The notes under the pieces: model-generated | What the model saw: the letters and a program-made list of their open reading frames with translations, nothing else | Database searches by the model: none | Told to the model about the DNA's origin: nothing | Program-made: the position numbers and the translations under genes | Shown here: positions 1 to 64,000 of the stretch, piece after piece | How positions within the stretch are numbered: position 1 is the first letter of the stretch | Layout of the letters: every line of letters starts with the position of its first letter | Assembly: GCA_949152475.1 (NCBI GenBank) | Contig: OX424559.1 | Location: forward strand, 20,801,809-20,865,808 | Direction of reading: 5' to 3' | DNA from: Terebella lapidaria | Taxonomy: Eukaryota; Annelida; Polychaeta; Terebellida; Terebellidae | Length of the DNA: 64,000 nt

Positions 1-540
1 CTTGCCCAATAATAGACGTATCTGACAAAACAAATGTTAACTTATGCAATGCCATCAACATAACTACAATGACAAAGGAACTTTGTCCTCTTTGAGTCCA
101 ATAATGAATATTTCTCATCTCAACTATTTTAATTGTATTTAATAATAGACTTAGCAAGCAATCTTAATGTTAACTTATTCGGTATATCATTACTAGAACC
201 ACAACATCTCTGTTGGATTTTCTTTGTTGAGTCCAATAATGAACGTTCCTCACCTTAACTATATTTTGTGTGATCGAGAATAGATTTAACTAGCAGAATT
301 AATGTTAACTTATTTGATATTAACAATAATGAAGCCACAAACTGGGCAAAGTTTTTTCAATAATAAATGTTTCAATCGTTATTATTTTGTTTTTGTATTT
401 TGGCCAATAATAGACTCAGTAACACTAATGTTAACTTATTCAGTTATCTTGTTCACTTTTAACCGGAAAATCAGCTCTGTATTTGATAGCAAATTGCAGG
501 TAATTAGGATGTATACATTTCACATTGTTGTGATCAGTTA
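1..540. repeat. Tandem array of ~120-135 bp units (unit B)
   Basis: Four diverged units are visible. Each contains a stretch close to 'aataatgaatgtttctcatc', then 'aataatagacttaactagca', then 'aatgttaacttattcggt'. Unit starts near 103, 237 and 357 give spacings of about 120-135 bp. The same unit recurs at 5,830-6,500, where it adjoins another minisatellite, so it is part of a dispersed element rather than a unique locus. The array may extend left of the window. I see no credible coding sequence; the short open frames are by-products of the repeat. Confidence 0.75.
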
Positions 541-576
541 GCTGGTTAACGTATTAATATTTTTACAGTCATTCTG

Positions 577-2395
577 AAACATTAGCCCAAAGGCGAAAAA
601 AGGTCACCGGAGAAATGTACAGTGTTAAGCTCTCAAAGTCTGAAATTGGTAATTTTTTGACAACATGGGAACATTGTTTTTTATATGTTAACAATTGATC
701 CCTAAAGTTGACAATGAGCAAGATATTAGCCATTTCGTGCTCTGACTTTGAAAAGAGGTCAAAGGTCAACTTCAAGGTCTTGAGAATATTCAGCATATAT
801 GTCATTTCCTATATGTCCACAATTGATTCCTAAGCTGTAGAGTTGATAATAAGCGAGGTATCAGCCACTCAGTCCTTTAAAATGAGGTCAAGGTCAAATT
901 CAATATCACGAGAACTTTCAGCATATATCATTCCCTATATGTCCACAATTGATTCCCAAGCTAAAAATCGATAAGAAGCGAGATATTAGCTATTTTGTCC
1001 TATGACCTTGGAAATTAGGTCAAAAGTCAAACTCATTGTCAAGAGAATTTTCAGCATAAATAATTTCCTATATGTCCACAATTGATTCCTAATCTCTAAT
1101 CTCAATATTAAGTGAGCTATTAGCAATAATGAGTCCCATATAAATTATGGGAGAATTCAAAATGGGAATGTTCCATCTGGGCCAAATTTGGGCCAAAATG
1201 GCCCATTTCGAGAAATTCAAGGGCCCAGAAACTCATACATGTCACGTAGGTATCTTTTCAAACAGAAATCTGACAATCTTCTGAACAGTTTTTGAGAAAA
1301 TGGCCGCCGAAGTCCAAAATTGAGTGGGTTTTTTTTTTGACAAAAAAAGCCTTTTGACTTTTAAAAGTCATTGACGGTCAAATTCAAGGTCACCACCGAA
1401 ATCACAATATATGATTTCCTATTTCATTGTGATAAATATTTAAGCTCTATCTCGAAATGTTTAAGGAGTTTACTCCATGCAGCTCCCATCATGAAGGAAA
1501 GTCCAAAAGTAATTTTAAAGGGGGAAATTTTATGGGGGGTTGGAAATCGCCTAAAACTAATAGTGGTTTGATTTGGGATGGACACAAATATTTTCGCCGA
1601 CCTGTCGAAAGTTCAAAATAGCCGTCACACGCAGACCGCCGATTCAAGGGCGACGAAACTTATACACATCACCGAGGTATATGAGGGGGATGTTTTAAAG
1701 CAGCTGCCTTCGAAACCAGTCAATATTTGTTGAAAACTTTATTTCATATTGAACATGCCAATCTAACTGAATGAAACATACTCACATCAAACGTAATGAA
1801 AATAACCAGTCCTCAGGGAAATTTTGCTCATTTGAACAGGCAGTTCTCGCGTTAATACATGAACTGTATCCAGGAACTGAGATAGACTGACAATTACACG
1901 CTCATCATGGTATATCACTGATTATTTTCTCACAACTACACTATATATGCACATATGAACTGGAAAATGTACTCGATGTGGACTTCTAAGTGCGATTTGA
2001 GCATTTGTTTACATTCAAAGGTCAACTACATTCGGGTTTGATGGATACATTTCGTTTGTTTATTTACAAATCCGGTACAAAATGGGCACTAAAACGGATG
2101 AAAAGACAACTCGGACGGACTGTAATCGTCAAAATCATTGAGCACACCTTTTCTTATATTGCATTAGATGTGTTTAACAAAAAATTGTTTTTGAAAAAAA
2201 ATATTGCATACATTCGAAGGAAGCAGCTTTAAAACTAAAATCTCAATCTTATTACCCATTAGGCATTTTTGTGCCAAATGTCAAAAAAGATTTGATCGTG
2301 AACTTTAAAAATGGAGACGAACGACGACGACGACGATGGACTACGGACGCAACGCCACAGCAGTTATAGGTTATCGGATCAAAGGGCCGCTAATC
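577..2395. mobile_element. Pearl/Helitron-like non-autonomous element with internal minisatellite (unit A)
   Basis: It begins near 'attagcccaaaggcg' followed by 'aggtcaccgg', and ends near 'ggttatcggatcaaagggcc'. These ends are imperfect inverted counterparts. The left part (about 600-1,110) holds ~130-140 bp units with 'gaggtcaaaggtcaaattc' and 'catttcctatatgtccac'. The middle has 'cccatttcgagaaattcaa' and the right end a GAC-rich run (about 2,310-2,350). The same order (units, cccatttcga, gacgccggacg, aggttagcggaccaaaggtc) recurs at 38,870-40,095. I know of no transposase here. Known bivalve 'pearl' elements have this general plan, but class assignment is inference. Confidence 0.5.
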
Positions 2396-2756
2396 TAAAC
2401 ATAACAACCCAAATCCTATGATAAATGGTAAAATGCTATAGCTCTACAGCTGGCCAAAATTGTAATCATTAACATTCATACAGGTACCAGTATGAGCGTG
2501 TAGCTTAAACGCTCTATTTTAATTTCAAAGAGATGTTTGAACTTCTGTAACTGTCGTTTCAGACCTCCATGTCGGTCAAGGCGTTAGTGAGCCAAGATGT
2601 GTGGGCCAATATCAACAAAACTGTTGCCACTAGATCATGCACAAACGAATATTATTTCCAGTAATATATAATATACATGTATGCATATAATTTCTTTAGA
2701 AATATCGCCAATATTGTGAATAGGACAGCTGTTTTGAGACGTTTATTTCACAATTA

Positions 2757-3300
2757 CTATTTTGCCCCAGGCTGTGTTTGTTTGATGGTAGGTGACATCA
2801 CGACGGTGCTGTTCCTGTGTCTCACTGCCTTGTCCATGCCATTTCCCCAATAGAAGTGAAGCCGCGATTCTTCGATGGGGGCTTGGTGTGGCGTTCCAAG
2901 GCGATCGAGCCGACAAGAGTGAATGATATGAAGACACAGCCTGCGAAGATGTCGGCGATTATGAGAATGTGGGGTTGTGATGTGATGTTGGTGTTTTTGA
3001 CCTGATCGTACGACCTGTTTCGCTTGGCGATCATGAGTCCCCATGATAAGATGACGGAGGGCAGCGCTTTCATGCTTGTCCAACAACTGCCTCAGACATA
3101 TTTCATCATTATTCGGGTCAATCCCGAACTCGCAGGTCTCCCTTTGTTCGCAGATGGAACGAGTGAGTCTTCCATTCTCGTCCGTGACGGGATCAATCGC
3201 CCCAGAATGGGCCGACCCTTGATCCACGGCTATCGTGATATAAGCAGTTTTGTTTTCCATTATTGCATACTCCTATAACACCAGTAATGCTGCTCGAGAA
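2757..3300 (-). pseudogene. Single-pass membrane protein relic (TM segment plus short tail)
   Basis: On the minus strand an extracellular-looking frame contains 'SICEQRETCEFGIDPNNDE'. A second frame then carries a hydrophobic segment 'ILIIADIFAGCVFISFTLVG' followed by basic residues and 'KPPSKNR', and the first frame resumes with 'LHFYWGNGMDKAVRHRNST'. This tail is clearly related to the tail of the tandem exons at 9.0-10.0 kb ('LHFWSENEMDKARGHRNST'). The product is split between two frames, with changes near the end of the ectodomain and again near 2,850. It is therefore a relic, or a gene with an intron I have not resolved. The protein family is unknown to me. No start codon or signal peptide is evident; sequence upstream to 3,430 may hold another exon ('GVCNNGKQNCLYHD'). 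Confidence 0.5.
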
Positions 3301-3925
3301 CCTGGGGCGGATGTCTCTATCTGTGCGGAGCAAATAGTGGGAAATATTAGTTACACTGAACAAAAAAGAATAAATGTGATTTGTGATCATTGTCGAAAAT
3401 TTAACTAGTTCTTCACCCGGCAGCAACACCCATTTTCACACGCCATCGTGAAATAGAACTCATATCAGTATTTTTTTATATTCATTACATGTAAGTATCA
3501 CTTATATTGTGTTCAAGGAAGTGGAAACAGTATATAGTTCTTTATTCAACTGCTGTGATGGAATTGAGTGGACATAATCGAAAATTAAGGATTCATTGCG
3601 AATGAAGGGTTATTGCAGGGTGACAACTCATTCATGCATCCTATTGAACAACAGATCAGTGATGTTTTTCGAAACAGAGGCCAGAGCTACGCATAAAACA
3701 CTATTCAATATTGAAATGTAACTGTCTGTTGATACGCATTGAAAGTTTAGGATGCCTTAACAAGCTTCAAATGTGTAAACTGCAAACGATCGGTCACCTT
3801 ACCTTACCTGGAGCCTACATGAATATCTTAACATAATGACGGCGCATGCACAAGAAAATATTGTTTGTAGTTTAGGCCAAAAAAAGTCTTTTGGTTCTCA
3901 TTCTCGCGCGCACCACTTTTTACTC

Positions 3926-4139
3926 CGCGTCAGTGTTTTTTGTATTTTGTTTTTGTTTTTGTGAACACAAAAAGAAAGAGGCTTTCTTTTAAAAAGAATG
4001 AGGTGAAAATTTTTATGGCCAGTCCATGGGAAAGTCACAGTACAAGGTTCGTATCGAAAAATGATAGTTTTCACCTCATTCTTTTTTTATGGGAAGCCTA
4101 TTTCTTTTTGTGTTCGCAAAAGAAAACCCACTGACGCGG
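3926..4139. mobile_element. Palindromic MITE-like element (214 bp)
   Basis: The ends are perfect inverted copies: 'ccgcgtcagtg' on the left and 'cactgacgcgg' on the right. The arms continue inward with 'gaacacaaaaagaaa' opposite 'tttctttttgtgttc', and 'aagaatgaggtgaaaa' opposite 'ttttcacctcattctt'. A ~75-bp non-palindromic centre separates them. There is no coding capacity. The right side is followed by three 'aatgttttagcac'-like repeats (4,141-4,195). A foldback MITE is the simplest reading; the target duplication is not obvious. Confidence 0.65.
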
Positions 4140-4599
4140 AAATGTTTTAGCACATGCACAATGTTTTAGCAGGACGGAAATGTTTTAGCACGGCACAAAC
4201 CATGTTGTAATGTGTACTCCAAGTCAGTCAATTTGATCTACTACTCAAATACGTTACTCTCGATTGAGGTCAATTTCAGAGTATAGATGATCCTATTTCC
4301 AGTTTCAGATCAACTCAGACCTTAGGCGTTAGGCGTTTTCGAAGGCTATTAAGTCGTAGTGCTGAAGGCAACGACTAACGATGAGATGCATTTATAATTG
4401 TGACCTATCAGAAGAAAGACAGTTGACTGGCCTGGATGTATATACATATAGTTAGTTTTACATGGCAATATTCTGATAATGATATGTATTTTAATATATT
4501 TAAATTATACGCCTCTGCTCGCCTACGACCCGCTTGGGTGTATCCCCCGTAGCGCTGTCATTATATTACCCCAAATATATTTCTGTCAAGTGTGAAAAA

Positions 4600-6975
4600 C
4601 TAGAGCAAGGGCTAAAAAATATTACCAGAGAAATGTTAACCTTAAGCCACATATTTCAAGGTTATTGAAGGTCGAATTCAAGATCACCACTGCATATGAA
4701 TTTCATTTCGACATGTTTGATAAAATAACGAAATTACATTAGAGCCAGATCAATCAGAATCAGCCAGAAAATTACATTACAGCCAGATTCACCTAGTTAC
4801 ATTTCGATTCAGAATATTTGCCAAACTTGGTTCCAAGTTGAAATTCAAAGAAAAAAAATGACCAAAACTGCATTTCAAGATGACGAAATTGGAGCCAGAT
4901 CGAACTTTTCGCCAAAGTTATATTTCAACTCATAATATGTGCCAAACTTGGTTTAAAGTTGAAATTCGAACTAAAAGTTGACCAAAACTGCATTTCAAGA
5001 TGACAAATTTGGGGCCAGATCGAACTTTTCACCATAACTTATATTTTAACTCATGATATGTGCCAAACTTGGTTTCAAGCTGACATTCAAACTAAAAGTT
5101 GACCAAAACTGCATCTCAAGATGACAAATTTGGAGCGAGATCGAACTTTCCACCATGACTTATATCTTAACTCATGATATGTGCCAAACTTGGTTTCAAG
5201 CTGAAATTCAAACTAAGAGTTGCCCAAAACTACATCTCAAGATGACAAATTTGGAGCCAGATCGAACTTTCCACCACAGCTTATATTTTAACTCATGATA
5301 TGTACCAAAACTGCATTTCAAGATGACGAAATTGGAGCCAGATCGAACTTTTCGCCAAAGCTATATTTCAACTCATAATATGTGCCAATTAGTTGAAATT
5401 CAAACTAAAAGTTGACCAAAACTGCATTTCAAGATAACAAATTTGGAGCCAGATCGAACTTTCCACCACAGCTTATATTTTAACTCATGATATGTGCCAA
5501 AACTGCATTTCAAGATGACGAAATCGGAGCCAGATCGAACTTTTCGCCAAAGCTATGTTTCAACTCATAATATGTGCCAATTAGTTGTAATTCAAACTAA
5601 AAGTTGACCAAAACTGCATTTCAAGATGACAAATTTGGAGCCAGATCGAACTTTTCACCGTAAGTTATATTTTAACTCATAATATGTGCCAAACTTGGTT
5701 TCAAGTTGAAAATCGAAGTAAAAGTTGACCAAACCTGCATTTCAAGATGAATAAATTGGAGTCAGAGCAATGTTTTCATGAAAAGCTCTATTGTCACCCC
5801 AAATATGTTCCAAATTAGTTTTGAATGTGAATTTCCTATTACTTGAGCTCAATAATAAATGTTTCTCGTCTTGATTATTTTTAATGTGGTAAAAAACAAA
5901 ACACTTAACTAGCAACTTATTTGGTCACAAATAAGTTAACATTTCTACTGGACAGAACCTTTACCTTGTTGAACGCAATAATAAATATTCCTTGTCTTAA
6001 CTATTTTTTACCGTGGTCAATAAAAGATTCAACAAGTGAAAATTATGTTAACTTTCGGTTACACCCAAAAATCTCTATTGGACAAAACCTTTATCTTGTT
6101 GAGCTCAATAATAAATGTTTCTCATCTTAACTATTTTGTATTGAGGTCAATAATAGACTTAACTAGCAAAAATAATGTTAACTTAATTGGTTACAGCCAT
6201 AAAATCTCTACTGGACAGAACCTTTACCTTGTTGAGCCTAATGATAAATGTTTCTCATATTAACTAGTATACTTAACTAGTAAAATATAATATACTATAC
6301 TAATTTACTAATAATAAACTTAACTAGTAAAAAATAATGTTAACTTATTCGGTCACACCCATGAAACCTGTACTAGACAAAACCTTTACCTTGTTGAGCT
6401 CAATAATATATGTTTCTCTTCTTAGCTATTTTTTATTGAGGTCAATAATAGACTTAACTAGTAAAACTAACGTTAACTTATTCAGTAATATTTTTCTGTT
6501 CTCACCCAAAACATCAGTTCTCCATTCTGAACAAGAAACCAGTGCCATTACCTTCCATAGTACAGGCTATTGGAATGATCATACATATCAAAATGGATAT
6601 TTCACATTTCTGTAATAAGTTAGACTGTTAACATATAAATATTTTTAAAAAAACGATTGGTTTCGTGTGACAGCCCTTCCCAACAACATTCCAAATATTA
6701 TAGAAATTCGTCAAAAACTGCAATCTGTAGAACGTTCACAAGTCATATGTTTCAAACAGGCTGTTTTCAATGCAAAATATGTCCCCAAACGACTAATTCA
6801 GTTGCCACGGCAACCAATATCGATTGGTGTCGGGATCTTACCATCATATATGTGCCTGCAAAAATAATGATGATCGGGTGAGAATTGCCGCCTGTAGCGC
6901 GTTCACAAGACGGACGACGGACGCGGACGCGGACGACGAACGCAAATGCATATTATCCGCCGAACTTCGTTCGGG
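4600..6975. mobile_element. Composite minisatellite-bearing repetitive element
   Basis: The left end resembles the other elements of this type ('agggctaaaaaatattacca'). From 4,800 to about 5,770 there are roughly eight to nine units of 100-125 bp with 'gaccaaaactgcatttcaag' and 'ggagccagatcgaacttt'. From 5,830 to about 6,500 there are five units of the same B repeat as at 1-540. The right end carries a GAC-rich run (6,900-6,945) like the other copies, then 'cgaacttcgttcgg'. Two different minisatellites thus sit inside one element. I see no transposase; the open frames here are repeat by-products. Confidence 0.55.
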
Positions 6976-7029
6976 GATACAATTATGCAACATCATGAGC
7001 AACACTCTCCCAACTATGAGACGCTACAA

Positions 7030-7850
7030 ATGATAAAATGCTAAAATAATTGAGAAATCACGAGATGTAAGACCAAGAACAATTGATTGACTTTTGTGTA
7101 TGTCACTCAGTCCACATACAATGACCTTTTATCTATCTTCCTAAAACTGGTCATACATATCAAACATATGGATCATATCCCATCTTAGAACGACATCATG
7201 AACTCCTTTCACTAGATTTAATAAGAGCACAAAACGCACTTCTATCGACAACAATATTAATAAAAACCTTCAGTATTGAAGTATATAAATATTATGGAAT
7301 AGTACAAGTTGTATTATCTCGTATTGTGAGATTCTATATACGGTAGAATCCTCCCGTGTTGTGAGATGTCATACATATATATATATATATGATATAATGC
7401 TGTGGACAATCGATTGATGTAATTTTTGAGATGAAATTTTGAGCGGTCATTGAGTGTACATCTGCATTGTCTTGAAACCCTAGATGGTAAGATAATAAAT
7501 TGCTTGTATTTCTTCACTGCGGTAGGATCCACCAAGTGTAGTATATTCAGTGATCATTCCATATACATAGATATATAGTGATATTCAATTCGACCACAGA
7601 ATATGCTGTAGGTTCTCAAAGATTTAATATATTCAGTTAGATTCAACGAAAGTAACGGGGCTTTACATGTGAAACTCCTGAATAAAGTGACTGGACCATG
7701 AAAGGTTGATTGATTTCTTGTGTTGTTCTGTGTTTGTGACATATATATTCAACACAGGTATGTGTAGGTGATTATTTACATATTGGTACATAGTGGCATG
7801 TAGAGCTTTATATAAATCTCGAATTTTTAGTGTTTTCATTCCCTTGAAGA
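7030..7850. other. No gene recognised; AT-rich sequence
   Basis: This stretch has a short (AT)n run at about 7,374-7,391 and two 'gtgagatgtcata'-like motifs near 7,325-7,375. The same motif is common in the satellite block at 11-31 kb, so this may be a very diverged piece of it. No convincing exon is seen on either strand. Confidence 0.3.
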
Positions 7851-8168
7851 GTGGTGTTGTATGTTCATTATATGTCATATATATTATTGCCTTCTGCTGA
7901 AGTGTGATTACAAGAGTGGTGTTGTATGTTCATTATATGTCATGTATCTTATTGCCTTCTGCTGAAGTGTGATTACAAGAGTGGTGTTGTATGTTCATTA
8001 TATGTCATGTATCTTATTGCCTTCTGCTGAAGTGTGATTACAAGAGTGGTGTTGTATGTTCATTATATGTCATGTATCTTATTGCCATCTTCTGAAGTGT
8101 GATTACAAAAGTGGTGTTGTATGTTCATTATATGTCATGTATCTTATTGTCATCTTCTGAAGTGCAAA
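7851..8168. repeat. 65-bp minisatellite, five copies
   Basis: Copies of 'gtggtgttgtatgttcatta' begin at 7,851, 7,916, 7,981, 8,046 and 8,111, an exact 65-bp period. The middle copies are nearly identical; the first and last carry a few substitutions ('cttctgctgaa' becomes 'catcttctgaa'). There is no coding function. Confidence 0.9.
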
Positions 8169-8670
8169 TACCTTATTTATGTGAGTCACATGATATAACA
8201 TGATTGCCTCACCCAGAGCATTCAGTGCCACTGAAATGGATATGGCAGATGTCGGAGTATGCATGACGATAATAATGACATAACATCACTCATATCCTTT
8301 CACCTTAGATACTTTAGAAAGATACTTTATTCATCAAAGGCCCAGGTCCATATACACAGTATATGTACACAGTACAGCGTTGTTTTACAGCGTAATATCT
8401 ATCACAAAGATGACCATAATACATACAATAAGAACAATTTAATAAATATTGGGGTTGTTAAAATTATCATTCTTCTTCAGGCGGCATGAGTCTTTGATAT
8501 AATGTTTGATACATTCATTAGCTGAGAAATAATATCTAAATTTCTGTTGTCAGCACAGACCAAACACAAAATAGTCAGGTCTTTTTTGGTTTCCAATATA
8601 CTGATTGCTGCTTTGTAATTTACACATCTGAATGTCTATTTAAAATATAGTATTTCATTACATCCGAATC

Positions 8671-8874
8671 TTGTTAAGGCAGTCCTGTACTTCCGATGTA
8701 TACCGACCGGACAATACATTTCTGGACCATACCATGACACTCACCGTCATGGTGACCAAGTGTAACAGTATATGCGAGCAGGCGGTCGAGGACAACTCGG
8801 TCGCTATCATCAGAAGGTCACAATCCCACATTTCTCATCCTCATGGCCGAGGATTTGTTAATGTTATTTGTTAA
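8671..8874 (+). pseudogene. Ectodomain fragment of the membrane-protein family
   Basis: The frame contains 'SICEQAVEDNSVAIIRRSQ'. The SICEQ motif is shared with the minus-strand relic at 2.8-3.3 kb. A second, more decayed copy of the same stretch lies at about 8,929-9,030, directly upstream of the first transmembrane/tail exon copy, and it contains an in-frame stop. This looks like exon material of the tandemly duplicated membrane-protein locus rather than an independent gene. Function is unknown. Confidence 0.35.
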
Positions 8875-8925
8875 TCCCCAAGAAAATCTCCAATGTCATT
8901 TGTCATTTGTTAATCCCCAAGAAAA

Positions 8926-9220
8926 TATCCATGACGGCTCTCACTATTATGGTCACCCAGCGGAACAAGACGTGCTAGCAGGCAGTCGACTCGGTCGCTA
9001 ACATCAGGACGTCACAATCACATATTTATATTATCGTCAGTGTTTTTATAGGTTGTATCCTCGTTTCAATCACCCTCGTCGTCTCAATCGTCATGATGAA
9101 GAAACGCCGTAAGAAGCCACTCACTAAGAATTCAACACTTCACTTCTGGTCGGAGAATGAGATATATAAGGCAAGGGGGCACAGGAACAGTACCGTCGTG
9201 ACGCCAGAAACCATCAATTA
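8926..9220 (+). pseudogene. Membrane-protein last exon, copy 1 (TM plus tail)
   Basis: The frame reads through a hydrophobic segment 'IYIIVSVFIGCILVSITLVV', a stop-transfer run 'MMKKRRKK' and the tail 'NSTLHFWSENEIYKARGHRN', ending '..TVVTPETIN' at a TAA (9,218-9,220). This is a type I membrane anchor with a ~38-residue cytoplasmic tail. The upstream ectodomain part is interrupted by a stop, so the unit as it stands is probably not functional. It keeps the most complete membrane segment of the three tandem copies. Confidence 0.5.
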
Positions 9221-9417
9221 AACTCAGACTGGGAGACATCTCGCAACCTGTCAAAACAGTAACTTGGAATAGGTACATCACGGATGTAAACATGGGACTT
9301 TTGTGGGAAAGTTTGGCATGCGTGTATTTATCAGTAATGCCTAACTATGTGTTATTCAGTAATAATCAATGTTTGGCTGCCACATTAAATGCATCCATTA
9401 GTTTAATCATATTCCAG

Positions 9418-9600
9418 GCAAAGTCATCAATGCGATGTATTCCAACAATCACACTCGTCGTTTCAATCGTCATGATGAAGAAACGCCATAAGAAGCCACT
9501 CACTAAGAATTCAACACTTCACTTCTGGTCAGAGAATGAGATGGATAAGGCAAGGGGGCACAGGAACAGTACCGTCGTGACGCCAGAAACCATCAATTAA
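9418..9600 (+). CDS. Membrane-protein last exon, copy 2
   Basis: A plausible 3' splice site (ends 'catattccag' at 9,417) precedes an open frame that gives 'TLVVSIVMMKKRHKK', then the conserved tail ending '..TVVTPETIN' and a TAA. The front of the membrane segment has changed compared with copy 1. It lies in a 379-bp tandem duplication with copy 3. No ectodomain exon is visible in the intron between copies, so it could serve as an alternative last exon or be a by-product of unequal exchange. Confidence 0.4.
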   Translation, partial: AKSSMRCIPTITLVVSIVMMKKRHKKPLTKNSTLHFWSENEMDKARGHRNSTVVTPETIN

Positions 9601-9796
9601 ACTCAGACTGGGAGACATCTCGCAACCTGTCAAAACAGTAACTTGGAATAGGTACATCACGGATGTAAACATGGGACTTTTGTGGGAAAGTTTGGCATGC
9701 GTGTATTTATCAGTAATGCCTAACTATGTGATATTCAGAAATAATCAATGTTTGGCTGGCACATTAAATGCATCCATTAGTTTAATCATATTCCAG

Positions 9797-9979
9797 GCAA
9801 AGTCATCAATGCGATGTATTCCAACAATCACACTCGTCGTCTCAATCGTCATGATGAAGAAACGCCATAAGAAGCCACTCACTAAGAATTCAACACTTCA
9901 CTTCTGGTCGGAGAATGAGATGTATAAGGCAAGGGGGCACAGGAACAGTACCGTCGTGACGCCAGAAACCATCAATTAA
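9797..9979 (+). CDS. Membrane-protein last exon, copy 3
   Basis: It is nearly identical to copy 2 and offset by 379 bp, with the same acceptor-like 'ttccag' and the same tail and stop. Near-identity at synonymous and intronic positions points to a recent duplication. A fourth intronic piece, without the tail, follows at about 10,030-10,160. Confidence 0.4.
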   Translation, partial: AKSSMRCIPTITLVVSIVMMKKRHKKPLTKNSTLHFWSENEMYKARGHRNSTVVTPETIN

Positions 9980-10289
9980 ACTCAGACTGGGAGACATCTC
10001 GCAACCTGTCAAAACAGTAATCATGGAATAGGTACGTCCCGGATGTAAACATGGGACTTATATTAAAAAATATATATATAATATTGAAAAATACTCAATG
10101 TTTGGCAGGTACATTAAATGCAATCATTAGTTTGATTATTATTACAGGAGAAGTCAACATTGCACAGAGTTATCAGTTTGTGGGCCGTCATGCATCTACA
10201 CATCAAACAAAAAACTCAGTGGCATACATTCATGTGTTGAACACACACGATAGGCAGGTGGATTTCATGATCGTAGCTAAAACCTAAAT

Positions 10290-11060
10290 AAATAGCCTAA
10301 TATATTAGCTTGGGCCTAGCTTAGAGTTGGGCCTAGAAACCACCTTCATATTATTTGGCATATCGAGTAGTAGCTTGTTTTAGTAATAATGGTGAATACT
10401 TTTCAAATCAGTATTTATTTAATCAGTATTCGATCATCATATGACGTCACTGACACCAAACATATTTTTTTAGCAATCCAATCCAACAAATGTGTGTCCT
10501 ATGTGCTCTCATTTTCTAGTATGAATATGTTGGTTAGTTGGTGAGTTTGTCTATCTCCCTGTGTTTATACATTTCTGTCTGTCTGTATGGGCACTTCAAG
10601 CTCACAATAACGGCTCTATCGCCTTTTAAATAAACCAACAATTGTGATGGCCACCCTAATTTTCATGAGAAGGTCAAAGTCTAGGTCACAGAAAAGGTCA
10701 AAATCGCTTAAATGCTCAAAACGTTGGAACTAATAGAGAATTCAAACTAGTACAATATGGTGGCATATAATCAAGGTTCACTCACTCAAGGTCAAACCTT
10801 TCGTAAAAAGGTCATTTTGGCTTTTTTTTCGAAACGGACACTTCCATTCGATCCTCAGGGTCACCCACAATGCACAAACCATTTTTAGTGCGATCTGTTG
10901 GTATTATAAGGCAGAGTTTCTATGGTAATGAATTCGATATGGATGGATCTTTCGATTGGTATTGGGCAAAATGAGAAGTTTCTTGAAGCTCTACACAGCT
11001 GTGAAATTTCAAGGTCAGTGTTCGAAGGCCAAGGTCAACATTGACCCTTAACATGAGCAT
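10290..11060. other. No gene recognised; 'aaggtca'-rich sequence
   Basis: From about 10,660 the sequence has several 'aaggtca' repeats like those in the minisatellite elements, so it is probably a diverged copy. No open frame looks like an exon. Confidence 0.3.
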
Positions 11061-11313
11061 GTAATATTAATTATCTGCAAGCCATTCTATAACTGGTGTA
11101 TTTGTGAATGTTTAATACATTATTCGATATTACGCTTATCAAGCTCCTGCAGTGTGAGATGTTATACAGATATTCGACAAAAGTTTAGTAGCACAAAACG
11201 CCTGGAGAGATATCCCACTGAACCAGCAATATTCAGTTATCGTAAAACCCCATAATGACCAAACCTTTGTCTTATATCATTAGAATGTACCAACAAGTTT
11301 CACACAAGACAAG

Positions 11314-12119
11314 AAACATGCCAAACTTAATATGTTGATGCATATTTGTAGTTTGTGATAATAGTTATGGTAAGAATAGTAAGGTATCTAAAACACAGAA
11401 CCGGCTTTGCCAGAAAATTTTCCAGAGACAATGATGACGAGTAACCAAACAATTATGTCGACTGCATATCATATATTATGCCACATATAGCATCTCACAA
11501 TGTGCAAGATGACACATTTTATCATAATATCTCAACATTAAATTCAACGGCGCCATATTTAAGGGGACGCCTCCCCCAGACCACTTCAGAGCAGTAAATA
11601 CCCCAATACCTGAAAGTTTTGTTTTTTGCTTTTCATATTATATTGTCTTGCCAACAGGATTTTGGTCAGTGCTTGTGTTGAACAATATAAAACTTGAGCT
11701 TCTTTGATGTCATTTAAGTTGGCAAATATCATGTTTTGAGTATGTTCTGAAATTTTTTGAAAAGTGCATGCAACATTCAATCTATATATCGTTTTGTCCA
11801 CCAAAAAAGATTTAATGTATCGCGAATACTTACATCAATACTGAACTCCAAAATCATTCCACTGTTTTTGTTCTTGTTCTCGTCTTGTTATTCAAGATCA
11901 TGTGCAGCATGAAACAACTTGAAATAATGTGTCACGGGATACAGTAATAAAGCATTTAACTATACACCAATTTCATAACGAATTCTTAGTCACAACCTCC
12001 ACCAGTGAGGTACCATCCTGAGATTTTTCATCATCATTGATATTTTTACTCATAATAATAAATTAATGTATTCACGATCAAATACATGTGTTTTGATAGA
12101 TGACATCTAGGATGTGTGT
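11314..12119. repeat. 806-bp direct repeat, left copy, flanking PLE copy 1
   Basis: It begins 'aaacatgccaaacttaatat' and ends 'ctaggatgtgtgt'. The right copy is at 16,429-17,234, at a constant offset of 5,115. I found no difference in the lines I compared, and the open frame inside both copies gives the same 72 residues. It is itself a unit of the surrounding satellite. It directly abuts the 3' end of the PLE. Confidence 0.85.
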
Positions 12120-12232
12120 TTTGGAGAGTATAAAAAATGCACTGGCACAAGATAATTGTAAGAGTAACACATAACATAAAACAGTAAAAGCAATGAAAAT
12201 TCAATGAGCGACATTGAACAAATTTTGTTGGA

Positions 12233-14521
12233 TTATTTAAGTTTGCTTCTGACTAAAAGTTCTTTAAGATTTTGATGCTTCTTGTAAGCTGTTGCTATTT
12301 TAATATCACCATCAGTATTTTTGTTGAGTTGTTTCATATGTTTTTTAACAATTTGGGCCGAAAGAGCACCTGTTTTTGAGAAGGGTACTATATACACCAG
12401 GTCGAATTTATTTTTACTTTTGTTCAAAGGGTCATACTTTGTAAATTTTTGAACGTTGAGGCCATGAGGTTCGAAAGTGCCTAGAGTGTCAATCCAACAA
12501 TATTCCCTTTCAAGTCGCCATTGTTTGTTTAAAAGTTCATCACCAAGATCCGAAACCTGTTCAATTGGTAAAAGAGAAAAACATTCGATGGAAAATTCAG
12601 TTTTGCTGTGAAATTTAGATAGATGGCTGTATAATGCATTTACCTCATTGCAGCTAGTTATTGCAGCACGGTGACGATTGTTTCTGAATTTTAGTGACTT
12701 ACCGGTTTCACCTACGTATTGTTTTTCGCAAAGCTTACAAGTGTATAGATAAATTATATTTTCTGAGTTGCAATCCAAAGCTGAGTTGATTGAGTAGGTT
12801 TGTTCAAAAACTGATCCTGAGAAATTTTGACAATTTGGAACTAAATGACATGTCTGACATTGTCTAGAATTACAAGGTTTTGAGCCAGATGAGCTGGAAG
12901 TGGGCAATTGAAAATCAGCACCTAGTCTTTCCTCACTGTTTAGAATTCTCAATGTTTCATTCTTTATTTTGCGAAGCCAACGTTTTGAATAGTTACGTTT
13001 CGAAAGTGCCTGGAATAATGTTTGGCAAGCTGATTCAACATCATCTGGATATGAGCAAATTTGGAAAAATCGAAAAACTTGGGACTTGATTAGTCCTTTA
13101 TAAGTGTGCTTTGGATGAAAAGAGAGCTTATGCAGCAACTGATGAGTATCCGTTGGTTTGAAGAAAACTTTTGCTTCTAAAGTGTTTTCTTTGCTCCGGA
13201 ACAAAGTAGTATCCAGAAAATTAACTGAATCAGTACTAATTTCAGCTTTGAACTTGATTGATGTCCTATGAGAATTGAATATTTCGAGAAACTGATTAAA
13301 TTTGGAAATGCCGTGTGGCCAAATGAGGAAAATGTCATCTAAATACCTATGATAGCAATCTGGTTTGAATGGACACTTTTGTAATGCTTGCTTTTCAAAT
13401 TCAGCCATGTAAATATCTGCATAATGAGGTGCATATTTCTGACCCATGGCTGTGCCTGAAACTTGTAGGAATGTTTTACCGTCAAATTCAAAGTCATTAC
13501 ATTTAAGTGAAATTTCCAGTAAATCTATTATACCTTTGAATAGTTCATTGTTTTTCAGGGTCGGGAATGCATTTTTAATTGCTTGGATACCTTCTTCATG
13601 ATTTATATTAGTATACATACTTTCAACATCTAAAGTGATTAGTAAAGAATTTGGATCTAGTTCAAGCCCTCTAACTTTATCTAAAAAGTCATACGTGTTT
13701 TTTATATATGACGGATGCTTATTTGCTTGATCTTTTATATATGAATCAATATACATAGCTACTTTTTCAGATTCACTGCTGCAGTCAGAAACAATTGGGC
13801 GCCCTGGAGGCATTACATTTGGAATTGGCCAGGAGTCTTTGGGTTTATGAATTTTAGGTAGCATATAAAATCTTCTTTGACGAGGGCGTTCTGGTGGTAG
13901 AAGAAATTGGAATACTTTTTCAGAAAGGCATCCAGAATTGCGTAATCCTTTTAAAATTTTTGTTATTTTTTCTGAATTTTCTAGGTAAAGAGGAGTGTCA
14001 ATTTCTCTGTAATGAGCTGGATTGTATAGTTGACGAAAGCCTTCATTAATATATTTTTGCTTATCCATAATTACGACTGCACTACCTTTATCTGCTTTTT
14101 TAATTACCAAGTCTAAGTTATTTTGTAAATCCTTTATAGTTTTATATTCAATTTTTGTTAGGTTTTTGGTTTCGGGTTGAATTTTCAAATTTTCAATTTC
14201 TTTTGATATTGCCGAAATGCAATCTAAAACAGGCTTGTCAATCATGGAACTCGGTGGAGTCCAGGTAGATTTTGGAGTGAATTTTGATCTATTTGTAAAT
14301 GAATTTGGACGGTGAGAAAAATAATTATGAAGTTTGAGTTTTCTACCAAAATCTTGCACAGCTTGTTCAATTGGATCCAATGTTATTTTGGGTGTGGGAA
14401 CAAATGTCAAACCACGATTTAGAAGAGCGATTTGTGTGTCCGAAAGTGTAAATTTGGAAAGGTTTACAACATTATTAGTCGTACTGGAGTTCGGTGGACT
14501 CTCAGAATGATTTAGTTTAAA
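12233..14521 (-). CDS. PLE ORF2: reverse transcriptase with GIY-YIG endonuclease
   Basis: Residue numbers count from the TTG at 14,410, giving 725 codons to the stop. RT landmarks: ADKGSAVVI (106-114), LPKIHKP (184-190), GRPIVS (203-208), motif A LDVESMYTNI (260-269), motif B SGTAMGQKYAP (318-328), motif C YLDD (356-359) and a thumb with HPKHTYKGLIKSQVFR (432-447). A Cys cluster CNSRQCQTCHLVPNC (513-527) precedes the GIY-YIG nuclease (about 552-652: IIYLYTC, YVGET, an Arg in FRNNRHR, late EPHGLN). This is the canonical Penelope order. There is no AUG near the start: the conserved N-terminal motif NLSKFTLSDTQ..LLNRGLTF runs upstream of the TTG and stays open to a slippery site at 14,515-14,521, so I place the coding start there in the -1 frame. 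Expected role: target-primed reverse transcription in the nucleus. The copy at 24,340 differs at about 17 residues. Confidence 0.9.
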   Translation of the reverse strand, partial: FKLNHSESPPNSSTTNNVVNLSKFTLSDTQIALLNRGLTFVPTPKITLDPIEQAVQDFGRKLKLHNYFSHRPNSFTNRSKFTPKSTWTPPSSMIDKPVLDCISAISKEIENLKIQPETKNLTKIEYKTIKDLQNNLDLVIKKADKGSAVVIMDKQKYINEGFRQLYNPAHYREIDTPLYLENSEKITKILKGLRNSGCLSEKVFQFLLPPERPRQRRFYMLPKIHKPKDSWPIPNVMPPGRPIVSDCSSESEKVAMYIDSYIKDQANKHPSYIKNTYDFLDKVRGLELDPNSLLITLDVESMYTNINHEEGIQAIKNAFPTLKNNELFKGIIDLLEISLKCNDFEFDGKTFLQVSGTAMGQKYAPHYADIYMAEFEKQALQKCPFKPDCYHRYLDDIFLIWPHGISKFNQFLEIFNSHRTSIKFKAEISTDSVNFLDTTLFRSKENTLEAKVFFKPTDTHQLLHKLSFHPKHTYKGLIKSQVFRFFQICSYPDDVESACQTLFQALSKRNYSKRWLRKIKNETLRILNSEERLGADFQLPTSSSSGSKPCNSRQCQTCHLVPNCQNFSGSVFEQTYSINSALDCNSENIIYLYTCKLCEKQYVGETGKSLKFRNNRHRAAITSCNEVNALYSHLSKFHSKTEFSIECFSLLPIEQVSDLGDELLNKQWRLEREYCWIDTLGTFEPHGLNVQKFTKYDPLNKSKNKFDLVYIVPFSKTGALSAQIVKKHMKQLNKNTDGDIKIATAYKKHQNLKELLVRSKLK
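14484..14521 (-). promoter_or_regulatory. -1 programmed ribosomal frameshift signal (slippery site plus hairpin)
   Basis: Read on the minus strand, ORF1 ends with the codons CAU UUA AAC UAA, so U UUA AAC sits in the correct phase for simultaneous slippage (14,515-14,521) and touches the ORF1 stop. A 9-nt spacer follows, then a hairpin (14,484-14,505) with CUG/CAG and GAGU/ACUC pairs, one bulged A and a 7-nt loop. ORF2 lies in the -1 frame and is open across this point. The same heptamer and hairpin occur at 26,622 and 20,340 in the other copies, including the decayed one whose spacer has changed. UUUAAAC is the slippery heptamer used by coronaviruses; use by this PLE is inferred. Confidence 0.75.
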
Positions 14522-16236
14522 TGACTGAGCCAGAATTTCAACATTTCATTGGCCGTTTGTTCAGTCCAATGAATGTTATCTGTCTGTGTAGAAAACTTGA
14601 TTGGATCCAACTGCTTAACAACTGTGAGATTGCTGAAACGTGAACTCATGTCATCCAAAGCCCTGTTAATCATATCCAAGTTGCGTTTCTCTACAGACGG
14701 AAGATTGTCTGAGTAGTTAATTTTTGGAATGAGAATTTTGGAGTGGGGGAAGATTCGGAAAGCACTGCTGAGCATATTCCTCAGCTCTGGAATTGAAGTA
14801 ACACTTGGTTTGGAGCTTCGATTGTTCAGGCCTACACTTAAGATTAAGTTTTGGGGGGCATCAAATGATTTTTTACAGGCCGTGAACATCATTCTTAGAT
14901 GGTTGAACAAAGCTCCAGGATAAGACACAACTTGGATATCACTGACAGGGGATTTGGTGATGCGAGAAAGGTTAGAAGAGCCGAGGATGACAGTGGAGGA
15001 GGTTAGTTTAGGAAGGGCCCAAAGAGTTTTGGGTCCTCTGATAGTGGAAGGAGAGACATGGAAAGTGGTGTTAGGAGAGTTTTTAGGAGAGACAAAGCGA
15101 GTGCGTTTGCCTTTAGGTAGAGAGGAGGGTGAGAGTTCAGGAGAAGAAGGAGAGCGCGGACGCCGTTTGGGCGTGGCACTAAGGCGGTTATCAGGAGAAG
15201 AGCGAGAGAGAGGTGGCCAATCATCAGATGATGATAGGCAAGGAGGGTTAGAGAGGGTATCAAGGAGTTGGAAGCGGTTAGAAGTGGACACAGAGGGAGG
15301 GGTGTTATTTGAAGATGGAGGTGAAGAGCGAGAGGGTTTAGGATTGTTAGTAGGAGAGTTGGCACGTTTTAGGTCCATTAGGAGGCGGCCAAAGAAGTTA
15401 GAGCCTTGACCATGACGGTTAACACCCCAGTGGCTGTCAGGAACTGGATGGACAATGTGACACCCTTCAGGAAGACCCATCAGAGTGTCACGGAAGAATT
15501 TGCAAGAATTAAACTTAACTTGAAGAAGTTGACGCATGATTCCATTTTTACTTTTATGCCAGAATGGGGACAGGCTAGGAATTTCACTAGCCAAACGTTT
15601 GGCCACTCCTGCATGGGGAGCCCTGAGGATCCGATTGGCTAGGTGTTGACAGTCATGGTACCGGGCTTTGTGATACTGATAGATGTGCTCAAGGCTAGGG
15701 AATCTCATACCACGATAGGATATATTACATGGGAAGAAATTACTAAGTGGGTGTTTGTGACCTTTTACCTCGCAAGTCTGAGGTTTTGATTGAGAGTTAG
15801 AATTTGGAATAGGGGAATTTGGAAGAGTAGAGGTTTTGAATTTCTGGATGGTGGAAGCCTGAAGTTTTTTGCCGAAATGAGATTTAGCCTGCTGAATGAC
15901 GAGAGCTACCGAATTTGCAATGTCCGAATCTGATAAACCTAAAGAGGAAATGTGGGCCAAAAGGTTTTGAATTGAGCTCTCATAGTGTTCCACCAAATGT
16001 TTGGTCACGTTTTGTACCCAATTTTGATTGATTTTGGAGATTTTTTGTTTGATTAGAGGACCAGAACAAGCAGGTTTGATGAAGTCATCCAGGTGTTGTT
16101 GTTTTTTACTGAAAGCCCTGGTGACTTGGCCTTGAGACTGCTGGAGCATTAGTGACAGGTGGTGAAAGCATTGAAGGAGAGTGTAAAAAGAACGGAAGTG
16201 AGGAGGTTTAGAAAGAGCCATGATACGTTTCAGCAA
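14512..16236 (-). CDS. PLE ORF1: NADAR domain plus SGNH-hydrolase-like domain
   Basis: 574 residues from an ATG at 16,236 (a second ATG lies at 16,221). Residues 1-150 have no recognised domain; they are rich in Gln/Ser and probably helical. Residues 156-290 match the NADAR/YbiA fold: GHKHPLSNFFPC (159-170), SLEHIYQYHKA (181-191, with the Glu expected in the active site), MRQLLQVKF (234-242) and DSHWG....GSNFFGRLLM (267-287). Residues 291-410 are a Ser/Pro/Arg-rich linker. Residues 414-574 look like an SGNH/GDSL hydrolase: GSSNLSRI (419-426), SYPGALFNHL (438-447), SVGLNN (467-472) and DNIHWT (553-558); the usual Asp of the GDS block is Ser. Known NADAR enzymes remove ADP-ribose from nucleotides and, in DarT-type systems, from guanine in DNA. 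SGNH-type esterase domains are known in ORF1 of CR1-type LINEs. What this fusion does for the PLE is not known to me. Confidence 0.85.
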   Translation of the reverse strand: MLKRIMALSKPPHFRSFYTLLQCFHHLSLMLQQSQGQVTRAFSKKQQHLDDFIKPACSGPLIKQKISKINQNWVQNVTKHLVEHYESSIQNLLAHISSLGLSDSDIANSVALVIQQAKSHFGKKLQASTIQKFKTSTLPNSPIPNSNSQSKPQTCEVKGHKHPLSNFFPCNISYRGMRFPSLEHIYQYHKARYHDCQHLANRILRAPHAGVAKRLASEIPSLSPFWHKSKNGIMRQLLQVKFNSCKFFRDTLMGLPEGCHIVHPVPDSHWGVNRHGQGSNFFGRLLMDLKRANSPTNNPKPSRSSPPSSNNTPPSVSTSNRFQLLDTLSNPPCLSSSDDWPPLSRSSPDNRLSATPKRRPRSPSSPELSPSSLPKGKRTRFVSPKNSPNTTFHVSPSTIRGPKTLWALPKLTSSTVILGSSNLSRITKSPVSDIQVVSYPGALFNHLRMMFTACKKSFDAPQNLILSVGLNNRSSKPSVTSIPELRNMLSSAFRIFPHSKILIPKINYSDNLPSVEKRNLDMINRALDDMSSRFSNLTVVKQLDPIKFSTQTDNIHWTEQTANEMLKFWLSHLN

Positions 16237-16428
16237 TTAAATTTGAAAGCATTAAAACCAGAACGCGATTGATTTGGATGATAAAACCGAAGGATAAAAT
16301 CATAAAAATAAAAACAATTGTATAAAATGGGAACACAACGTTTGAAGAAACCTGAATGCAAAGATATGGTCAATAATCTGACCAGATCTAAAACAAAACA
16401 AAATAATACAAAACAATATCAAAAAAAA

Positions 16429-17234
16429 AAACATGCCAAACTTAATATGTTGATGCATATTTGTAGTTTGTGATAATAGTTATGGTAAGAATAGTAAGGT
16501 ATCTAAAACACAGAACCGGCTTTGCCAGAAAATTTTCCAGAGACAATGATGACGAGTAACCAAACAATTATGTCGACTGCATATCATATATTATGCCACA
16601 TATAGCATCTCACAATGTGCAAGATGACACATTTTATCATAATATCTCAACATTAAATTCAACGGCGCCATATTTAAGGGGACGCCTCCCCCAGACCACT
16701 TCAGAGCAGTAAATACCCCAATACCTGAAAGTTTTGTTTTTTGCTTTTCATATTATATTGTCTTGCCAACAGGATTTTGGTCAGTGCTTGTGTTGAACAA
16801 TATAAAACTTGAGCTTCTTTGATGTCATTTAAGTTGGCAAATATCATGTTTTGAGTATGTTCTGAAATTTTTTGAAAAGTGCATGCAACATTCAATCTAT
16901 ATATCGTTTTGTCCACCAAAAAAGATTTAATGTATCGCGAATACTTACATCAATACTGAACTCCAAAATCATTCCACTGTTTTTGTTCTTGTTCTCGTCT
17001 TGTTATTCAAGATCATGTGCAGCATGAAACAACTTGAAATAATGTGTCACGGGATACAGTAATAAAGCATTTAACTATACACCAATTTCATAACGAATTC
17101 TTAGTCACAACCTCCACCAGTGAGGTACCATCCTGAGATTTTTCATCATCATTGATATTTTTACTCATAATAATAAATTAATGTATTCACGATCAAATAC
17201 ATGTGTTTTGATAGATGACATCTAGGATGTGTGT
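16429..17234. repeat. 806-bp direct repeat, right copy, flanking PLE copy 1
   Basis: This is the partner of 11,314-12,119. It directly abuts the 5' end of the PLE and ends at 'gatgtgtgt', after which the sequence continues as 'atgtatgtacaag' instead of the PLE 3' end. The order is repeat, PLE, repeat, which is what a very long target duplication or a Penelope-type pseudo-LTR would give. Confidence 0.85.
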
Positions 17235-17970
17235 ATGTATGTACAAGCTTATTACCACCAAGAACCTGACTCCGACAATGCCAAAACAAAATATAAAATA
17301 ACAGACAGTGTGAATGTTTCAGACATTCTGTGATGTTACATATTCCAAGATCCTTCAGTGTGAGATGTTATATATGGCGTATTACTAAAATACTTAAATA
17401 TTGCCAGACGTAATTGTTAGCCATCAAGCCCAATATCACTCGAGTTATTTTGATGTAAATCATATATTCGAAGGTGTCCTAAAACTTATTAATTTTTGAT
17501 ACATGACATGCCGTTTTGTGCAGTTGTTCGTTTTGCAAGTAATCCTCACACAACCATGTATTTATATTGGATTTCCACTTAATTGGTATGTGCACGAGTC
17601 CGAAAAATATGTTGTAATTATTCCGTATAAATTTTGAACCAAATGCCATTCATTTGTCCCCATAATTCACTACACCATTAAACACGAACATGTGATAATT
17701 AATTATCAACAAGCCATTCTATGAATGGTGTATTTGTGAATGTTTATCTAAAATATATTACGCCTGTCAAGATCCCACAGTATGAGATATTATACAGACG
17801 ATTGACAAAAGTTTAGTTGCACAACATGACAGAGAGATATCCCACTGAATAAGCAATATTAACACATCGTAAAACGCCAAATAAGCAATCTTGTTATTCA
17901 AGATCATGACTTGCATGTATGTAGCATGAAACAACTTGAGAATTTAGGTATACATCAATGTCGTAACGTA
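17235..17970. repeat. Diverged satellite sequence between PLE copies
   Basis: It contains 'gtgagatgttata', 'attacgcctgtcaagatccc' and 'agatatcccactgaata' landmarks of the ~720-bp satellite, with many changes. No gene is seen. Confidence 0.6.
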
Positions 17971-20517
17971 TGTTTTGGAGAGTATAAAAAATGCACTGGC
18001 ACAAGATAATTGTAAGAGTAACACATAACAGCAATAAAAATTCAATGAGCGACATTGAACAAATTTTGTTAGCTTATTTAAGTTTGCTTCTTACTAAAAG
18101 TTCTTTAAGATTTTGATGCTTCTTGTAAGCTGTTGCTATTTTAATATCACCATCAGTATTTTTGTTGAGTTGTTTCATATGCTTTTTAACAATTTGGGCC
18201 GAAAGAGCACCTGTTTTTGAGAAGAGTACTGTATACACCAGGTCGAATTTATTTTTACTTTTGTTCGAAGGGTCATACTTTGTGAATATTTGAACGTTGA
18301 GGCCATGAGGTTCGAAAGTGCCTAGAGTATCAATCCAACAATATTCCCTTTCAAGTCGCCATTGTTTGTTTAAAAGTTCATCATTAAATTGGTAAAAGAG
18401 AAAAACATTCAATGGAAAATTCAGTTTTGCTGTGAAATTTAGATAGATCACTGTATAATGCATTTCCTCATTGAAGCTAGTTATTGCACCACGGTGACGA
18501 TTGTTTCTGAATTTGAGTGATTTACCGGTTTCACCTACATACATGTATTGTTTTTCGCAAAGCTTACAAGTGTATGAGTTGCAATCCAAAGCTGAGTTGA
18601 TTAAGTAGGTTTGTTAAAAAACTGATCCTGAGAAATTTTGACAATTTGGAACTAAATGACATGTCTGACATTGTCTAGAATTACAAGGTTTTGAGCCAGA
18701 TGAGCTGGAAGTGGGCAATTGAAAATCAGCACCTGGTCTTTCCTCACTGTTTAAAATTCTCAATGTTTCATTCTTTATTTTGTGAAGCCAACGTTTTGAA
18801 TAGTTACGATTCGAAAGTGCCTTGAATATTGTTTGGCAAGCTGATTCAACATAATCTGGATATGAGCTAAATTGGAAAAATCGAAAAACTTGGGACTTGA
18901 TTAGTCCTTTATAAGTGTGTTTTGGATGAAAAGAGAGCTTATGCAGCAACTGATGAGTATCCGTTGGCTTGAAAAAACTTTTGCTTCTATTGTGTTTTCT
19001 TTGCTACTGAACAAAGTAGTACTCAGAAAATTACCTGAATCAGTACTAATTTCAGCTATGAACTTGATTGATGCCCTATGAGAATTGAATATTTCGAGAA
19101 ACTGATTAAATTTGGAAATGCCGTGTGGCCAAATGAGGAAAATGTCATCTAAACATCTATAATAGCAATCTGGCTTGAATGGACACTTTTTCAATGCTTG
19201 CTTTTCAAATTCAGCCATATAAATATTCAGCCATATAAATATCTGCATAATGGGGTGCATATTTCTGACCCATGGCTCTGCCTGAAACTTGTAGGAATGT
19301 CTTACCGTCAAATTCAAAGTCATTACATTCAAGTGAATTTTCCAATAATTCTATCATACCTTTGAATAGTTCATTGTTTTCCAGAGTCGGAAATGCATTT
19401 TTAATTGCTTGGATCCCTGATTCATGATTTATATTGGTATACATACTTTCAACATCTAAAGTGATTAGTAAAGAATTTGGATCTAGTTCAAGCCCTCTAA
19501 CTTTACCTAAAAAGTCATACGTGTTTTTGATATAAGACGGATGCTTATTCGCTTGATCTTTTATATATGAATCAATATACATAGCTACTTTTTCAGATTT
19601 ACTGCTGCAGTCAGAAACAATTGGGCGCCCTGGAGGCATTACATTTGGAATTGGCCAGGAGTGTTTGGGTTTATGAATTTTAGGTAGCATATGAAATCTT
19701 CTTTGACGAGGGCGTTCTGGTGGTAAAAGAAATTGAAATACTTTGTCAGAAAGGCAGCCAGAATTGCGTAATCTTTTTAAAATTTTTGCTATTTTTTCTG
19801 AATTTTCTAGGTAAAGAGGAATGTCAATTTCTATGTAATGAGCTGGATTGTGTAATTGACGAAAGCCTTCAGTAATATAATTTTGCCTATCCATGATTAC
19901 GACTGACTACCTTCATCTGCGTTTTAAATTACCAAGTCTGCATTATTTTGTAAATCCTTTATAGTTTTGTATTCCATTCTCGTTAGGTTTTTGGTTTCTG
20001 TTTGAATTTTTAAATTTTCTATTTCTTTGGATATTGCTGAAATCCAATCTAAAACAGGCTTGTCAATCATGGAACTGGGTGGAGTCCAGGTAGATTTTGG
20101 AGTGAATTTTGATCTATTTGTAAATGAATTTGGACGGTGAGAAAAATAATTTTGAAGTTTGAGTTTCCTACCAAAATTTTACACAGCTTGTTTAATTGGA
20201 TCCAATGCTATTTTGGGCGTGAGAACAAATGTCAAACCACGATTTAAAAGAGTGATTTGTGTGTCAGGAAGTGTAAATTTGTAAAGGTTTACAACATTAT
20301 TAATCGTACTGGAGTTCGGTGGACTCTCAGTCTGATTTAGTTTAAATGACTGAGCCAGAATTTCAACATTCCATTGGCCGTTTGTTCAGTCCAATGATTG
20401 TTATCTGGCTGTGTACATAACTTGATTGGATCCAACTGTTTAACAACTGTAAGATTGCTGAAACGTGATCTCATGTCATCCAAAGCCCTGTTAATCATAT
20501 CCAAGTTGCGTTTCTCA
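17971..20517 (-). mobile_element. Penelope-like element, decayed and 5'-truncated copy
   Basis: It starts at the same 3' terminus ('tgttttggagagtat') as copy 1 and covers all of ORF2 plus the last ~150 nt of ORF1. It stops at about 20,517, where satellite sequence ('atgtaattagaatgtacc') begins. The RT and GIY-YIG regions are recognisable but split into several open pieces, with numerous substitutions and small length changes; it is clearly the oldest of the three copies. The ORF1/ORF2 junction heptamer (20,340-20,346) and hairpin are still present. Confidence 0.85.
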
Positions 20518-23225
20518 TGTAATTAGAATGTACCAACAAGTTTCACAAAAAAAACAAGAGATATACGAAATTTGATATGCTGATGCATATTTACGGTTTC
20601 TGATAATAGCATGGTGACGAGAGTCCATTAACCAAAACACAAAACCGGATTTTGCCAAGAAATTTCCTCAGGGACAATGCTGACAAGTAACCAAATATTT
20701 TGACTGTATACTATATATTATGCCATATATATTATAGCATCTCACAATGTGAAATTATACCATATATAACATCTCACAAAGTGGAAAATAACATGATACA
20801 TTTTATCATATCTCAACATTACATTATACATAAGGGGAAACCTCCCCCAACCACTGCAGAGCAGTATATACCCCAATATCCGGAAGGTTTTTTTGCTTTC
20901 CCTATTATATTGTCTTGCCAAGGGGATTGTGGTCAGTGTTTTTTTTAAATATAAACTTGAACTTCTTTGCTGTTATTCATGTTGACAAATATCATGTTTT
21001 GAATATGTTCTGAAAATGTTTTGGAATTTTTATTTTCAGCAAGACATTCTGTAGTTGGTGTGTTTCTGGATGTTTAATACATTATGCGATATTCATGATA
21101 TTACGCCTGTCAGAACCCCACAGTATGAGATGTCATACAGATGACAAAAATTCAGTCGCACAAAATGCCTAGAGAGATATCCCACTGAATAAGCAGTATT
21201 GACACATCATAAAACGCCAAAATGAGCAAACCTTAGTCTCATGTAATTAGAATGTACCAACAAGTTTCACAAAAAAAACAAGAAATATCCGAAAATTGAT
21301 ATGCTGATGCATATTTACGGTTTCTGATAATAGCTTGGTGACGAGAGTCCATTAACCAAAACACAAACCGGATTTGCCAAGAAATTCCCTCAGGGACAAT
21401 GCTGACGAGTAACCAAATATTTTGACTGTATACTATATATTATGCCATATATATTATAGCATGTCACAATGTGAAATTATACCATATATAACATCTCACA
21501 AAGTGGAAAATAACATGATATATTTTATCATATCTCAACATTACATTTTACCGCGCCATATATAAGGGGAAACCTCCCCCAACCACTGCAGAGCAGTATA
21601 TACCCCAATATCCGGAAGGTTTTTTTGCTTTCCTTATTATATTGTCTTGCCAACAGGATTGTGGTCAGTTTTTTTTTTGAATATAAACTTGAACTTCTTT
21701 GCTGTTATTCATGTTGGCAAATATCAGGTTTTGAATATGTTCTGAAAATGTTTTGGAATTTTTATTTTCAGCAAGATATTCTGTAGTTGGTGTGCTTCTG
21801 GATGTTTAATACATTATGCGATATTACGCCTGTCAGAACCCCACAGTATGAGATGTCATACAGATGACAAAAATTCAGTCGCACAAAATGCCTAGAGAGA
21901 TATCCCACTGAATAAGCAGTATTGACACATCATAAAACGCCAAAATGAGCGAACCTTTGTCTCATGTAATTAGAATGTACCAACAAGTTTCACAAAAAAA
22001 CAAGAGATATACGAAATTTGATATGCTGATGCATATTTACGGTTTCTGATAATAGCTTGGTGACGAGAGTCCATTAACCAAAACACAAAACCGGATTTTG
22101 CCAAGAAATTTCCTCAGGGACAATGCTGACAAGTAACCAAATATTTTGACTGTATACTATATATTATGCCATATATATTATAGCATATCACAATGTGAAA
22201 TTATACCATATATAACATCTCACAAAGTGGAAAATAACATGATACATTTTATCATATCTCAACATTACATTATACATAAGGGGAAACCTCCCCCAACCAC
22301 TGCAGAGCAGTATATACCCCAATATTCGGAAGGTTTTTTTGCTTTCCTTATTATATTGTCTTGCCAACGGGATTGTGGTCAGTGTTTTTTTTTTAATATA
22401 AACTTGAACTTCTTTGCTGTTATTCATGTTGACAAATATCATGTTTTCAATATGTTCTGAAAATGTTTTGGAATTTTTATTTTCAGCAAGACATTCTGTA
22501 GTTGGTGTGTTTCTGGATGTTTAATACATTATGCGATATTACGCCTGTCAGAACCCCACAGTATGAGATGTCATACAGATGACAAAAATTCAGTCGCACA
22601 AAATACCTAGAGAGATATCCCACTGAATAAGCAGTATTGACACATCATAAAACGCCAAAATGAGCAAACCTTTGTCTCATGTAATTAGAATGTACCAACA
22701 AGTTTCGCAAAAAAAACCAAGAGGTATACGAAATTTGATATGCTGATGCATATTTACGGTTTCTGATAATAGCTTGGTGACGAGAGTCCATTAACTAAAA
22801 CACAAAACCGGATTTGCCAAGAAATTCCCTCAGGGACAATGCTGACAAGTAACCAAATATTTTGACTGTATACTATATATTATGCCATATATATTATAGC
22901 ATCTCACAATGTGAAATTATACCATATATAACATCTCACAAAGTGGAAAATAACATGATACATTTTATCATATCTCAACATTACAAATGACGGCGCCATA
23001 CATAAGGGGAAACCTCCCCCAACCACTGCAGAGCAGTATATACCCCAATATCCGGAAGGTTTGTTTGCTTTGCTTATTATATTGTCTTGCCAACAGGATT
23101 GTGGTCAGTGTTTTTTTTAAATATAAACTTGAACTTCTTTGCTGTTATTCATGTTGGCAAATATCATGTTTCGAATATGTTCTGAAAATGTTTTGGAAAG
23201 TACATACAACTTTCAAACTGTTGAA
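20517..23225. repeat. Tandem satellite array, ~720-bp units (array 1)
   Basis: Unit starts ('atgtaattagaatgtaccaa') lie at about 20,517, 21,241, 21,965 and 22,679, so the period is about 715-724 bp. The last unit ends near 23,225, where more diverged sequence takes over. Units differ by few percent and by A-tract length. Each has the CCCCCAACCACTGCAGAGCAGT segment and two 'catctcaca' motifs. Confidence 0.9.
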
Positions 23226-24182
23226 ATTTGTAGGTAAAGGTAATTGTTAGCCATCAAGCCTAAGATCACTCGAGCTATGTTGATGCAAGTCCTTTATTGC
23301 CTCCCAAATAGTGTGCAAAACATCGTATATTTGCCAATACTATATGTGAAATCCGCACAAATCCGGAAAATATGTTGTAATTATTCCATATAAATTTTGT
23401 GTCAAATGCCATTCACTTGTCCTGCTAATTCATTACACCATTAACATGAACATGTGATAAATAATACGTTGTGTTTAATACGTTGTGCGATATTACGCCT
23501 GTCAAGATCCCACAGTATAAGATATTATAGAGACATTCGACAAAAGTTAGACGCATAATTTGCCTGAAGATTTATCTCACTGAATAAGTAATATTCACAC
23601 ATCATAAAACCCCACAATGAGCAAACTGTCTTATGTAATTAGAATGTACCAACAAGATTCACACAAGAGGAGAAATATACGAAATTTAGTAAGCTGATGC
23701 ATATTTGTGGTTTTTGATAAAATTATATTCTATTATCGAAGACACGTAACCGGGTTTGCCGTAATATTCACTCAGGGACAATGCTGACGAGAAATCAACC
23801 GAATATTTTGACTGTGTATTATATATCATGCCATATATAGCATCTCACAAGGTTATATTATAGTATATAGTATCTCACAATGCGGAGATTGTGAGATACA
23901 ATCCCCCCAACCACTCCCCCAACCACTGCAGAGCAGTAAATACCTGAAAGGTGTTTTGAAAAGTTCATACAACTTTCAATCTGTATATCGTCAATTTCAC
24001 ATTGTGACATGCTATAATAGCTACGGCATGATATATAGTATACAGTCAAAATATTTGGTTACTCGTCAGCAGTGTCCCTGGGGGATCTTCTTGGCAAATC
24101 CGGTTTTGTGTTTTGGTTAATGGACTCTCGTCACCAAGCTATTATCAGAAACCGTAAACAAGATTCACACAAGAGGAGAAAT
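23226..24182. repeat. Diverged satellite sequence with an inverted segment
   Basis: Up to about 23,985 the sequence follows a diverged satellite unit in the usual orientation. From about 23,990 to 24,159 it is the reverse complement of a standard unit ('ttggttactcgtcagcag', 'ggttaatggactctcgtcac'). After 24,160 the direct orientation resumes ('caagattcacacaagaggag'). No gene is seen. Confidence 0.7.
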
Positions 24183-24230
24183 GTATGTATGTATGTATGT
24201 ATGTATGTATGTATGTATGTATGTATGTAT
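24181..24230. repeat. (ATGT)n microsatellite at the PLE 3' junction
   Basis: About twelve 'atgt' units directly precede the PLE 3' terminus 'gttttggagag'. The two other PLE copies also meet 'gtgtgt' or 'gtatgt' here, but only in short form. Confidence 0.9.
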
Positions 24231-24339
24231 GTTTTGGAGAGTATAAAAAATGCACTGGCACAAGATAATTGTAAGAGTAACACATAACATAAAACAGCAA
24301 TAAAAATTCAATGAGCGACATTGAACAAATTTTGTTGGA

Positions 24340-26628
24340 TTATTTAAGTTTGCTTCTGACTAAAAGTTCTTTAAGATTTTGATGCTTCTTGTAAGCTGTT
24401 GCTATTTTAATATCACCATCAGTATTTTTGTTGAGTTGTTTCATATGCTTTTTAACAATTTGGGCTGAAAGAGTACCTGTTTTTGAGAAGGGTACTATAT
24501 ACACCATGTCGAATTTATTTTTACTTTTGTTCAAAGGGTCATACTTTGTAAATTTTTGAACGTTGAGGCCATGAGGTTCGAAAGTGCCTAGAGTATCAAT
24601 CCAACAATATTCCCTTTCAAGTCGCCATTGTTTGTTTAAAAGTTCATCACCAAGATCGGAAACCTGTTCAATTGGTAAAAGAGAAAAACATTCAATGGAA
24701 AATTCAGTTTTGCTGTGAAATTTAGATAGATGACTGTATAATGCATTTTCCTCATTGCAGCTAGTTATTGCAGCACGATGACGATTGTTTCTGAATTTGA
24801 GTGATTTACCGGTTTCACCTACATATTGTTTTTCGCAAAGCTTACAAGTGTATAGATAAATTATATTTTCTGAGTTGCAATCCAAAGCTGAGTTGATTGA
24901 GTAGGTCTGTTCAAAAACTGATCCCGAGAAATTTTGACAATTTGGAACTAAATGACATGTCTGACATTGTCTAGAATTACAAGGTTTTGAGCCAGACGAG
25001 CTGGAAGTGGGCAATTGAAAATCAGCACCTAGTCTTTCCTCACTGTTCAAAATTCTCAATGTTTCATTCTTGATTTTGCGAAGCCAACGTTTTGAATAGT
25101 TACGTTTCGAAAGTGCCTTGAATAATATTTGACAAGCTGATTCAACATCATCTGGATATGAGCAAATTTGGAAAAATCGAAAAACTTGGGACTTGATTAG
25201 TCCTTTATAAGTGTGTTTTGGATGAAAAGAGAGCTTATGCAACAACTGATGAGTATCCGTTGGCTTGAAGAAAACTTTTGCTTCTAATGTGTTTTCTTTG
25301 CTCCTGAACAAAGTAGTATCCAAAAAATTAACTGAATCAGTACTAATTTCAGCTTTGAAGTTGATTGATGCCCTATGAGAATTGAAAATTTCGAGAAACT
25401 GGTGAAATTTGGAAATGCCATGTGGCCAAATGAGGAAAATGTCATCTAAATACCTATAATAGCAATCTGGTTTGAATGGACACTTTTGTAAAGCTTGCTT
25501 TTCAAATTCAGCCATATAAATATCTGCATAATGAGGTGCATATTTCTGACCCATGGCTGTGCCTGAAACTTGTAGGAATGTCTTACCGTCAAATTCAAAG
25601 TCATTACATTTAAGTGAAATTTCCAATAATTCTATTATACCTTTGAATAGTTCATTGTTTTTCAGAGTCGGGAATGCATTTTTAATTGCTTGGATACCTT
25701 CTTCATGATTTATATTAGTATACATACTTTCAACATCTAAAGTGATTAGTAAAGAATTTGGATCTAGTTCAAGCCCTCTAACTTTATCTAAAAAGTCATA
25801 CGTGTTTTTGATATATGACGGATGCTTATTTGCTTGATCTTTTATATATGAATCAATATACATAGCTACTTTTTCAGATTCACTGCTGCAGTCAGAAACA
25901 ATTGGGCGCCCTGGTGGCATTACATTTGGAATTGGCCAGGAGTCTTTGGGTTTATGAATTTTAGGTAGCATATAAAATCTTCTTTGACGAGGGCGTTCTG
26001 GTGGTAAAAGAAATTGGAATACTTTTTCAGAAAGGCATCCAGAATTGCGTAATCCTTTTAAAATTTTTGTAATGTTTTCTGAATTTTCTAGGTAAAGAGG
26101 AGTGTCAATTTCTCTGTAATGAGCTGGATTGTATAATTGACGAAAACCTTCATTAATATAATTTTGCTTATCCAAAATTACGACTGCACTACCTTTATCT
26201 GCTTTTTTGATTACCAAGTCTACGTTATTTTGTAAATCCTTTATAGTTTTATATTCAATTTTTGTTAGGTTTTTGGTTTCTGGTTGAATTTTCAAGTTTT
26301 CAATTTCCTTAGATATTGCCGAAATGCAATCTAAAACGGGCTTGTCAATCATGGAACTCGGTGGAGTCCAGGTAGATTTTGGAGTGAATTTTGATCTATT
26401 TGTGAATGAATTTGGACGGTGAGAAAAATAATTTTGAAGTTTGAGTTTTCTACCAAAATCTTGCACCGCTTGTTTAATTGGATCCAATGTTATTTTGGGT
26501 GTGGGAACAAATGTCAAACCACGATTTAGAAGAGCGATTTGTGTGTCCGAAAGTGTAAATTTGGAAAGGTTTACAACATTATTAGTCGTACTGGAGTTCG
26601 GTGGACTCTCAGAATGATTTAGTTTAAA
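24340..26628 (-). CDS. PLE ORF2 (RT plus GIY-YIG), second intact copy
   Basis: It has the same domain order and catalytic motifs as the copy at 12,233 (YLDD, GTAMGQKYAPHYADIYMAEF, the CNSRQCQTC cluster, YVGETGKSLKFR). Differences are scattered and mostly conservative (for example Leu to Val, Lys to Asn), which fits a functional lineage rather than decay. As in copy 1 there is no AUG at the N-terminus, and the -1 frame is open back to the UUUAAAC at 26,622-26,628. Because its own 5' half is missing, this copy is probably not autonomous. Confidence 0.85.
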   Translation of the reverse strand, partial: FKLNHSESPPNSSTTNNVVNLSKFTLSDTQIALLNRGLTFVPTPKITLDPIKQAVQDFGRKLKLQNYFSHRPNSFTNRSKFTPKSTWTPPSSMIDKPVLDCISAISKEIENLKIQPETKNLTKIEYKTIKDLQNNVDLVIKKADKGSAVVILDKQNYINEGFRQLYNPAHYREIDTPLYLENSENITKILKGLRNSGCLSEKVFQFLLPPERPRQRRFYMLPKIHKPKDSWPIPNVMPPGRPIVSDCSSESEKVAMYIDSYIKDQANKHPSYIKNTYDFLDKVRGLELDPNSLLITLDVESMYTNINHEEGIQAIKNAFPTLKNNELFKGIIELLEISLKCNDFEFDGKTFLQVSGTAMGQKYAPHYADIYMAEFEKQALQKCPFKPDCYYRYLDDIFLIWPHGISKFHQFLEIFNSHRASINFKAEISTDSVNFLDTTLFRSKENTLEAKVFFKPTDTHQLLHKLSFHPKHTYKGLIKSQVFRFFQICSYPDDVESACQILFKALSKRNYSKRWLRKIKNETLRILNSEERLGADFQLPTSSSSGSKPCNSRQCQTCHLVPNCQNFSGSVFEQTYSINSALDCNSENIIYLYTCKLCEKQYVGETGKSLKFRNNRHRAAITSCNEENALYSHLSKFHSKTEFSIECFSLLPIEQVSDLGDELLNKQWRLEREYCWIDTLGTFEPHGLNVQKFTKYDPLNKSKNKFDMVYIVPFSKTGTLSAQIVKKHMKQLNKNTDGDIKIATAYKKHQNLKELLVRSKLK

Positions 26629-27210
26629 TGACTGAGCCAGAATTTCAACATTTCATTGGCCGTTTGTTCAGTCCAATGAATGTTATCTGTCTGTGTAGAA
26701 AACTTGATTGGATCCAACTGTTTAACAACTGTGAGATTGCTGAAACGTGAACTCATGTCATCCAAAGCCCTGTTAATCATATCCAAGTTGCGTTTCTCTA
26801 CAGACGGAAGATTGTCTGAGTAGTTAATTTTTGGAATGAGAATTTTGGAGTGGGGGAAGATTCGGAAAGCACTGCTGAGCATATTCCTCAGTTCTGGAAT
26901 TGAAGTAACACTTGGTTTGGAGCTTCGATTGTTCAGGCCTACACTTAAGATTAAGTTTTGGGGGGCATCAAATGATTTTTTACAGGCCGTGAACATCATT
27001 CTTAGATGGTTGAACAAAGCTCCAGGATAAGACACAACTTGGATATCACTGACAGGGGATTTGGTGATGCGAGAAAGGTTAGAAGAGCCGAGGATGACAG
27101 TGGAGGAGGTTAGTTTAGGAAGGGCCCAAAGAGTTTTGGGTCCTCTGATAGTGGAAGGAGAGACATGGAAAGTGGTGTTAGGAGAGTTTTTAGGAGAGAC
27201 AAAGCGAGTG
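26619..27210 (-). pseudogene. Truncated PLE ORF1 (SGNH-like part only)
   Basis: Residues after 'RFVSPKNSPNTT' match residues 381-574 of the full ORF1 with no obvious difference, through GSSNLSRI, SVGLNN and DNIHWT. The apparent start at 27,224 is a chance ATG in flanking satellite DNA. The NADAR domain and the N-terminal region are absent. Confidence 0.85.
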
Positions 27211-29465
27211 CAAATGCCATTCACTTGTATCAGTAATTCATTACACCAATAACATGAACTTGTGATAATTTATTTTCAGCAAGACATTCTGTAGTTGGTG
27301 TGTTTATGGATGTTTAATACATTATGCGATATTACGCCTGTCAGAACCCCACAGTATGAGATGTCATACAGATGACAAAAATTCAGTCGCACAAAATGCC
27401 TAGAGAGATATCCCACTGAATAAGCAGTATTGACATATATGCCAAAATGAGCAAACCTTAGTCTCATGTAATTAGAATGTACCAACAAGTTTCACAAAAA
27501 AAACAAGAAATATACGAAAATTGGTATGCTGATGCATATTTACGGTTTCTGATAATAGCTTGGTGACGAGAGTCCATTAACCAAAACACAAAACCGGATT
27601 TGCCAAGAAATTCCCTCAGGGACAATGCTGACGAGTAACCAAATATTTTGACTGTATACTATATATTATGCCATATATATTATAGCATCTCACAATGTGA
27701 AATTATACCATATATAACATCTCACAAAGTGGAAAATAACATGATACATTTTACCATATCTCAACATTACATTTGACCGCGCCATATATAAGGGGAAACC
27801 TCCCCCAACCACTGCAGAGCAGTATATACCCCAATATCCGGAAGGTTTTTTTGCTTTCCTTATTTTATTGTCTTGCCAACAGGATTGTGGTCAGTTTTTT
27901 TTTTAAATATAAACTTGAACTTCTTTGCTGTTATTCATGTTGGCAAATATCATGTTTTGAATATGTTCTGAAAATGTTTTGGAATTTTTATTTCCAGCAA
28001 GACATTCTGTAGTTGGTGTGCTTCTGGATGTTTAATACATTATGCGATATTACGCCTGTCAGAACCCCACAGTATGAGATGTCATACAGATGACAAAAAT
28101 TCAGTGGCACAAAATGCCTAGAGAGATATCCCACTGAATAAGCAGTATTGACACATCATAAAACGCCAAAATGAGCACACCTTTGTCTCATGTAATTAGA
28201 ATGTACCAACAAGTTTCACAAAAAAAGAGAAGAGATATACGAAATTTGATATGCTGATGCATATTTACGGTTTCTGATAATAGCTTGGTGACGAGAGTCC
28301 ATTAACTAAAACACAAAACCGGATTTGCCAAGAAATTCCCTCAGGGACAATGCTGACAAGTAACCAAATATTTTGACTGTATACTATATATTATGCCAGA
28401 TATATTATAGCATCTCACAATGTGAAATTATACCATATATAACATCTCGCAAAGTGGAAAATAACATGATACATTTTATCATATCTCAACATTACATTTG
28501 ACGGCGCCATATATAACGGGAAACCTCCCCCAACCACTGCAGAGCAGTATATACCCCAATATCCGGAAGGTTTTTTTGCTTTCCTTATTATATTGTCTTG
28601 CCAACAGGATTGTGGTCAGTTTTTTTTTAAATATAAACTTGAACTTCTTTGCTGTTATTCATGTTGGCAAATATCATGTTTTGAATATGTTCTGAAAATG
28701 TTTTGGAATTTTTATTTTCAGCAAGACATTCTGTAGTTGGTGTGCTTCTGGGTGTTTAATACATTATGCGATATTACGCCTGTCAGAACCCCACAGTATG
28801 AAATGTCATACAGATGACAAAAATTCAGTCGCACAAAATGCCTAGAGAGATATCCCACTGAATAAGCAGTATTGACACATCATAAAACGCCAAAATGAGC
28901 AAACCTTTGTCTCATGTAATTAGAATGTACCAACAAGTTTCACAAAAAAACAAGAGATATACGAAATTTGATATGCTGATGCATATTTACGGTTTCTGAT
29001 AATAGCTTGGTGACGAGAGTCCATTAACTAAAACACAAAACCGGATTTGCCAAGGAATTCCCTCAGGGACAATGCTGACAAGTAACCAAATATTTTGACT
29101 GTATACTATATATTATGCCAGATATATTATAGCATCTCACAATGTGAAATTATACCATATATAACATCTCACAAAGTGGAAAATAACATGATACATTTTA
29201 TCATATTTCAACATTACAATTGACGGCGCCATATATAAGGGGAAACCTCCCCCAACCACTGCAGAGCACTATATACCCCAATATCCGGAAGGTTTTTTTG
29301 CTTTCCTTATTATATTGTCTTGCCAACAGGATTGTGGTCAGTGTTTTTCTTTAATATAAACTTGAACTTCTTTGCTGTTATCCATGTTGGCAAATATCAT
29401 GTTTTGAATATCTTCTGAAAATGTTTTGGAAAGTACATACAACTTTCAATCTGTTGAAATTTGTA
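27211..29465. repeat. Tandem satellite array, ~720-bp units (array 2)
   Basis: Unit landmarks ('atgtaattagaatgtaccaa') lie at about 27,466, 28,190 and 28,915. The units closely match array 1, and the array ends in the same way ('ggaaagtacatacaacttt'), like 23,195-23,220. Arrays 1 and 2 plus their diverged right flanks therefore look like a larger duplication. Confidence 0.85.
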
Positions 29466-31260
29466 GGTAAAGGTAATTGTTAGCCATCAAGCCTAAGATC
29501 ACTCGAGCTATGTTGATGCAAGTCCTTTATTGCCTCCCAAATAGTGTGCAAAACATCGTATATTTGTCAATACTATATGTGAAATCAGCACAAATCCGGA
29601 AAATATGTTGTAATTATTCCATATAAATTTTGTGTCAAATGCCATTCACTTGTCCTAGTAATTCATTACACCATTAACATGAACATGTGATAATTAATAC
29701 GTTGTGTTTAATACGTTGTGCGATATTACGCCTGTCAAGATCCTACAGTATAAGATATTATAGAGACATTCGACAAAAGTTAGACGCATAATTTGCCTGA
29801 AGATAAATCTCACTGAATAAGCAATATTCACACATCGTAAAACCCCACAATGAGCAAACTGACTTATGTAATTAGAATGTACCAACAAGTTTCACACAAG
29901 AGGAGAAATATACGAAATTTAGTAAGCTGATGCATATTTGTGGTTTTTGATAAAATTATATTCCATTATCGAAGACACGTAACTGGGTTTGCCGTAATAT
30001 TCACTCACGGACAATGCTGACGAGAAATCAACCGAATATTTTGACTGTGTATTATATATCATGCCATATATAGCATCTCACAAGGTTATATTATAGTATA
30101 TAGTATCTCACAATGCGGAGATTGTGAGATACAATCCCCCCAACCACTCCCCCAACCACTGCGGAGCAGTAAATACCTGAAAGGCGGGAAGATGGGCGGG
30201 CAGGCAGGAAGGCAGGAAGGCAGGCAGGCAGGCAGGCAGGTAGGTATGTATTTATATATGTAAGCCTAAGAGCACTCGAGTTATGTTGATGCGATTCATT
30301 TATCGCCTCCCAAATAATATGCAAAACATCGGATATATGCCAATAGTATATGTGAAATATTGGATTTATGCCAATACTCAAGGTTTCCTCAAACGTATTC
30401 CTATTTTTAGACTCTATGACTTTTTGTGTAATTATTTTATATAAATTCTGAGCCAAATGCTATTCACTTGTACCAATAATTTATTACACGGATAACATGA
30501 ACTTGCGATAATTAATTGTCAGCGAGACATTATGTAGTTGTTGTGATTGTGGATGTTTAATACATTATGCGATATTTCGCCTGTCACAATCCCACAGTAT
30601 GAGATGTTATACATATGATTGACAAAAATTTCGTCGCACAAAATGCCTAGAGAGATATCCCACTGAATAAGCAATATTCACATTTTGTAAAACCCCACAA
30701 TGAGCAAACTTTTATCTCATGTCATTAAAATGTACCAATAAGATCCAAACAAGACAAGAGATATACAAAATTTAACATGCTGATGCATATTTGTGGTTTT
30801 TGATTATAGTTATGGTGAGAATAGTCTGTTATCCAAAAACACAGAGCCCGCTTAAACGCTTTGCCAGAATATTTGCCCAGGGACAATGCTGTATAGTACC
30901 AACCAATTATGTTGACTGTGTACCATATATAGCATCTCATGATGTGGAGTATAACATGACAAATTGTATCGTATCACAACTTGAAAGCTGACGGCACCCT
31001 ACATGAGGGTGCCCTTTCCATGACCACTGCAAAGCAGTATACACCTCAATACGGAAACTTTTTTTTGCATTTCAGATTATTTTGTTTTGTCAACATGATT
31101 GTAGTTGGTGCTTGTGTTGAACAATATAAATTTTGCAAGTCTATGCTGTCATTCTAAGGTGGTAAATATCAAGTTTTGAATATGTTCTGAAACGTTTTGA
31201 AAAATTCATGCAACATTCAATATGTATATCCTTTTTTCATCAATAAGATCTAATGTGTCA
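29466..31260. repeat. Diverged satellite units with a GGCAG-rich simple repeat
   Basis: 29,466-30,180 closely parallels 23,226-23,945. At 30,184-30,245 there is a 'ggcaggaaggcaggcagg' simple repeat. Further diverged units follow to about 31,260, with landmarks such as 'tatagcatctcatgatgtgg'. No gene is seen. Confidence 0.7.
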
Positions 31261-32840
31261 TCAATACTGAACTGACTGTCAAAATCTTCACTTGTCCCAG
31301 TAATTCATTACACCATTAACACCGCTAAGCGGGGGTGCACTAACGTTATGTGGTATTACATCCATAACGAAAAATATCTGGTATAGTTGTTTGGTGTCAC
31401 CGTTTTCAGCATGTAACTGGCAAGTTTCTAAGCTATGAACGAATGCTGTGTGTTCTTGATACTCGACGTATTCATGACGATGTTAGTGATAATGAAAAAT
31501 CAAAAAACGAAGTGTAAATTGCGCCATCTTTCGCCGTTTTCTGGCACCAAAATTACTGAAGTTTCCCGGGAATATAATATTGCGAGTTGCTCGTAGCAGT
31601 TAAGTATTCTGCTCATTTTGACACCTCCCACAACCATCTATGTCAAATATTGACAGAGTAAGGTACATTTCAAGGAAATAAGGAAAGCTCCGCACACAGC
31701 TATAACACGATGTCTTCTAAACGCTGGTACGCTGGTATACTGGTACAAGCATTGTGAGGCTTATTGAGGCATACACGAAATGAGCAGTATTGTTGAGTTC
31801 ATGCACCTTGCAATGCTTGTACCAGCATACCAGTGTACCAGCGTTTAGAAGACATCGGCTATAACATGATTAATATGGTCGGTTGAAAATGATGAAAAAA
31901 TTAGGGTTGTTGTTTTACACAAAAAGGACGCAGCCAGCCCAATTAAGAGGGCTTATGGCAATTGACCACCATACTAGTTAGCACAAGGGGTCCATGTGTC
32001 GGAGGACGCACTCCAAACCGCAAATGTGCCAGTAGGATTAAATGGCTTCATTGAGTGACTGAGTAGTATTAGTGCGATACATGGGCCGCCCAAGGTTAGG
32101 TAACTTGATTCTTTATTACACTCTTACATTGAGTATTATGTAACACCGGCAACCCAGGGGATCGGGCTCAAGTACCATATCCTGCGTTCTTCTTTATCAA
32201 TAAGGATTAAAAAGGTGACAGATGGATTAAATGGCATTCATTCAGTTGGGTGGGCATTGTGCGACCTTAAGGCGCAGTGTATGATACTTAGTCCGGGGAT
32301 CGTGTACAGGTGAATGCAAGCGAGAATGCGTGTCCCTTCATGCACATGCAGTACAACACTGAAAATAACAAACTTACAGTCTAGGTCCTTGCGAAGTTTA
32401 AGTACGTATAACTGGCTGCCGGAAACATGGCTGCTATCCAGAACATGGACATCTGTGGCATATTCCAAGACTGCGCATTTGAATTGACGTGATTTGGTAT
32501 TGGTAAGCGGTCTGGATAAATACAGTGGTTATTTTAATCATCGTGTTCAGCTTTTTAAAGCATTTTAGGGAAAACAAAGAATCCTCTCTCAACTGGCATT
32601 TGGCTGACCTCAAACAGCTGGATAGCACACGCGCATGCGCAGATGATCTGGGTGCAGCAATCTAGGTCGGGTCACCATAATGGCATAACGTGCTGATATA
32701 AGTGTTAAGATATGGTGTGACAGTTGTCATACATGTCATAGCGGTGCCCGTTATAACGTCGCAGACAGCAGTGGGCATTGTGCGACCTTTCATGCAATAC
32801 AAGCCGCACCTCTCGTGATACGCTATAAGACAACATTTTG
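31261..32840. other. Intergenic; hairpin and short repeats, no gene recognised
   Basis: Apart from the inverted repeat at 31,709-31,856, this stretch holds two copies of 'gtgggcattgtgcgacctt' (32,249 and 32,771) and a possible SINE-like tract at about 31,930-32,180. I found no internal promoter boxes. No convincing exon is seen. Confidence 0.3.
31709..31856. mobile_element. Inverted-repeat (hairpin) element, ~47-bp arms
   Basis: The left arm starts 'gatgtcttctaaacgctggt' and the right arm ends 'accagcgtttagaagacatc', with 'ggtacaagcattg' opposite 'caatgcttgtacc' at the inner ends. The spacer is about 50 bp. The arms differ at a few positions. It is MITE-like and non-coding. Confidence 0.7.
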
Positions 32841-32845
32841 AGCCA

Positions 32846-32879
32846 TACCGGTTTATGCGCGTGAACACATAAACCGGTA
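32846..32879. repeat. Short perfect palindrome
   Basis: 'taccggtttatg' and 'cataaaccggta' are perfect 12-bp arms around a 10-nt loop. This could be the end of a hairpin element or an isolated cruciform; there is no further context. Confidence 0.7.
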
Positions 32880-32935
32880 AATTCTCACAACGTTGGTTGG
32901 AGGCAGACTTTCCATCGCATATGCCGGGTGTTATA

Positions 32936-32939
<4 letters not shown>

Positions 32940-33000
<61 letters not shown>
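32940..33000. repeat. (AT)n microsatellite, about 60 bp
   Basis: Uninterrupted AT dinucleotides; the open frame across it is a repeat artefact. Confidence 0.95.
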
Positions 33001-33796
33001 TATAGGGATAATTATATATTTTGCTTCAGAGTTGGGTTGTACCAGAAGTTGGGTTGGGTATATTATTCAATATCCAGGGGCGCAGGAGCCTGTTCACCGG
33101 ACGATTTCTATCGGTATTTTTGTTTGCATCAATTTTTTCAATTGAAGGGAACAATTTTATATTTTACAGTTGAAACATTAATGTTATAAAGTTGAAGCGT
33201 GACCCACACATTCGTGTTATTTGGATCATAAGTATTGTAAATACGTGGGGGTTAACCATTCTATTTCATGTCAGTGAACGATGTGATCGATCTTTAAACA
33301 AAAGAAAGTTAAAATAGGGCTAATTTATTGTTCAATCCTATATTGCAACATCATTGGAATATACTATTTGAGATGCTGAATGTACTTGTGTTTGTTTATC
33401 CCCCCCCCCCCCCCCGAAAAAAACGTGTCGCAAATAGTCACAAAAAGTAAGCTAGTTACTTAATTATGGCCGTGATCATCATATTTATTGTAATTAAACT
33501 TATTCGTAGTAATAACTGAACTGTACTGTTATTATTGTTGTTGTACCAGACGACATGTATTAATAAAATTAGTTGGAAATTTACACACCTACACGGGGCA
33601 TAGAGGCCATTACCATTTCAATTCCAGATATATATAGCCTTCATCAGATTTTGAGAGACGAAGCTTAGGATAATATTTGTGCGATTTGTGCTCAAGATAC
33701 ATATGTTGTAACCGGCGCCTCATATCATACAACTACCATTATCGCCATATCAATTCTAATTGGCTTCCGACGCCCCTGGTAAAATCTTCAACGCAT

Positions 33797-34258
33797 TCAT
33801 TGAGACTGGCCTTTATTATGGTATATCCAATTGCCTCTCTTGTATGACGAGAGTAACTGTGCCGCGGTCGGCTCGGCAGGGACCCTCAGATGCGAATACG
33901 GTCTTTCCGCCTCAGTGGAACATGGGACCAAGAACCGCACACCCTCTGGCACATGCACCGACAGCATGTTGGCCAACTGAACGCTGGACCAGGCCTTGTT
34001 TATGGACAGGTCATGATACGTCATTCCAGCTTCTTTCAGCTGTTTCAGCCGATGAGATGTTGGGGCCGAAACCTTCCCGTCGATAAGTGTACTCGGGATG
34101 AGGGCAAAGTTTCGCTTTAAGGGCCGCGGGGTACCATGGATCCTCTTCTTCTTCGCGCGTTGTGGTCCGCTGTCCAGGGTGGCATCGTTTGGCCGGAATG
34201 TCTTGCTTAGGCCTGCCAAATCTGGACCAAGAATTTTGGGGGCGAATTTCTTTCTCAT
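33797..34258 (-). CDS. Possible exon of an unidentified protein
   Basis: The 153-codon open frame on the minus strand is higher in GC than its surroundings. It gives a plausible protein: a basic N-terminal part (RAKKKRIHGTPRPLKR), then 'TSHRLKQLKEAGMTYHDL', 'AWSSVQLANMLSVHVPEGVR' and 'SYKRGNWIYHNKG'. The pattern resembles N-terminal regions of large invertebrate proteins of unknown role, but I cannot name the family. Splice sites at both ends are not clear, and the ATG may be internal to an exon. It could be a real exon, a transposon-derived fragment or chance. Confidence 0.3.
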   Translation of the reverse strand: MRKKFAPKILGPDLAGLSKTFRPNDATLDSGPQRAKKKRIHGTPRPLKRNFALIPSTLIDGKVSAPTSHRLKQLKEAGMTYHDLSINKAWSSVQLANMLSVHVPEGVRFLVPCSTEAERPYSHLRVPAEPTAAQLLSSYKRGNWIYHNKGQSQ

Positions 34259-34301
34259 CTCCTCTTGAACGGTTTGGAATACCTGTGTTAAAAAGTTTCA
34301 T

Positions 34302-36880
34302 GGATAAGAAATCTTAAGAGTAGATCTAAGACATCAAGCTGTGTAGAATACATGGCCCCCTTAACAGGTTTGCGGCTATGGCGTGGAACATTATCTGCTG
34401 CCACTCTCAACAATTTGCTGAATTTCCTCCACCTGGCCATATCTTGCCCATTTCTGTGTGTGTACCTAAATTGAATTTGACACTAAATGTTTCAACCAAA
34501 GGTCTTGGTTAGGATTATTTTACGTTTTTGCCAATTCATTTCATTCCTACTGCCGTGGCCAACCTTAGATCATATGTTGAAAATCCACCTCAGTTTTCAA
34601 TTGTAGAACATGACTGGTATTTTGTTGTGTTGTTTTTGTAAAGCATTGAAATCGTACAAATGGTCGATGTGCTCTAACCTGGGGTCGGTTGTCTGCTTGA
34701 TTGTCTGATTGTCCGCATGATGCTTCATCCTGCTAAACAGAGAAGTATAATAATGAGCATTTTATAATCTAGTATCACCATATCATACTAGAGTCTAGTA
34801 TAGATTATGCATGTAATAAAAATGTATTTAGATTACAATTTGGACACGCGTCAGATATTAACTCAACATGGCTATTCCCGGTATTTTTTCTTTGGAGATT
34901 AAAATTTAGTTAAAAATTTATATTATCGAATATACCTTGCATAATCATTATATTAAGTCCATATACACTATTCGATATGTATCTGGTTTACTTGCATTTT
35001 CATGACTTACTGCTCAAGGGAAAATTAATAATTTACACAAAATTACCTAACTAATTACCAAACATGAAATGGTATGGTCACATTTTCACTAACGTACCGA
35101 AGCGTGTTCCTAGCACTCATCCGACATGACATGAGCCTTGAGAAAGAACAATTTCTAAAATGAATCACGGTCACATTACCAACAATCCGTTTTAGTACGT
35201 GTCAGACTATTTAGTACGATCAACTGTACAGATGAACGTTGGAAAAGCATGACGCGATTGTAATTTTTTTCGGGATACCAATACAAAATAGCAATATTTT
35301 GTTTATATATGGAAGTACTTACAATGCGCTCTTTTATCAACTCTGATAATCCTAAAGTTTTATCGACAAATCCAGACCTATAACAATAGAAAACATCAAT
35401 TCTTACAAACAAATAGCGCAATGGATGAGATAGCTTTCTGCACAAACGTACACATGTACAAGAATGTCAAGAACAAAATTTAATCGCAAAATACATGTAT
35501 GAGAACTAATTTCAATGTGACAATAAATATCTTAAGCTGCATCGTCAAGCATTCCAGGAGTAGACCCTAGAATTGACCAACACCATCAAACTGAAATTGG
35601 CAATAGTACGACGCTGCGAGGCCACGGGACAGCGATGCGAGAACACTAGGCATCAACCCCTAGCAACCTCACATCGCCCTCTCGCAAATGGGGGGGGGGG
35701 GGGGGGGGAGGCATGTGGCCCTGTGCCCCCCCCCCCCCTTCCCGATGACTTTTGCTTGCTCATAGTTCATTTGAATATTCACAAAATTGGTCTGATTTAT
35801 GCTGCAAATACTATATTTAGCAATCAAAATTAGCATATTCATTTTCATCAAATGTTCCGATCATACATCTGTTTGCTTATAATACCCAATATTTCCAATT
35901 GTTCGCTAAGATTGAATTAACAACCGATTATTTTTTCGATATCCCCCGCTACAATACGCCATATCAGTGTGATTAAACTACAAGCAACAAGATAATGCTC
36001 AATTGTATCTAATACGTTACACGATAGACAGTTATCAGTATTTTCATCTTATGCAACAGCAATCTAGATATATCCCATGCAAAACTTTCCACTGTAGCGT
36101 AATTTTTAATCGTACCTTTTTAATTATCCCACTCGCTAAACCACTTTCCAAAGACGACGAAAAATCAATACCAAATTTTTGTGACTATTATTTCGTAGAT
36201 CGAGTGGTCATTTCCTTCACTTTTCGCGAGTATTAAATCCCTCTCTAACTTGGCTTTGACCTTCACGATTGGCAAATTATTGAAATAAATTGTGTTATTG
36301 TGAGGCATGACTTGCAATATATCAGCCTTCAAAGCAATGTTGACTATATTATATTCAAATTGAGTCTCGCCAAATAAAGCTGCTACTTTTTTTACATTGG
36401 AAGATATATACTTTTTTTAATTTTTCAAGTACATCGCATAAATATATGATCTCCTATCAATCCATCTCCTAAGATATAAATAGGGTTTCGAAGGTACTGT
36501 GATCGCAACCCTAATACTCCACTGTTTTACAAGAACTTCCATGATTTTTTTTGGCCATGTCAAGTCAAGTCAATTCAAATTTATTCAGAACTGTATGTCA
36601 CATTTTTTACACAATAATCCTTTCGAACATAAACTTGATACAGTCCAGAGCTGTGAATTTAAGTCTAAGACTGTACCCTCAATTTACAAGAAAGCAATTA
36701 TGTACAAGAGTAATAACAATATTTCTGCTCCCTGAGAGAAATTCACAACTCGATAGAACAAACAAAAAAGTTAAAACAAAACACATCAGAGTCAAACCTA
36801 AAAAGAAAATACAGTTGTTTTTTTAAATACTCTTATTTCCAGATAATAACAGCTGTACATACATCTATATATTTAATGAT
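34302..36880. other. Intergenic; homopolymer runs, no gene recognised
   Basis: There is a G run (about 35,691-35,708) and a C run (35,727-35,737) in a GC-rich patch at 35,630-35,760, and AT-rich DNA elsewhere. The short open frames lack splice or codon evidence. Confidence 0.3.
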
Positions 36881-36929
36881 GTGTCACACCCGGTGTCGCG
36901 TGTGCTCGTGCGCCTGGTGCCCTAGCATA

Positions 36930-37048
36930 ACACCCCCCCCCCCCCGGCCAAAGAGGTCCAGGGCATAGGCGGATCCAGGGGGGGGGGCGCACACGGCGCG
37001 CGCCCCCCCTAAAATGAGAAAAAGAGAGAGAGAGAAAGAAAGAGAGAG

Positions 37049-37079
<31 letters not shown>

Positions 37080-37080
37080 A
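36930..37080. repeat. GGCGGATCC-type repeat end with C/G tracts and (GA)n
   Basis: 'aggcggatccagg' followed by a G run (36,966-36,985) repeats the pattern seen at 40,137, 40,770 and 41,405. A (GA)n tract covers about 37,020-37,075. Confidence 0.6.
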
Positions 37081-37454
37081 AGGCCCTAGACTTAATAGGC
37101 CCTAGAGATATCATAAATATAATATCTAAGAGCTGATATGAATAAATCATGGGCGTAGATAGGGGGCGGAGGGGATGTCGGGGGTCGAACCCCCTTTTCA
37201 CCTGAAATTCCAGACTTAAACCCAACTGATCCAACAGCAAAAGAGTCAGTTTCAAGCATGAAATATCCCGTTATATCCCCATCGATGGTCGGCCACAAGA
37301 GCGGATTTGGGGGGAGGGGGTGCCCAAGGGTTCTGGTTCTGCCTTTTTCTTCCACTGGAACCCTCTCATTGATTGACCGTTCCCGTGCAAGTTCCAAGTT
37401 TGGCCCAGGGATTTGACTTAAATTGGTGCTACTTCTCCTGTATCTACTGATGAT

Positions 37455-38215
37455 TAAAAAATTAGGCCAAGGGCTAAGATAGGTTACCGGACAATTTTGG
37501 CTTTTACCATTGCAAGTGACATATGACAAGTATTTTGTCTGTAGAGGCCAATTTACACATGTCGGGTCAGGCAAGGTTGTGAGATTTGGATTTCAAGGTC
37601 ATATATAAGGTCAAATTCAAGGTCTCCAAGAGATGTGCTATAAATACATGACTTCTTGTTAGCTTATACACCATCCTAACCTGTATGTGCAAGTGTTTAA
37701 GCCTTGGCTAATTTACATATTTCACATCAGACATTTAGCACTCAAAATCATCTGAGGTCAAGGTCATCATCAGTTGTTCCATATATGACTTCCTATATGC
37801 TCATAATGCAAACTTTTAAAGCTCTATCTACAAGTCCAAAATTTTTTTCACAGGGTGAAAATTTTTTTTTGTCTAGAAATGGCCCTAAATGGATAGTAAT
37901 GCGATTTGGGCCGAAAAATGTTTTTTTCGTCGACCCATCGAAAATTCAAAATGGCAGCCATACGCAGACCGGCGATTCAAGGGCAACCAAACTTATACAC
38001 ATCACAGAGGTACATAACTAGAATCTTTTGAAACAAAAATCTCAAATCTGATCAGACAGTTTTCGAGAAAAGACAGACAAGGTGCTAATTTGGACATTTT
38101 TCGACCAAAAAATGGCTGTTTTGACCTTTCAAGGTCATCCAAGGTCAAATTCAAGGTCACCACACAAGTCGCCATATATGACTTTCCATTTGAAAGTGCC
38201 AATTTCTAGGGCCTG
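37455..38215. mobile_element. Partial minisatellite-type element (left part)
   Basis: 'gggctaagataggttaccgg' at 37,468 matches the left end of this element class. The segment 'acttatacacatcac' with 'gggcaaccaaa' (about 37,980-38,010) and the 'aaggtcaaattcaaggtcac' runs match 1,370-1,680 in the copy at 577-2,395. The right end is not identified, so this copy may be truncated. Confidence 0.45.
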
Positions 38216-38865
38216 CACGATTAATGGGTTAACAGCCGACGGCTAGCATTTTTTTAATAACCGCGAATAACTGGCTATTAAATCTCCAAACGATTAACCG
38301 GTTAACCGTCAAACACCGGTTAACTGTCTTTTATAACCTTGACCAGTGATCACCAAACTGTCTGCTCATGCTCCTGAGGCATGCTTTTGAGGGCATTTAA
38401 ACTCGTTAACTTTGTCGCCATGGGGCCATAAAGCAATCTGCGGTTTGTTGCGGTCGCGTGGATGCGTGCCACCTGCTAAAGGGATTATGTGTGTGCATCT
38501 TTCACAGATACACAGGCTCGCGGCTTTCTCTCATATTAATATCGAAATTAACGAAGTTAAATAGGGGAAATACAAGTTTTCTTAAATGAAACATAAAGAC
38601 ACCTACACACACATAGACATATAGCAATCAAAACCATTCGGGGGACGTATTAAGAAGTGAACCCCAAACACTTCGCCTCAGGCTTAACTTCGAATGGTAA
38701 GGATTGTATATGTGAAAGAATGTGCAATGTCAGGTATAACGCAATCAGAACTGGAAAGAGAACATATATTCAGTAACATGCAAAATATGTACAGTTAATA
38801 CAGTTTAGTTCATTGAGTTATACATATATGTTGAGGTTATATTTCAATAGTTTCCAAATCTTCAG
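38216..38865. other. No gene recognised
   Basis: It contains dense 'ggttaacc/ggttaaccgg'-like words at 38,225-38,330 and otherwise plain AT-rich sequence. Confidence 0.3.
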
Positions 38866-40095
38866 CAAGAAGTAAAAGATTTAAAAAAATGAGGTCAAAG
38901 GTCAAATTCAAGGTATTAATATTAGGCGTTTATCAGTTCCTATATGCCCACAACTGATTCCTAAGCTATAAAGTCGACCATAAGTGAGATATTAGCCATT
39001 TCGTGTTCTTGAATTTGAAAATGAGGTCAGAGGTCAAATTCAAAGTCACAAGAATATTCAGCATATATCATTTCCTACATGTCCACAAATGATCCCTAAG
39101 CTGTAAAATCGATAATAAGTGAGATATTAATCATTTTGTCCTGTGACCTTGAAAATGAGGTCAAAGGTCAAATTCGAGGTCATGACAATAATCTGCATAT
39201 ATCATTTCCTATATGTTCATAATTGATTCCTAAGCTGTAAAGTCGATAAGAAGCGAGATATTAGCCATTTTGCCCTGTGACCTTGAAAATGAGGTCAAAG
39301 GTCAAATTCATGGTCATGACAATAATCTGCATATATCATTTCCTACATGTTCATAATTGATTCCTAAGCTGTAAAGTCGATAATAAGTGAGATATTAGCC
39401 ATTTTGCCCTGTGACCTTGAAAATGAGGTCAAAGGTCAAATTCAAGGTCATGACAATAATCTGCATATATCATTTCCTATACGTCCACAATTGATTCCTA
39501 AGCTGTAAAGTCGATAATAAGCGAGATATTAGCCATTTTGTTCTCTGACCTTGAAACTGAGGTCAGAGGTCAAATTCAAGGTCACGAGAATATTCAGCAT
39601 ATATCATTTCCTATATGTCCAGAATTGATTCCTAGTCTCTAATCTCAATATTAAATGATATATAAGGCTTAATGTGTCCCATTATAAAGCATAGGATAAT
39701 TTAACATGGGAAAGTCCCATTTGGGCCGCGTTTGGGCCAAAATGGCCCATTTCGAGCGATTCAATCGAAACAAAATTTATAGAAATTATAGGAGTACATA
39801 TGAGGAGTGTTATGTATCAAAAAGAAAAAAAGTTACTGAACAGATTTTGAGAAAATGGCCGCCAAGGTCCAAAATTGGCCGATTTTCGACAGAAACGGCC
39901 GCCATTTTGAAAAAAATGCGAAAATCAAAAAACTAAAAAATACCTCCTTCTTGAATTATTTTTGTGCATTTTTGTGCAAAATTTCAGAAAGATTGGTCCG
40001 TAAACAAAAAAGATAAAAATGTGGACGACGCCGACGCCGGACGCCGGACGCAACGCCATGCCAATAGGTTAGCGGACCAAAGGTCCGGTAACCTA
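38866..40095. mobile_element. Minisatellite-type element with ~135-bp A units
   Basis: About six units contain 'gaggtcaaaggtcaaattc', 'atatcatttcctatatg' and 'ttcctaagctgtaaagtcga'. They are followed by 'ccaaaatggcccatttcgag', a GAC-rich run (40,021-40,052) and the terminus 'aggttagcggaccaaaggtc', 'cggtaacct'. That terminus is an inverted match to the left end 'aggttaccgg' seen at 37,478. There is no coding capacity. Confidence 0.55.
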
Positions 40096-40346
40096 AAAAG
40101 TAACTACATGTATTTCTGCTACTATAAGTGCCAAAGGCAGATCCAGGGGGTGGGGGACGGAAGCGGGCCTTGTCCACCCCTCCCGCTCCCCCCCCCCCCA
40201 CCCCCACACACACACAATTATTATCGAAAATGATGATGGTGATGAAAATAATTAGTCTGGATTTAATAACAATTGCTTGATTAAAAAAGGTGGTTTTAGT
40301 GAGTTTGTGTGAAATTTATACTCAGGAGAGGCCAGCAAGCTAATAC

Positions 40347-41625
40347 AGAACATGAAAAGGGCTCTGTCTTCTGGTGCCTTTCAGCGGACCCCAGACCCCC
40401 GGCTGCGAGGTGCTTGCCGGGCTCGCATTGTTCCACTCCCTTAAATCCTGGATCTTCCCCTGGATGCACTACTCTCTTCATTTAGTATGATATACATTCA
40501 TACTACTTCAATTACTAAAGGGGGCTTACGACGCAACCCCCCCCCCCCACTCACACACACACGCCCTGGAACCAAGCACCCTGTACTCGTCCCTGATTAG
40601 TACTCGAAATAGGCATCCAATAGTCCCAGAAACGTCTCCAGAAACCACCCCAAATGCTCTCATAAAACAAAAACAAATGCTAATTTTTCTCGGGGGGCTT
40701 ACGGCGCCCCCGAAACCCCCAGACCGCATGCACTTTGTTTGCGCCCCCCCCCCCCCCCCCAATCAAAATTCCTGGATCCGCCTCTGTTATTTGACGTGAC
40801 TCCAGTGTTGAACTCAACGGGAATGTAATGCACTCCACTCATATAATTCAGAAAGCAAGAAATTGATTGTCGTGGAACATTTTTTTCACGTTTCAACATA
40901 ATTACATGTGTGGCTTACATTTTGCAATTATCCTGAACTTCTGTAAATGTACAGTGTGCATACCAGAATAAAAGATGCAATTACAGAACATGAAAAGGGC
41001 TCTGTCTTCTGGGGCCTTTCAGCGGACCCCAGACCCCCGGCCGCGAGGTGCTTGCCGGGCTCGCATTGTTCCACTCCCTTAAATCCTGGATCTTTCCCTG
41101 GATGCACTACTCTCTTCATTTAGTATGATATACATTCATACTACTTCAATTACTAAAGGGGGCTTACGACGCAAGCCCCCCCCCCCCCCCCCCACTCACA
41201 CACACACGCCCTGGAACCAAGCACCCTGTACTCGTCCCTGATTAGTACTCGAAATAGGCATCCAATAGTCCCAGAAACGTCTCCAGAAACCACCCCAAAT
41301 GCTCTCATAAAACAAAAACAAATGCTAATTTTTCTCGGGGGGCTTACGGCGCCCCCGAAACCCCCAGACCGCATGCACTTTGTTTGCGCCCCCCCCCCCC
41401 CAATCAAAATTCCTGGATCCGCCTCTGTTATTTGACGTGACTCCAGTGTTGAACTCAACGGGAATGTAATGCACTCCACTCATATAATTCAGAAAGCAAG
41501 AAATTGATTGTCGTGGAACATTTTTTTCACGTTTCAACATAATTACATGTGTGGCTTACATTTTGCAATTATCCTGAACTTCTGTAAATGTACAGTGTGC
41601 ATACCAGAATAAAAGATGCAATTAC
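40347..41625. repeat. 638-bp tandem direct duplication
   Basis: The unit beginning 'agaacatgaaaagggctctg' occurs at 40,347 and again at 40,985. Both copies end with 'ccagaataaaagatgcaatt'. Differences are few and mainly in C-tract length. Each unit contains 'cctggatccgcc', a C tract near 40,740/41,392 and 'cacacacacacgccctgg'. Related GGATCC/C-tract material lies just to the left (40,137-40,205). Confidence 0.9.
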
Positions 41626-44600
41626 TTGTAATTGTTGCTCGAAGTGTACATCATCTTTCGCATCATTTGCAGTATGATTTTACTGCTGTGTGAGTTTCAT
41701 TGCAAACAACGCAATCGTTTGGGGAAATTTACTTTGCTATCTATTAGGAAATTCCAGCTATCTAAATCAAAATTTGCAACCACAGACAAATTTTGAAATG
41801 GCTTTGATTATATTCCGAATTATTCAGAATTCGATATTGATAAAAAAAAACTACAACCTTATGGTTCTTTGGAAAATCATGATTTCCAGGCGATAACCAC
41901 CCTTAGCAACATGTGATAAATTTCAGTAGAATATAGTCTGTGAAAATAATTATTCTAGTGAACAGCGCAATAGCTTTTGGAATGGAAAACTGCGTGTAGT
42001 TGTTATTGGATCAAGGGTAACACTGAATTTGCAGTTGACGACAACACCCTGGAGGTAGCCGTCGAACGTCAACTGACCCAATTCGATCGTGTTCCAACTG
42101 GTCAATCTTGATGAATGAATGATTGGTTTTGAGTGCTGTATAAAGCTTACGTCAGCCATGATGAAAAACACATGCGACGGCGCGTGTGTTATCAGGTGCC
42201 TGTAGTGTAGTTTCTCCCAGTGTCTATTAAATACATCTGGATGATATATCTCATAATGACAAGACACAACTAAATTCGAGTGGTTTGATTGAATTGTATG
42301 TACTTCAACGGTGTCCGTTCTTCATAACATACAAGGAAACCAGATGTCATACAAGGAAAACAGAAAAATCTCGAATCAGAACAAATCAAAGCTGTCTTGT
42401 TTCATTTGATGGGAAATCGATATGTCAAGTATCTAGCAGTATTTCTTGTTAGATGCAACTATTTAGCTGTGCTACCAAATAGCAAGCGTTTAAAAGCTGT
42501 TCATAGTTTATCATATGACTATGATACAAGTTTTTTGTTTGCTTTTATACTAGTCATAGGATGCATACCTCAAAAATTTTCAATTTATTTTACGAGAGTA
42601 AGATTACTTCGACGTGAAAGACGACATCCTCTTAGGTCTGTGTCTGTATGACACACTCTCTTGGTTTTTACTTTGTATTTATTCACATTGCATTTATTGG
42701 CCAACGCCTCTTTAAGTTTGAATAAAAACAGACCCACGTAGGGTAGGCATGGGCGGCCCCGGTCCTGCTATCATTTGTTTCAAATTTACTAATCTCAACA
42801 AGAGTTTCAAAAATAATATTTCTGATTGTTTCAATGAGGTTTTACATCTTAATCGTGTGGATAAACGCAAATGCTGTGAGAGCTTGTAATATTTTCGGAC
42901 CCGATTCCACGCAGGGAAAGCGTACATGAGGAACATATTGGCGATCCTGAATTACTGGGTGTGAGAGCGTGTGTTATTTTTATATAAACGTCCTGGTGGA
43001 GCCAAATAGTGTGAGAGTAGGCTGCAAAAATTATAAGGAACTCGTTTGTTTTATTGGGTGTATAACATAAATACTGTATTTAACACAAATTACGTGGAAA
43101 AGTCGACGATGTTGATTTACCGTAATACATATGCATACAGTAGCGCAACAAAAATATTGAGTTAAATTTCTGATGTTGGCAGAACAATTACGAAAGATTG
43201 CCAACCTTTATTGTTTCCGACAGAAAAAGGGATAAAATGTGATGAACAATTTGGTTTTCACACCAAAAACCAGAGGCATAAACTATCAATTTGATCCAAA
43301 ACATTGGGCAACATTAAAACTATTGAAAGTCTGAACTCGGATATACATCTATGGATATGTTCTTCTTTGCTTATATGGATAATAATGAGTAATTTAATCC
43401 ATTAAATTAGGGTTATTTATCATATAAACTTTCCCATCCCAACATATTTCCGCTGGCCACAAAAATAATTATCTCCACTGTAGGTTACTTCTTATAGGAA
43501 TCAATCCACTCGTTCATGCGAGGCTACAATGACCAAGACTGAGATCGACACTCAACATGTTTTATGGACCTAACTATGATATGTCCAAAGCTTACGCCAA
43601 ATCTGACACACATTTGACAGAAAATATCATTCCAATCTTATAGTTTTGTACATATTTCCGCTTCTCAATTTGCCAGTGTGAATTTCCGAGCGGGTGTCGC
43701 AAGTGGGGCAGGAAATGCTCACTCGTCTGGAGCACCTCATCTCACACTCTTGGTATGGGGCTGTAATGTTCACATGGCTTTTATTTTGACACTTTAGTAT
43801 CACTCGGATTTGAGCACTTACCATGCTTACATTGATTTTGTAAAATTCGTTTTGTGATTGAGTAGCTCCACTCATATTCCCATTGATTGCTTCCCAAAGA
43901 AAATCCAATACCCCAGTGATTTTTACTGCGCAAGAGAACGATGGTCCATCCTCAGATCTGTCCTACTCATCTAGCCTCTAGGTTGGTGACTGGGTACCTG
44001 TGTGCTTGTCGTACACCTTACACTTGGGATTTAGCTTACCAATTTCAATGTTAAATGCTAAATTTATTTGGCTGAATAGTATCTAGATTATTTTTAAAGT
44101 TAATCCCTGTTCTCTGTGAGAAACGGCTATAAATAGACACTGTCTGCATCAGACAATGTCAGTGAAGCTTTGAAGGTAAATGTCCCGATCCGCTGGGGAC
44201 ATATCCCGGACGTGTTGGTATATATATCATAGTATGTATATGGTATGTGTATTCTTCCATTGTTATCATCGAAATCAAAATCTCTACCTTAATCAAAAGT
44301 CCAGTATTTTGGCAGTTTCATATTAATTGGCTAGTATCATGTTGTGATGGGACTGGTACATGATAATGTATTGCGTGAATACGCCGTTAGTTATTAGCGA
44401 ATGACCTTCCCCAAAGCCATGTTGTCTGAGTCCTTTTATGTCATTTTTGACGCATTCTGCAAAATGTTATTATTGGCAAAAGATAAATATCCTGATGTAA
44501 TCTGAGAAACTCGCACAGCTTTTTGGGGCATTTGTGAAAAGTCAATTTCCAACAACCCATTTGAAAATCAATTACTGTGGAAACTTAATTAGACATAAAG

Positions 44601-44960
44601 TCAACATACCATCTGATATGACATTAGAGAAATTGCAAAACAACCATTTATCATGAATCCACATATTCAAACTGCTATTCAGTTATCCCGTTGCATTATT
44701 TCAATAATCAATGACAGTTTGTGGACAGGTCGCTTCTCGTGTGTTGTGTATGACTATGTATAGCAAATATAGGAACCAATTAATAATAAGTTCAAATAAT
44801 CTGGTCAAATAATAATTACATGTGTTGTTCATAACTTTGAGCAATCATTTACATCTTCGTCCTAATATCTACACATTCATTTATTGTTCTATATTTGGAT
44901 GACACATGGTAACATTATTAGTTTGCTGTATTCCATGCAAGCTCTCGGGGTAGTGAGTAT
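41626..44960. other. Intergenic; one possible exon relic, otherwise nothing
   Basis: AT-rich, with no clear gene. The minus strand at 43,627-43,908 is listed separately. A minus-strand open frame at 41,950-42,267 has no recognisable motif or splice sites. Confidence 0.3.
43627..43908 (-). pseudogene. Cysteine-bearing exon fragment related to 50.6 kb
   Basis: The minus-strand frame includes 'KCQNKSHVNITAPYQECEMR' and 'RRVSISCPTCDTRSEIH', with N-glycosylation sites typical of an ectodomain. A plus-strand stretch at 50,655-50,705 reads 'ERVSISCPTCGTRHEF', so the two are related and lie in opposite orientation on either side of the Ig-receptor gene. The family is unknown, and no full gene can be built around either piece. 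Confidence 0.35.
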
Positions 44961-44975
44961 GTAAAATAATACCAA

Positions 44976-44983
44976 GATATAAA
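44976..44983 (+). promoter_or_regulatory. TATA-like box upstream of the Ig-receptor gene
   Basis: 'gatataaa' lies 50 nt before the signal-peptide ATG at 45,033. The spacing would allow a very short 5' UTR. It is weak evidence in AT-rich DNA. Confidence 0.3.
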
Positions 44984-45032
44984 CGACTGTGGTCTTAAAG
45001 CATTTGAGATATTGTGGATATTTCAATCAAAA

Positions 45033-45087
45033 ATGTGTTTTGAGGGAATTGTGTGGACGATTTTGGTCGCACCATCACTTGTTATGG
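45033..45087 (+). CDS. Ig-receptor exon 1: signal peptide
   Basis: ATG opens a hydrophobic leader 'MCFEGIVWTILVAPSLVM', and the exon ends one base into a codon at a strong donor (g|gtaagt, 45,088). Joined to exon 2 the missing codon becomes Ala, giving '..LVMA-YAPCGE', a plausible signal-peptidase site. A phase-1 junction after the leader is the normal arrangement in immunoglobulin-superfamily genes. The exon is too short to stand out on its own. Confidence 0.65.
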
Positions 45088-45461
45088 GTAAGTAATAGAT
45101 TATTCATGAAATATTCATTGCACATCAGAAATATGATACAAGTGGTCTGTAATGATCAAAACAATAATTGTTGATGAACTTCGTGAGATACAACAGCTTT
45201 ATTTCAACAGATTCAGTAATCTTTTAAATAACTGCACAAAACATATTTAGCAATATCATTACCTATGCATTTTCACGCTCAAAAGTGGTGTCCTAATAAA
45301 CATGGAACCAATACCTGAGTATACACTTGAGGATTCTGTGCAAACGAGACCGAGTCGAACATATTTGAACAATACTTCGAAGCCAAATAATGAAAAGAAT
45401 GATTCAGATATGATTCGCATGAAGCAAAAGAGAACATGTTTATTACGTTTTTCCCATGTAG

Positions 45462-45791
45462 CGTATGCGCCCTGTGGTGAACGCCTGCTGTCTCGCCCAG
45501 GGATAGTGAGAAGCACAGTGGGAGCAACCATAACATTCTGGTGGCAGGTTGAAAACATTTCAGCCTACCAACGAATCGAGTGCTTCGACAAACTTGACAC
45601 TAAATTGGTCGACTTCCTTCCATCATCGCTCACAATACTACACGCAGTCGGTGGAATTAAAGGTGTTTATGATGGCGATAAGTTCGGTTTCACTTTGATA
45701 TCAGGTGGCGAAGTTGATCGATCCTTCCGTGCCGAGTTCTATACTCGTGATGGAACATTCTGTGAAGATGAGGCTACACTCTTCATTTTCA
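45462..45791 (+). CDS. Ig-receptor exon 2: V-like domain
   Basis: 330 nt, bounded by 'tttttcccatgtag' and 'ttca|gtaaga', phase 1 at both ends. The product runs from 'YAPCGERLLSRPGIVRSTVG' through 'ITFWWQVENISAYQRIECF' to 'FRAEFYTRDGTFCEDEATLF'. The beta-strand pattern and late Cys suggest an Ig variable-type fold, although the usual Cys-Trp-Cys spacing is not exact. It is extracellular, with one N-glycosylation site (NIS). Its ligand is unknown. Confidence 0.6.
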
Positions 45792-45996
45792 GTAAGATCG
45801 TAAACGAGAAACGTTATGTACCGATGCAGATTCAACAGACAGCGTGATAGAGATTCGTTCAAATTATGTGTTTCAGTTGCCTTCTACACTAACCAAAAAT
45901 AGAAAAAAACATGGAAAATATCGAATATCGAATGTATGGTAGGAGATTTCATGTATATTTTCCTGATTAAATGGTGTCTATTATTTTTTCACTCAG

Positions 45997-46305
45997 AAGC
46001 CCCATCGAAGCCAATCATAGAAATATCCCAGCACCCAAGGATGTCAAATGACTACACACTCATCTGCCATGCCGAGTCTGAGTCTGTACCAGCCGAGAAC
46101 CGTCTCCCAGTCTCATACATGTGGAGGGTGTCACCTTACTTTGATGGTACAGTGAACATATCCGGGAATCTCAATGAGACGATGTCAATGTCAAGCTATC
46201 ACGTCACAAATAATTATTCCCTGGGAGTCACATGTGAAGCCATGGAACAAACCTCCATGCTGAGCAGTGAGGCGACAGTACAAATTCTCATTTCAACAGA
46301 TCCTG
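45997..46305 (+). CDS. Ig-receptor exon 3: C2-like Ig domain
   Basis: 309 nt between 'ttttttcactcag' and 'cctg|gtatgt', phase 1 at both ends. It encodes 'APSKPIIEISQHPRMSNDY', 'TLICHAES', 'SYMWRVSPYFDG' and 'YSLGVTCEAMEQTSMLSSEA'. The Cys..Trp..Cys triad of an Ig C2/I-type domain is complete. There are N-glycosylation sites at NIS, NET and NYS. This is the clearest Ig domain of the gene. Confidence 0.75.
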
Positions 46306-46490
46306 GTATGTTATATTTTGATATATTTTATAGAATATAAGAGCAGATTAGGGACGATATTATTCGTGTTGTATACATCTGTGACGAAATGTTACCAATT
46401 AGTGGTTACCTCATGCATTTGTGAAAGGTCTAGACTGGTGAATATTGGAATTAGTGATATAAAATGGCTGAATGAATGCATTAATTTCAG

Positions 46491-46632
46491 TGAAATCCAA
46501 TGTCACCATGACCCCCACAGAAGAGCAAGAAGTAGTAAGATGGGAATCACAGTATTTGTTGGTGATGGTTACAACGATGCCTGCTGCCTTGGTGTCGTTT
46601 ATTATCATAAACTTGGTCGTTTGCTTAGTGTG
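46491..46632 (+). CDS. Ig-receptor exon 4: stalk and transmembrane segment
   Basis: An acceptor ('ttaatttcag') and a donor ('tg|gtaagt') bound it. The stalk reads 'VKSNVTMTPTEEQEVVRWES', followed by a membrane helix 'LLVMVTTMPAALVSFIIINL' and 'VVCLV'. The exon enters in phase 1 and leaves in phase 2. It anchors the receptor as a type I membrane protein. Confidence 0.7.
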
Positions 46633-46853
46633 GTAAGTACATATTGGCAAAGAGTGCATGTTGTTGACACAGGCATATTAATTTAAACATCATTTTAATA
46701 TTGGGTAATGATTATTCTTTTAATGCTGAACTTCATATTTCCTTCGCTATTTGCAACCTTATTCTTACACAAAACCCAAACAGCCTTTTGATTCAAAGCT
46801 ATCAATGATTACCATTGAAATACTCAAAACATAACACCATGTTCATTCGTCAG

Positions 46854-48029
46854 GAGGCGAGTGTCTAAGAAAAGATAGCAAGCGTCTTCAATGATTTACC
46901 GACGACGTACCACAGTCAGGCACAGCTCAATCTATCAAGATATTCTTGACTCAGATGTCAACAAACTCTTCAAAACGAAGAAACAGAAAGTAAAACTGAG
47001 ACCAAGAGGAAGAGATGCGATGTTGCCATCAATTCCCAATACGTCTGGTGCTGAAGATAATGTTGTAAATCTAGAACAAATTACGAGTACAACTATTAAA
47101 TCAAAACCAAAGCAACTGCAGAAAATCGATATGAAAACCGGACGAGCATCTCCAAGTAGAGGTGATAGGATTCTTTCTGATTGGTCACATCCGTCGATAT
47201 CCCAGACAAGTAATATGCAATTCACAACAACCAATTCACTCCAGGGTGCAACCAAACGAAATGAAACCTCGAAGAATAGTATCTGTGGGGATGTACTCCC
47301 TGGTACCAGTTTATCCAATAATCATCACAGCTCACGAGATGTGCGACCGAAGGATCCACAGCATCACACACGCGAGCATTGCAAGGAAGAAAGGGCAACT
47401 GCTGTCTGCCAAGATGAGGGCATGATCACCTGTCATGTGGATCTCAGCAGGGGATGTGGAGGTACAGCAGGGGATTACCTGACCACAACAGATGTAACAC
47501 CCAGTGGGGAGGCGGAAGCAAAAACAGGTATGAGTCATCACACCGTTCACCCTGAGGTAGATGAGTATCTGATGACTTGCCCATGGAAAATACCAGGTAC
47601 AACAAGGGATTACCTGACCACATCAAATGTACAACCTAGAATACAGGCGGAAGATACGACAGAAGCGAGTTATGACATGGCTGTCCCTGTGGTAGATGAC
47701 TATCTGGTGACTTGCCCAAGCAACATGAAAGGTACAGCAAGGGATTACCTGACCACATCAAGTATCCAGCCTAGAGCACAGGCGGACGAAATGGCACAAT
47801 GAGTCATCACATCGCTGACCCTGAGGTAGATGAGTACCTGATAACTTGTCTAAGGAGCCTGCCAGGTACAGTGAGGGATCTGACAACAACAAGTGTGAGA
47901 CCCTGCAAGGACGCAGACGAATTGGCAGACAAAAGTTATCGTGTCACTGACCTTCAGGAAGATGAGTTCCATTTGAATTGCCAAGTGAACCTCCCAGGAA
48001 CAGCCAGAGATTATTTTCCAACCAGTTAA
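46854..48029 (+). CDS. Ig-receptor exon 5: cytoplasmic tail with five Tyr repeats
   Basis: Splicing at 'ttcgtcag' (46,846-46,853) continues exon 4 as Trp then 'RRVSKKR', a good stop-transfer run, and then meets an in-frame TAG at 46,876. The frame reopens at once and continues from 46,879 to 47,802. The alternative acceptor before 46,920 ('accacagtcag') would skip the TAG. The tail is hydrophilic and basic at first, then has five ~43-residue repeats with paired motifs: DYLTTTD, DEYLMTC/RDYLTTSN, DDYLVTC/RDYLTTSS, DEYLITC/RDLTTTS, RDYFPTS. The frame changes by one base near 47,802, within repeat 4, and the last part reads in the frame at 47,799-48,029. These tyrosines are candidate phosphorylation and SH2-docking sites, by inference. 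Confidence 0.55.
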
Positions 48030-48261
48030 TTTGTGGACAATACAAGTGTTTCAGAGTGTCACGTCAGTTGTGTTTCTGAGGAATCATGTAAGTCCAGCAG
48101 CGATGACAATAGAAAGAGTGCAACACAGAATAATGATATGTGATTTATTTGACCTGAAGTGTACAGACTATGCTAAAACTGACACAGTTAGTTGATGGAA
48201 TATGACAAATTTGATAGCGTTCGAACTGTTTCTACTCAGATGTACATTATACAGAAATATC

Positions 48262-48272
48262 TTATAATAAAT
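48262..48272 (+). terminator. Probable poly(A) signal of the Ig-receptor gene
   Basis: 'aataaata' lies about 235 nt after the last stop. A second AATAAA is at about 48,650. Either could serve. Confidence 0.35.
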
Positions 48273-48279
48273 ACAGTAC

Positions 48280-49870
48280 TTAAAAACTACATGTATTCTG
48301 TATTATTCTGTCATCATGATTGCCGAAACAATCACGCTATACACCAACATCATTAAATTCCGTAGGATCTTTAATGTAACGTGGTTGAGAATACACAAGA
48401 GTGTGTTGTGCTTCCCTTTCAGGTAACATTTTGATATGATATCCTTTGAAGTCAATATATACTTTTCACCACTCAGTGTTCAACATTTTATCCACGTGAT
48501 CCGTCATAACTTTTGCAAGGTTGAACTATATACTGGAAGAAAATGGGCCAATATATGATTGTGATAACTAAATCACCTATCCTAATAATAGACTGCAACT
48601 GTGAAACAGTTATATGAGTGTCCATGTTTCACAACTTCAAGAACATCAAAATAAAGACTTCAATCGAATTTATGAACAACAGGTGCTGAATGCAGGGTAT
48701 AATCTGCCATTACTCGTGTATTTCTGGAACACATAGCTAGATCTACTCGGGATTAAACTGAGAAATTATACAGCTACAACCTGTCTCAACATATGCGTAA
48801 AAACTCGACCTGACTCCGTATCATACAGTGAACACCAGAATTGTCCTGATATGAAATCCAGATGAATACCAATTCCAAGGACTCTTCGCAGTTCCCACAG
48901 AGAAGCAGCAATTGGGACACAAGATGAGCACCTTGCAGATCCACTTTCACACCTTGGACACACATCCATTACACCTTGGACACACGGCCATTATACATTG
49001 GACACCCTGGGCTATGTCAAACATACCAATGAGATATTTTAACGGGGGCTCATTAAAATACTTGGAGGCTCATATTAAAACTCCTAATCAGAGGATAACT
49101 GGATTTAGTTAACTGGAACTCCCATTTAGTTTATTTGCAACCACTCCATGGTAGGAAAAAATAATCAAAACCAATGGAGCAGCTTAGTTTACCCGGCCTA
49201 GACCCAGTTTAGCATGTTGGCGCAGTTCATATATTTACTGTGCAGCCTGTGATGTATCACATCAACTAAGTTATCAAAAGATAATCATTGTACTCTCGTG
49301 ACGTGTAGATCTGGTATGTTGTGTATTCAAAATGTTACGATTACATGTTCAGACCTTTACTAGATGTTGCACTAATTTGTGGAACACATTATTGTAGTAA
49401 AACCAAATACGCAAGCGTAATTGTAAATCAGCTCACAGTCTGCTAAAAGAAGTAAATTTCACGGAGATGTCGAGTTCTCCTCAGCGATAACTTTGGTTCA
49501 TTTGTATTTGATTGATATTTGCCAGTATTAGCATCAACTAAATACAATATCTACATTTTGCATTTGATGAAGATCACATATATGTCCCTTAATCATATAT
49601 TAAAGCTATGATATAATTGACATATGCGTACTTCACATGGGAACCAAACAGCGATAAATTTCATACTTTGAGCTTGAAAGCTCGATTTTAGCCCCATCAC
49701 AGGATATCTGGATCCGTACACGATTTTGTGCAGCTTGCTTCTGTAATAGTGCGTTCTTTTGAGAGCAGCGTGTAGTGTGGAAAAAGCTACACCCAATTGG
49801 TTCGATATTACTGCAATACTTACATTCCTGATAATGTAAACACAACCATGAATATGCAAGAACACTTGCA
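48280..49870. other. Intergenic; no gene recognised
   Basis: There are short 'ccttggacacac' repeats at 48,950-49,005 and a direct repeat pair around 49,040-49,080. No exon is supported. Confidence 0.3.
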
Positions 49871-49875
49871 TATGT

Positions 49876-50090
49876 TCAGATTCCTGAGTCTCCTTTTGGG
49901 CTGAGGTTTGCTGCCAACTTTTTTAACCTTTGCATGGGACGTTTGCCAGGGCCGTGTGACATAGTTTCAAAGGCAATTCCAACGATTAGGCCAAAAATCA
50001 CAGCGTCTCCAAGTAACATAAGTAAGAAACCAGATCCAACGACACTTAAGAAATCGCACAAATCTTGATCAATTGATATCCCATATTCAG
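49876..50090 (-). CDS. Possible last exon: transmembrane segment with basic tail
   Basis: The minus-strand frame gives 'YGISIDQDLCDFLSVVGSG', a hydrophobic stretch 'FLLMLLGDAVIFGLIVGIAF', then 'HGPGKRPMQRLKKLAANLSP' to a stop. This is a plausible membrane anchor with a short basic tail. No clear upstream ectodomain exon or acceptor could be tied to it. A neighbouring gene of the receptor type is possible but unproven. Confidence 0.35.
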
Positions 50091-50494
50091 GTAAAATAAA
50101 GTATACTTGTAACTAACAATAATATATTAGTTTATTGAAAACCTTACAATGACGGGTAAGTGGGTCGAAATAGACGGGGAGCGGGTATATGGGATGATAT
50201 GTAGAAATGACATAGGCGGGTAAACTAACGAAACGCACAATATCAGAGTCGTTACCGTCATCCAATTCAATTGTATGCAAACCAAGTCATATTCCCGATG
50301 ATACATGAATTCGCCACATCCATATTCAAAAGTCAATAAAAAAAGATCCAATATTGCACAAAAACGCAGTGATGCGAACCAAGTCCCACAAACACGTCCG
50401 GTGTGAAAGAATTTTGGTATTTTGTGAAGGGTGAAGGCGGCACATCCGACACGTTCTACTCCCTCCATGTTGCCATGTTGTAAGAACGTGTATG

Positions 50495-50710
50495 TGTAAT
50501 AAACATGGAAACAATACCCAAGTATATAGTATCCGAGCAAACAAAACCGAGTCCATTATCCAATCTCATAGTCCAGTGTCAGGCAAAATCGAGAAAATTT
50601 ATATGGAACTTCATGAACCCCCATATATGGCCATAAAGGGGTGAAATCAGGTGTTCCGGAAAGAGTGAGCATTTCCTGCCCCACATGTGGCACCCGTCAT
50701 GAATTCCAAA
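50495..50710 (+). pseudogene. Scrambled fragments related to neighbouring receptor loci
   Basis: 'aataaacatggaaacaatac' resembles 45,296-45,318 (intron 1 of the Ig-receptor), and 'ERVSISCPTCGTRHEF' (50,655-50,705) resembles the minus-strand fragment at 43.7 kb. The pieces do not form a gene. They point to past duplication within this region. Confidence 0.4.
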
Positions 50711-50713
50711 ACA

Positions 50714-51172
50714 TTAGCATGCAAAAAGGTCTTGTTGCATACTTGTCACAGATTTTTGGTACTTATCAACCAGATTGTGATGACGTCCATAGAATTTCTT
50801 GAAAGCAGCTATTAGTCTTGGTAAAACATATCCCTGTCGCAGCAATTTAGAGGCTAGCTGGGAACTTCGGTGAACAAAGTCCTCATATTTGCAACTAGCT
50901 CTGGAATAGCGTATGAGTTGTGAGACAAATACGCCATATGCTGGCAACATAGGAATGTTGCTGCTAAGAAAAGGGAAATTGACTATGGAAAAATTGAAAT
51001 CATCACGTTTGTCATACAACCTAGTGGACAGGTTAGAATCTTCATCAATCTTCAACCTTAGGTCTAAATAGTTGGAAAAATCAGAGGAGTATGTAGTATC
51101 TTTAATTTCAAGTTCCTTAGGATATATATCATCCAAATAATCACCAAACTTGGGATTATTTATTGACAATTA
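50714..51172 (-). pseudogene. 5'-truncated reverse transcriptase fragment (PLE-like group)
   Basis: It reads 'SINNPKFGDYLDDIYPKELE', 'IKDTTYSSDFSNYLDLRLKI', 'LYDKRDDFNFSIVNFPFL', 'AYGVFVSQLIRYSRA' and 'KFYGRHHNLVDKY'. This is the region after the catalytic DD of a common invertebrate and fish RT family with a PLE-like thumb. The catalytic motifs themselves are missing, since the fragment begins just after them. It is a dead fragment, unrelated in detail to the PLEs at 12-27 kb. Confidence 0.7.
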
Positions 51173-51769
51173 TTTATTGTAATAATTGACTATGTCATAT
51201 GTCCATAATAATAATATTTCTACTGTGTATTTTGTCTGACATTCCTACTTCATACACATGTTCAGCTGTACAGGAACAGTTTAGAACTAACGTAGATCCT
51301 GAATAAATCCTGTATCTGGTACCACCCCGCCCCGTTTCAACCTGAAATGAAGATTAGGATTATGATTAGTATGAAGATTATTGACTACAATGTCCAGAAG
51401 TTCTCGAAAATGACGATGTTGTGATCACCGTGTAAAAATTGGGGTAAATATCGATGGAAGAAACCTTATTTCTGGGCAATATCAACTGCTACTAACATTT
51501 GTGAAGTATATAAATAGGCAGTAGTACCTCGGACATCATATCATCCCCTCAGTTACTGCATGTATGCCTTATATTGCAGAAATTGAATTTTTCTTATGGA
51601 GTGTCGAGGTTTCGTCCGAAAAATCTGAGTTCAAGTCAGTGACAATAACATGAGCTGACCCCTAGACAAAAGAAATACATGTAGGTCGGTCACCGACTTA
51701 AGATATGTTGCAGGGTGTCTTATGACCACTGTAGATAAACTATACCTGTTACGTCAGTCCTTTGTTTTA

Positions 51770-51975
51770 ACTGTAGATTCTTTTCTACGAATCTACACTT
51801 TCTTGGATATGTTACCAAATGTGGATTATACGTAAACTGTAGATTTTGATCTACGAATCTACACTTTTTTGAGATACCAACCAAATGTGGATTATACATG
51901 TAGACACAAACTGTATATTCAATTGTAGATTCTGATCTACGAATCTAACCTTTCTGAGCGACCAAATGTGGATTA
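51770..51975. repeat. Three imperfect repeats with a GTAGATTC...GAATCTAC palindrome
   Basis: 'gtagattcttttctacgaat', 'gtagattttgatctacgaat' and 'gtagattctgatctacgaat' occur at about 51,772, 51,840 and 51,927, each followed by 'ctacactttctt' or similar and 'aaatgtggattatac'. Each forms a small hairpin. Confidence 0.8.
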
Positions 51976-52195
51976 TACATGTACAGACAGAAACCCAGTT
52001 TTCACACACGATTTTATACAACAGAATCTACTTGAAATCTTGCAAATCAATATTTAGAGTCACATGCATTTGTCGTTCACATCACAGTCGGACATTACAA
52101 TTGCCGTGTGTACTTGATTCCAGCGCAGAACGTAGATTCTTGACGTGCTGGTGTTTTGACGTAAATAGCGTGCCGCCAGTCCCGGGATTGTAGGC

Positions 52196-52438
52196 TTACA
52201 CTGACCGGCTTGCATTGTGCACAGGTCGTTCTTTTTTAAGCACAAAAATATCCTTTTCCTGTAGGGAGCGTATTTCCCGACCTTTTAGCACGAGGTGTAA
52301 CTGAATGCTGATGACCAACTCATACAGTGTTGCACCGGATGGGGTCGTCGTTCCTTTTCTGGCCTCCAGGACAAAGCGTCTCAAAGAGGAGCAAAGTTCA
52401 TCTTGTGCCATTCCAAGTCGTATTGGAGAGGTGTCCAT
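52196..52438 (-). pseudogene. Crypton/QRICH1-like (DUF3504-type) recombinase fragment
   Basis: The minus-strand frame 'MAQDELCSSLRRFVLEARK', 'GATLYELVISIQLHLVLKG' matches the pattern FxxExRK..G..Y...TLY.LV..IQ..L of the N-terminal region of Crypton-derived proteins (KCTD1/QRICH1/ZMYM2 type). Upstream in the same frame is '..AAVGLFNESNAIPQHN' after a stop. The catalytic tyrosine-recombinase part is not seen, so this is a fragment or one exon. Identification is from pattern memory. Confidence 0.4.
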
Positions 52439-53142
52439 GTTATGCTGTGGGATTGCGTTCGATTCGTTGAATAGACCGACTGCCGCTTACACTTCTTCGT
52501 CGAAGAACCAAACTACAGAACATACAAAAAAATCCAATATTTACAAATGTATCGAAACCAGTCACTCTATCGAAGCAGAAAAACGAATTCAGTAATCACG
52601 GATGTACCGAGACGCATTTAGATTAATTAGTGCACAGTGAATTTAACATCATTTTACCTTTCGTGGCGTTCCTTTTTAACTTCCGACTGTCTAGTGGTTT
52701 CTCTCCGAATTCATTTTGTTGATCAGGAACTTGCTACTAAATTTTATAATTAGCGACGAGCTCATCGCCGGGTGCATCGGAAAACACCGGCGTGTGATAC
52801 CGGACTGGGTTCGCCAGACTGCTCGGCATTTTCACCTGTTCACAGGTCGCTACTATCTCGTTGCCATCACTTCAGACGCAGTTGCAATAAAACAATTTTA
52901 AGTAGTTATGTGCAATAAATTTAGCGCACAATGTTGGACAGTCACTGTGTGAACAGTGTCATCAAGCCTGAAGGAATTGTACGTCAAAAATATAATTATC
53001 GTCCTCTTCCTCCATTTTTGAGCGATTGAGTGACCAAGTTAGTTATCGAGACTGTATTTATAGCGCAGCCCGTCACGGTTAGTGATTTCAACATTCTAAG
53101 TGGAATTCAGGATTGGAACTCGGAGTGTGGTATTAGAGAGCA

Positions 53143-53166
53143 GTAGATTCGTAGTTACGAATCTAC
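53143..53166. repeat. 24-bp palindrome GTAGATTCGTAG-TTACGAATCTAC
   Basis: An isolated copy of the motif cluster of this region, with near-perfect symmetry around the centre. Confidence 0.8.
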
Positions 53167-53196
53167 CTCGATGTATATATGTGGGGAATAGTTTAA

Positions 53197-53308
53197 GTCA
53201 GAGAATGTACCTCGTAACAATAGATTCGTAGATACGAATGCACTCGGGGCTTCGCCCCTCGTCCATTCGTTTCTACGAATCTATTGTTACTCGTACATTC
53301 TCCCTGAC
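53197..53308. repeat. ~50-bp-arm hairpin with GGGGC-TTC-GCCCC core
   Basis: The left arm runs 'gtcagagaatgtac', 'taacaatagattcgtagata', and the right arm runs back 'tttctacgaatctattgtta', 'gtacattctc'. Only a few positions fail to pair. The core has GGGGC and GCCCC. It shares the AGATTCGTAG motif with 51,770-51,975 and 53,143. Confidence 0.85.
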
Positions 53309-53309
53309 A

Positions 53310-54190
53310 TATTGAATCTGTGCGTTTAGAATGGTTCTACTACCGTCTGCGTGTAGTTTATATGAATACTATTGCATGTAAAACAATGTAATAATCACAT
53401 TGAATACCATGTCCATGGCCCTTAACATCCGAAACAACCCCTTCGCAATAGGTAAATAACAAGTACATCAATACGCAATCAAAAAGTTATAATTATATTT
53501 AAGGTACTTACACAGTTCACATTTAAGATGCAGAAATACCCACCATTTTTTTGTGTAGCACAGTAAATATTGCAGCATTGAATATTACTAAATTATTTTT
53601 ATCAAACCCAATATGGGGAAAAAGGCCTAGAAATAGCATTTGAGCAAGCAATATTATATTAAAGAAGAATTTTGAAGTATTTAATCAAATTTTAGGATGC
53701 CAAATGACAAAGTTAAATTACACAATTTTACGCGTCACCGTTCATATAGAAATATACATTAACAAATCTGCTAACTATTTTTCCAACAATTGCCACATAC
53801 CCAAGTCTATGAGCCGAGCCTTACTTTTTTAGATTTCCCCCTCAAAACCATACAATGGATTTTTGAAGTTGACTCTGCTGTGAGAACTGAACAACAAATC
53901 CATCATGGCCACAGGTTCACTTCCAAGGGGACTACTTTTTTAACCCTTGTACACCTATGGAACATTCATTCATTGTCTGGAAGGGGAAGATGTATGACAA
54001 ATAAGTTGAATAAGTGAGAACAAGCAGATATACTTTGTTTACTACAGGAATCTTGTGTGCCACATGCTACAGGCACCTGCCTGGACTGTGTGTGCAGTCA
54101 TGTGTAACACACCTGCAAGGTGCACACTGCTTTCCTCATGTTCATAGAAGCTCAAATACTAGTACATGATGTGCATGTCAAGAACAAGTC
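53310..54190. other. Intergenic; no gene recognised
   Basis: AT-rich sequence with no supported exon or repeat. Confidence 0.3.
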
Positions 54191-54507
54191 AGTATACTGC
54201 TCAAGCTGCTCAATACTGCTCATTATCGTCTTTGTACGTATATCGTGTCTATCGTATATCGTGTCTAATACTGCTCAATACTGCTCATTATCGTCTTTGT
54301 ACGTATATCGTGTCTAAGATGCCTCCAAAGCAAGCGTGAAAAAGCAAGCGTGACTGCGACCTATCCAAGCAACTGAAATCCAAACTGAGACTTCAACTGC
54401 AACACTTAATTAAGATAATCATCGGAACTTGCCTCATCATCCCCAGGATCATTAAAGTAAGGTCCCTGCTAACAAAATAAACACCCCTCTCTATAAACCC
54501 AATAACC

Positions 54508-55746
54508 ATGTACAAACAATACCCTGAGGCGGACAAGATGTCCGTACTAATAAAGATTAAAAATACATACAATGATCTCTTCCTAATGGACGATCTCATG
54601 CTAGTCATGAGAAACCACCTAAACCTAATGCCAAGAGACATAATATATCTCTCGTCTTATGCTAGAAACAGCTATAGAGCGACGTTCAGGGAGGACGAAA
54701 ACGTAACCAGATTACTAGATAAAAAAGAAATGCAAATAGGTGTAAAAACCCTGACATTTATGCCCCCCCCAAGAGCCGGTAAAGACCATCCGCTGCTACA
54801 ACGTCCCATATGGGATGACTGATGAGGCACTAGTATGGTTTAAGGTGCGCTATGAGCACATTAGTGAGCTATGGTATATTTGAGTTGGTGCTAGGGGCCT
54901 ATCTAGCCAATGAGGGGGGTTAGATCACCATGGTGAAAGTCGAATACCGCAATGGGGACTAAATGCCTATTTGACCGGGATCAAAAGGGTGATGAGGGGA
55001 ACTCATAGACTATACCCGACCATAGAGGATGGTAGCAGAATAATCAAATATCTAAAAGAGGACCTGACCCTCCCCTCACAACTAAAGATAGAAGGGAACC
55101 TGATCCAAATTAGAAGACCGGGAGAACCGGTGAGGATGAGGACTTGCCATGGTTGTGGGGGAAAAGACCACCTTCAAGAAAACTGTCCAGCTAGGCTTGT
55201 TTGTAGGAAATGTGGGCAAACGGGTCATAATGACGAAAGTTGTTTGGAAGATGTGAGCCAGTGGACAAAATCGGACAAGGATGCCACAGAAATTAAAGAT
55301 AGTTCAACAAATAACGAAAAAGAACAGCCCCAAACAATAGCTAAGGAGAGAGAAAATCTTGACAGGGTCAACAGCCCTGACAAACTCCAAGAGCAGGTAC
55401 AAAGCTTTCTGGAAGATTTCCCAGCATTGGTTGTATCACCAGTTAGCAACCCGAAAACCCCTGATCAAGGGACATACGCAAATGCCATAAAAACCCCTCC
55501 TATGCAATCCCGTCAGATCCCAGCAACTGAACCAGCAACCCCACAAAAAAAAGAGCTAGGCACTCAACGGCAAGACCAGAGATAAAGGCCTTAGAGACGA
55601 GCTATGTGGTTGTAGAAGATGAATTAGAACACCCCCCCCCCAAAAAACCATCAAAAAAGCGTAAACAAAAATCTGATAACTTGAAAGCTCCAGACCAAAA
55701 AAAACCAAATAGCACCCAACAGCCTGAACAGACCCAGACTAAGTAA
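54508..55746 (+). pseudogene. LINE ORF1 with two CCHC zinc knuckles
   Basis: The first part (54,508-54,822) is a Tx1-type ORF1 start ('YPEADKMSVLIKIKNTYNDL'). The second (54,971-55,585) carries CHGCGGKDHLQENC and CRKCGQTGHNDESC, both CX2CX4HX4C, followed by an acidic and then basic tail (KKPSKKRKQKS) that ends at a TAA 4 nt before ORF2. The parts lie in different frames, so ORF1 is broken by at least two length changes, one next to a C run at 54,763-54,770. It is an RNA-binding chaperone in intact relatives. Confidence 0.7.
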
Positions 55747-55750
55747 AAAT

Positions 55751-57325
55751 ATGAATAGTTTAAAGATATGCACCCTAAATATTAATAGAAGGATAAATAC
55801 TGAACTATTCAATATCCTAAGGACTGTGGAGGAACAGAAAATACATCTATTACTTCTTCAAGAAACGGGAAATATATCAACAAAGACAAAAGCTTTCTTG
55901 GAAAACTATTTTCAGGGCATATATTACACACATATAAACAACAATAACAGAAAACAAGCAGGTGTTACGACCTTAATCTCTAAAAAAGCAAACATTACAA
56001 ACGTCACATGGCAACCCATGGACCGTGACGGCCGGGTTTTGAGTTGCATTTGTAAATGGAGTAATAAAAATTTTGAGATTATAAATGTTTACTACCCAAA
56101 CGAAGTGGCCCAACAAAAACAACTCACCAATCTTTTAATAAACAAACTAGAACCGAAAGACTCAGAGCTAATAATGGGGGGAGATTTTAATTTCATTGAA
56201 AATAATCAGCTAGATATTGACAGAGGCATGTTCAGGGTGAAAAAATACATGAAAACAATGCATAAACAATTCCAACATCTAAAAGAAATAAACAACTTGG
56301 ATGATGTGTGGAGACAGATGAACCCCAAAAAAATGGAATTTACTTTTAACGCTGCAAATCACACAAAAACAAGGCTAGACCGTTTATATATACAAATACA
56401 TCTATTATCCCTTGACATCAAAACAAACCATGTACAAATAGACTATTCTGACCATAACATGACCTCCCTAGAACTAAAAATTAAAGACCAATCAGACAGA
56501 GGTAGAGGATTATGGAAATGTAATACATCGCTTCTACGAGAACCAGAAAATAAAGCAACTATCCAAAGACAATGGGAAAAATGGAGAGAAAATAAACAAA
56601 ATATGAACCCAATTGAGTGGTGGGAAAAAGGGAAAAAATTGATTAGAAAATTATTAATTGATATGGGGAAAAGAAAAAAGAAGGAAACGGACTATGAAGA
56701 AAAGGAAATGAAATTGAAACTAAAAGAAATACTAAATAAAAATGAAAATGGCCAGGGAAATGAAGAAAGGATAGAAACATATAGAGGTAAATTGAGCATG
56801 ATACAGGAGAGAAAATTAGAAGGGGTGAAAATAAGGGCACGAGAAGAATACCTAGAAAAAGGGGAAAAGAACACAGCGTACTTCTATAATAGACTAAAGG
56901 AAAACAATAACCTGAATACTATATATACCATGAAAACAAATAACATGGAACTAACGGGAACAGAAATGAGAGAGTATATAAAATCTTTTTATGAAGATTT
57001 ATACAAAGAGGACAAAACAGAAAATGTTGAGATTCAAAGATATCTAAACGATATTGATCTTCCTAAACTGACAGAAACAGAGGGTCACGACCTGGGAAAA
57101 CTACTCACCAATAGGGAATGTTATAAGGCATTAGAGAAAATGAAAAATAATAAAAGTCCAGGAAATGATGGATTCACAAAAGAATTCTACGTTGAATGTT
57201 GGGAATTCATAGGGGATGATCTAACAGAAATGTTAAATAACTGCTATTTTGGAAATGAAATGACAGAGTCAATGAAACAAGGTATTATAAAATTACTGTT
57301 CAAAAAAGGAGACGTAAAAACATAA
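55751..57325 (+). CDS. LINE ORF2 N-terminal part: AP endonuclease and start of RT
   Basis: 524 codons. The endonuclease has LNIN, LLLLQETGN, GGDFNFI, RLDRLY and SDHN, the usual order of apurinic-type endonuclease residues. A coiled, Lys/Glu-rich linker follows (about 260-400). The RT begins with 'NKSPGNDGFTKEFYVECW' and 'GIIKLLFKKGD'. The frame ends early because an A run at 57,315-57,319 is one base short of continuing into 'NWRPISLLNIDYK'. The neighbouring frame carries the rest. Confidence 0.8.
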   Translation: MNSLKICTLNINRRINTELFNILRTVEEQKIHLLLLQETGNISTKTKAFLENYFQGIYYTHINNNNRKQAGVTTLISKKANITNVTWQPMDRDGRVLSCICKWSNKNFEIINVYYPNEVAQQKQLTNLLINKLEPKDSELIMGGDFNFIENNQLDIDRGMFRVKKYMKTMHKQFQHLKEINNLDDVWRQMNPKKMEFTFNAANHTKTRLDRLYIQIHLLSLDIKTNHVQIDYSDHNMTSLELKIKDQSDRGRGLWKCNTSLLREPENKATIQRQWEKWRENKQNMNPIEWWEKGKKLIRKLLIDMGKRKKKETDYEEKEMKLKLKEILNKNENGQGNEERIETYRGKLSMIQERKLEGVKIRAREEYLEKGEKNTAYFYNRLKENNNLNTIYTMKTNNMELTGTEMREYIKSFYEDLYKEDKTENVEIQRYLNDIDLPKLTETEGHDLGKLLTNRECYKALEKMKNNKSPGNDGFTKEFYVECWEFIGDDLTEMLNNCYFGNEMTESMKQGIIKLLFKKGDVKT

Positions 57326-57369
57326 AGAACTGGCGACCTATTAGTTTACTAAATATAGATTATAAAATT

Positions 57370-58261
57370 ATGAGTAAGGCCTTAGCATTAAGATTAGCAA
57401 AACATATGGGGAAGTTAATCCACTACAACCAGGCATGTGGGGTAAAGGGTAGAAACATAACAGACCACCTGTATCTAATAGATTATCTGAGACACTACAT
57501 AAATGAGAAGTCAAAACTCAGGGAGGGAATTTACTTTCTAGGGATAGACCAAGAAAAGGCATTTGATAGTGTAAATCATACTTATGTATTGAAGGTATTG
57601 GAAAAAATGAATGTGGGATCTGAATTCATAAGATGGGTATCGACAATGTACACGGATATTAACTCGAGCGTTATTGTTAATGGCAAGGAGACCGAAAAGT
57701 TCTCCATAACTAGAAGCATGAGACAGGGGTGCCCGCTGTCAATGCTTTTATTTGTAATCGGGCTTGAACCCTTCTTGACAACACTAAGGAAAAACACGAT
57801 GCTTAAGGGATATAAACTGACGGATGGGAAAATTATTAAACTAATAGCATTTGCTGATGACATTACAGTGTTAGTTCATAACTCGATGGAAATATACTGG
57901 GTCTTCAAAGAATTAAAAAAATATGGAAAAATTTCCGGGGCAAAGATAAATGAAAGCAAAACAGAGATTATGTATTTGGGAAAGAATAGAAAAGCTACAC
58001 TAGAGAAGGACTGGAAGTGGTATTTGAAGGATGAAATGAAAATATTAGGTATTTGCTGGGGAAATAAATATGACACCATGAAAAGAAACATAGATCAGAA
58101 AATTACGAAAATTGAAACACAAATTAATAGATTAAAAGGAAGACAAATCTCCATATATGGGAGAGCACAAGTAATAAATACTTTATTTCTCTCGAAAATT
58201 CTGTACCCAACAAAGTTCATTCATATAAATATGAAACAAATAAAAAGACTAAATAGAATGG
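57370..58261 (+). CDS. LINE ORF2 RT part, cut by the BEL insertion
   Basis: Motifs: GIDQEKAFDSVNH (A), RQGCPLSMLLFVIGLEP (B), AFADDITVLV (C), then 'LGICWGNKYD' and 'GRAQVINTLFLSKILYP'. This is the L1/Tx1 clade arrangement. The coding sequence stops being LINE-like after 'KRLNRM' (58,260); downstream codons belong to the LTR. Confidence 0.8.
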
Positions 58262-61200
58262 TGTTTGTAAAGTCCTATTTCTATTCCTTTGTGGTCGAAT
58301 TGATACTTATTGGTCATTCCAATATGTTGTGTGTGTATGTTACCATAAGTTATGCTTGTATGGTGTGTTCTGATTATGTTACCATGATGTATTACATGTA
58401 GCTCTTGGACAAGAGTCACTGGAGCGTGTCTAGAGTCTTTGTGGTCAGCCAGGTTTGTGGGCACTGTGTGCAGATTGGAGGGCTGGACAGTAATGTGTGT
58501 GTACAACGTGTGTGTTTGTCATGAAATTATGTTTTGAACCTGCCAAGGCTTATAAGTACGGTATGTAATTATATTCATTGTTTAATGCTATATATGTATG
58601 CTTGGTTAATGTTACTAGACTATTAGTAGACATATATTTATCTATGTAGTTATTCCTTACATTTCTGTAAAAACTGATTATGAGGATTTCTGCTGTACAT
58701 GGGCTAAAGGATGCACTATTGCTAACCTGTTTGTATATGTATATGACTACTTACCTGTACTGTGTTAAACGTAAATTTATTTTTGCTATATTTGTTTGTT
58801 TTCAGTTAATCACTGTCATATTGATGTCAACACTCTGTGCTACAATAAACGTGCGAAATACTTCATTTGTGTTTCAATGGGACAACCGGGGACAGTGTAT
58901 TAACGGAGTCGTTAGTGGCAGGCAGTTCTATATTCATTAACGTACTTGCGTTGAACGACTACAAGTATTGATCAACAAAACATGGATAACTCTGTCGAAG
59001 CTGAAGATCAGGGTCGTACGGATCAACAGTCCAGACCAAGCCGAGACAGGAAGTTAACAGAAAAGGGTCTCAATTACCTCATGGAGACAAAGGGTGTGCT
59101 TCGTGAACGTGCATTCAAAAGACTCTCTGAATACACGGAGCATTTCAAGAGCAAAATGATAGAACAGATGAGCGAGGCAGAAATGCAGCAGTTGTTTTCA
59201 CAGTGGATGATGTTTTATGAACAGTTCATGGACGCCTTTCAAGAGTACAACCTGCTGTTACCAGTGTCATCAAGTCAAGATGACAGAGATTCTTGGTTTG
59301 TCCCCAAGAACGAATACCTGTTGCGTTTCAAGCGGTCTGTTGAACATTGGTTTGCCGAGTCCAAGTCCCAAGCACTAGAAAAATCTTTCTCCTCTGCTAA
59401 GCGTGAGCTGGACACTTTACTTCTGGCACGTCAAGATGATGAAATAACGCAGCGAAGTGGCCGAACATCTCGAAAGTCTGACAGTGTTACATCCTCCAAA
59501 AGGAGTTCGATACTGTCTGCCAAAATCAAAGAAGATCAGAAGATTGCTGAACTCAAGGCCAGAGCATCTGTACTCAAAAGAAAACAAGCGCTGGATCAAG
59601 CCAAGTTTCGTCTCGAGCAAGAAGAGGAAGAATTGCAGCTGGACGTCGAGATAGCTGCAACCACAGCTCGAGCAGCAGTGCTGGAACAGTATCAAGAATC
59701 CGAAGATAACCCAGCAACACGCGTAGAAGTTCCTGTTGAAGTTCATGACAAGCCTCGCTGCAGGGTCGATACTCTGCCACCCAAGCCCCCTGATGGTATT
59801 CCTGGTATTCCCGCATACAACCAGTCGATTGCGACAGACGTTAATCAGGACCAGGTGGCCCGAAAGCTGTTTCGAGATTTACAACATGGAGATGCATCTC
59901 TACATCAATCAATGAGCAACAGTCAAGTTCCTGAGCAGCCTCGCCTTTTGCTTGGATCGACAACCACATTCCCGCCAAGTGCAACGATCCAGCAAACGCC
60001 TCGAATTACAGCCGTGCGTGCAAATGTCACAGAACCCACGATGTCAGGCGACATCGCTCAATCTGTTGTCCGACATCTGCGCAAGCCTTCAGCAGAAATC
60101 AAGCGATTTGGAGGTGATCCACTCGAGTTTAACAGGTTTATGCGGCAGTTTCAGTCACGTATTGTTAGTAACTGTGAAAACGATGAGGAGTGTCTAACAT
60201 ACCTTGACCAGTACACTTATGGTGACGCAAACAAATTGTCTGTGGTTTCAGCCACCTTGATGTTAACCAAGGTTACAAAGCAGCCATTTCAGAACTTACT
60301 GAACGGTATGGTGATTGTAATGTGGTTGTAAATGCGTATGTTAAGAAAGCACTCAGTTGGTCTGTGATCAAACCTGACAATGTAAAGGGTTTAGACGAAT
60401 TCAATGTCTTTCTAACTGGATGTTTGTTTGCGCTGCAAGATACACCAGGTCTCAAAGTACTAGAGTATCCTGACAATATGCGAAAGATTGTATGTAAACT
60501 TCCATACTACCTACAAGACAGGTGGCGAAATGTTGTTCAAGGGTGTAAAGAACAGAGGTGTGATGTGCACTTCTCTAAATTGGTGGAATTTGTGAAACGT
60601 GAATCCAAGAAAGTGAACGATCCTCTGTGGGGTCGTGAAGCTATGTCAAATGATGGTGACCTGAGTAAGAAAGTCTCAGGGAGAAAGTCTGTTGGTCAGC
60701 GTTCGAAGGGCAGTTATGCAACAAATGTAACTGATGTGACTGACAGCCCAGGTGTAAACAGCTCGAAACATTCTCCCAATCAGAGGGATGAGACCATACA
60801 TGTCAAAAGAAATGCTTTCACCAAGCCGTGTTTGCATTGTAATGAGCATCACTGTATGTCGAATTGTCCAGGTCTAGCTGCACTTTCATTTGATGACAAA
60901 TCTGAGGTTATCAAAGGTAAAGGTTTGTGCTTCGGCTGCCTCAGATCTGGGCACCAAAAACGGTTCTGTCGAAATAAGGCTGTTTGTGAACAATGTAAAG
61001 GCAGACACCCAACTGTTCTGCATTATGAAAGTAAAGGTTCCACGCTTGATCCTGGTACAAGGTGTGATGACAAAAGTAAGCCACATGGTGAAGTCACAGC
61101 TGTTGCTGATGATGCATACTGTCATATGGGGGCTGGTACACCCAGTTACACAATGGCAATCATACCTGTAAATGTACGGTTGCAAAACGGATTGAAGTCT

Positions 61201-64000
61201 GTGTCTACTTATGCGTTCCTGGACCCCGGCAGTAACGTTTCGTTCTGCTCTGAATCGGTGATGCATGCTGTGGGTGCCTCAGGTTTCAAGATGAAAATGA
61301 GTATCAATACTATGGGTGAAGCATACAACATGAACACGTATGCAGTAAATGGTCTCGAAGTTTGTGACCTGAGCTTCCAGAATGTGGTGAGGATGCCAAC
61401 GGTTTACACCAAGGATAAAATGCCTGTGACAAAGTCTCATATTCCCACGTCTGATGACATCTCCATCTGGCCTCACCTGAATAATATTGTCCTGCCGCAG
61501 ATTGATGCTGATGTTGGTTTGTTGATTGGCAACAATGTGCCCAATGCCTTTGTTCCTCTCAACGTCATTTCTGGACAAAGTGGTGCTCCATTCGCAACAC
61601 AAACTCCTCTTGGTTTGGTCGTCTGGGGCGTAGCTCGCAAAACTGAAGTGAAATTATCTGTTAACAGAGCAGAAGCTGTAGTGTTCTCAGAGCACCAGGA
61701 ACTGAAGCAGCTGAGCAATCTCCTGCAGAAGGCCATCAACCTTGACTTCACAGAGCGGGTGATTGATGAGAGAAAAGAGTGTTCCCAGGAGGATAAAAGA
61801 TTCTTGTCTGTTGTGACTGGTTCCATTAAACTTGTTCAAGGTCACTATGAGATCCCATTGCCATTTCGTGAAGAGAAGTCATGTCTTCCAAACAACAAGC
61901 AACAGGCACTTCATCGTCTAGCTAGTCTGGAAAGGAAAATGAGAACTGATGAAGCTTATAGTTCTGACTACAAGGCCTTCATGTCTCAGGTCATTGACAA
62001 GGGTTATGCAGAGTTGGTCGAATCTGAAGAACTACATAGAGATGAGGATGGAAAAGTGTGGTACATACCACATCACGGGGTATACCACCCTAAGAAACCA
62101 CAGAAAATCCGTGTTGTTTTCGATTGTGGTGCTACGTTTCACGGGGCCTCATTAAATAGAGCTCTACTTCAAGGTCCGAATTGTACAAACGACTTACTCG
62201 GTATACTGATCAGGTTCCGGAAGAGAAACATAGCTTTGTTGGCAGACATCGAGTCTATGTACTATCAGGTAAAAGTACCTGTTGAACAACGTAATTACCT
62301 CAGATTTCTGTGGTGGCCTGGTGGTGACATCACTCGTGACCTTCAAACGTACAGGATGACTGTTCATGTGTTCGGAGCCGTTTCCTCCCCATCATGTGCC
62401 AACATGGCTCTGCATCAGACAGCTAAAGACAATGGTGCTAATTACCCTCGAAGCAGTGATGCTATCCTACATGATTTCTATGTCGATGACTTCCTACAGT
62501 CCATAGATACAGAAGACGAAGCCATCAGCCTTGTTCATGAATTGTCCAATGTCTGTCTACAGGGGGGTTTTCGCCTGACAAAGTGGATGAGCAATAGTCG
62601 AGCAGTTATTGATGCTGTGCCACTGGAAGACCGAGCCAAAGAAGTGAGGGACCTCGATCTTGAAAAAGATCAGCTTCCAGTGGAACGGGCTCTTGGGGTG
62701 TATTGGTCAGCTGAGAGTGACACCATTGGCTTCCGCATCTGTATAAAAAGTGCTTTGCCTACCAGAAGGAACATTCTCTCCATCGTAAGTTCAATTTACG
62801 ATCCCATTGGATTCGTGGCACCAATCATCCTGCAAGCAAAAGTGCTTCTGCAAGACCTGTGCCGTCATGATGTAGGATGGGATGATGAAATCGCTGATGC
62901 AAGTCTACAGCAATGGGAGTGTTGGTTGAATGATGTTCCTAAGCTGATGAATGTGACACTGAGAAGAAGTTATGAGCCACCTGGTTTCGGAACAGTTGCC
63001 TGCAGACAGCTACACGTATTTTCTGATGCATCAGAAAATGGCTACGGTATTGTTGCATACTTACGCATAATCAATGAGCAACAGAAGGTGCACTGTACAT
63101 TTGTCTTGGCCAGATCCAGAGTGGCTCCTCTAAAGAAAGTGACTATCCCACGTTTGGAGTTGTCGGCAGCAACACTGGCTGTACGATTAAAGTTGAAAAT
63201 CCACAAGGAACTAAACTGGCCCATTGACTCGACCTTCTTCTGGACAGACAGTATGTCTGTTATCCGCTACATTGCCAATGAACGTACACGGTTCAAGACC
63301 TTTGTTGCTAACCGTGTGAGCTTGATCCGAGAGGGATCAGAAGTCCATGAGTGGCGATATGTTGACACCAAAAGCAATGTAGCTGATGAAGCATCACGAG
63401 GCATGACCGTCACACAACTGCTTGAGTCAAGAAGGTGGTTCCATGGCCCCAGTTTTCTGTGGAAACCTGATGCAGACTTCTCAGAAAACCAACAGATCAA
63501 GCGATGCATTCTGTCTGATGACCCAGAAGTCAAAGTTGAAGCACTGTCCGTTGCAACAGTCAATGATGAGTCTTATGGGTTTGACAAATTGTTGTCTTAC
63601 TATTCTGACTGGAATAGCCTGAAGCGAGCAACTGCATGGATTATGGTTGCAATGAAGAATTGGAAATGGTTGTCCGTGCAGCGCAAGAAAATCAGTGATG
63701 CAATATCCAAGAAGAATGCACACCTCCGGGACGTCAGTGAACTGGTTGAAGTGGAAATGACAAAATTGAGGTCTTCATTGCGAGAGAAAGTCCAGACACA
63801 AATTCTCACCCCAGAACAACTTGAACAAGCTGAGATCCAGATTGTTTGCTACGTTCAGCAGAAACACTTTCCAGAAGAAAGAACAGCACTTCAAGAACAC
63901 AAGTCTGTGTCTGATGGTGATAGAGAACTGAAGTTGTCGAGCAGCTTACGCAAGCTTAACCCATTTCTAGAAAATGGTGTTGTTCGAGTAGGTGGTCGTC
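58262..64000 (+). mobile_element. BEL/Pao LTR retrotransposon (fossil, runs off window)
   Basis: It begins within the LINE at about 58,262 with TGTTTG. A 5' LTR plus leader of about 650-720 bp precedes the gag-like start at 58,982. In order it shows a coiled-coil gag region with a DUF1759-like part, Cys/His knuckles, a DUF1758-type protease-like region, RT, RNase H and a DUF5641/integrase-side region that is cut by the window edge. The 3' LTR lies outside, so end repeats and target duplication cannot be compared. Most of it reads as coding, with roughly one or a few breaks. It is younger than the LINE it sits in. Confidence 0.85.
58982..60331 (+). pseudogene. BEL/Pao gag-like region (fossil)
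   Basis: Part of the BEL element above. It has a charged coiled-coil N-terminal half ('AELKARASVLKRKQALDQAK' type heptads) followed by a DUF1759-like stretch near 'KRFGGDPLEFNRFMRQFQSR'. The family is recognised from these features. The pol region follows immediately. Confidence 0.8.

Follow-up and report, generated by a model that had tools for sequence, protein, structure and literature searches.

Organization of the Locus

The window (the whole 64,000-nucleotide stretch of Terebella lapidaria contig OX424559.1 that was analyzed) holds a young, multiplying Penelope-like retroelement (PLE) on the minus strand, comprising a 5' untranslated part (16222..16423), ORF1 (14512..16221), an RT-EN frame (12233..14515) and a 3' untranslated part (12114..12232). 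ORF1 encodes 569 aa, from an ATG (MALSKPP...) to a TAA. The open frame 14512..16236 (-) given in an earlier, sequence-only reading is present, but its TTG at 16236 is only the mechanical first start codon at the 5' edge; the coding start is the ATG at 16221-16219, and the near-identical protein P0001 has the same start (MALSKPP). ORF1 is composed of a conserved N-terminal region (15844..16146, -; helical as judged by eye), which in alignment A1 is common to ORF1s lacking NADAR, followed by the NADAR domain (15364..15759, -; residues 159-290 of a 573-residue reading), a Ser/Pro-rich linker (15022..15363, -), the least conserved of the longer parts, and an SGNH-hydrolase domain (14515..15021, -), with the RT/GIY-YIG frame directly downstream. 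A PLE whose ORF1 has NADAR, a linker and SGNH is the arrangement that the sequence-only reading had proposed, and it is borne out; the Pfam matches to NADAR (PF08719) and RVT_1 have E-values of 7.4e-16 and 4e-11.

The RT-EN frame, at −1 relative to ORF1, encodes an RT (YLDD) and a probable C-terminal GIY-YIG endonuclease; the RT motifs and RT start are taken to be of PLE type. The RVT_1 match (13259..13681, -) is above the Pfam cut-off. The GIY-YIG match (12578..12757, -) scored 17.9 bits (E = 0.0038), below the cut-off of 22.6, and sits at the expected C-terminal place; the relatives L072 and L073 exceed this cut-off, and PF01541 is carried by some of the RT homologs, which numbered 2039 proteins at E ≤ 0.001. 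The SGNH region of the single ORF1 sequence gave no Pfam match, and it was the profile of 14 ORF1 members that matched PDB chain 4c1b, an ORF1-encoded protein (1.8e-7), while 11 of the 14 matched Lipase_GDSL_2 at E ≤ 0.1; both domains named in the sequence-only reading were thus found, NADAR by Pfam and SGNH by profile. The SGNH motifs G-x-S-N, G, G-x-N and D-x-x-H read GSSN, SYPGA, GLNN and DNIH in the window copy. In A1, G418, N421, G468, N470 and H555 are invariant, S420 and G440 nearly so, and the Asp preceding the His is variable among relatives.

Copies and Genomic Setting

At least 308 ORF1-RT junction sites were found in the genome with a pattern allowing up to 2 mismatches, and none with the reversed pattern. 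The ORF1 copies scored (76 of 1294 candidates) were 98-100% identical, 74 of the 76 having no internal stop, and among 12 distinct same-length intact copies, the window copy included, nonsynonymous changes per site were fewer than silent ones. With these numbers, and with relatives on other contigs, the possibility weighed in the sequence-only reading that ORF1 is a piece of a host gene found in this copy alone was rejected.

Tandem copies, which together with pseudo-LTRs are a mark of PLEs, occur on contig C11, with units 4918 bp apart and coding parts separated by 923 bp. L007, the one tandem unit examined, has approximately 610 further bases in its 5' untranslated part compared with the window copy, and 40 sites in the genome were found to carry a piece of these. 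The window copy, a single one, is flanked by an 815-bp direct repeat of other DNA (11305..12119 and 16420..17234, 99.6% identical). These repeats were considered as pseudo-LTRs and rejected; they are treated as duplicated flanking DNA, because they are so alike and yet unmatched by the 923 bp that separate the tandem units. Two further copies lie on the minus strand of the window, with upper ends placed by eye: copy B (17968..20512), decayed and 5'-truncated, with its RT broken into short frames, and copy C (24224..27211), with an intact RT frame and a 5'-truncated ORF1; NADAR is missing from copy C merely through this truncation.

No Rfam match to a hammerhead ribozyme was obtained in the window, in 10900-24300 or in L007. 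This ribozyme occurs in the terminal repeat of many PLEs and is not a required feature. A loose hammerhead core pattern gave 12 matches in the window against 5.3 expected (12 reached in 2/100 shuffles), none of them convincing; three fall within the RT of copies A-C, but on the strand opposite to it. Searches of the genome with P0010, P0012, P0034 and P0052 yielded no second PLE family; the matches were PLE frames (best identity 52% for P0034 and 48% for P0052), and of the loci extracted (30/97 and 12/95 matches for two queries, 0 for the other two) 40 of 42, all except L030 and L060, contained the junction of the window family.

ORF1 Relatives and the Origin of NADAR

Other contigs yielded a near-identical protein and eight ORF1 relatives at 39-53% identity. 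For five of these eight, a Penelope-like RT is probably encoded on the same contig, as judged by matching source and exact record size among the 120 PLE RT matches listed. NADAR (PF08719) is present in 9 of the 14 ORF1 proteins of A1; the other five (P0010-P0014) have the same two ends without it. The ORF1 of L073 also lacks NADAR; of the L072 ORF1, the parts observed are the two ends only. Since both ends are kept in relatives without NADAR, the domain is taken to have been inserted into an older ORF1, probably once in the past of the lineage and into the linker. The RTs of NADAR-bearing elements diverge to approximately 50% identity.

In a tree of PLE NADARs with only 5 LINE, 5 phage and 5 bacterial sequences, T4 gp30.3 being left out, the PLE NADARs formed one clade (support 100/98) and the LINE-type NADARs of the same genome a separate one (100/100), which led to the rejection of a loan from the LINE NADARs. 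The topology suggests that NADAR entered elements of this genome on two separate occasions. A search for NADAR-only proteins gave 5 candidates, none significant, and no match was confirmed in scans of viral contigs with the ORF1, NADAR and RT alignments or in a NADAR scan of prokaryote genomes.

The NADAR Domain

The PF08719 match reached 59.3 bits against a cut-off of 35.1. The region also matched YbiA (2b3w, 4e-10) and a NADAR (8bau, 1e-5) in PDB phmmer searches, and profile-profile comparison (hhalign) of the PLE NADARs with seven bacterial/phage NADARs gave a probability of 99.8%; the score for the YbiA equivalog model TIGR02464 of NCBIfam (61.5 bits) was below its cut-off (73.7). The Glu and Lys of the ADP-ribose pocket (E33 and K40, 7 apart) are invariant in 9/9 PLE NADARs, and their counterparts are invariant in the seven-sequence alignment A2. 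The E/W/D/W set of YbiA, in YbiA numbering, is complete in 8/9. This set was taken from PMC9303266. The nine sequences have 28 invariant columns, and identity is 41-61% in NADAR, 44-59% in the N-terminus and 40-54% in SGNH. The nonsynonymous/synonymous ratio of NADAR is 0.20, calculated from 3 and 4 changes only.

The last catalytic Glu of the YbiA family is replaced by V, S, A or T in 9/9 PLE NADARs, and an invariant His follows one position later in the alignment of the nine. T4 gp30.3 likewise lacks this Glu, with a His aligned at the same place in MAFFT alignments, and gp30.3-type phage NADAR is described as active (PMC11125620). In the E. coli C7 NADAR, the Glu at that place is reported to be dispensable, its part being taken by an Asp two positions earlier (PMC11543638); 6/9 PLE NADARs have a His at that position. 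Across NADARs, the third catalytic residue is Glu (YbiA), Asp (DarT1-linked) or His (phage). Catalysis by the PLE NADAR is plausible on these residues, and because the Glu is lost throughout, the domain may instead have a binding role.

The ORF1-RT Junction

The 3' end of ORF1 reads CAT-TTA-AAC-TAA, and directly before the stop codon (14512-14514) lies the −1 slippery heptamer TTTAAAC (U UUA AAC; 14515..14521, -), an in-frame X XXY YYZ pattern across which the RT frame is open at −1. The heptamer is kept in 97 of the 100 junctions listed, out of 308. FK[LR] was found in 25 of the 33 RT matches reaching that point (mean 0.22 and maximum 3 in shuffles) and was absent from the other 8 long RT N-termini; where ORF1 ends LN while the −1 frame reads FKL, the genetic code requires the DNA to be TTTAAAY. 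An independent case of TTTAAAC was seen in the DNA of L073, with the ORF1 stop four codons later. When TTG/GTG starts were allowed in an overlap test, three ORF1s fitted four RTs and five fitted none; the end of P0006 fitted P0023, its inferred partner, alone among 25 RT N-termini, whereas P0002-P0004 each fitted one RT, P0025, which is not their inferred partner, and with ATG-only starts P0006 had no partner. A possible 9-bp stem 8 nt after the heptamer (14439..14506, -; −12.7 kcal/mol) is weak and not significant (z = −1.47; 14/200 shuffles equally good).

The open −1 frame, the lack of an ATG in the RT frame ahead of the conserved RT start and the recurrence of the signal in relatives together point to −1 frameshifting as the probable route to the RT, which would be produced as a NADAR-SGNH-RT-EN fusion. 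The sequence-only reading does not mention this arrangement, nor the copy number, the relatives without NADAR or the earlier reports of SGNH in PLEs and of NADAR in other retroelements.

Proposed Mechanism and Alternatives

The preferred account, a young PLE with an inserted NADAR, a −1 frameshift fusion and a NADAR acting on guanine-linked ADP-ribose or something similar, is given as a whole a probability of about 0.5. ORF1 would work as a Gag-like or LINE-ORF1-like, RNA-binding protein, with the N-terminal region and SGNH as its parts and NADAR in the linker. Most translation would yield ORF1 alone, and a fraction of ribosomes would slip back one base on UUUAAAC before the stop, producing the ORF1-RT-EN fusion, through which NADAR would accompany the reverse transcriptase in the particle. 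The most likely targets of NADAR would be N-glycosidic bonds in guanine-linked ADP-ribose or a closely related group, located on the RNA of the element, its new DNA or a bound nucleotide, and the template would thereby be kept readable. Published NADARs act on guanosine-ADPr DNA and RNA (PMC11543638, PMC11125620, PMC11833690), and the suggestion of the sequence-only reading that NADAR reverses ADP-ribosylation of the DNA or RNA of the element is compatible with this activity and with the retention of E, K, W, D and W at the conserved positions.

The role of NADAR could be different. It may be a binding module instead of an enzyme, recognizing RNA ends, ADP-ribosylated bases or a host RNA-processing factor, and helping the packaging or nuclear traffic of the RNP, a view that we hold unlikely but worth serious weight: the catalytic Glu is lost in all nine sequences, and NADAR is located in ORF1, which in retroelements is usually the protein that handles RNA. 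SNA-3, a NADAR protein of nematodes that has a role in RNA metabolism and interacts with the CBC-ARS2 cap-binding complex, points the same way, although changes in the E/W/D/W residues impair SNA-3 too (PMC9303266). However, the PLE NADARs keep the pocket Glu and Lys (9/9) and mostly the complete E/W/D/W set (8/9), and the Glu is absent also from gp30.3, of the active phage type (PMC11125620), and bypassed in C7 through the position where most PLE NADARs have a His (PMC11543638). There is a slim chance that the substrates of NADAR are small metabolites (riboflavin intermediates, NAD derivatives), whose hydrolysis would alter the nucleotide environment of reverse transcription; the nearest NCBIfam model, TIGR02464, is a riboflavin-intermediate N-glycosidase, but its cut-off was not reached, and a free metabolic enzyme would need no place inside a structural ORF1 protein. 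That NADAR is a dispensable passenger caught by chance is very improbable, since it is held over the RT divergence to about 50% identity and shows a conservation similar to that of the N-terminus and SGNH, with its 28 invariant columns, even though P0010-P0014 and L073 do without it.

For the RT, re-initiation after the ORF1 stop or translation from another RNA would replace frameshifting. In the more distant relative L072, which is without a canonical heptamer, an ATG of the RT frame lies one base ahead of the stop of ORF1 (ATGTTAG), and the RNA structure downstream of the junction in the window copy is not significant; yet the window element offers no such ATG, FK[LR] recurs in relatives and L073 has TTTAAAC with a later stop, which makes this route improbable. 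Returning to the frameshift fusion with an acting NADAR, a broader interpretation, which we regard as doubtful, is that NADAR was added repeatedly to the RNA-handling protein of retroelements of unrelated classes because invertebrate hosts would mark foreign or retroelement nucleic acid by guanine ADP-ribosylation, NADAR then being a counter-defence that the frameshift fusion brings to the template; the classes concerned are the present PLE clade, the L1/Tx1-like LINEs of this genome and Gypsy in algae. Guanine ADP-ribosylation of DNA is reported from six edible clams (CARP-1; PMC11209040). No Scabin-like ADP-ribosyltransferase was matched in the genome, but control genomes gave none either, so that this negative is uninformative.

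The function of NADAR in animals is stated to be unclear (PMC11125620), and the mobility of Penelope-like elements is described as poorly understood (PMC11167929). With a young element in many copies, whose replication protein has NADAR attached, nucleic-acid ADP-ribosylation in invertebrates gains a specific and testable setting, and the two separate captures that the tree suggests in one genome would point to a shared pressure and not to accident. Through the conserved UUUAAAC junction, PLEs would express their proteins in the manner of Gag-Pol, a mode of which no description for PLEs was found in the literature searched.

Comparison with Known Systems

Retroviruses express Gag-Pol by −1 frameshifting, and the window element resembles them in that a UUUAAAC-type heptamer ends the first ORF and the polymerase lies in −1; it differs in having a junction without strong downstream structure, and slippage is here predicted from sequence. 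With the Penelope/Poseidon element PAc of Anolis it shares the RT, the probable C-terminal GIY-YIG and tandem copies, PAc being described with a single ORF and a hammerhead ribozyme (PMC11167929), whereas the window element has two ORFs and no Rfam ribozyme match. The NADAR/YbiA group, DarT1-linked NADAR and phage gp30.3 (PMC11543638, PMC11125620) are alike in profile and in the pocket Glu and Lys, and the PLE NADAR differs in the loss of the last catalytic Glu and in being fused inside a retroelement protein. NADAR is already reported in Gypsy and Tx1 retroelements, having been captured also by Ectocarpus Gypsy and by Crassostrea gigas Tx1 LINEs, in the latter in ORF1, which are elements of other classes (PMC12477816); no NADAR in a PLE was found described in the literature searched. 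The five aligned LINE-type NADARs of the T. lapidaria genome, which form a clade of their own, retain the catalytic Glu and carry a long insert, unlike the PLE NADARs. The SGNH domain is already known in PLEs (PMC3905857), and the elements with an SGNH/GDSL esterase, including the Athena terminons (PMC5408684), likewise combine a PLE RT with SGNH in another ORF. Athena elements are described as lacking the endonuclease (PMC5408684). The window element is further set apart from the SGNH-bearing PLEs by NADAR between the N-terminal region and SGNH in ORF1 and by RT-EN in the −1 frame.

Domain Architecture and Distribution of ORF1

The architecture in which a Penelope-like element (PLE) carries a NADAR domain in its ORF1 is real, young and present outside the genome of Terebella lapidaria. 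The open frame that the sequence-only reading had placed upstream of the PLE reverse transcriptase (RT) was present in the window (ORF1, 14512–16221, minus strand), and its likely start is the ATG at 16221–16219, since the near-identical metagenomic protein P0001 begins at the same Met. The NADAR domain ascribed to this frame was confirmed by a Pfam match (E = 7.4e-16) and by sequence matches in the PDB, where YbiA and a second NADAR chain were hit. The single window ORF1 sequence gave no Pfam match for SGNH; the SGNH assignment was borne out by a profile of 14 relatives, which matched 4c1b (chain named ORF1-encoded protein, 1.8e-7), in our view the retrotransposon esterase described in PMC3905857. 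The RT/GIY-YIG frame expected downstream was also found, with an RVT_1 match and a weak GIY-YIG match.

The ORF1 protein search returned 14 proteins, with NADAR in nine and absent in five according to precomputed domains; a Pfam rescan, with the window protein replacing P0001, again found NADAR in 9 of 14. Two regions were common to all 14 aligned sequences, SGNH at the C-terminus and the conserved N-terminal region; the first part of the latter is missing in P0006 and P0007. Among the nine NADAR-bearing proteins, P0001 was 99% identical to the window ORF1 and the other eight 39–53%. The five ORF1s without NADAR and the RT-linked locus L073 presented a core ORF1 lacking this domain, and in a second RT-linked locus, L072, only both ends of ORF1 were visible. 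The existence of the core ORF1 without NADAR in relatives suggests that an older ORF1 acquired NADAR by insertion into its linker. PLE-like RT copies L072, L073 and L074 came from assemblies labelled Enterovibrio MAG, Epulopiscium and Bathymodiolus symbiont; they are probably DNA of the animal hosts, and both L072 and L073 look like contamination of bacterial assemblies. L073 also had a second ORF1 copy in tandem.

Copies and Selection

In the T. lapidaria genome (761.6 Mb), 76 ORF1 copies with 98–100% identity were scored among 1294 candidates in a protein search, whose copy counts are lower bounds, and 74 of the 76 had no internal stop. A pattern search for the ORF1–RT junction found 308 sites at ≤2 mismatches (reversed control pattern, 0); among 100 junctions listed of these 308, TTTAAAC was kept in 97, with TTTACAC in two and TTTGAAC in one. 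Tandem copies exist, at a spacing of 4918 bp, with 923 bp separating the coding parts in the examined pair. From 48 junctions in fetched loci, 19 ORF1s were readable from the start (17 distinct), and substitutions were counted in the 12 distinct open ORF1s of window-copy length, window copy included, with the other five distinct ORF1s excluded. In these best-scoring loci the numbers were small: 28 distinct silent versus 26 amino-acid changes in the whole ORF1, and 4 versus 3 in the NADAR part (ratio 0.20). The nonsynonymous/synonymous ratios were 0.11 for the N-terminus, 0.28 for SGNH and 0.53 for the second linker, a pattern that points to purifying selection during the expansion.

Other Features of the Window

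Copy A, the window copy with the full ORF1, is flanked by an 815-bp direct repeat (11305–12119 and 16420–17234, 99.6% identity) that is not element-like in appearance and may reflect either an unusually long target duplication or an insertion inside a recent duplication. A satellite-like repeat of ~720 bp, with similarity to copy A's flanking DNA, surrounds the partial copy C (20546–23104, four copies; 27494–29337, three copies). An (ATGT)13 microsatellite (24181–24232) lies near the 3′ end of copy C, and GTGTGTATGTATGT is present also at the outer edge of the right flank of copy A. Three tandem 379-bp units, two of them 97% alike, occupy 9067–10124, and LINE-like frames occur at 54914–58401 on the plus strand (endonuclease/exonuclease/phosphatase domain, 1e-7; RVT_1, 2e-37).

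The ORF1–RT Junction

The ORF1 3′ end reads CAT TTA AAC TAA, and the RT frame, at −1 to ORF1, is open across the junction (TCA TTT AAA CTA) with no Met ahead of the conserved RT start. Wherever a Leu-Asn terminus of ORF1 is overlapped by Phe-Lys-Leu in the −1 frame, TTTAAAC and TTTAAAT are the sole DNA sequences compatible with the genetic code. The exact LN terminus was found in 12 of the 14 ORF1 relatives (P0005, LNS; P0014, KLT). Among the 120 RT matches listed, 33 begin 36 or more residues before the RT anchor; FK[LR] stands at the junction in 25 of these, compared with a mean of 0.22 and a maximum of 3 in 2000 shuffles; as the RT sequences are kin, this recurrence reflects conservation and not 25 independent events. 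In three of the eight RTs without FK[LR] the tripeptide is GKL or KKL, which could stem from a different slippery heptamer. TTTAAAC occupies the corresponding position in the DNA of L073, where the ORF1 stop comes four codons later; L072 has no such heptamer, and an RT-frame ATG lies one base ahead of its ORF1 stop (ATGTTAG). In the window copy, a 9-bp stem 8 nt downstream of the heptamer was not significant (z = −1.47). Among the new points on how this PLE may work, the putative frameshift junction has the strongest support, and no report of PLE expression by frameshift was found in the accessible parts of the open-access literature.

Five ORF1/RT pairs had equal source and same-sized contigs (P0003/P0021, P0006/P0023, P0002/P0024, P0008/P0042 and P0009/P0089), from which we infer that each pair lies on one contig; no such partner was seen for P0001, P0004, P0005 and P0007 among the 120 RT matches listed of 2039. 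The RTs paired with NADAR-bearing ORF1s were 50–69% identical to the window RT. A frame-overlap test, not sharp for all, covered the 12 ORF1s ending in LN and 25 RT N-termini. The overlapping frames of P0006 fitted P0023 alone when GTG/TTG starts were allowed, and no RT partner was found for P0006 with ATG as sole start. P0001, P0007 and P0008 were each compatible with four RTs, P0002–P0004 with P0025 alone, different from their contig-size partner, and P0009–P0013 with none of the 25. The RTs paired with P0002, P0003, P0008 and P0009 begin too late for this test.

Origin and Predicted Activity of the NADAR Domain

In a 24-sequence tree, a small sample with T4 gp30.3 left out and a midpoint root for drawing only, the nine PLE NADARs formed one clade (100/98), separate from five NADARs of LINE-type ORF1s (100/100). 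NADAR matches in phage records showed 30.8–35.5% identity (20 of 290 records listed) and those in plasmid records 25.5–33.6% (20 of 21 listed). Within the T. lapidaria genome, 150 of 973 candidate NADAR matches were scored, at 119–171 bits, well above the PLE NADAR. In nine of ten loci cut out (L010–L019), NADAR forms the C-terminal end of a LINE-type ORF1 frame that also contains a coiled coil and an L1/Tx1-like part, and in L018 an endonuclease frame followed downstream. The NADAR expansion in this genome is very large, apparently within LINEs. Published work describes SGNH in PLEs (PMC3905857, PMC5408684) and NADAR in Ectocarpus Gypsy Pol and C. gigas Tx1 ORF1 (PMC12477816). No report of a PLE with NADAR was found in the open-access texts, as far as these were available, and the architecture is new as a combination as far as the literature search reached.

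A Glu, and a Lys seven residues later, are invariant in all nine PLE NADARs and, by spacing, would correspond to E88 and K95 of an E. coli NADAR. A Glu, Trp, Asp, Trp set was placed by YbiA residue numbers. This set, used for inactivating YbiA-type domains (PMC9303266), is complete across the nine save for the Asp missing in P0003. All nine have lost the final catalytic Glu of the YbiA family; V, S, A or T stands in its place, with an invariant His next. In E. coli C7 NADAR, according to PMC11543638, E173 is dispensable and D171, two residues earlier, serves instead; the site matching D171 is His in six PLE NADARs and Arg, Phe and Glu in the remaining three. A phage gp30.3-type NADAR is described in PMC11125620 as active on guanosine-ADPr in vitro without rescuing cells from DarT1. 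Weighing kept against lost residues, and given the T4 gp30.3 and C7 precedents, catalysis by the PLE NADAR is plausible but unproved; its role in the element is hypothetical, the lost Glu being one clear warning. Ten other aligned bacterial/phage NADARs and the five LINE NADARs keep this catalytic Glu, unlike the PLE NADARs, whereas the phage NADAR T4 gp30.3 likewise lacks it and has a His aligned there.
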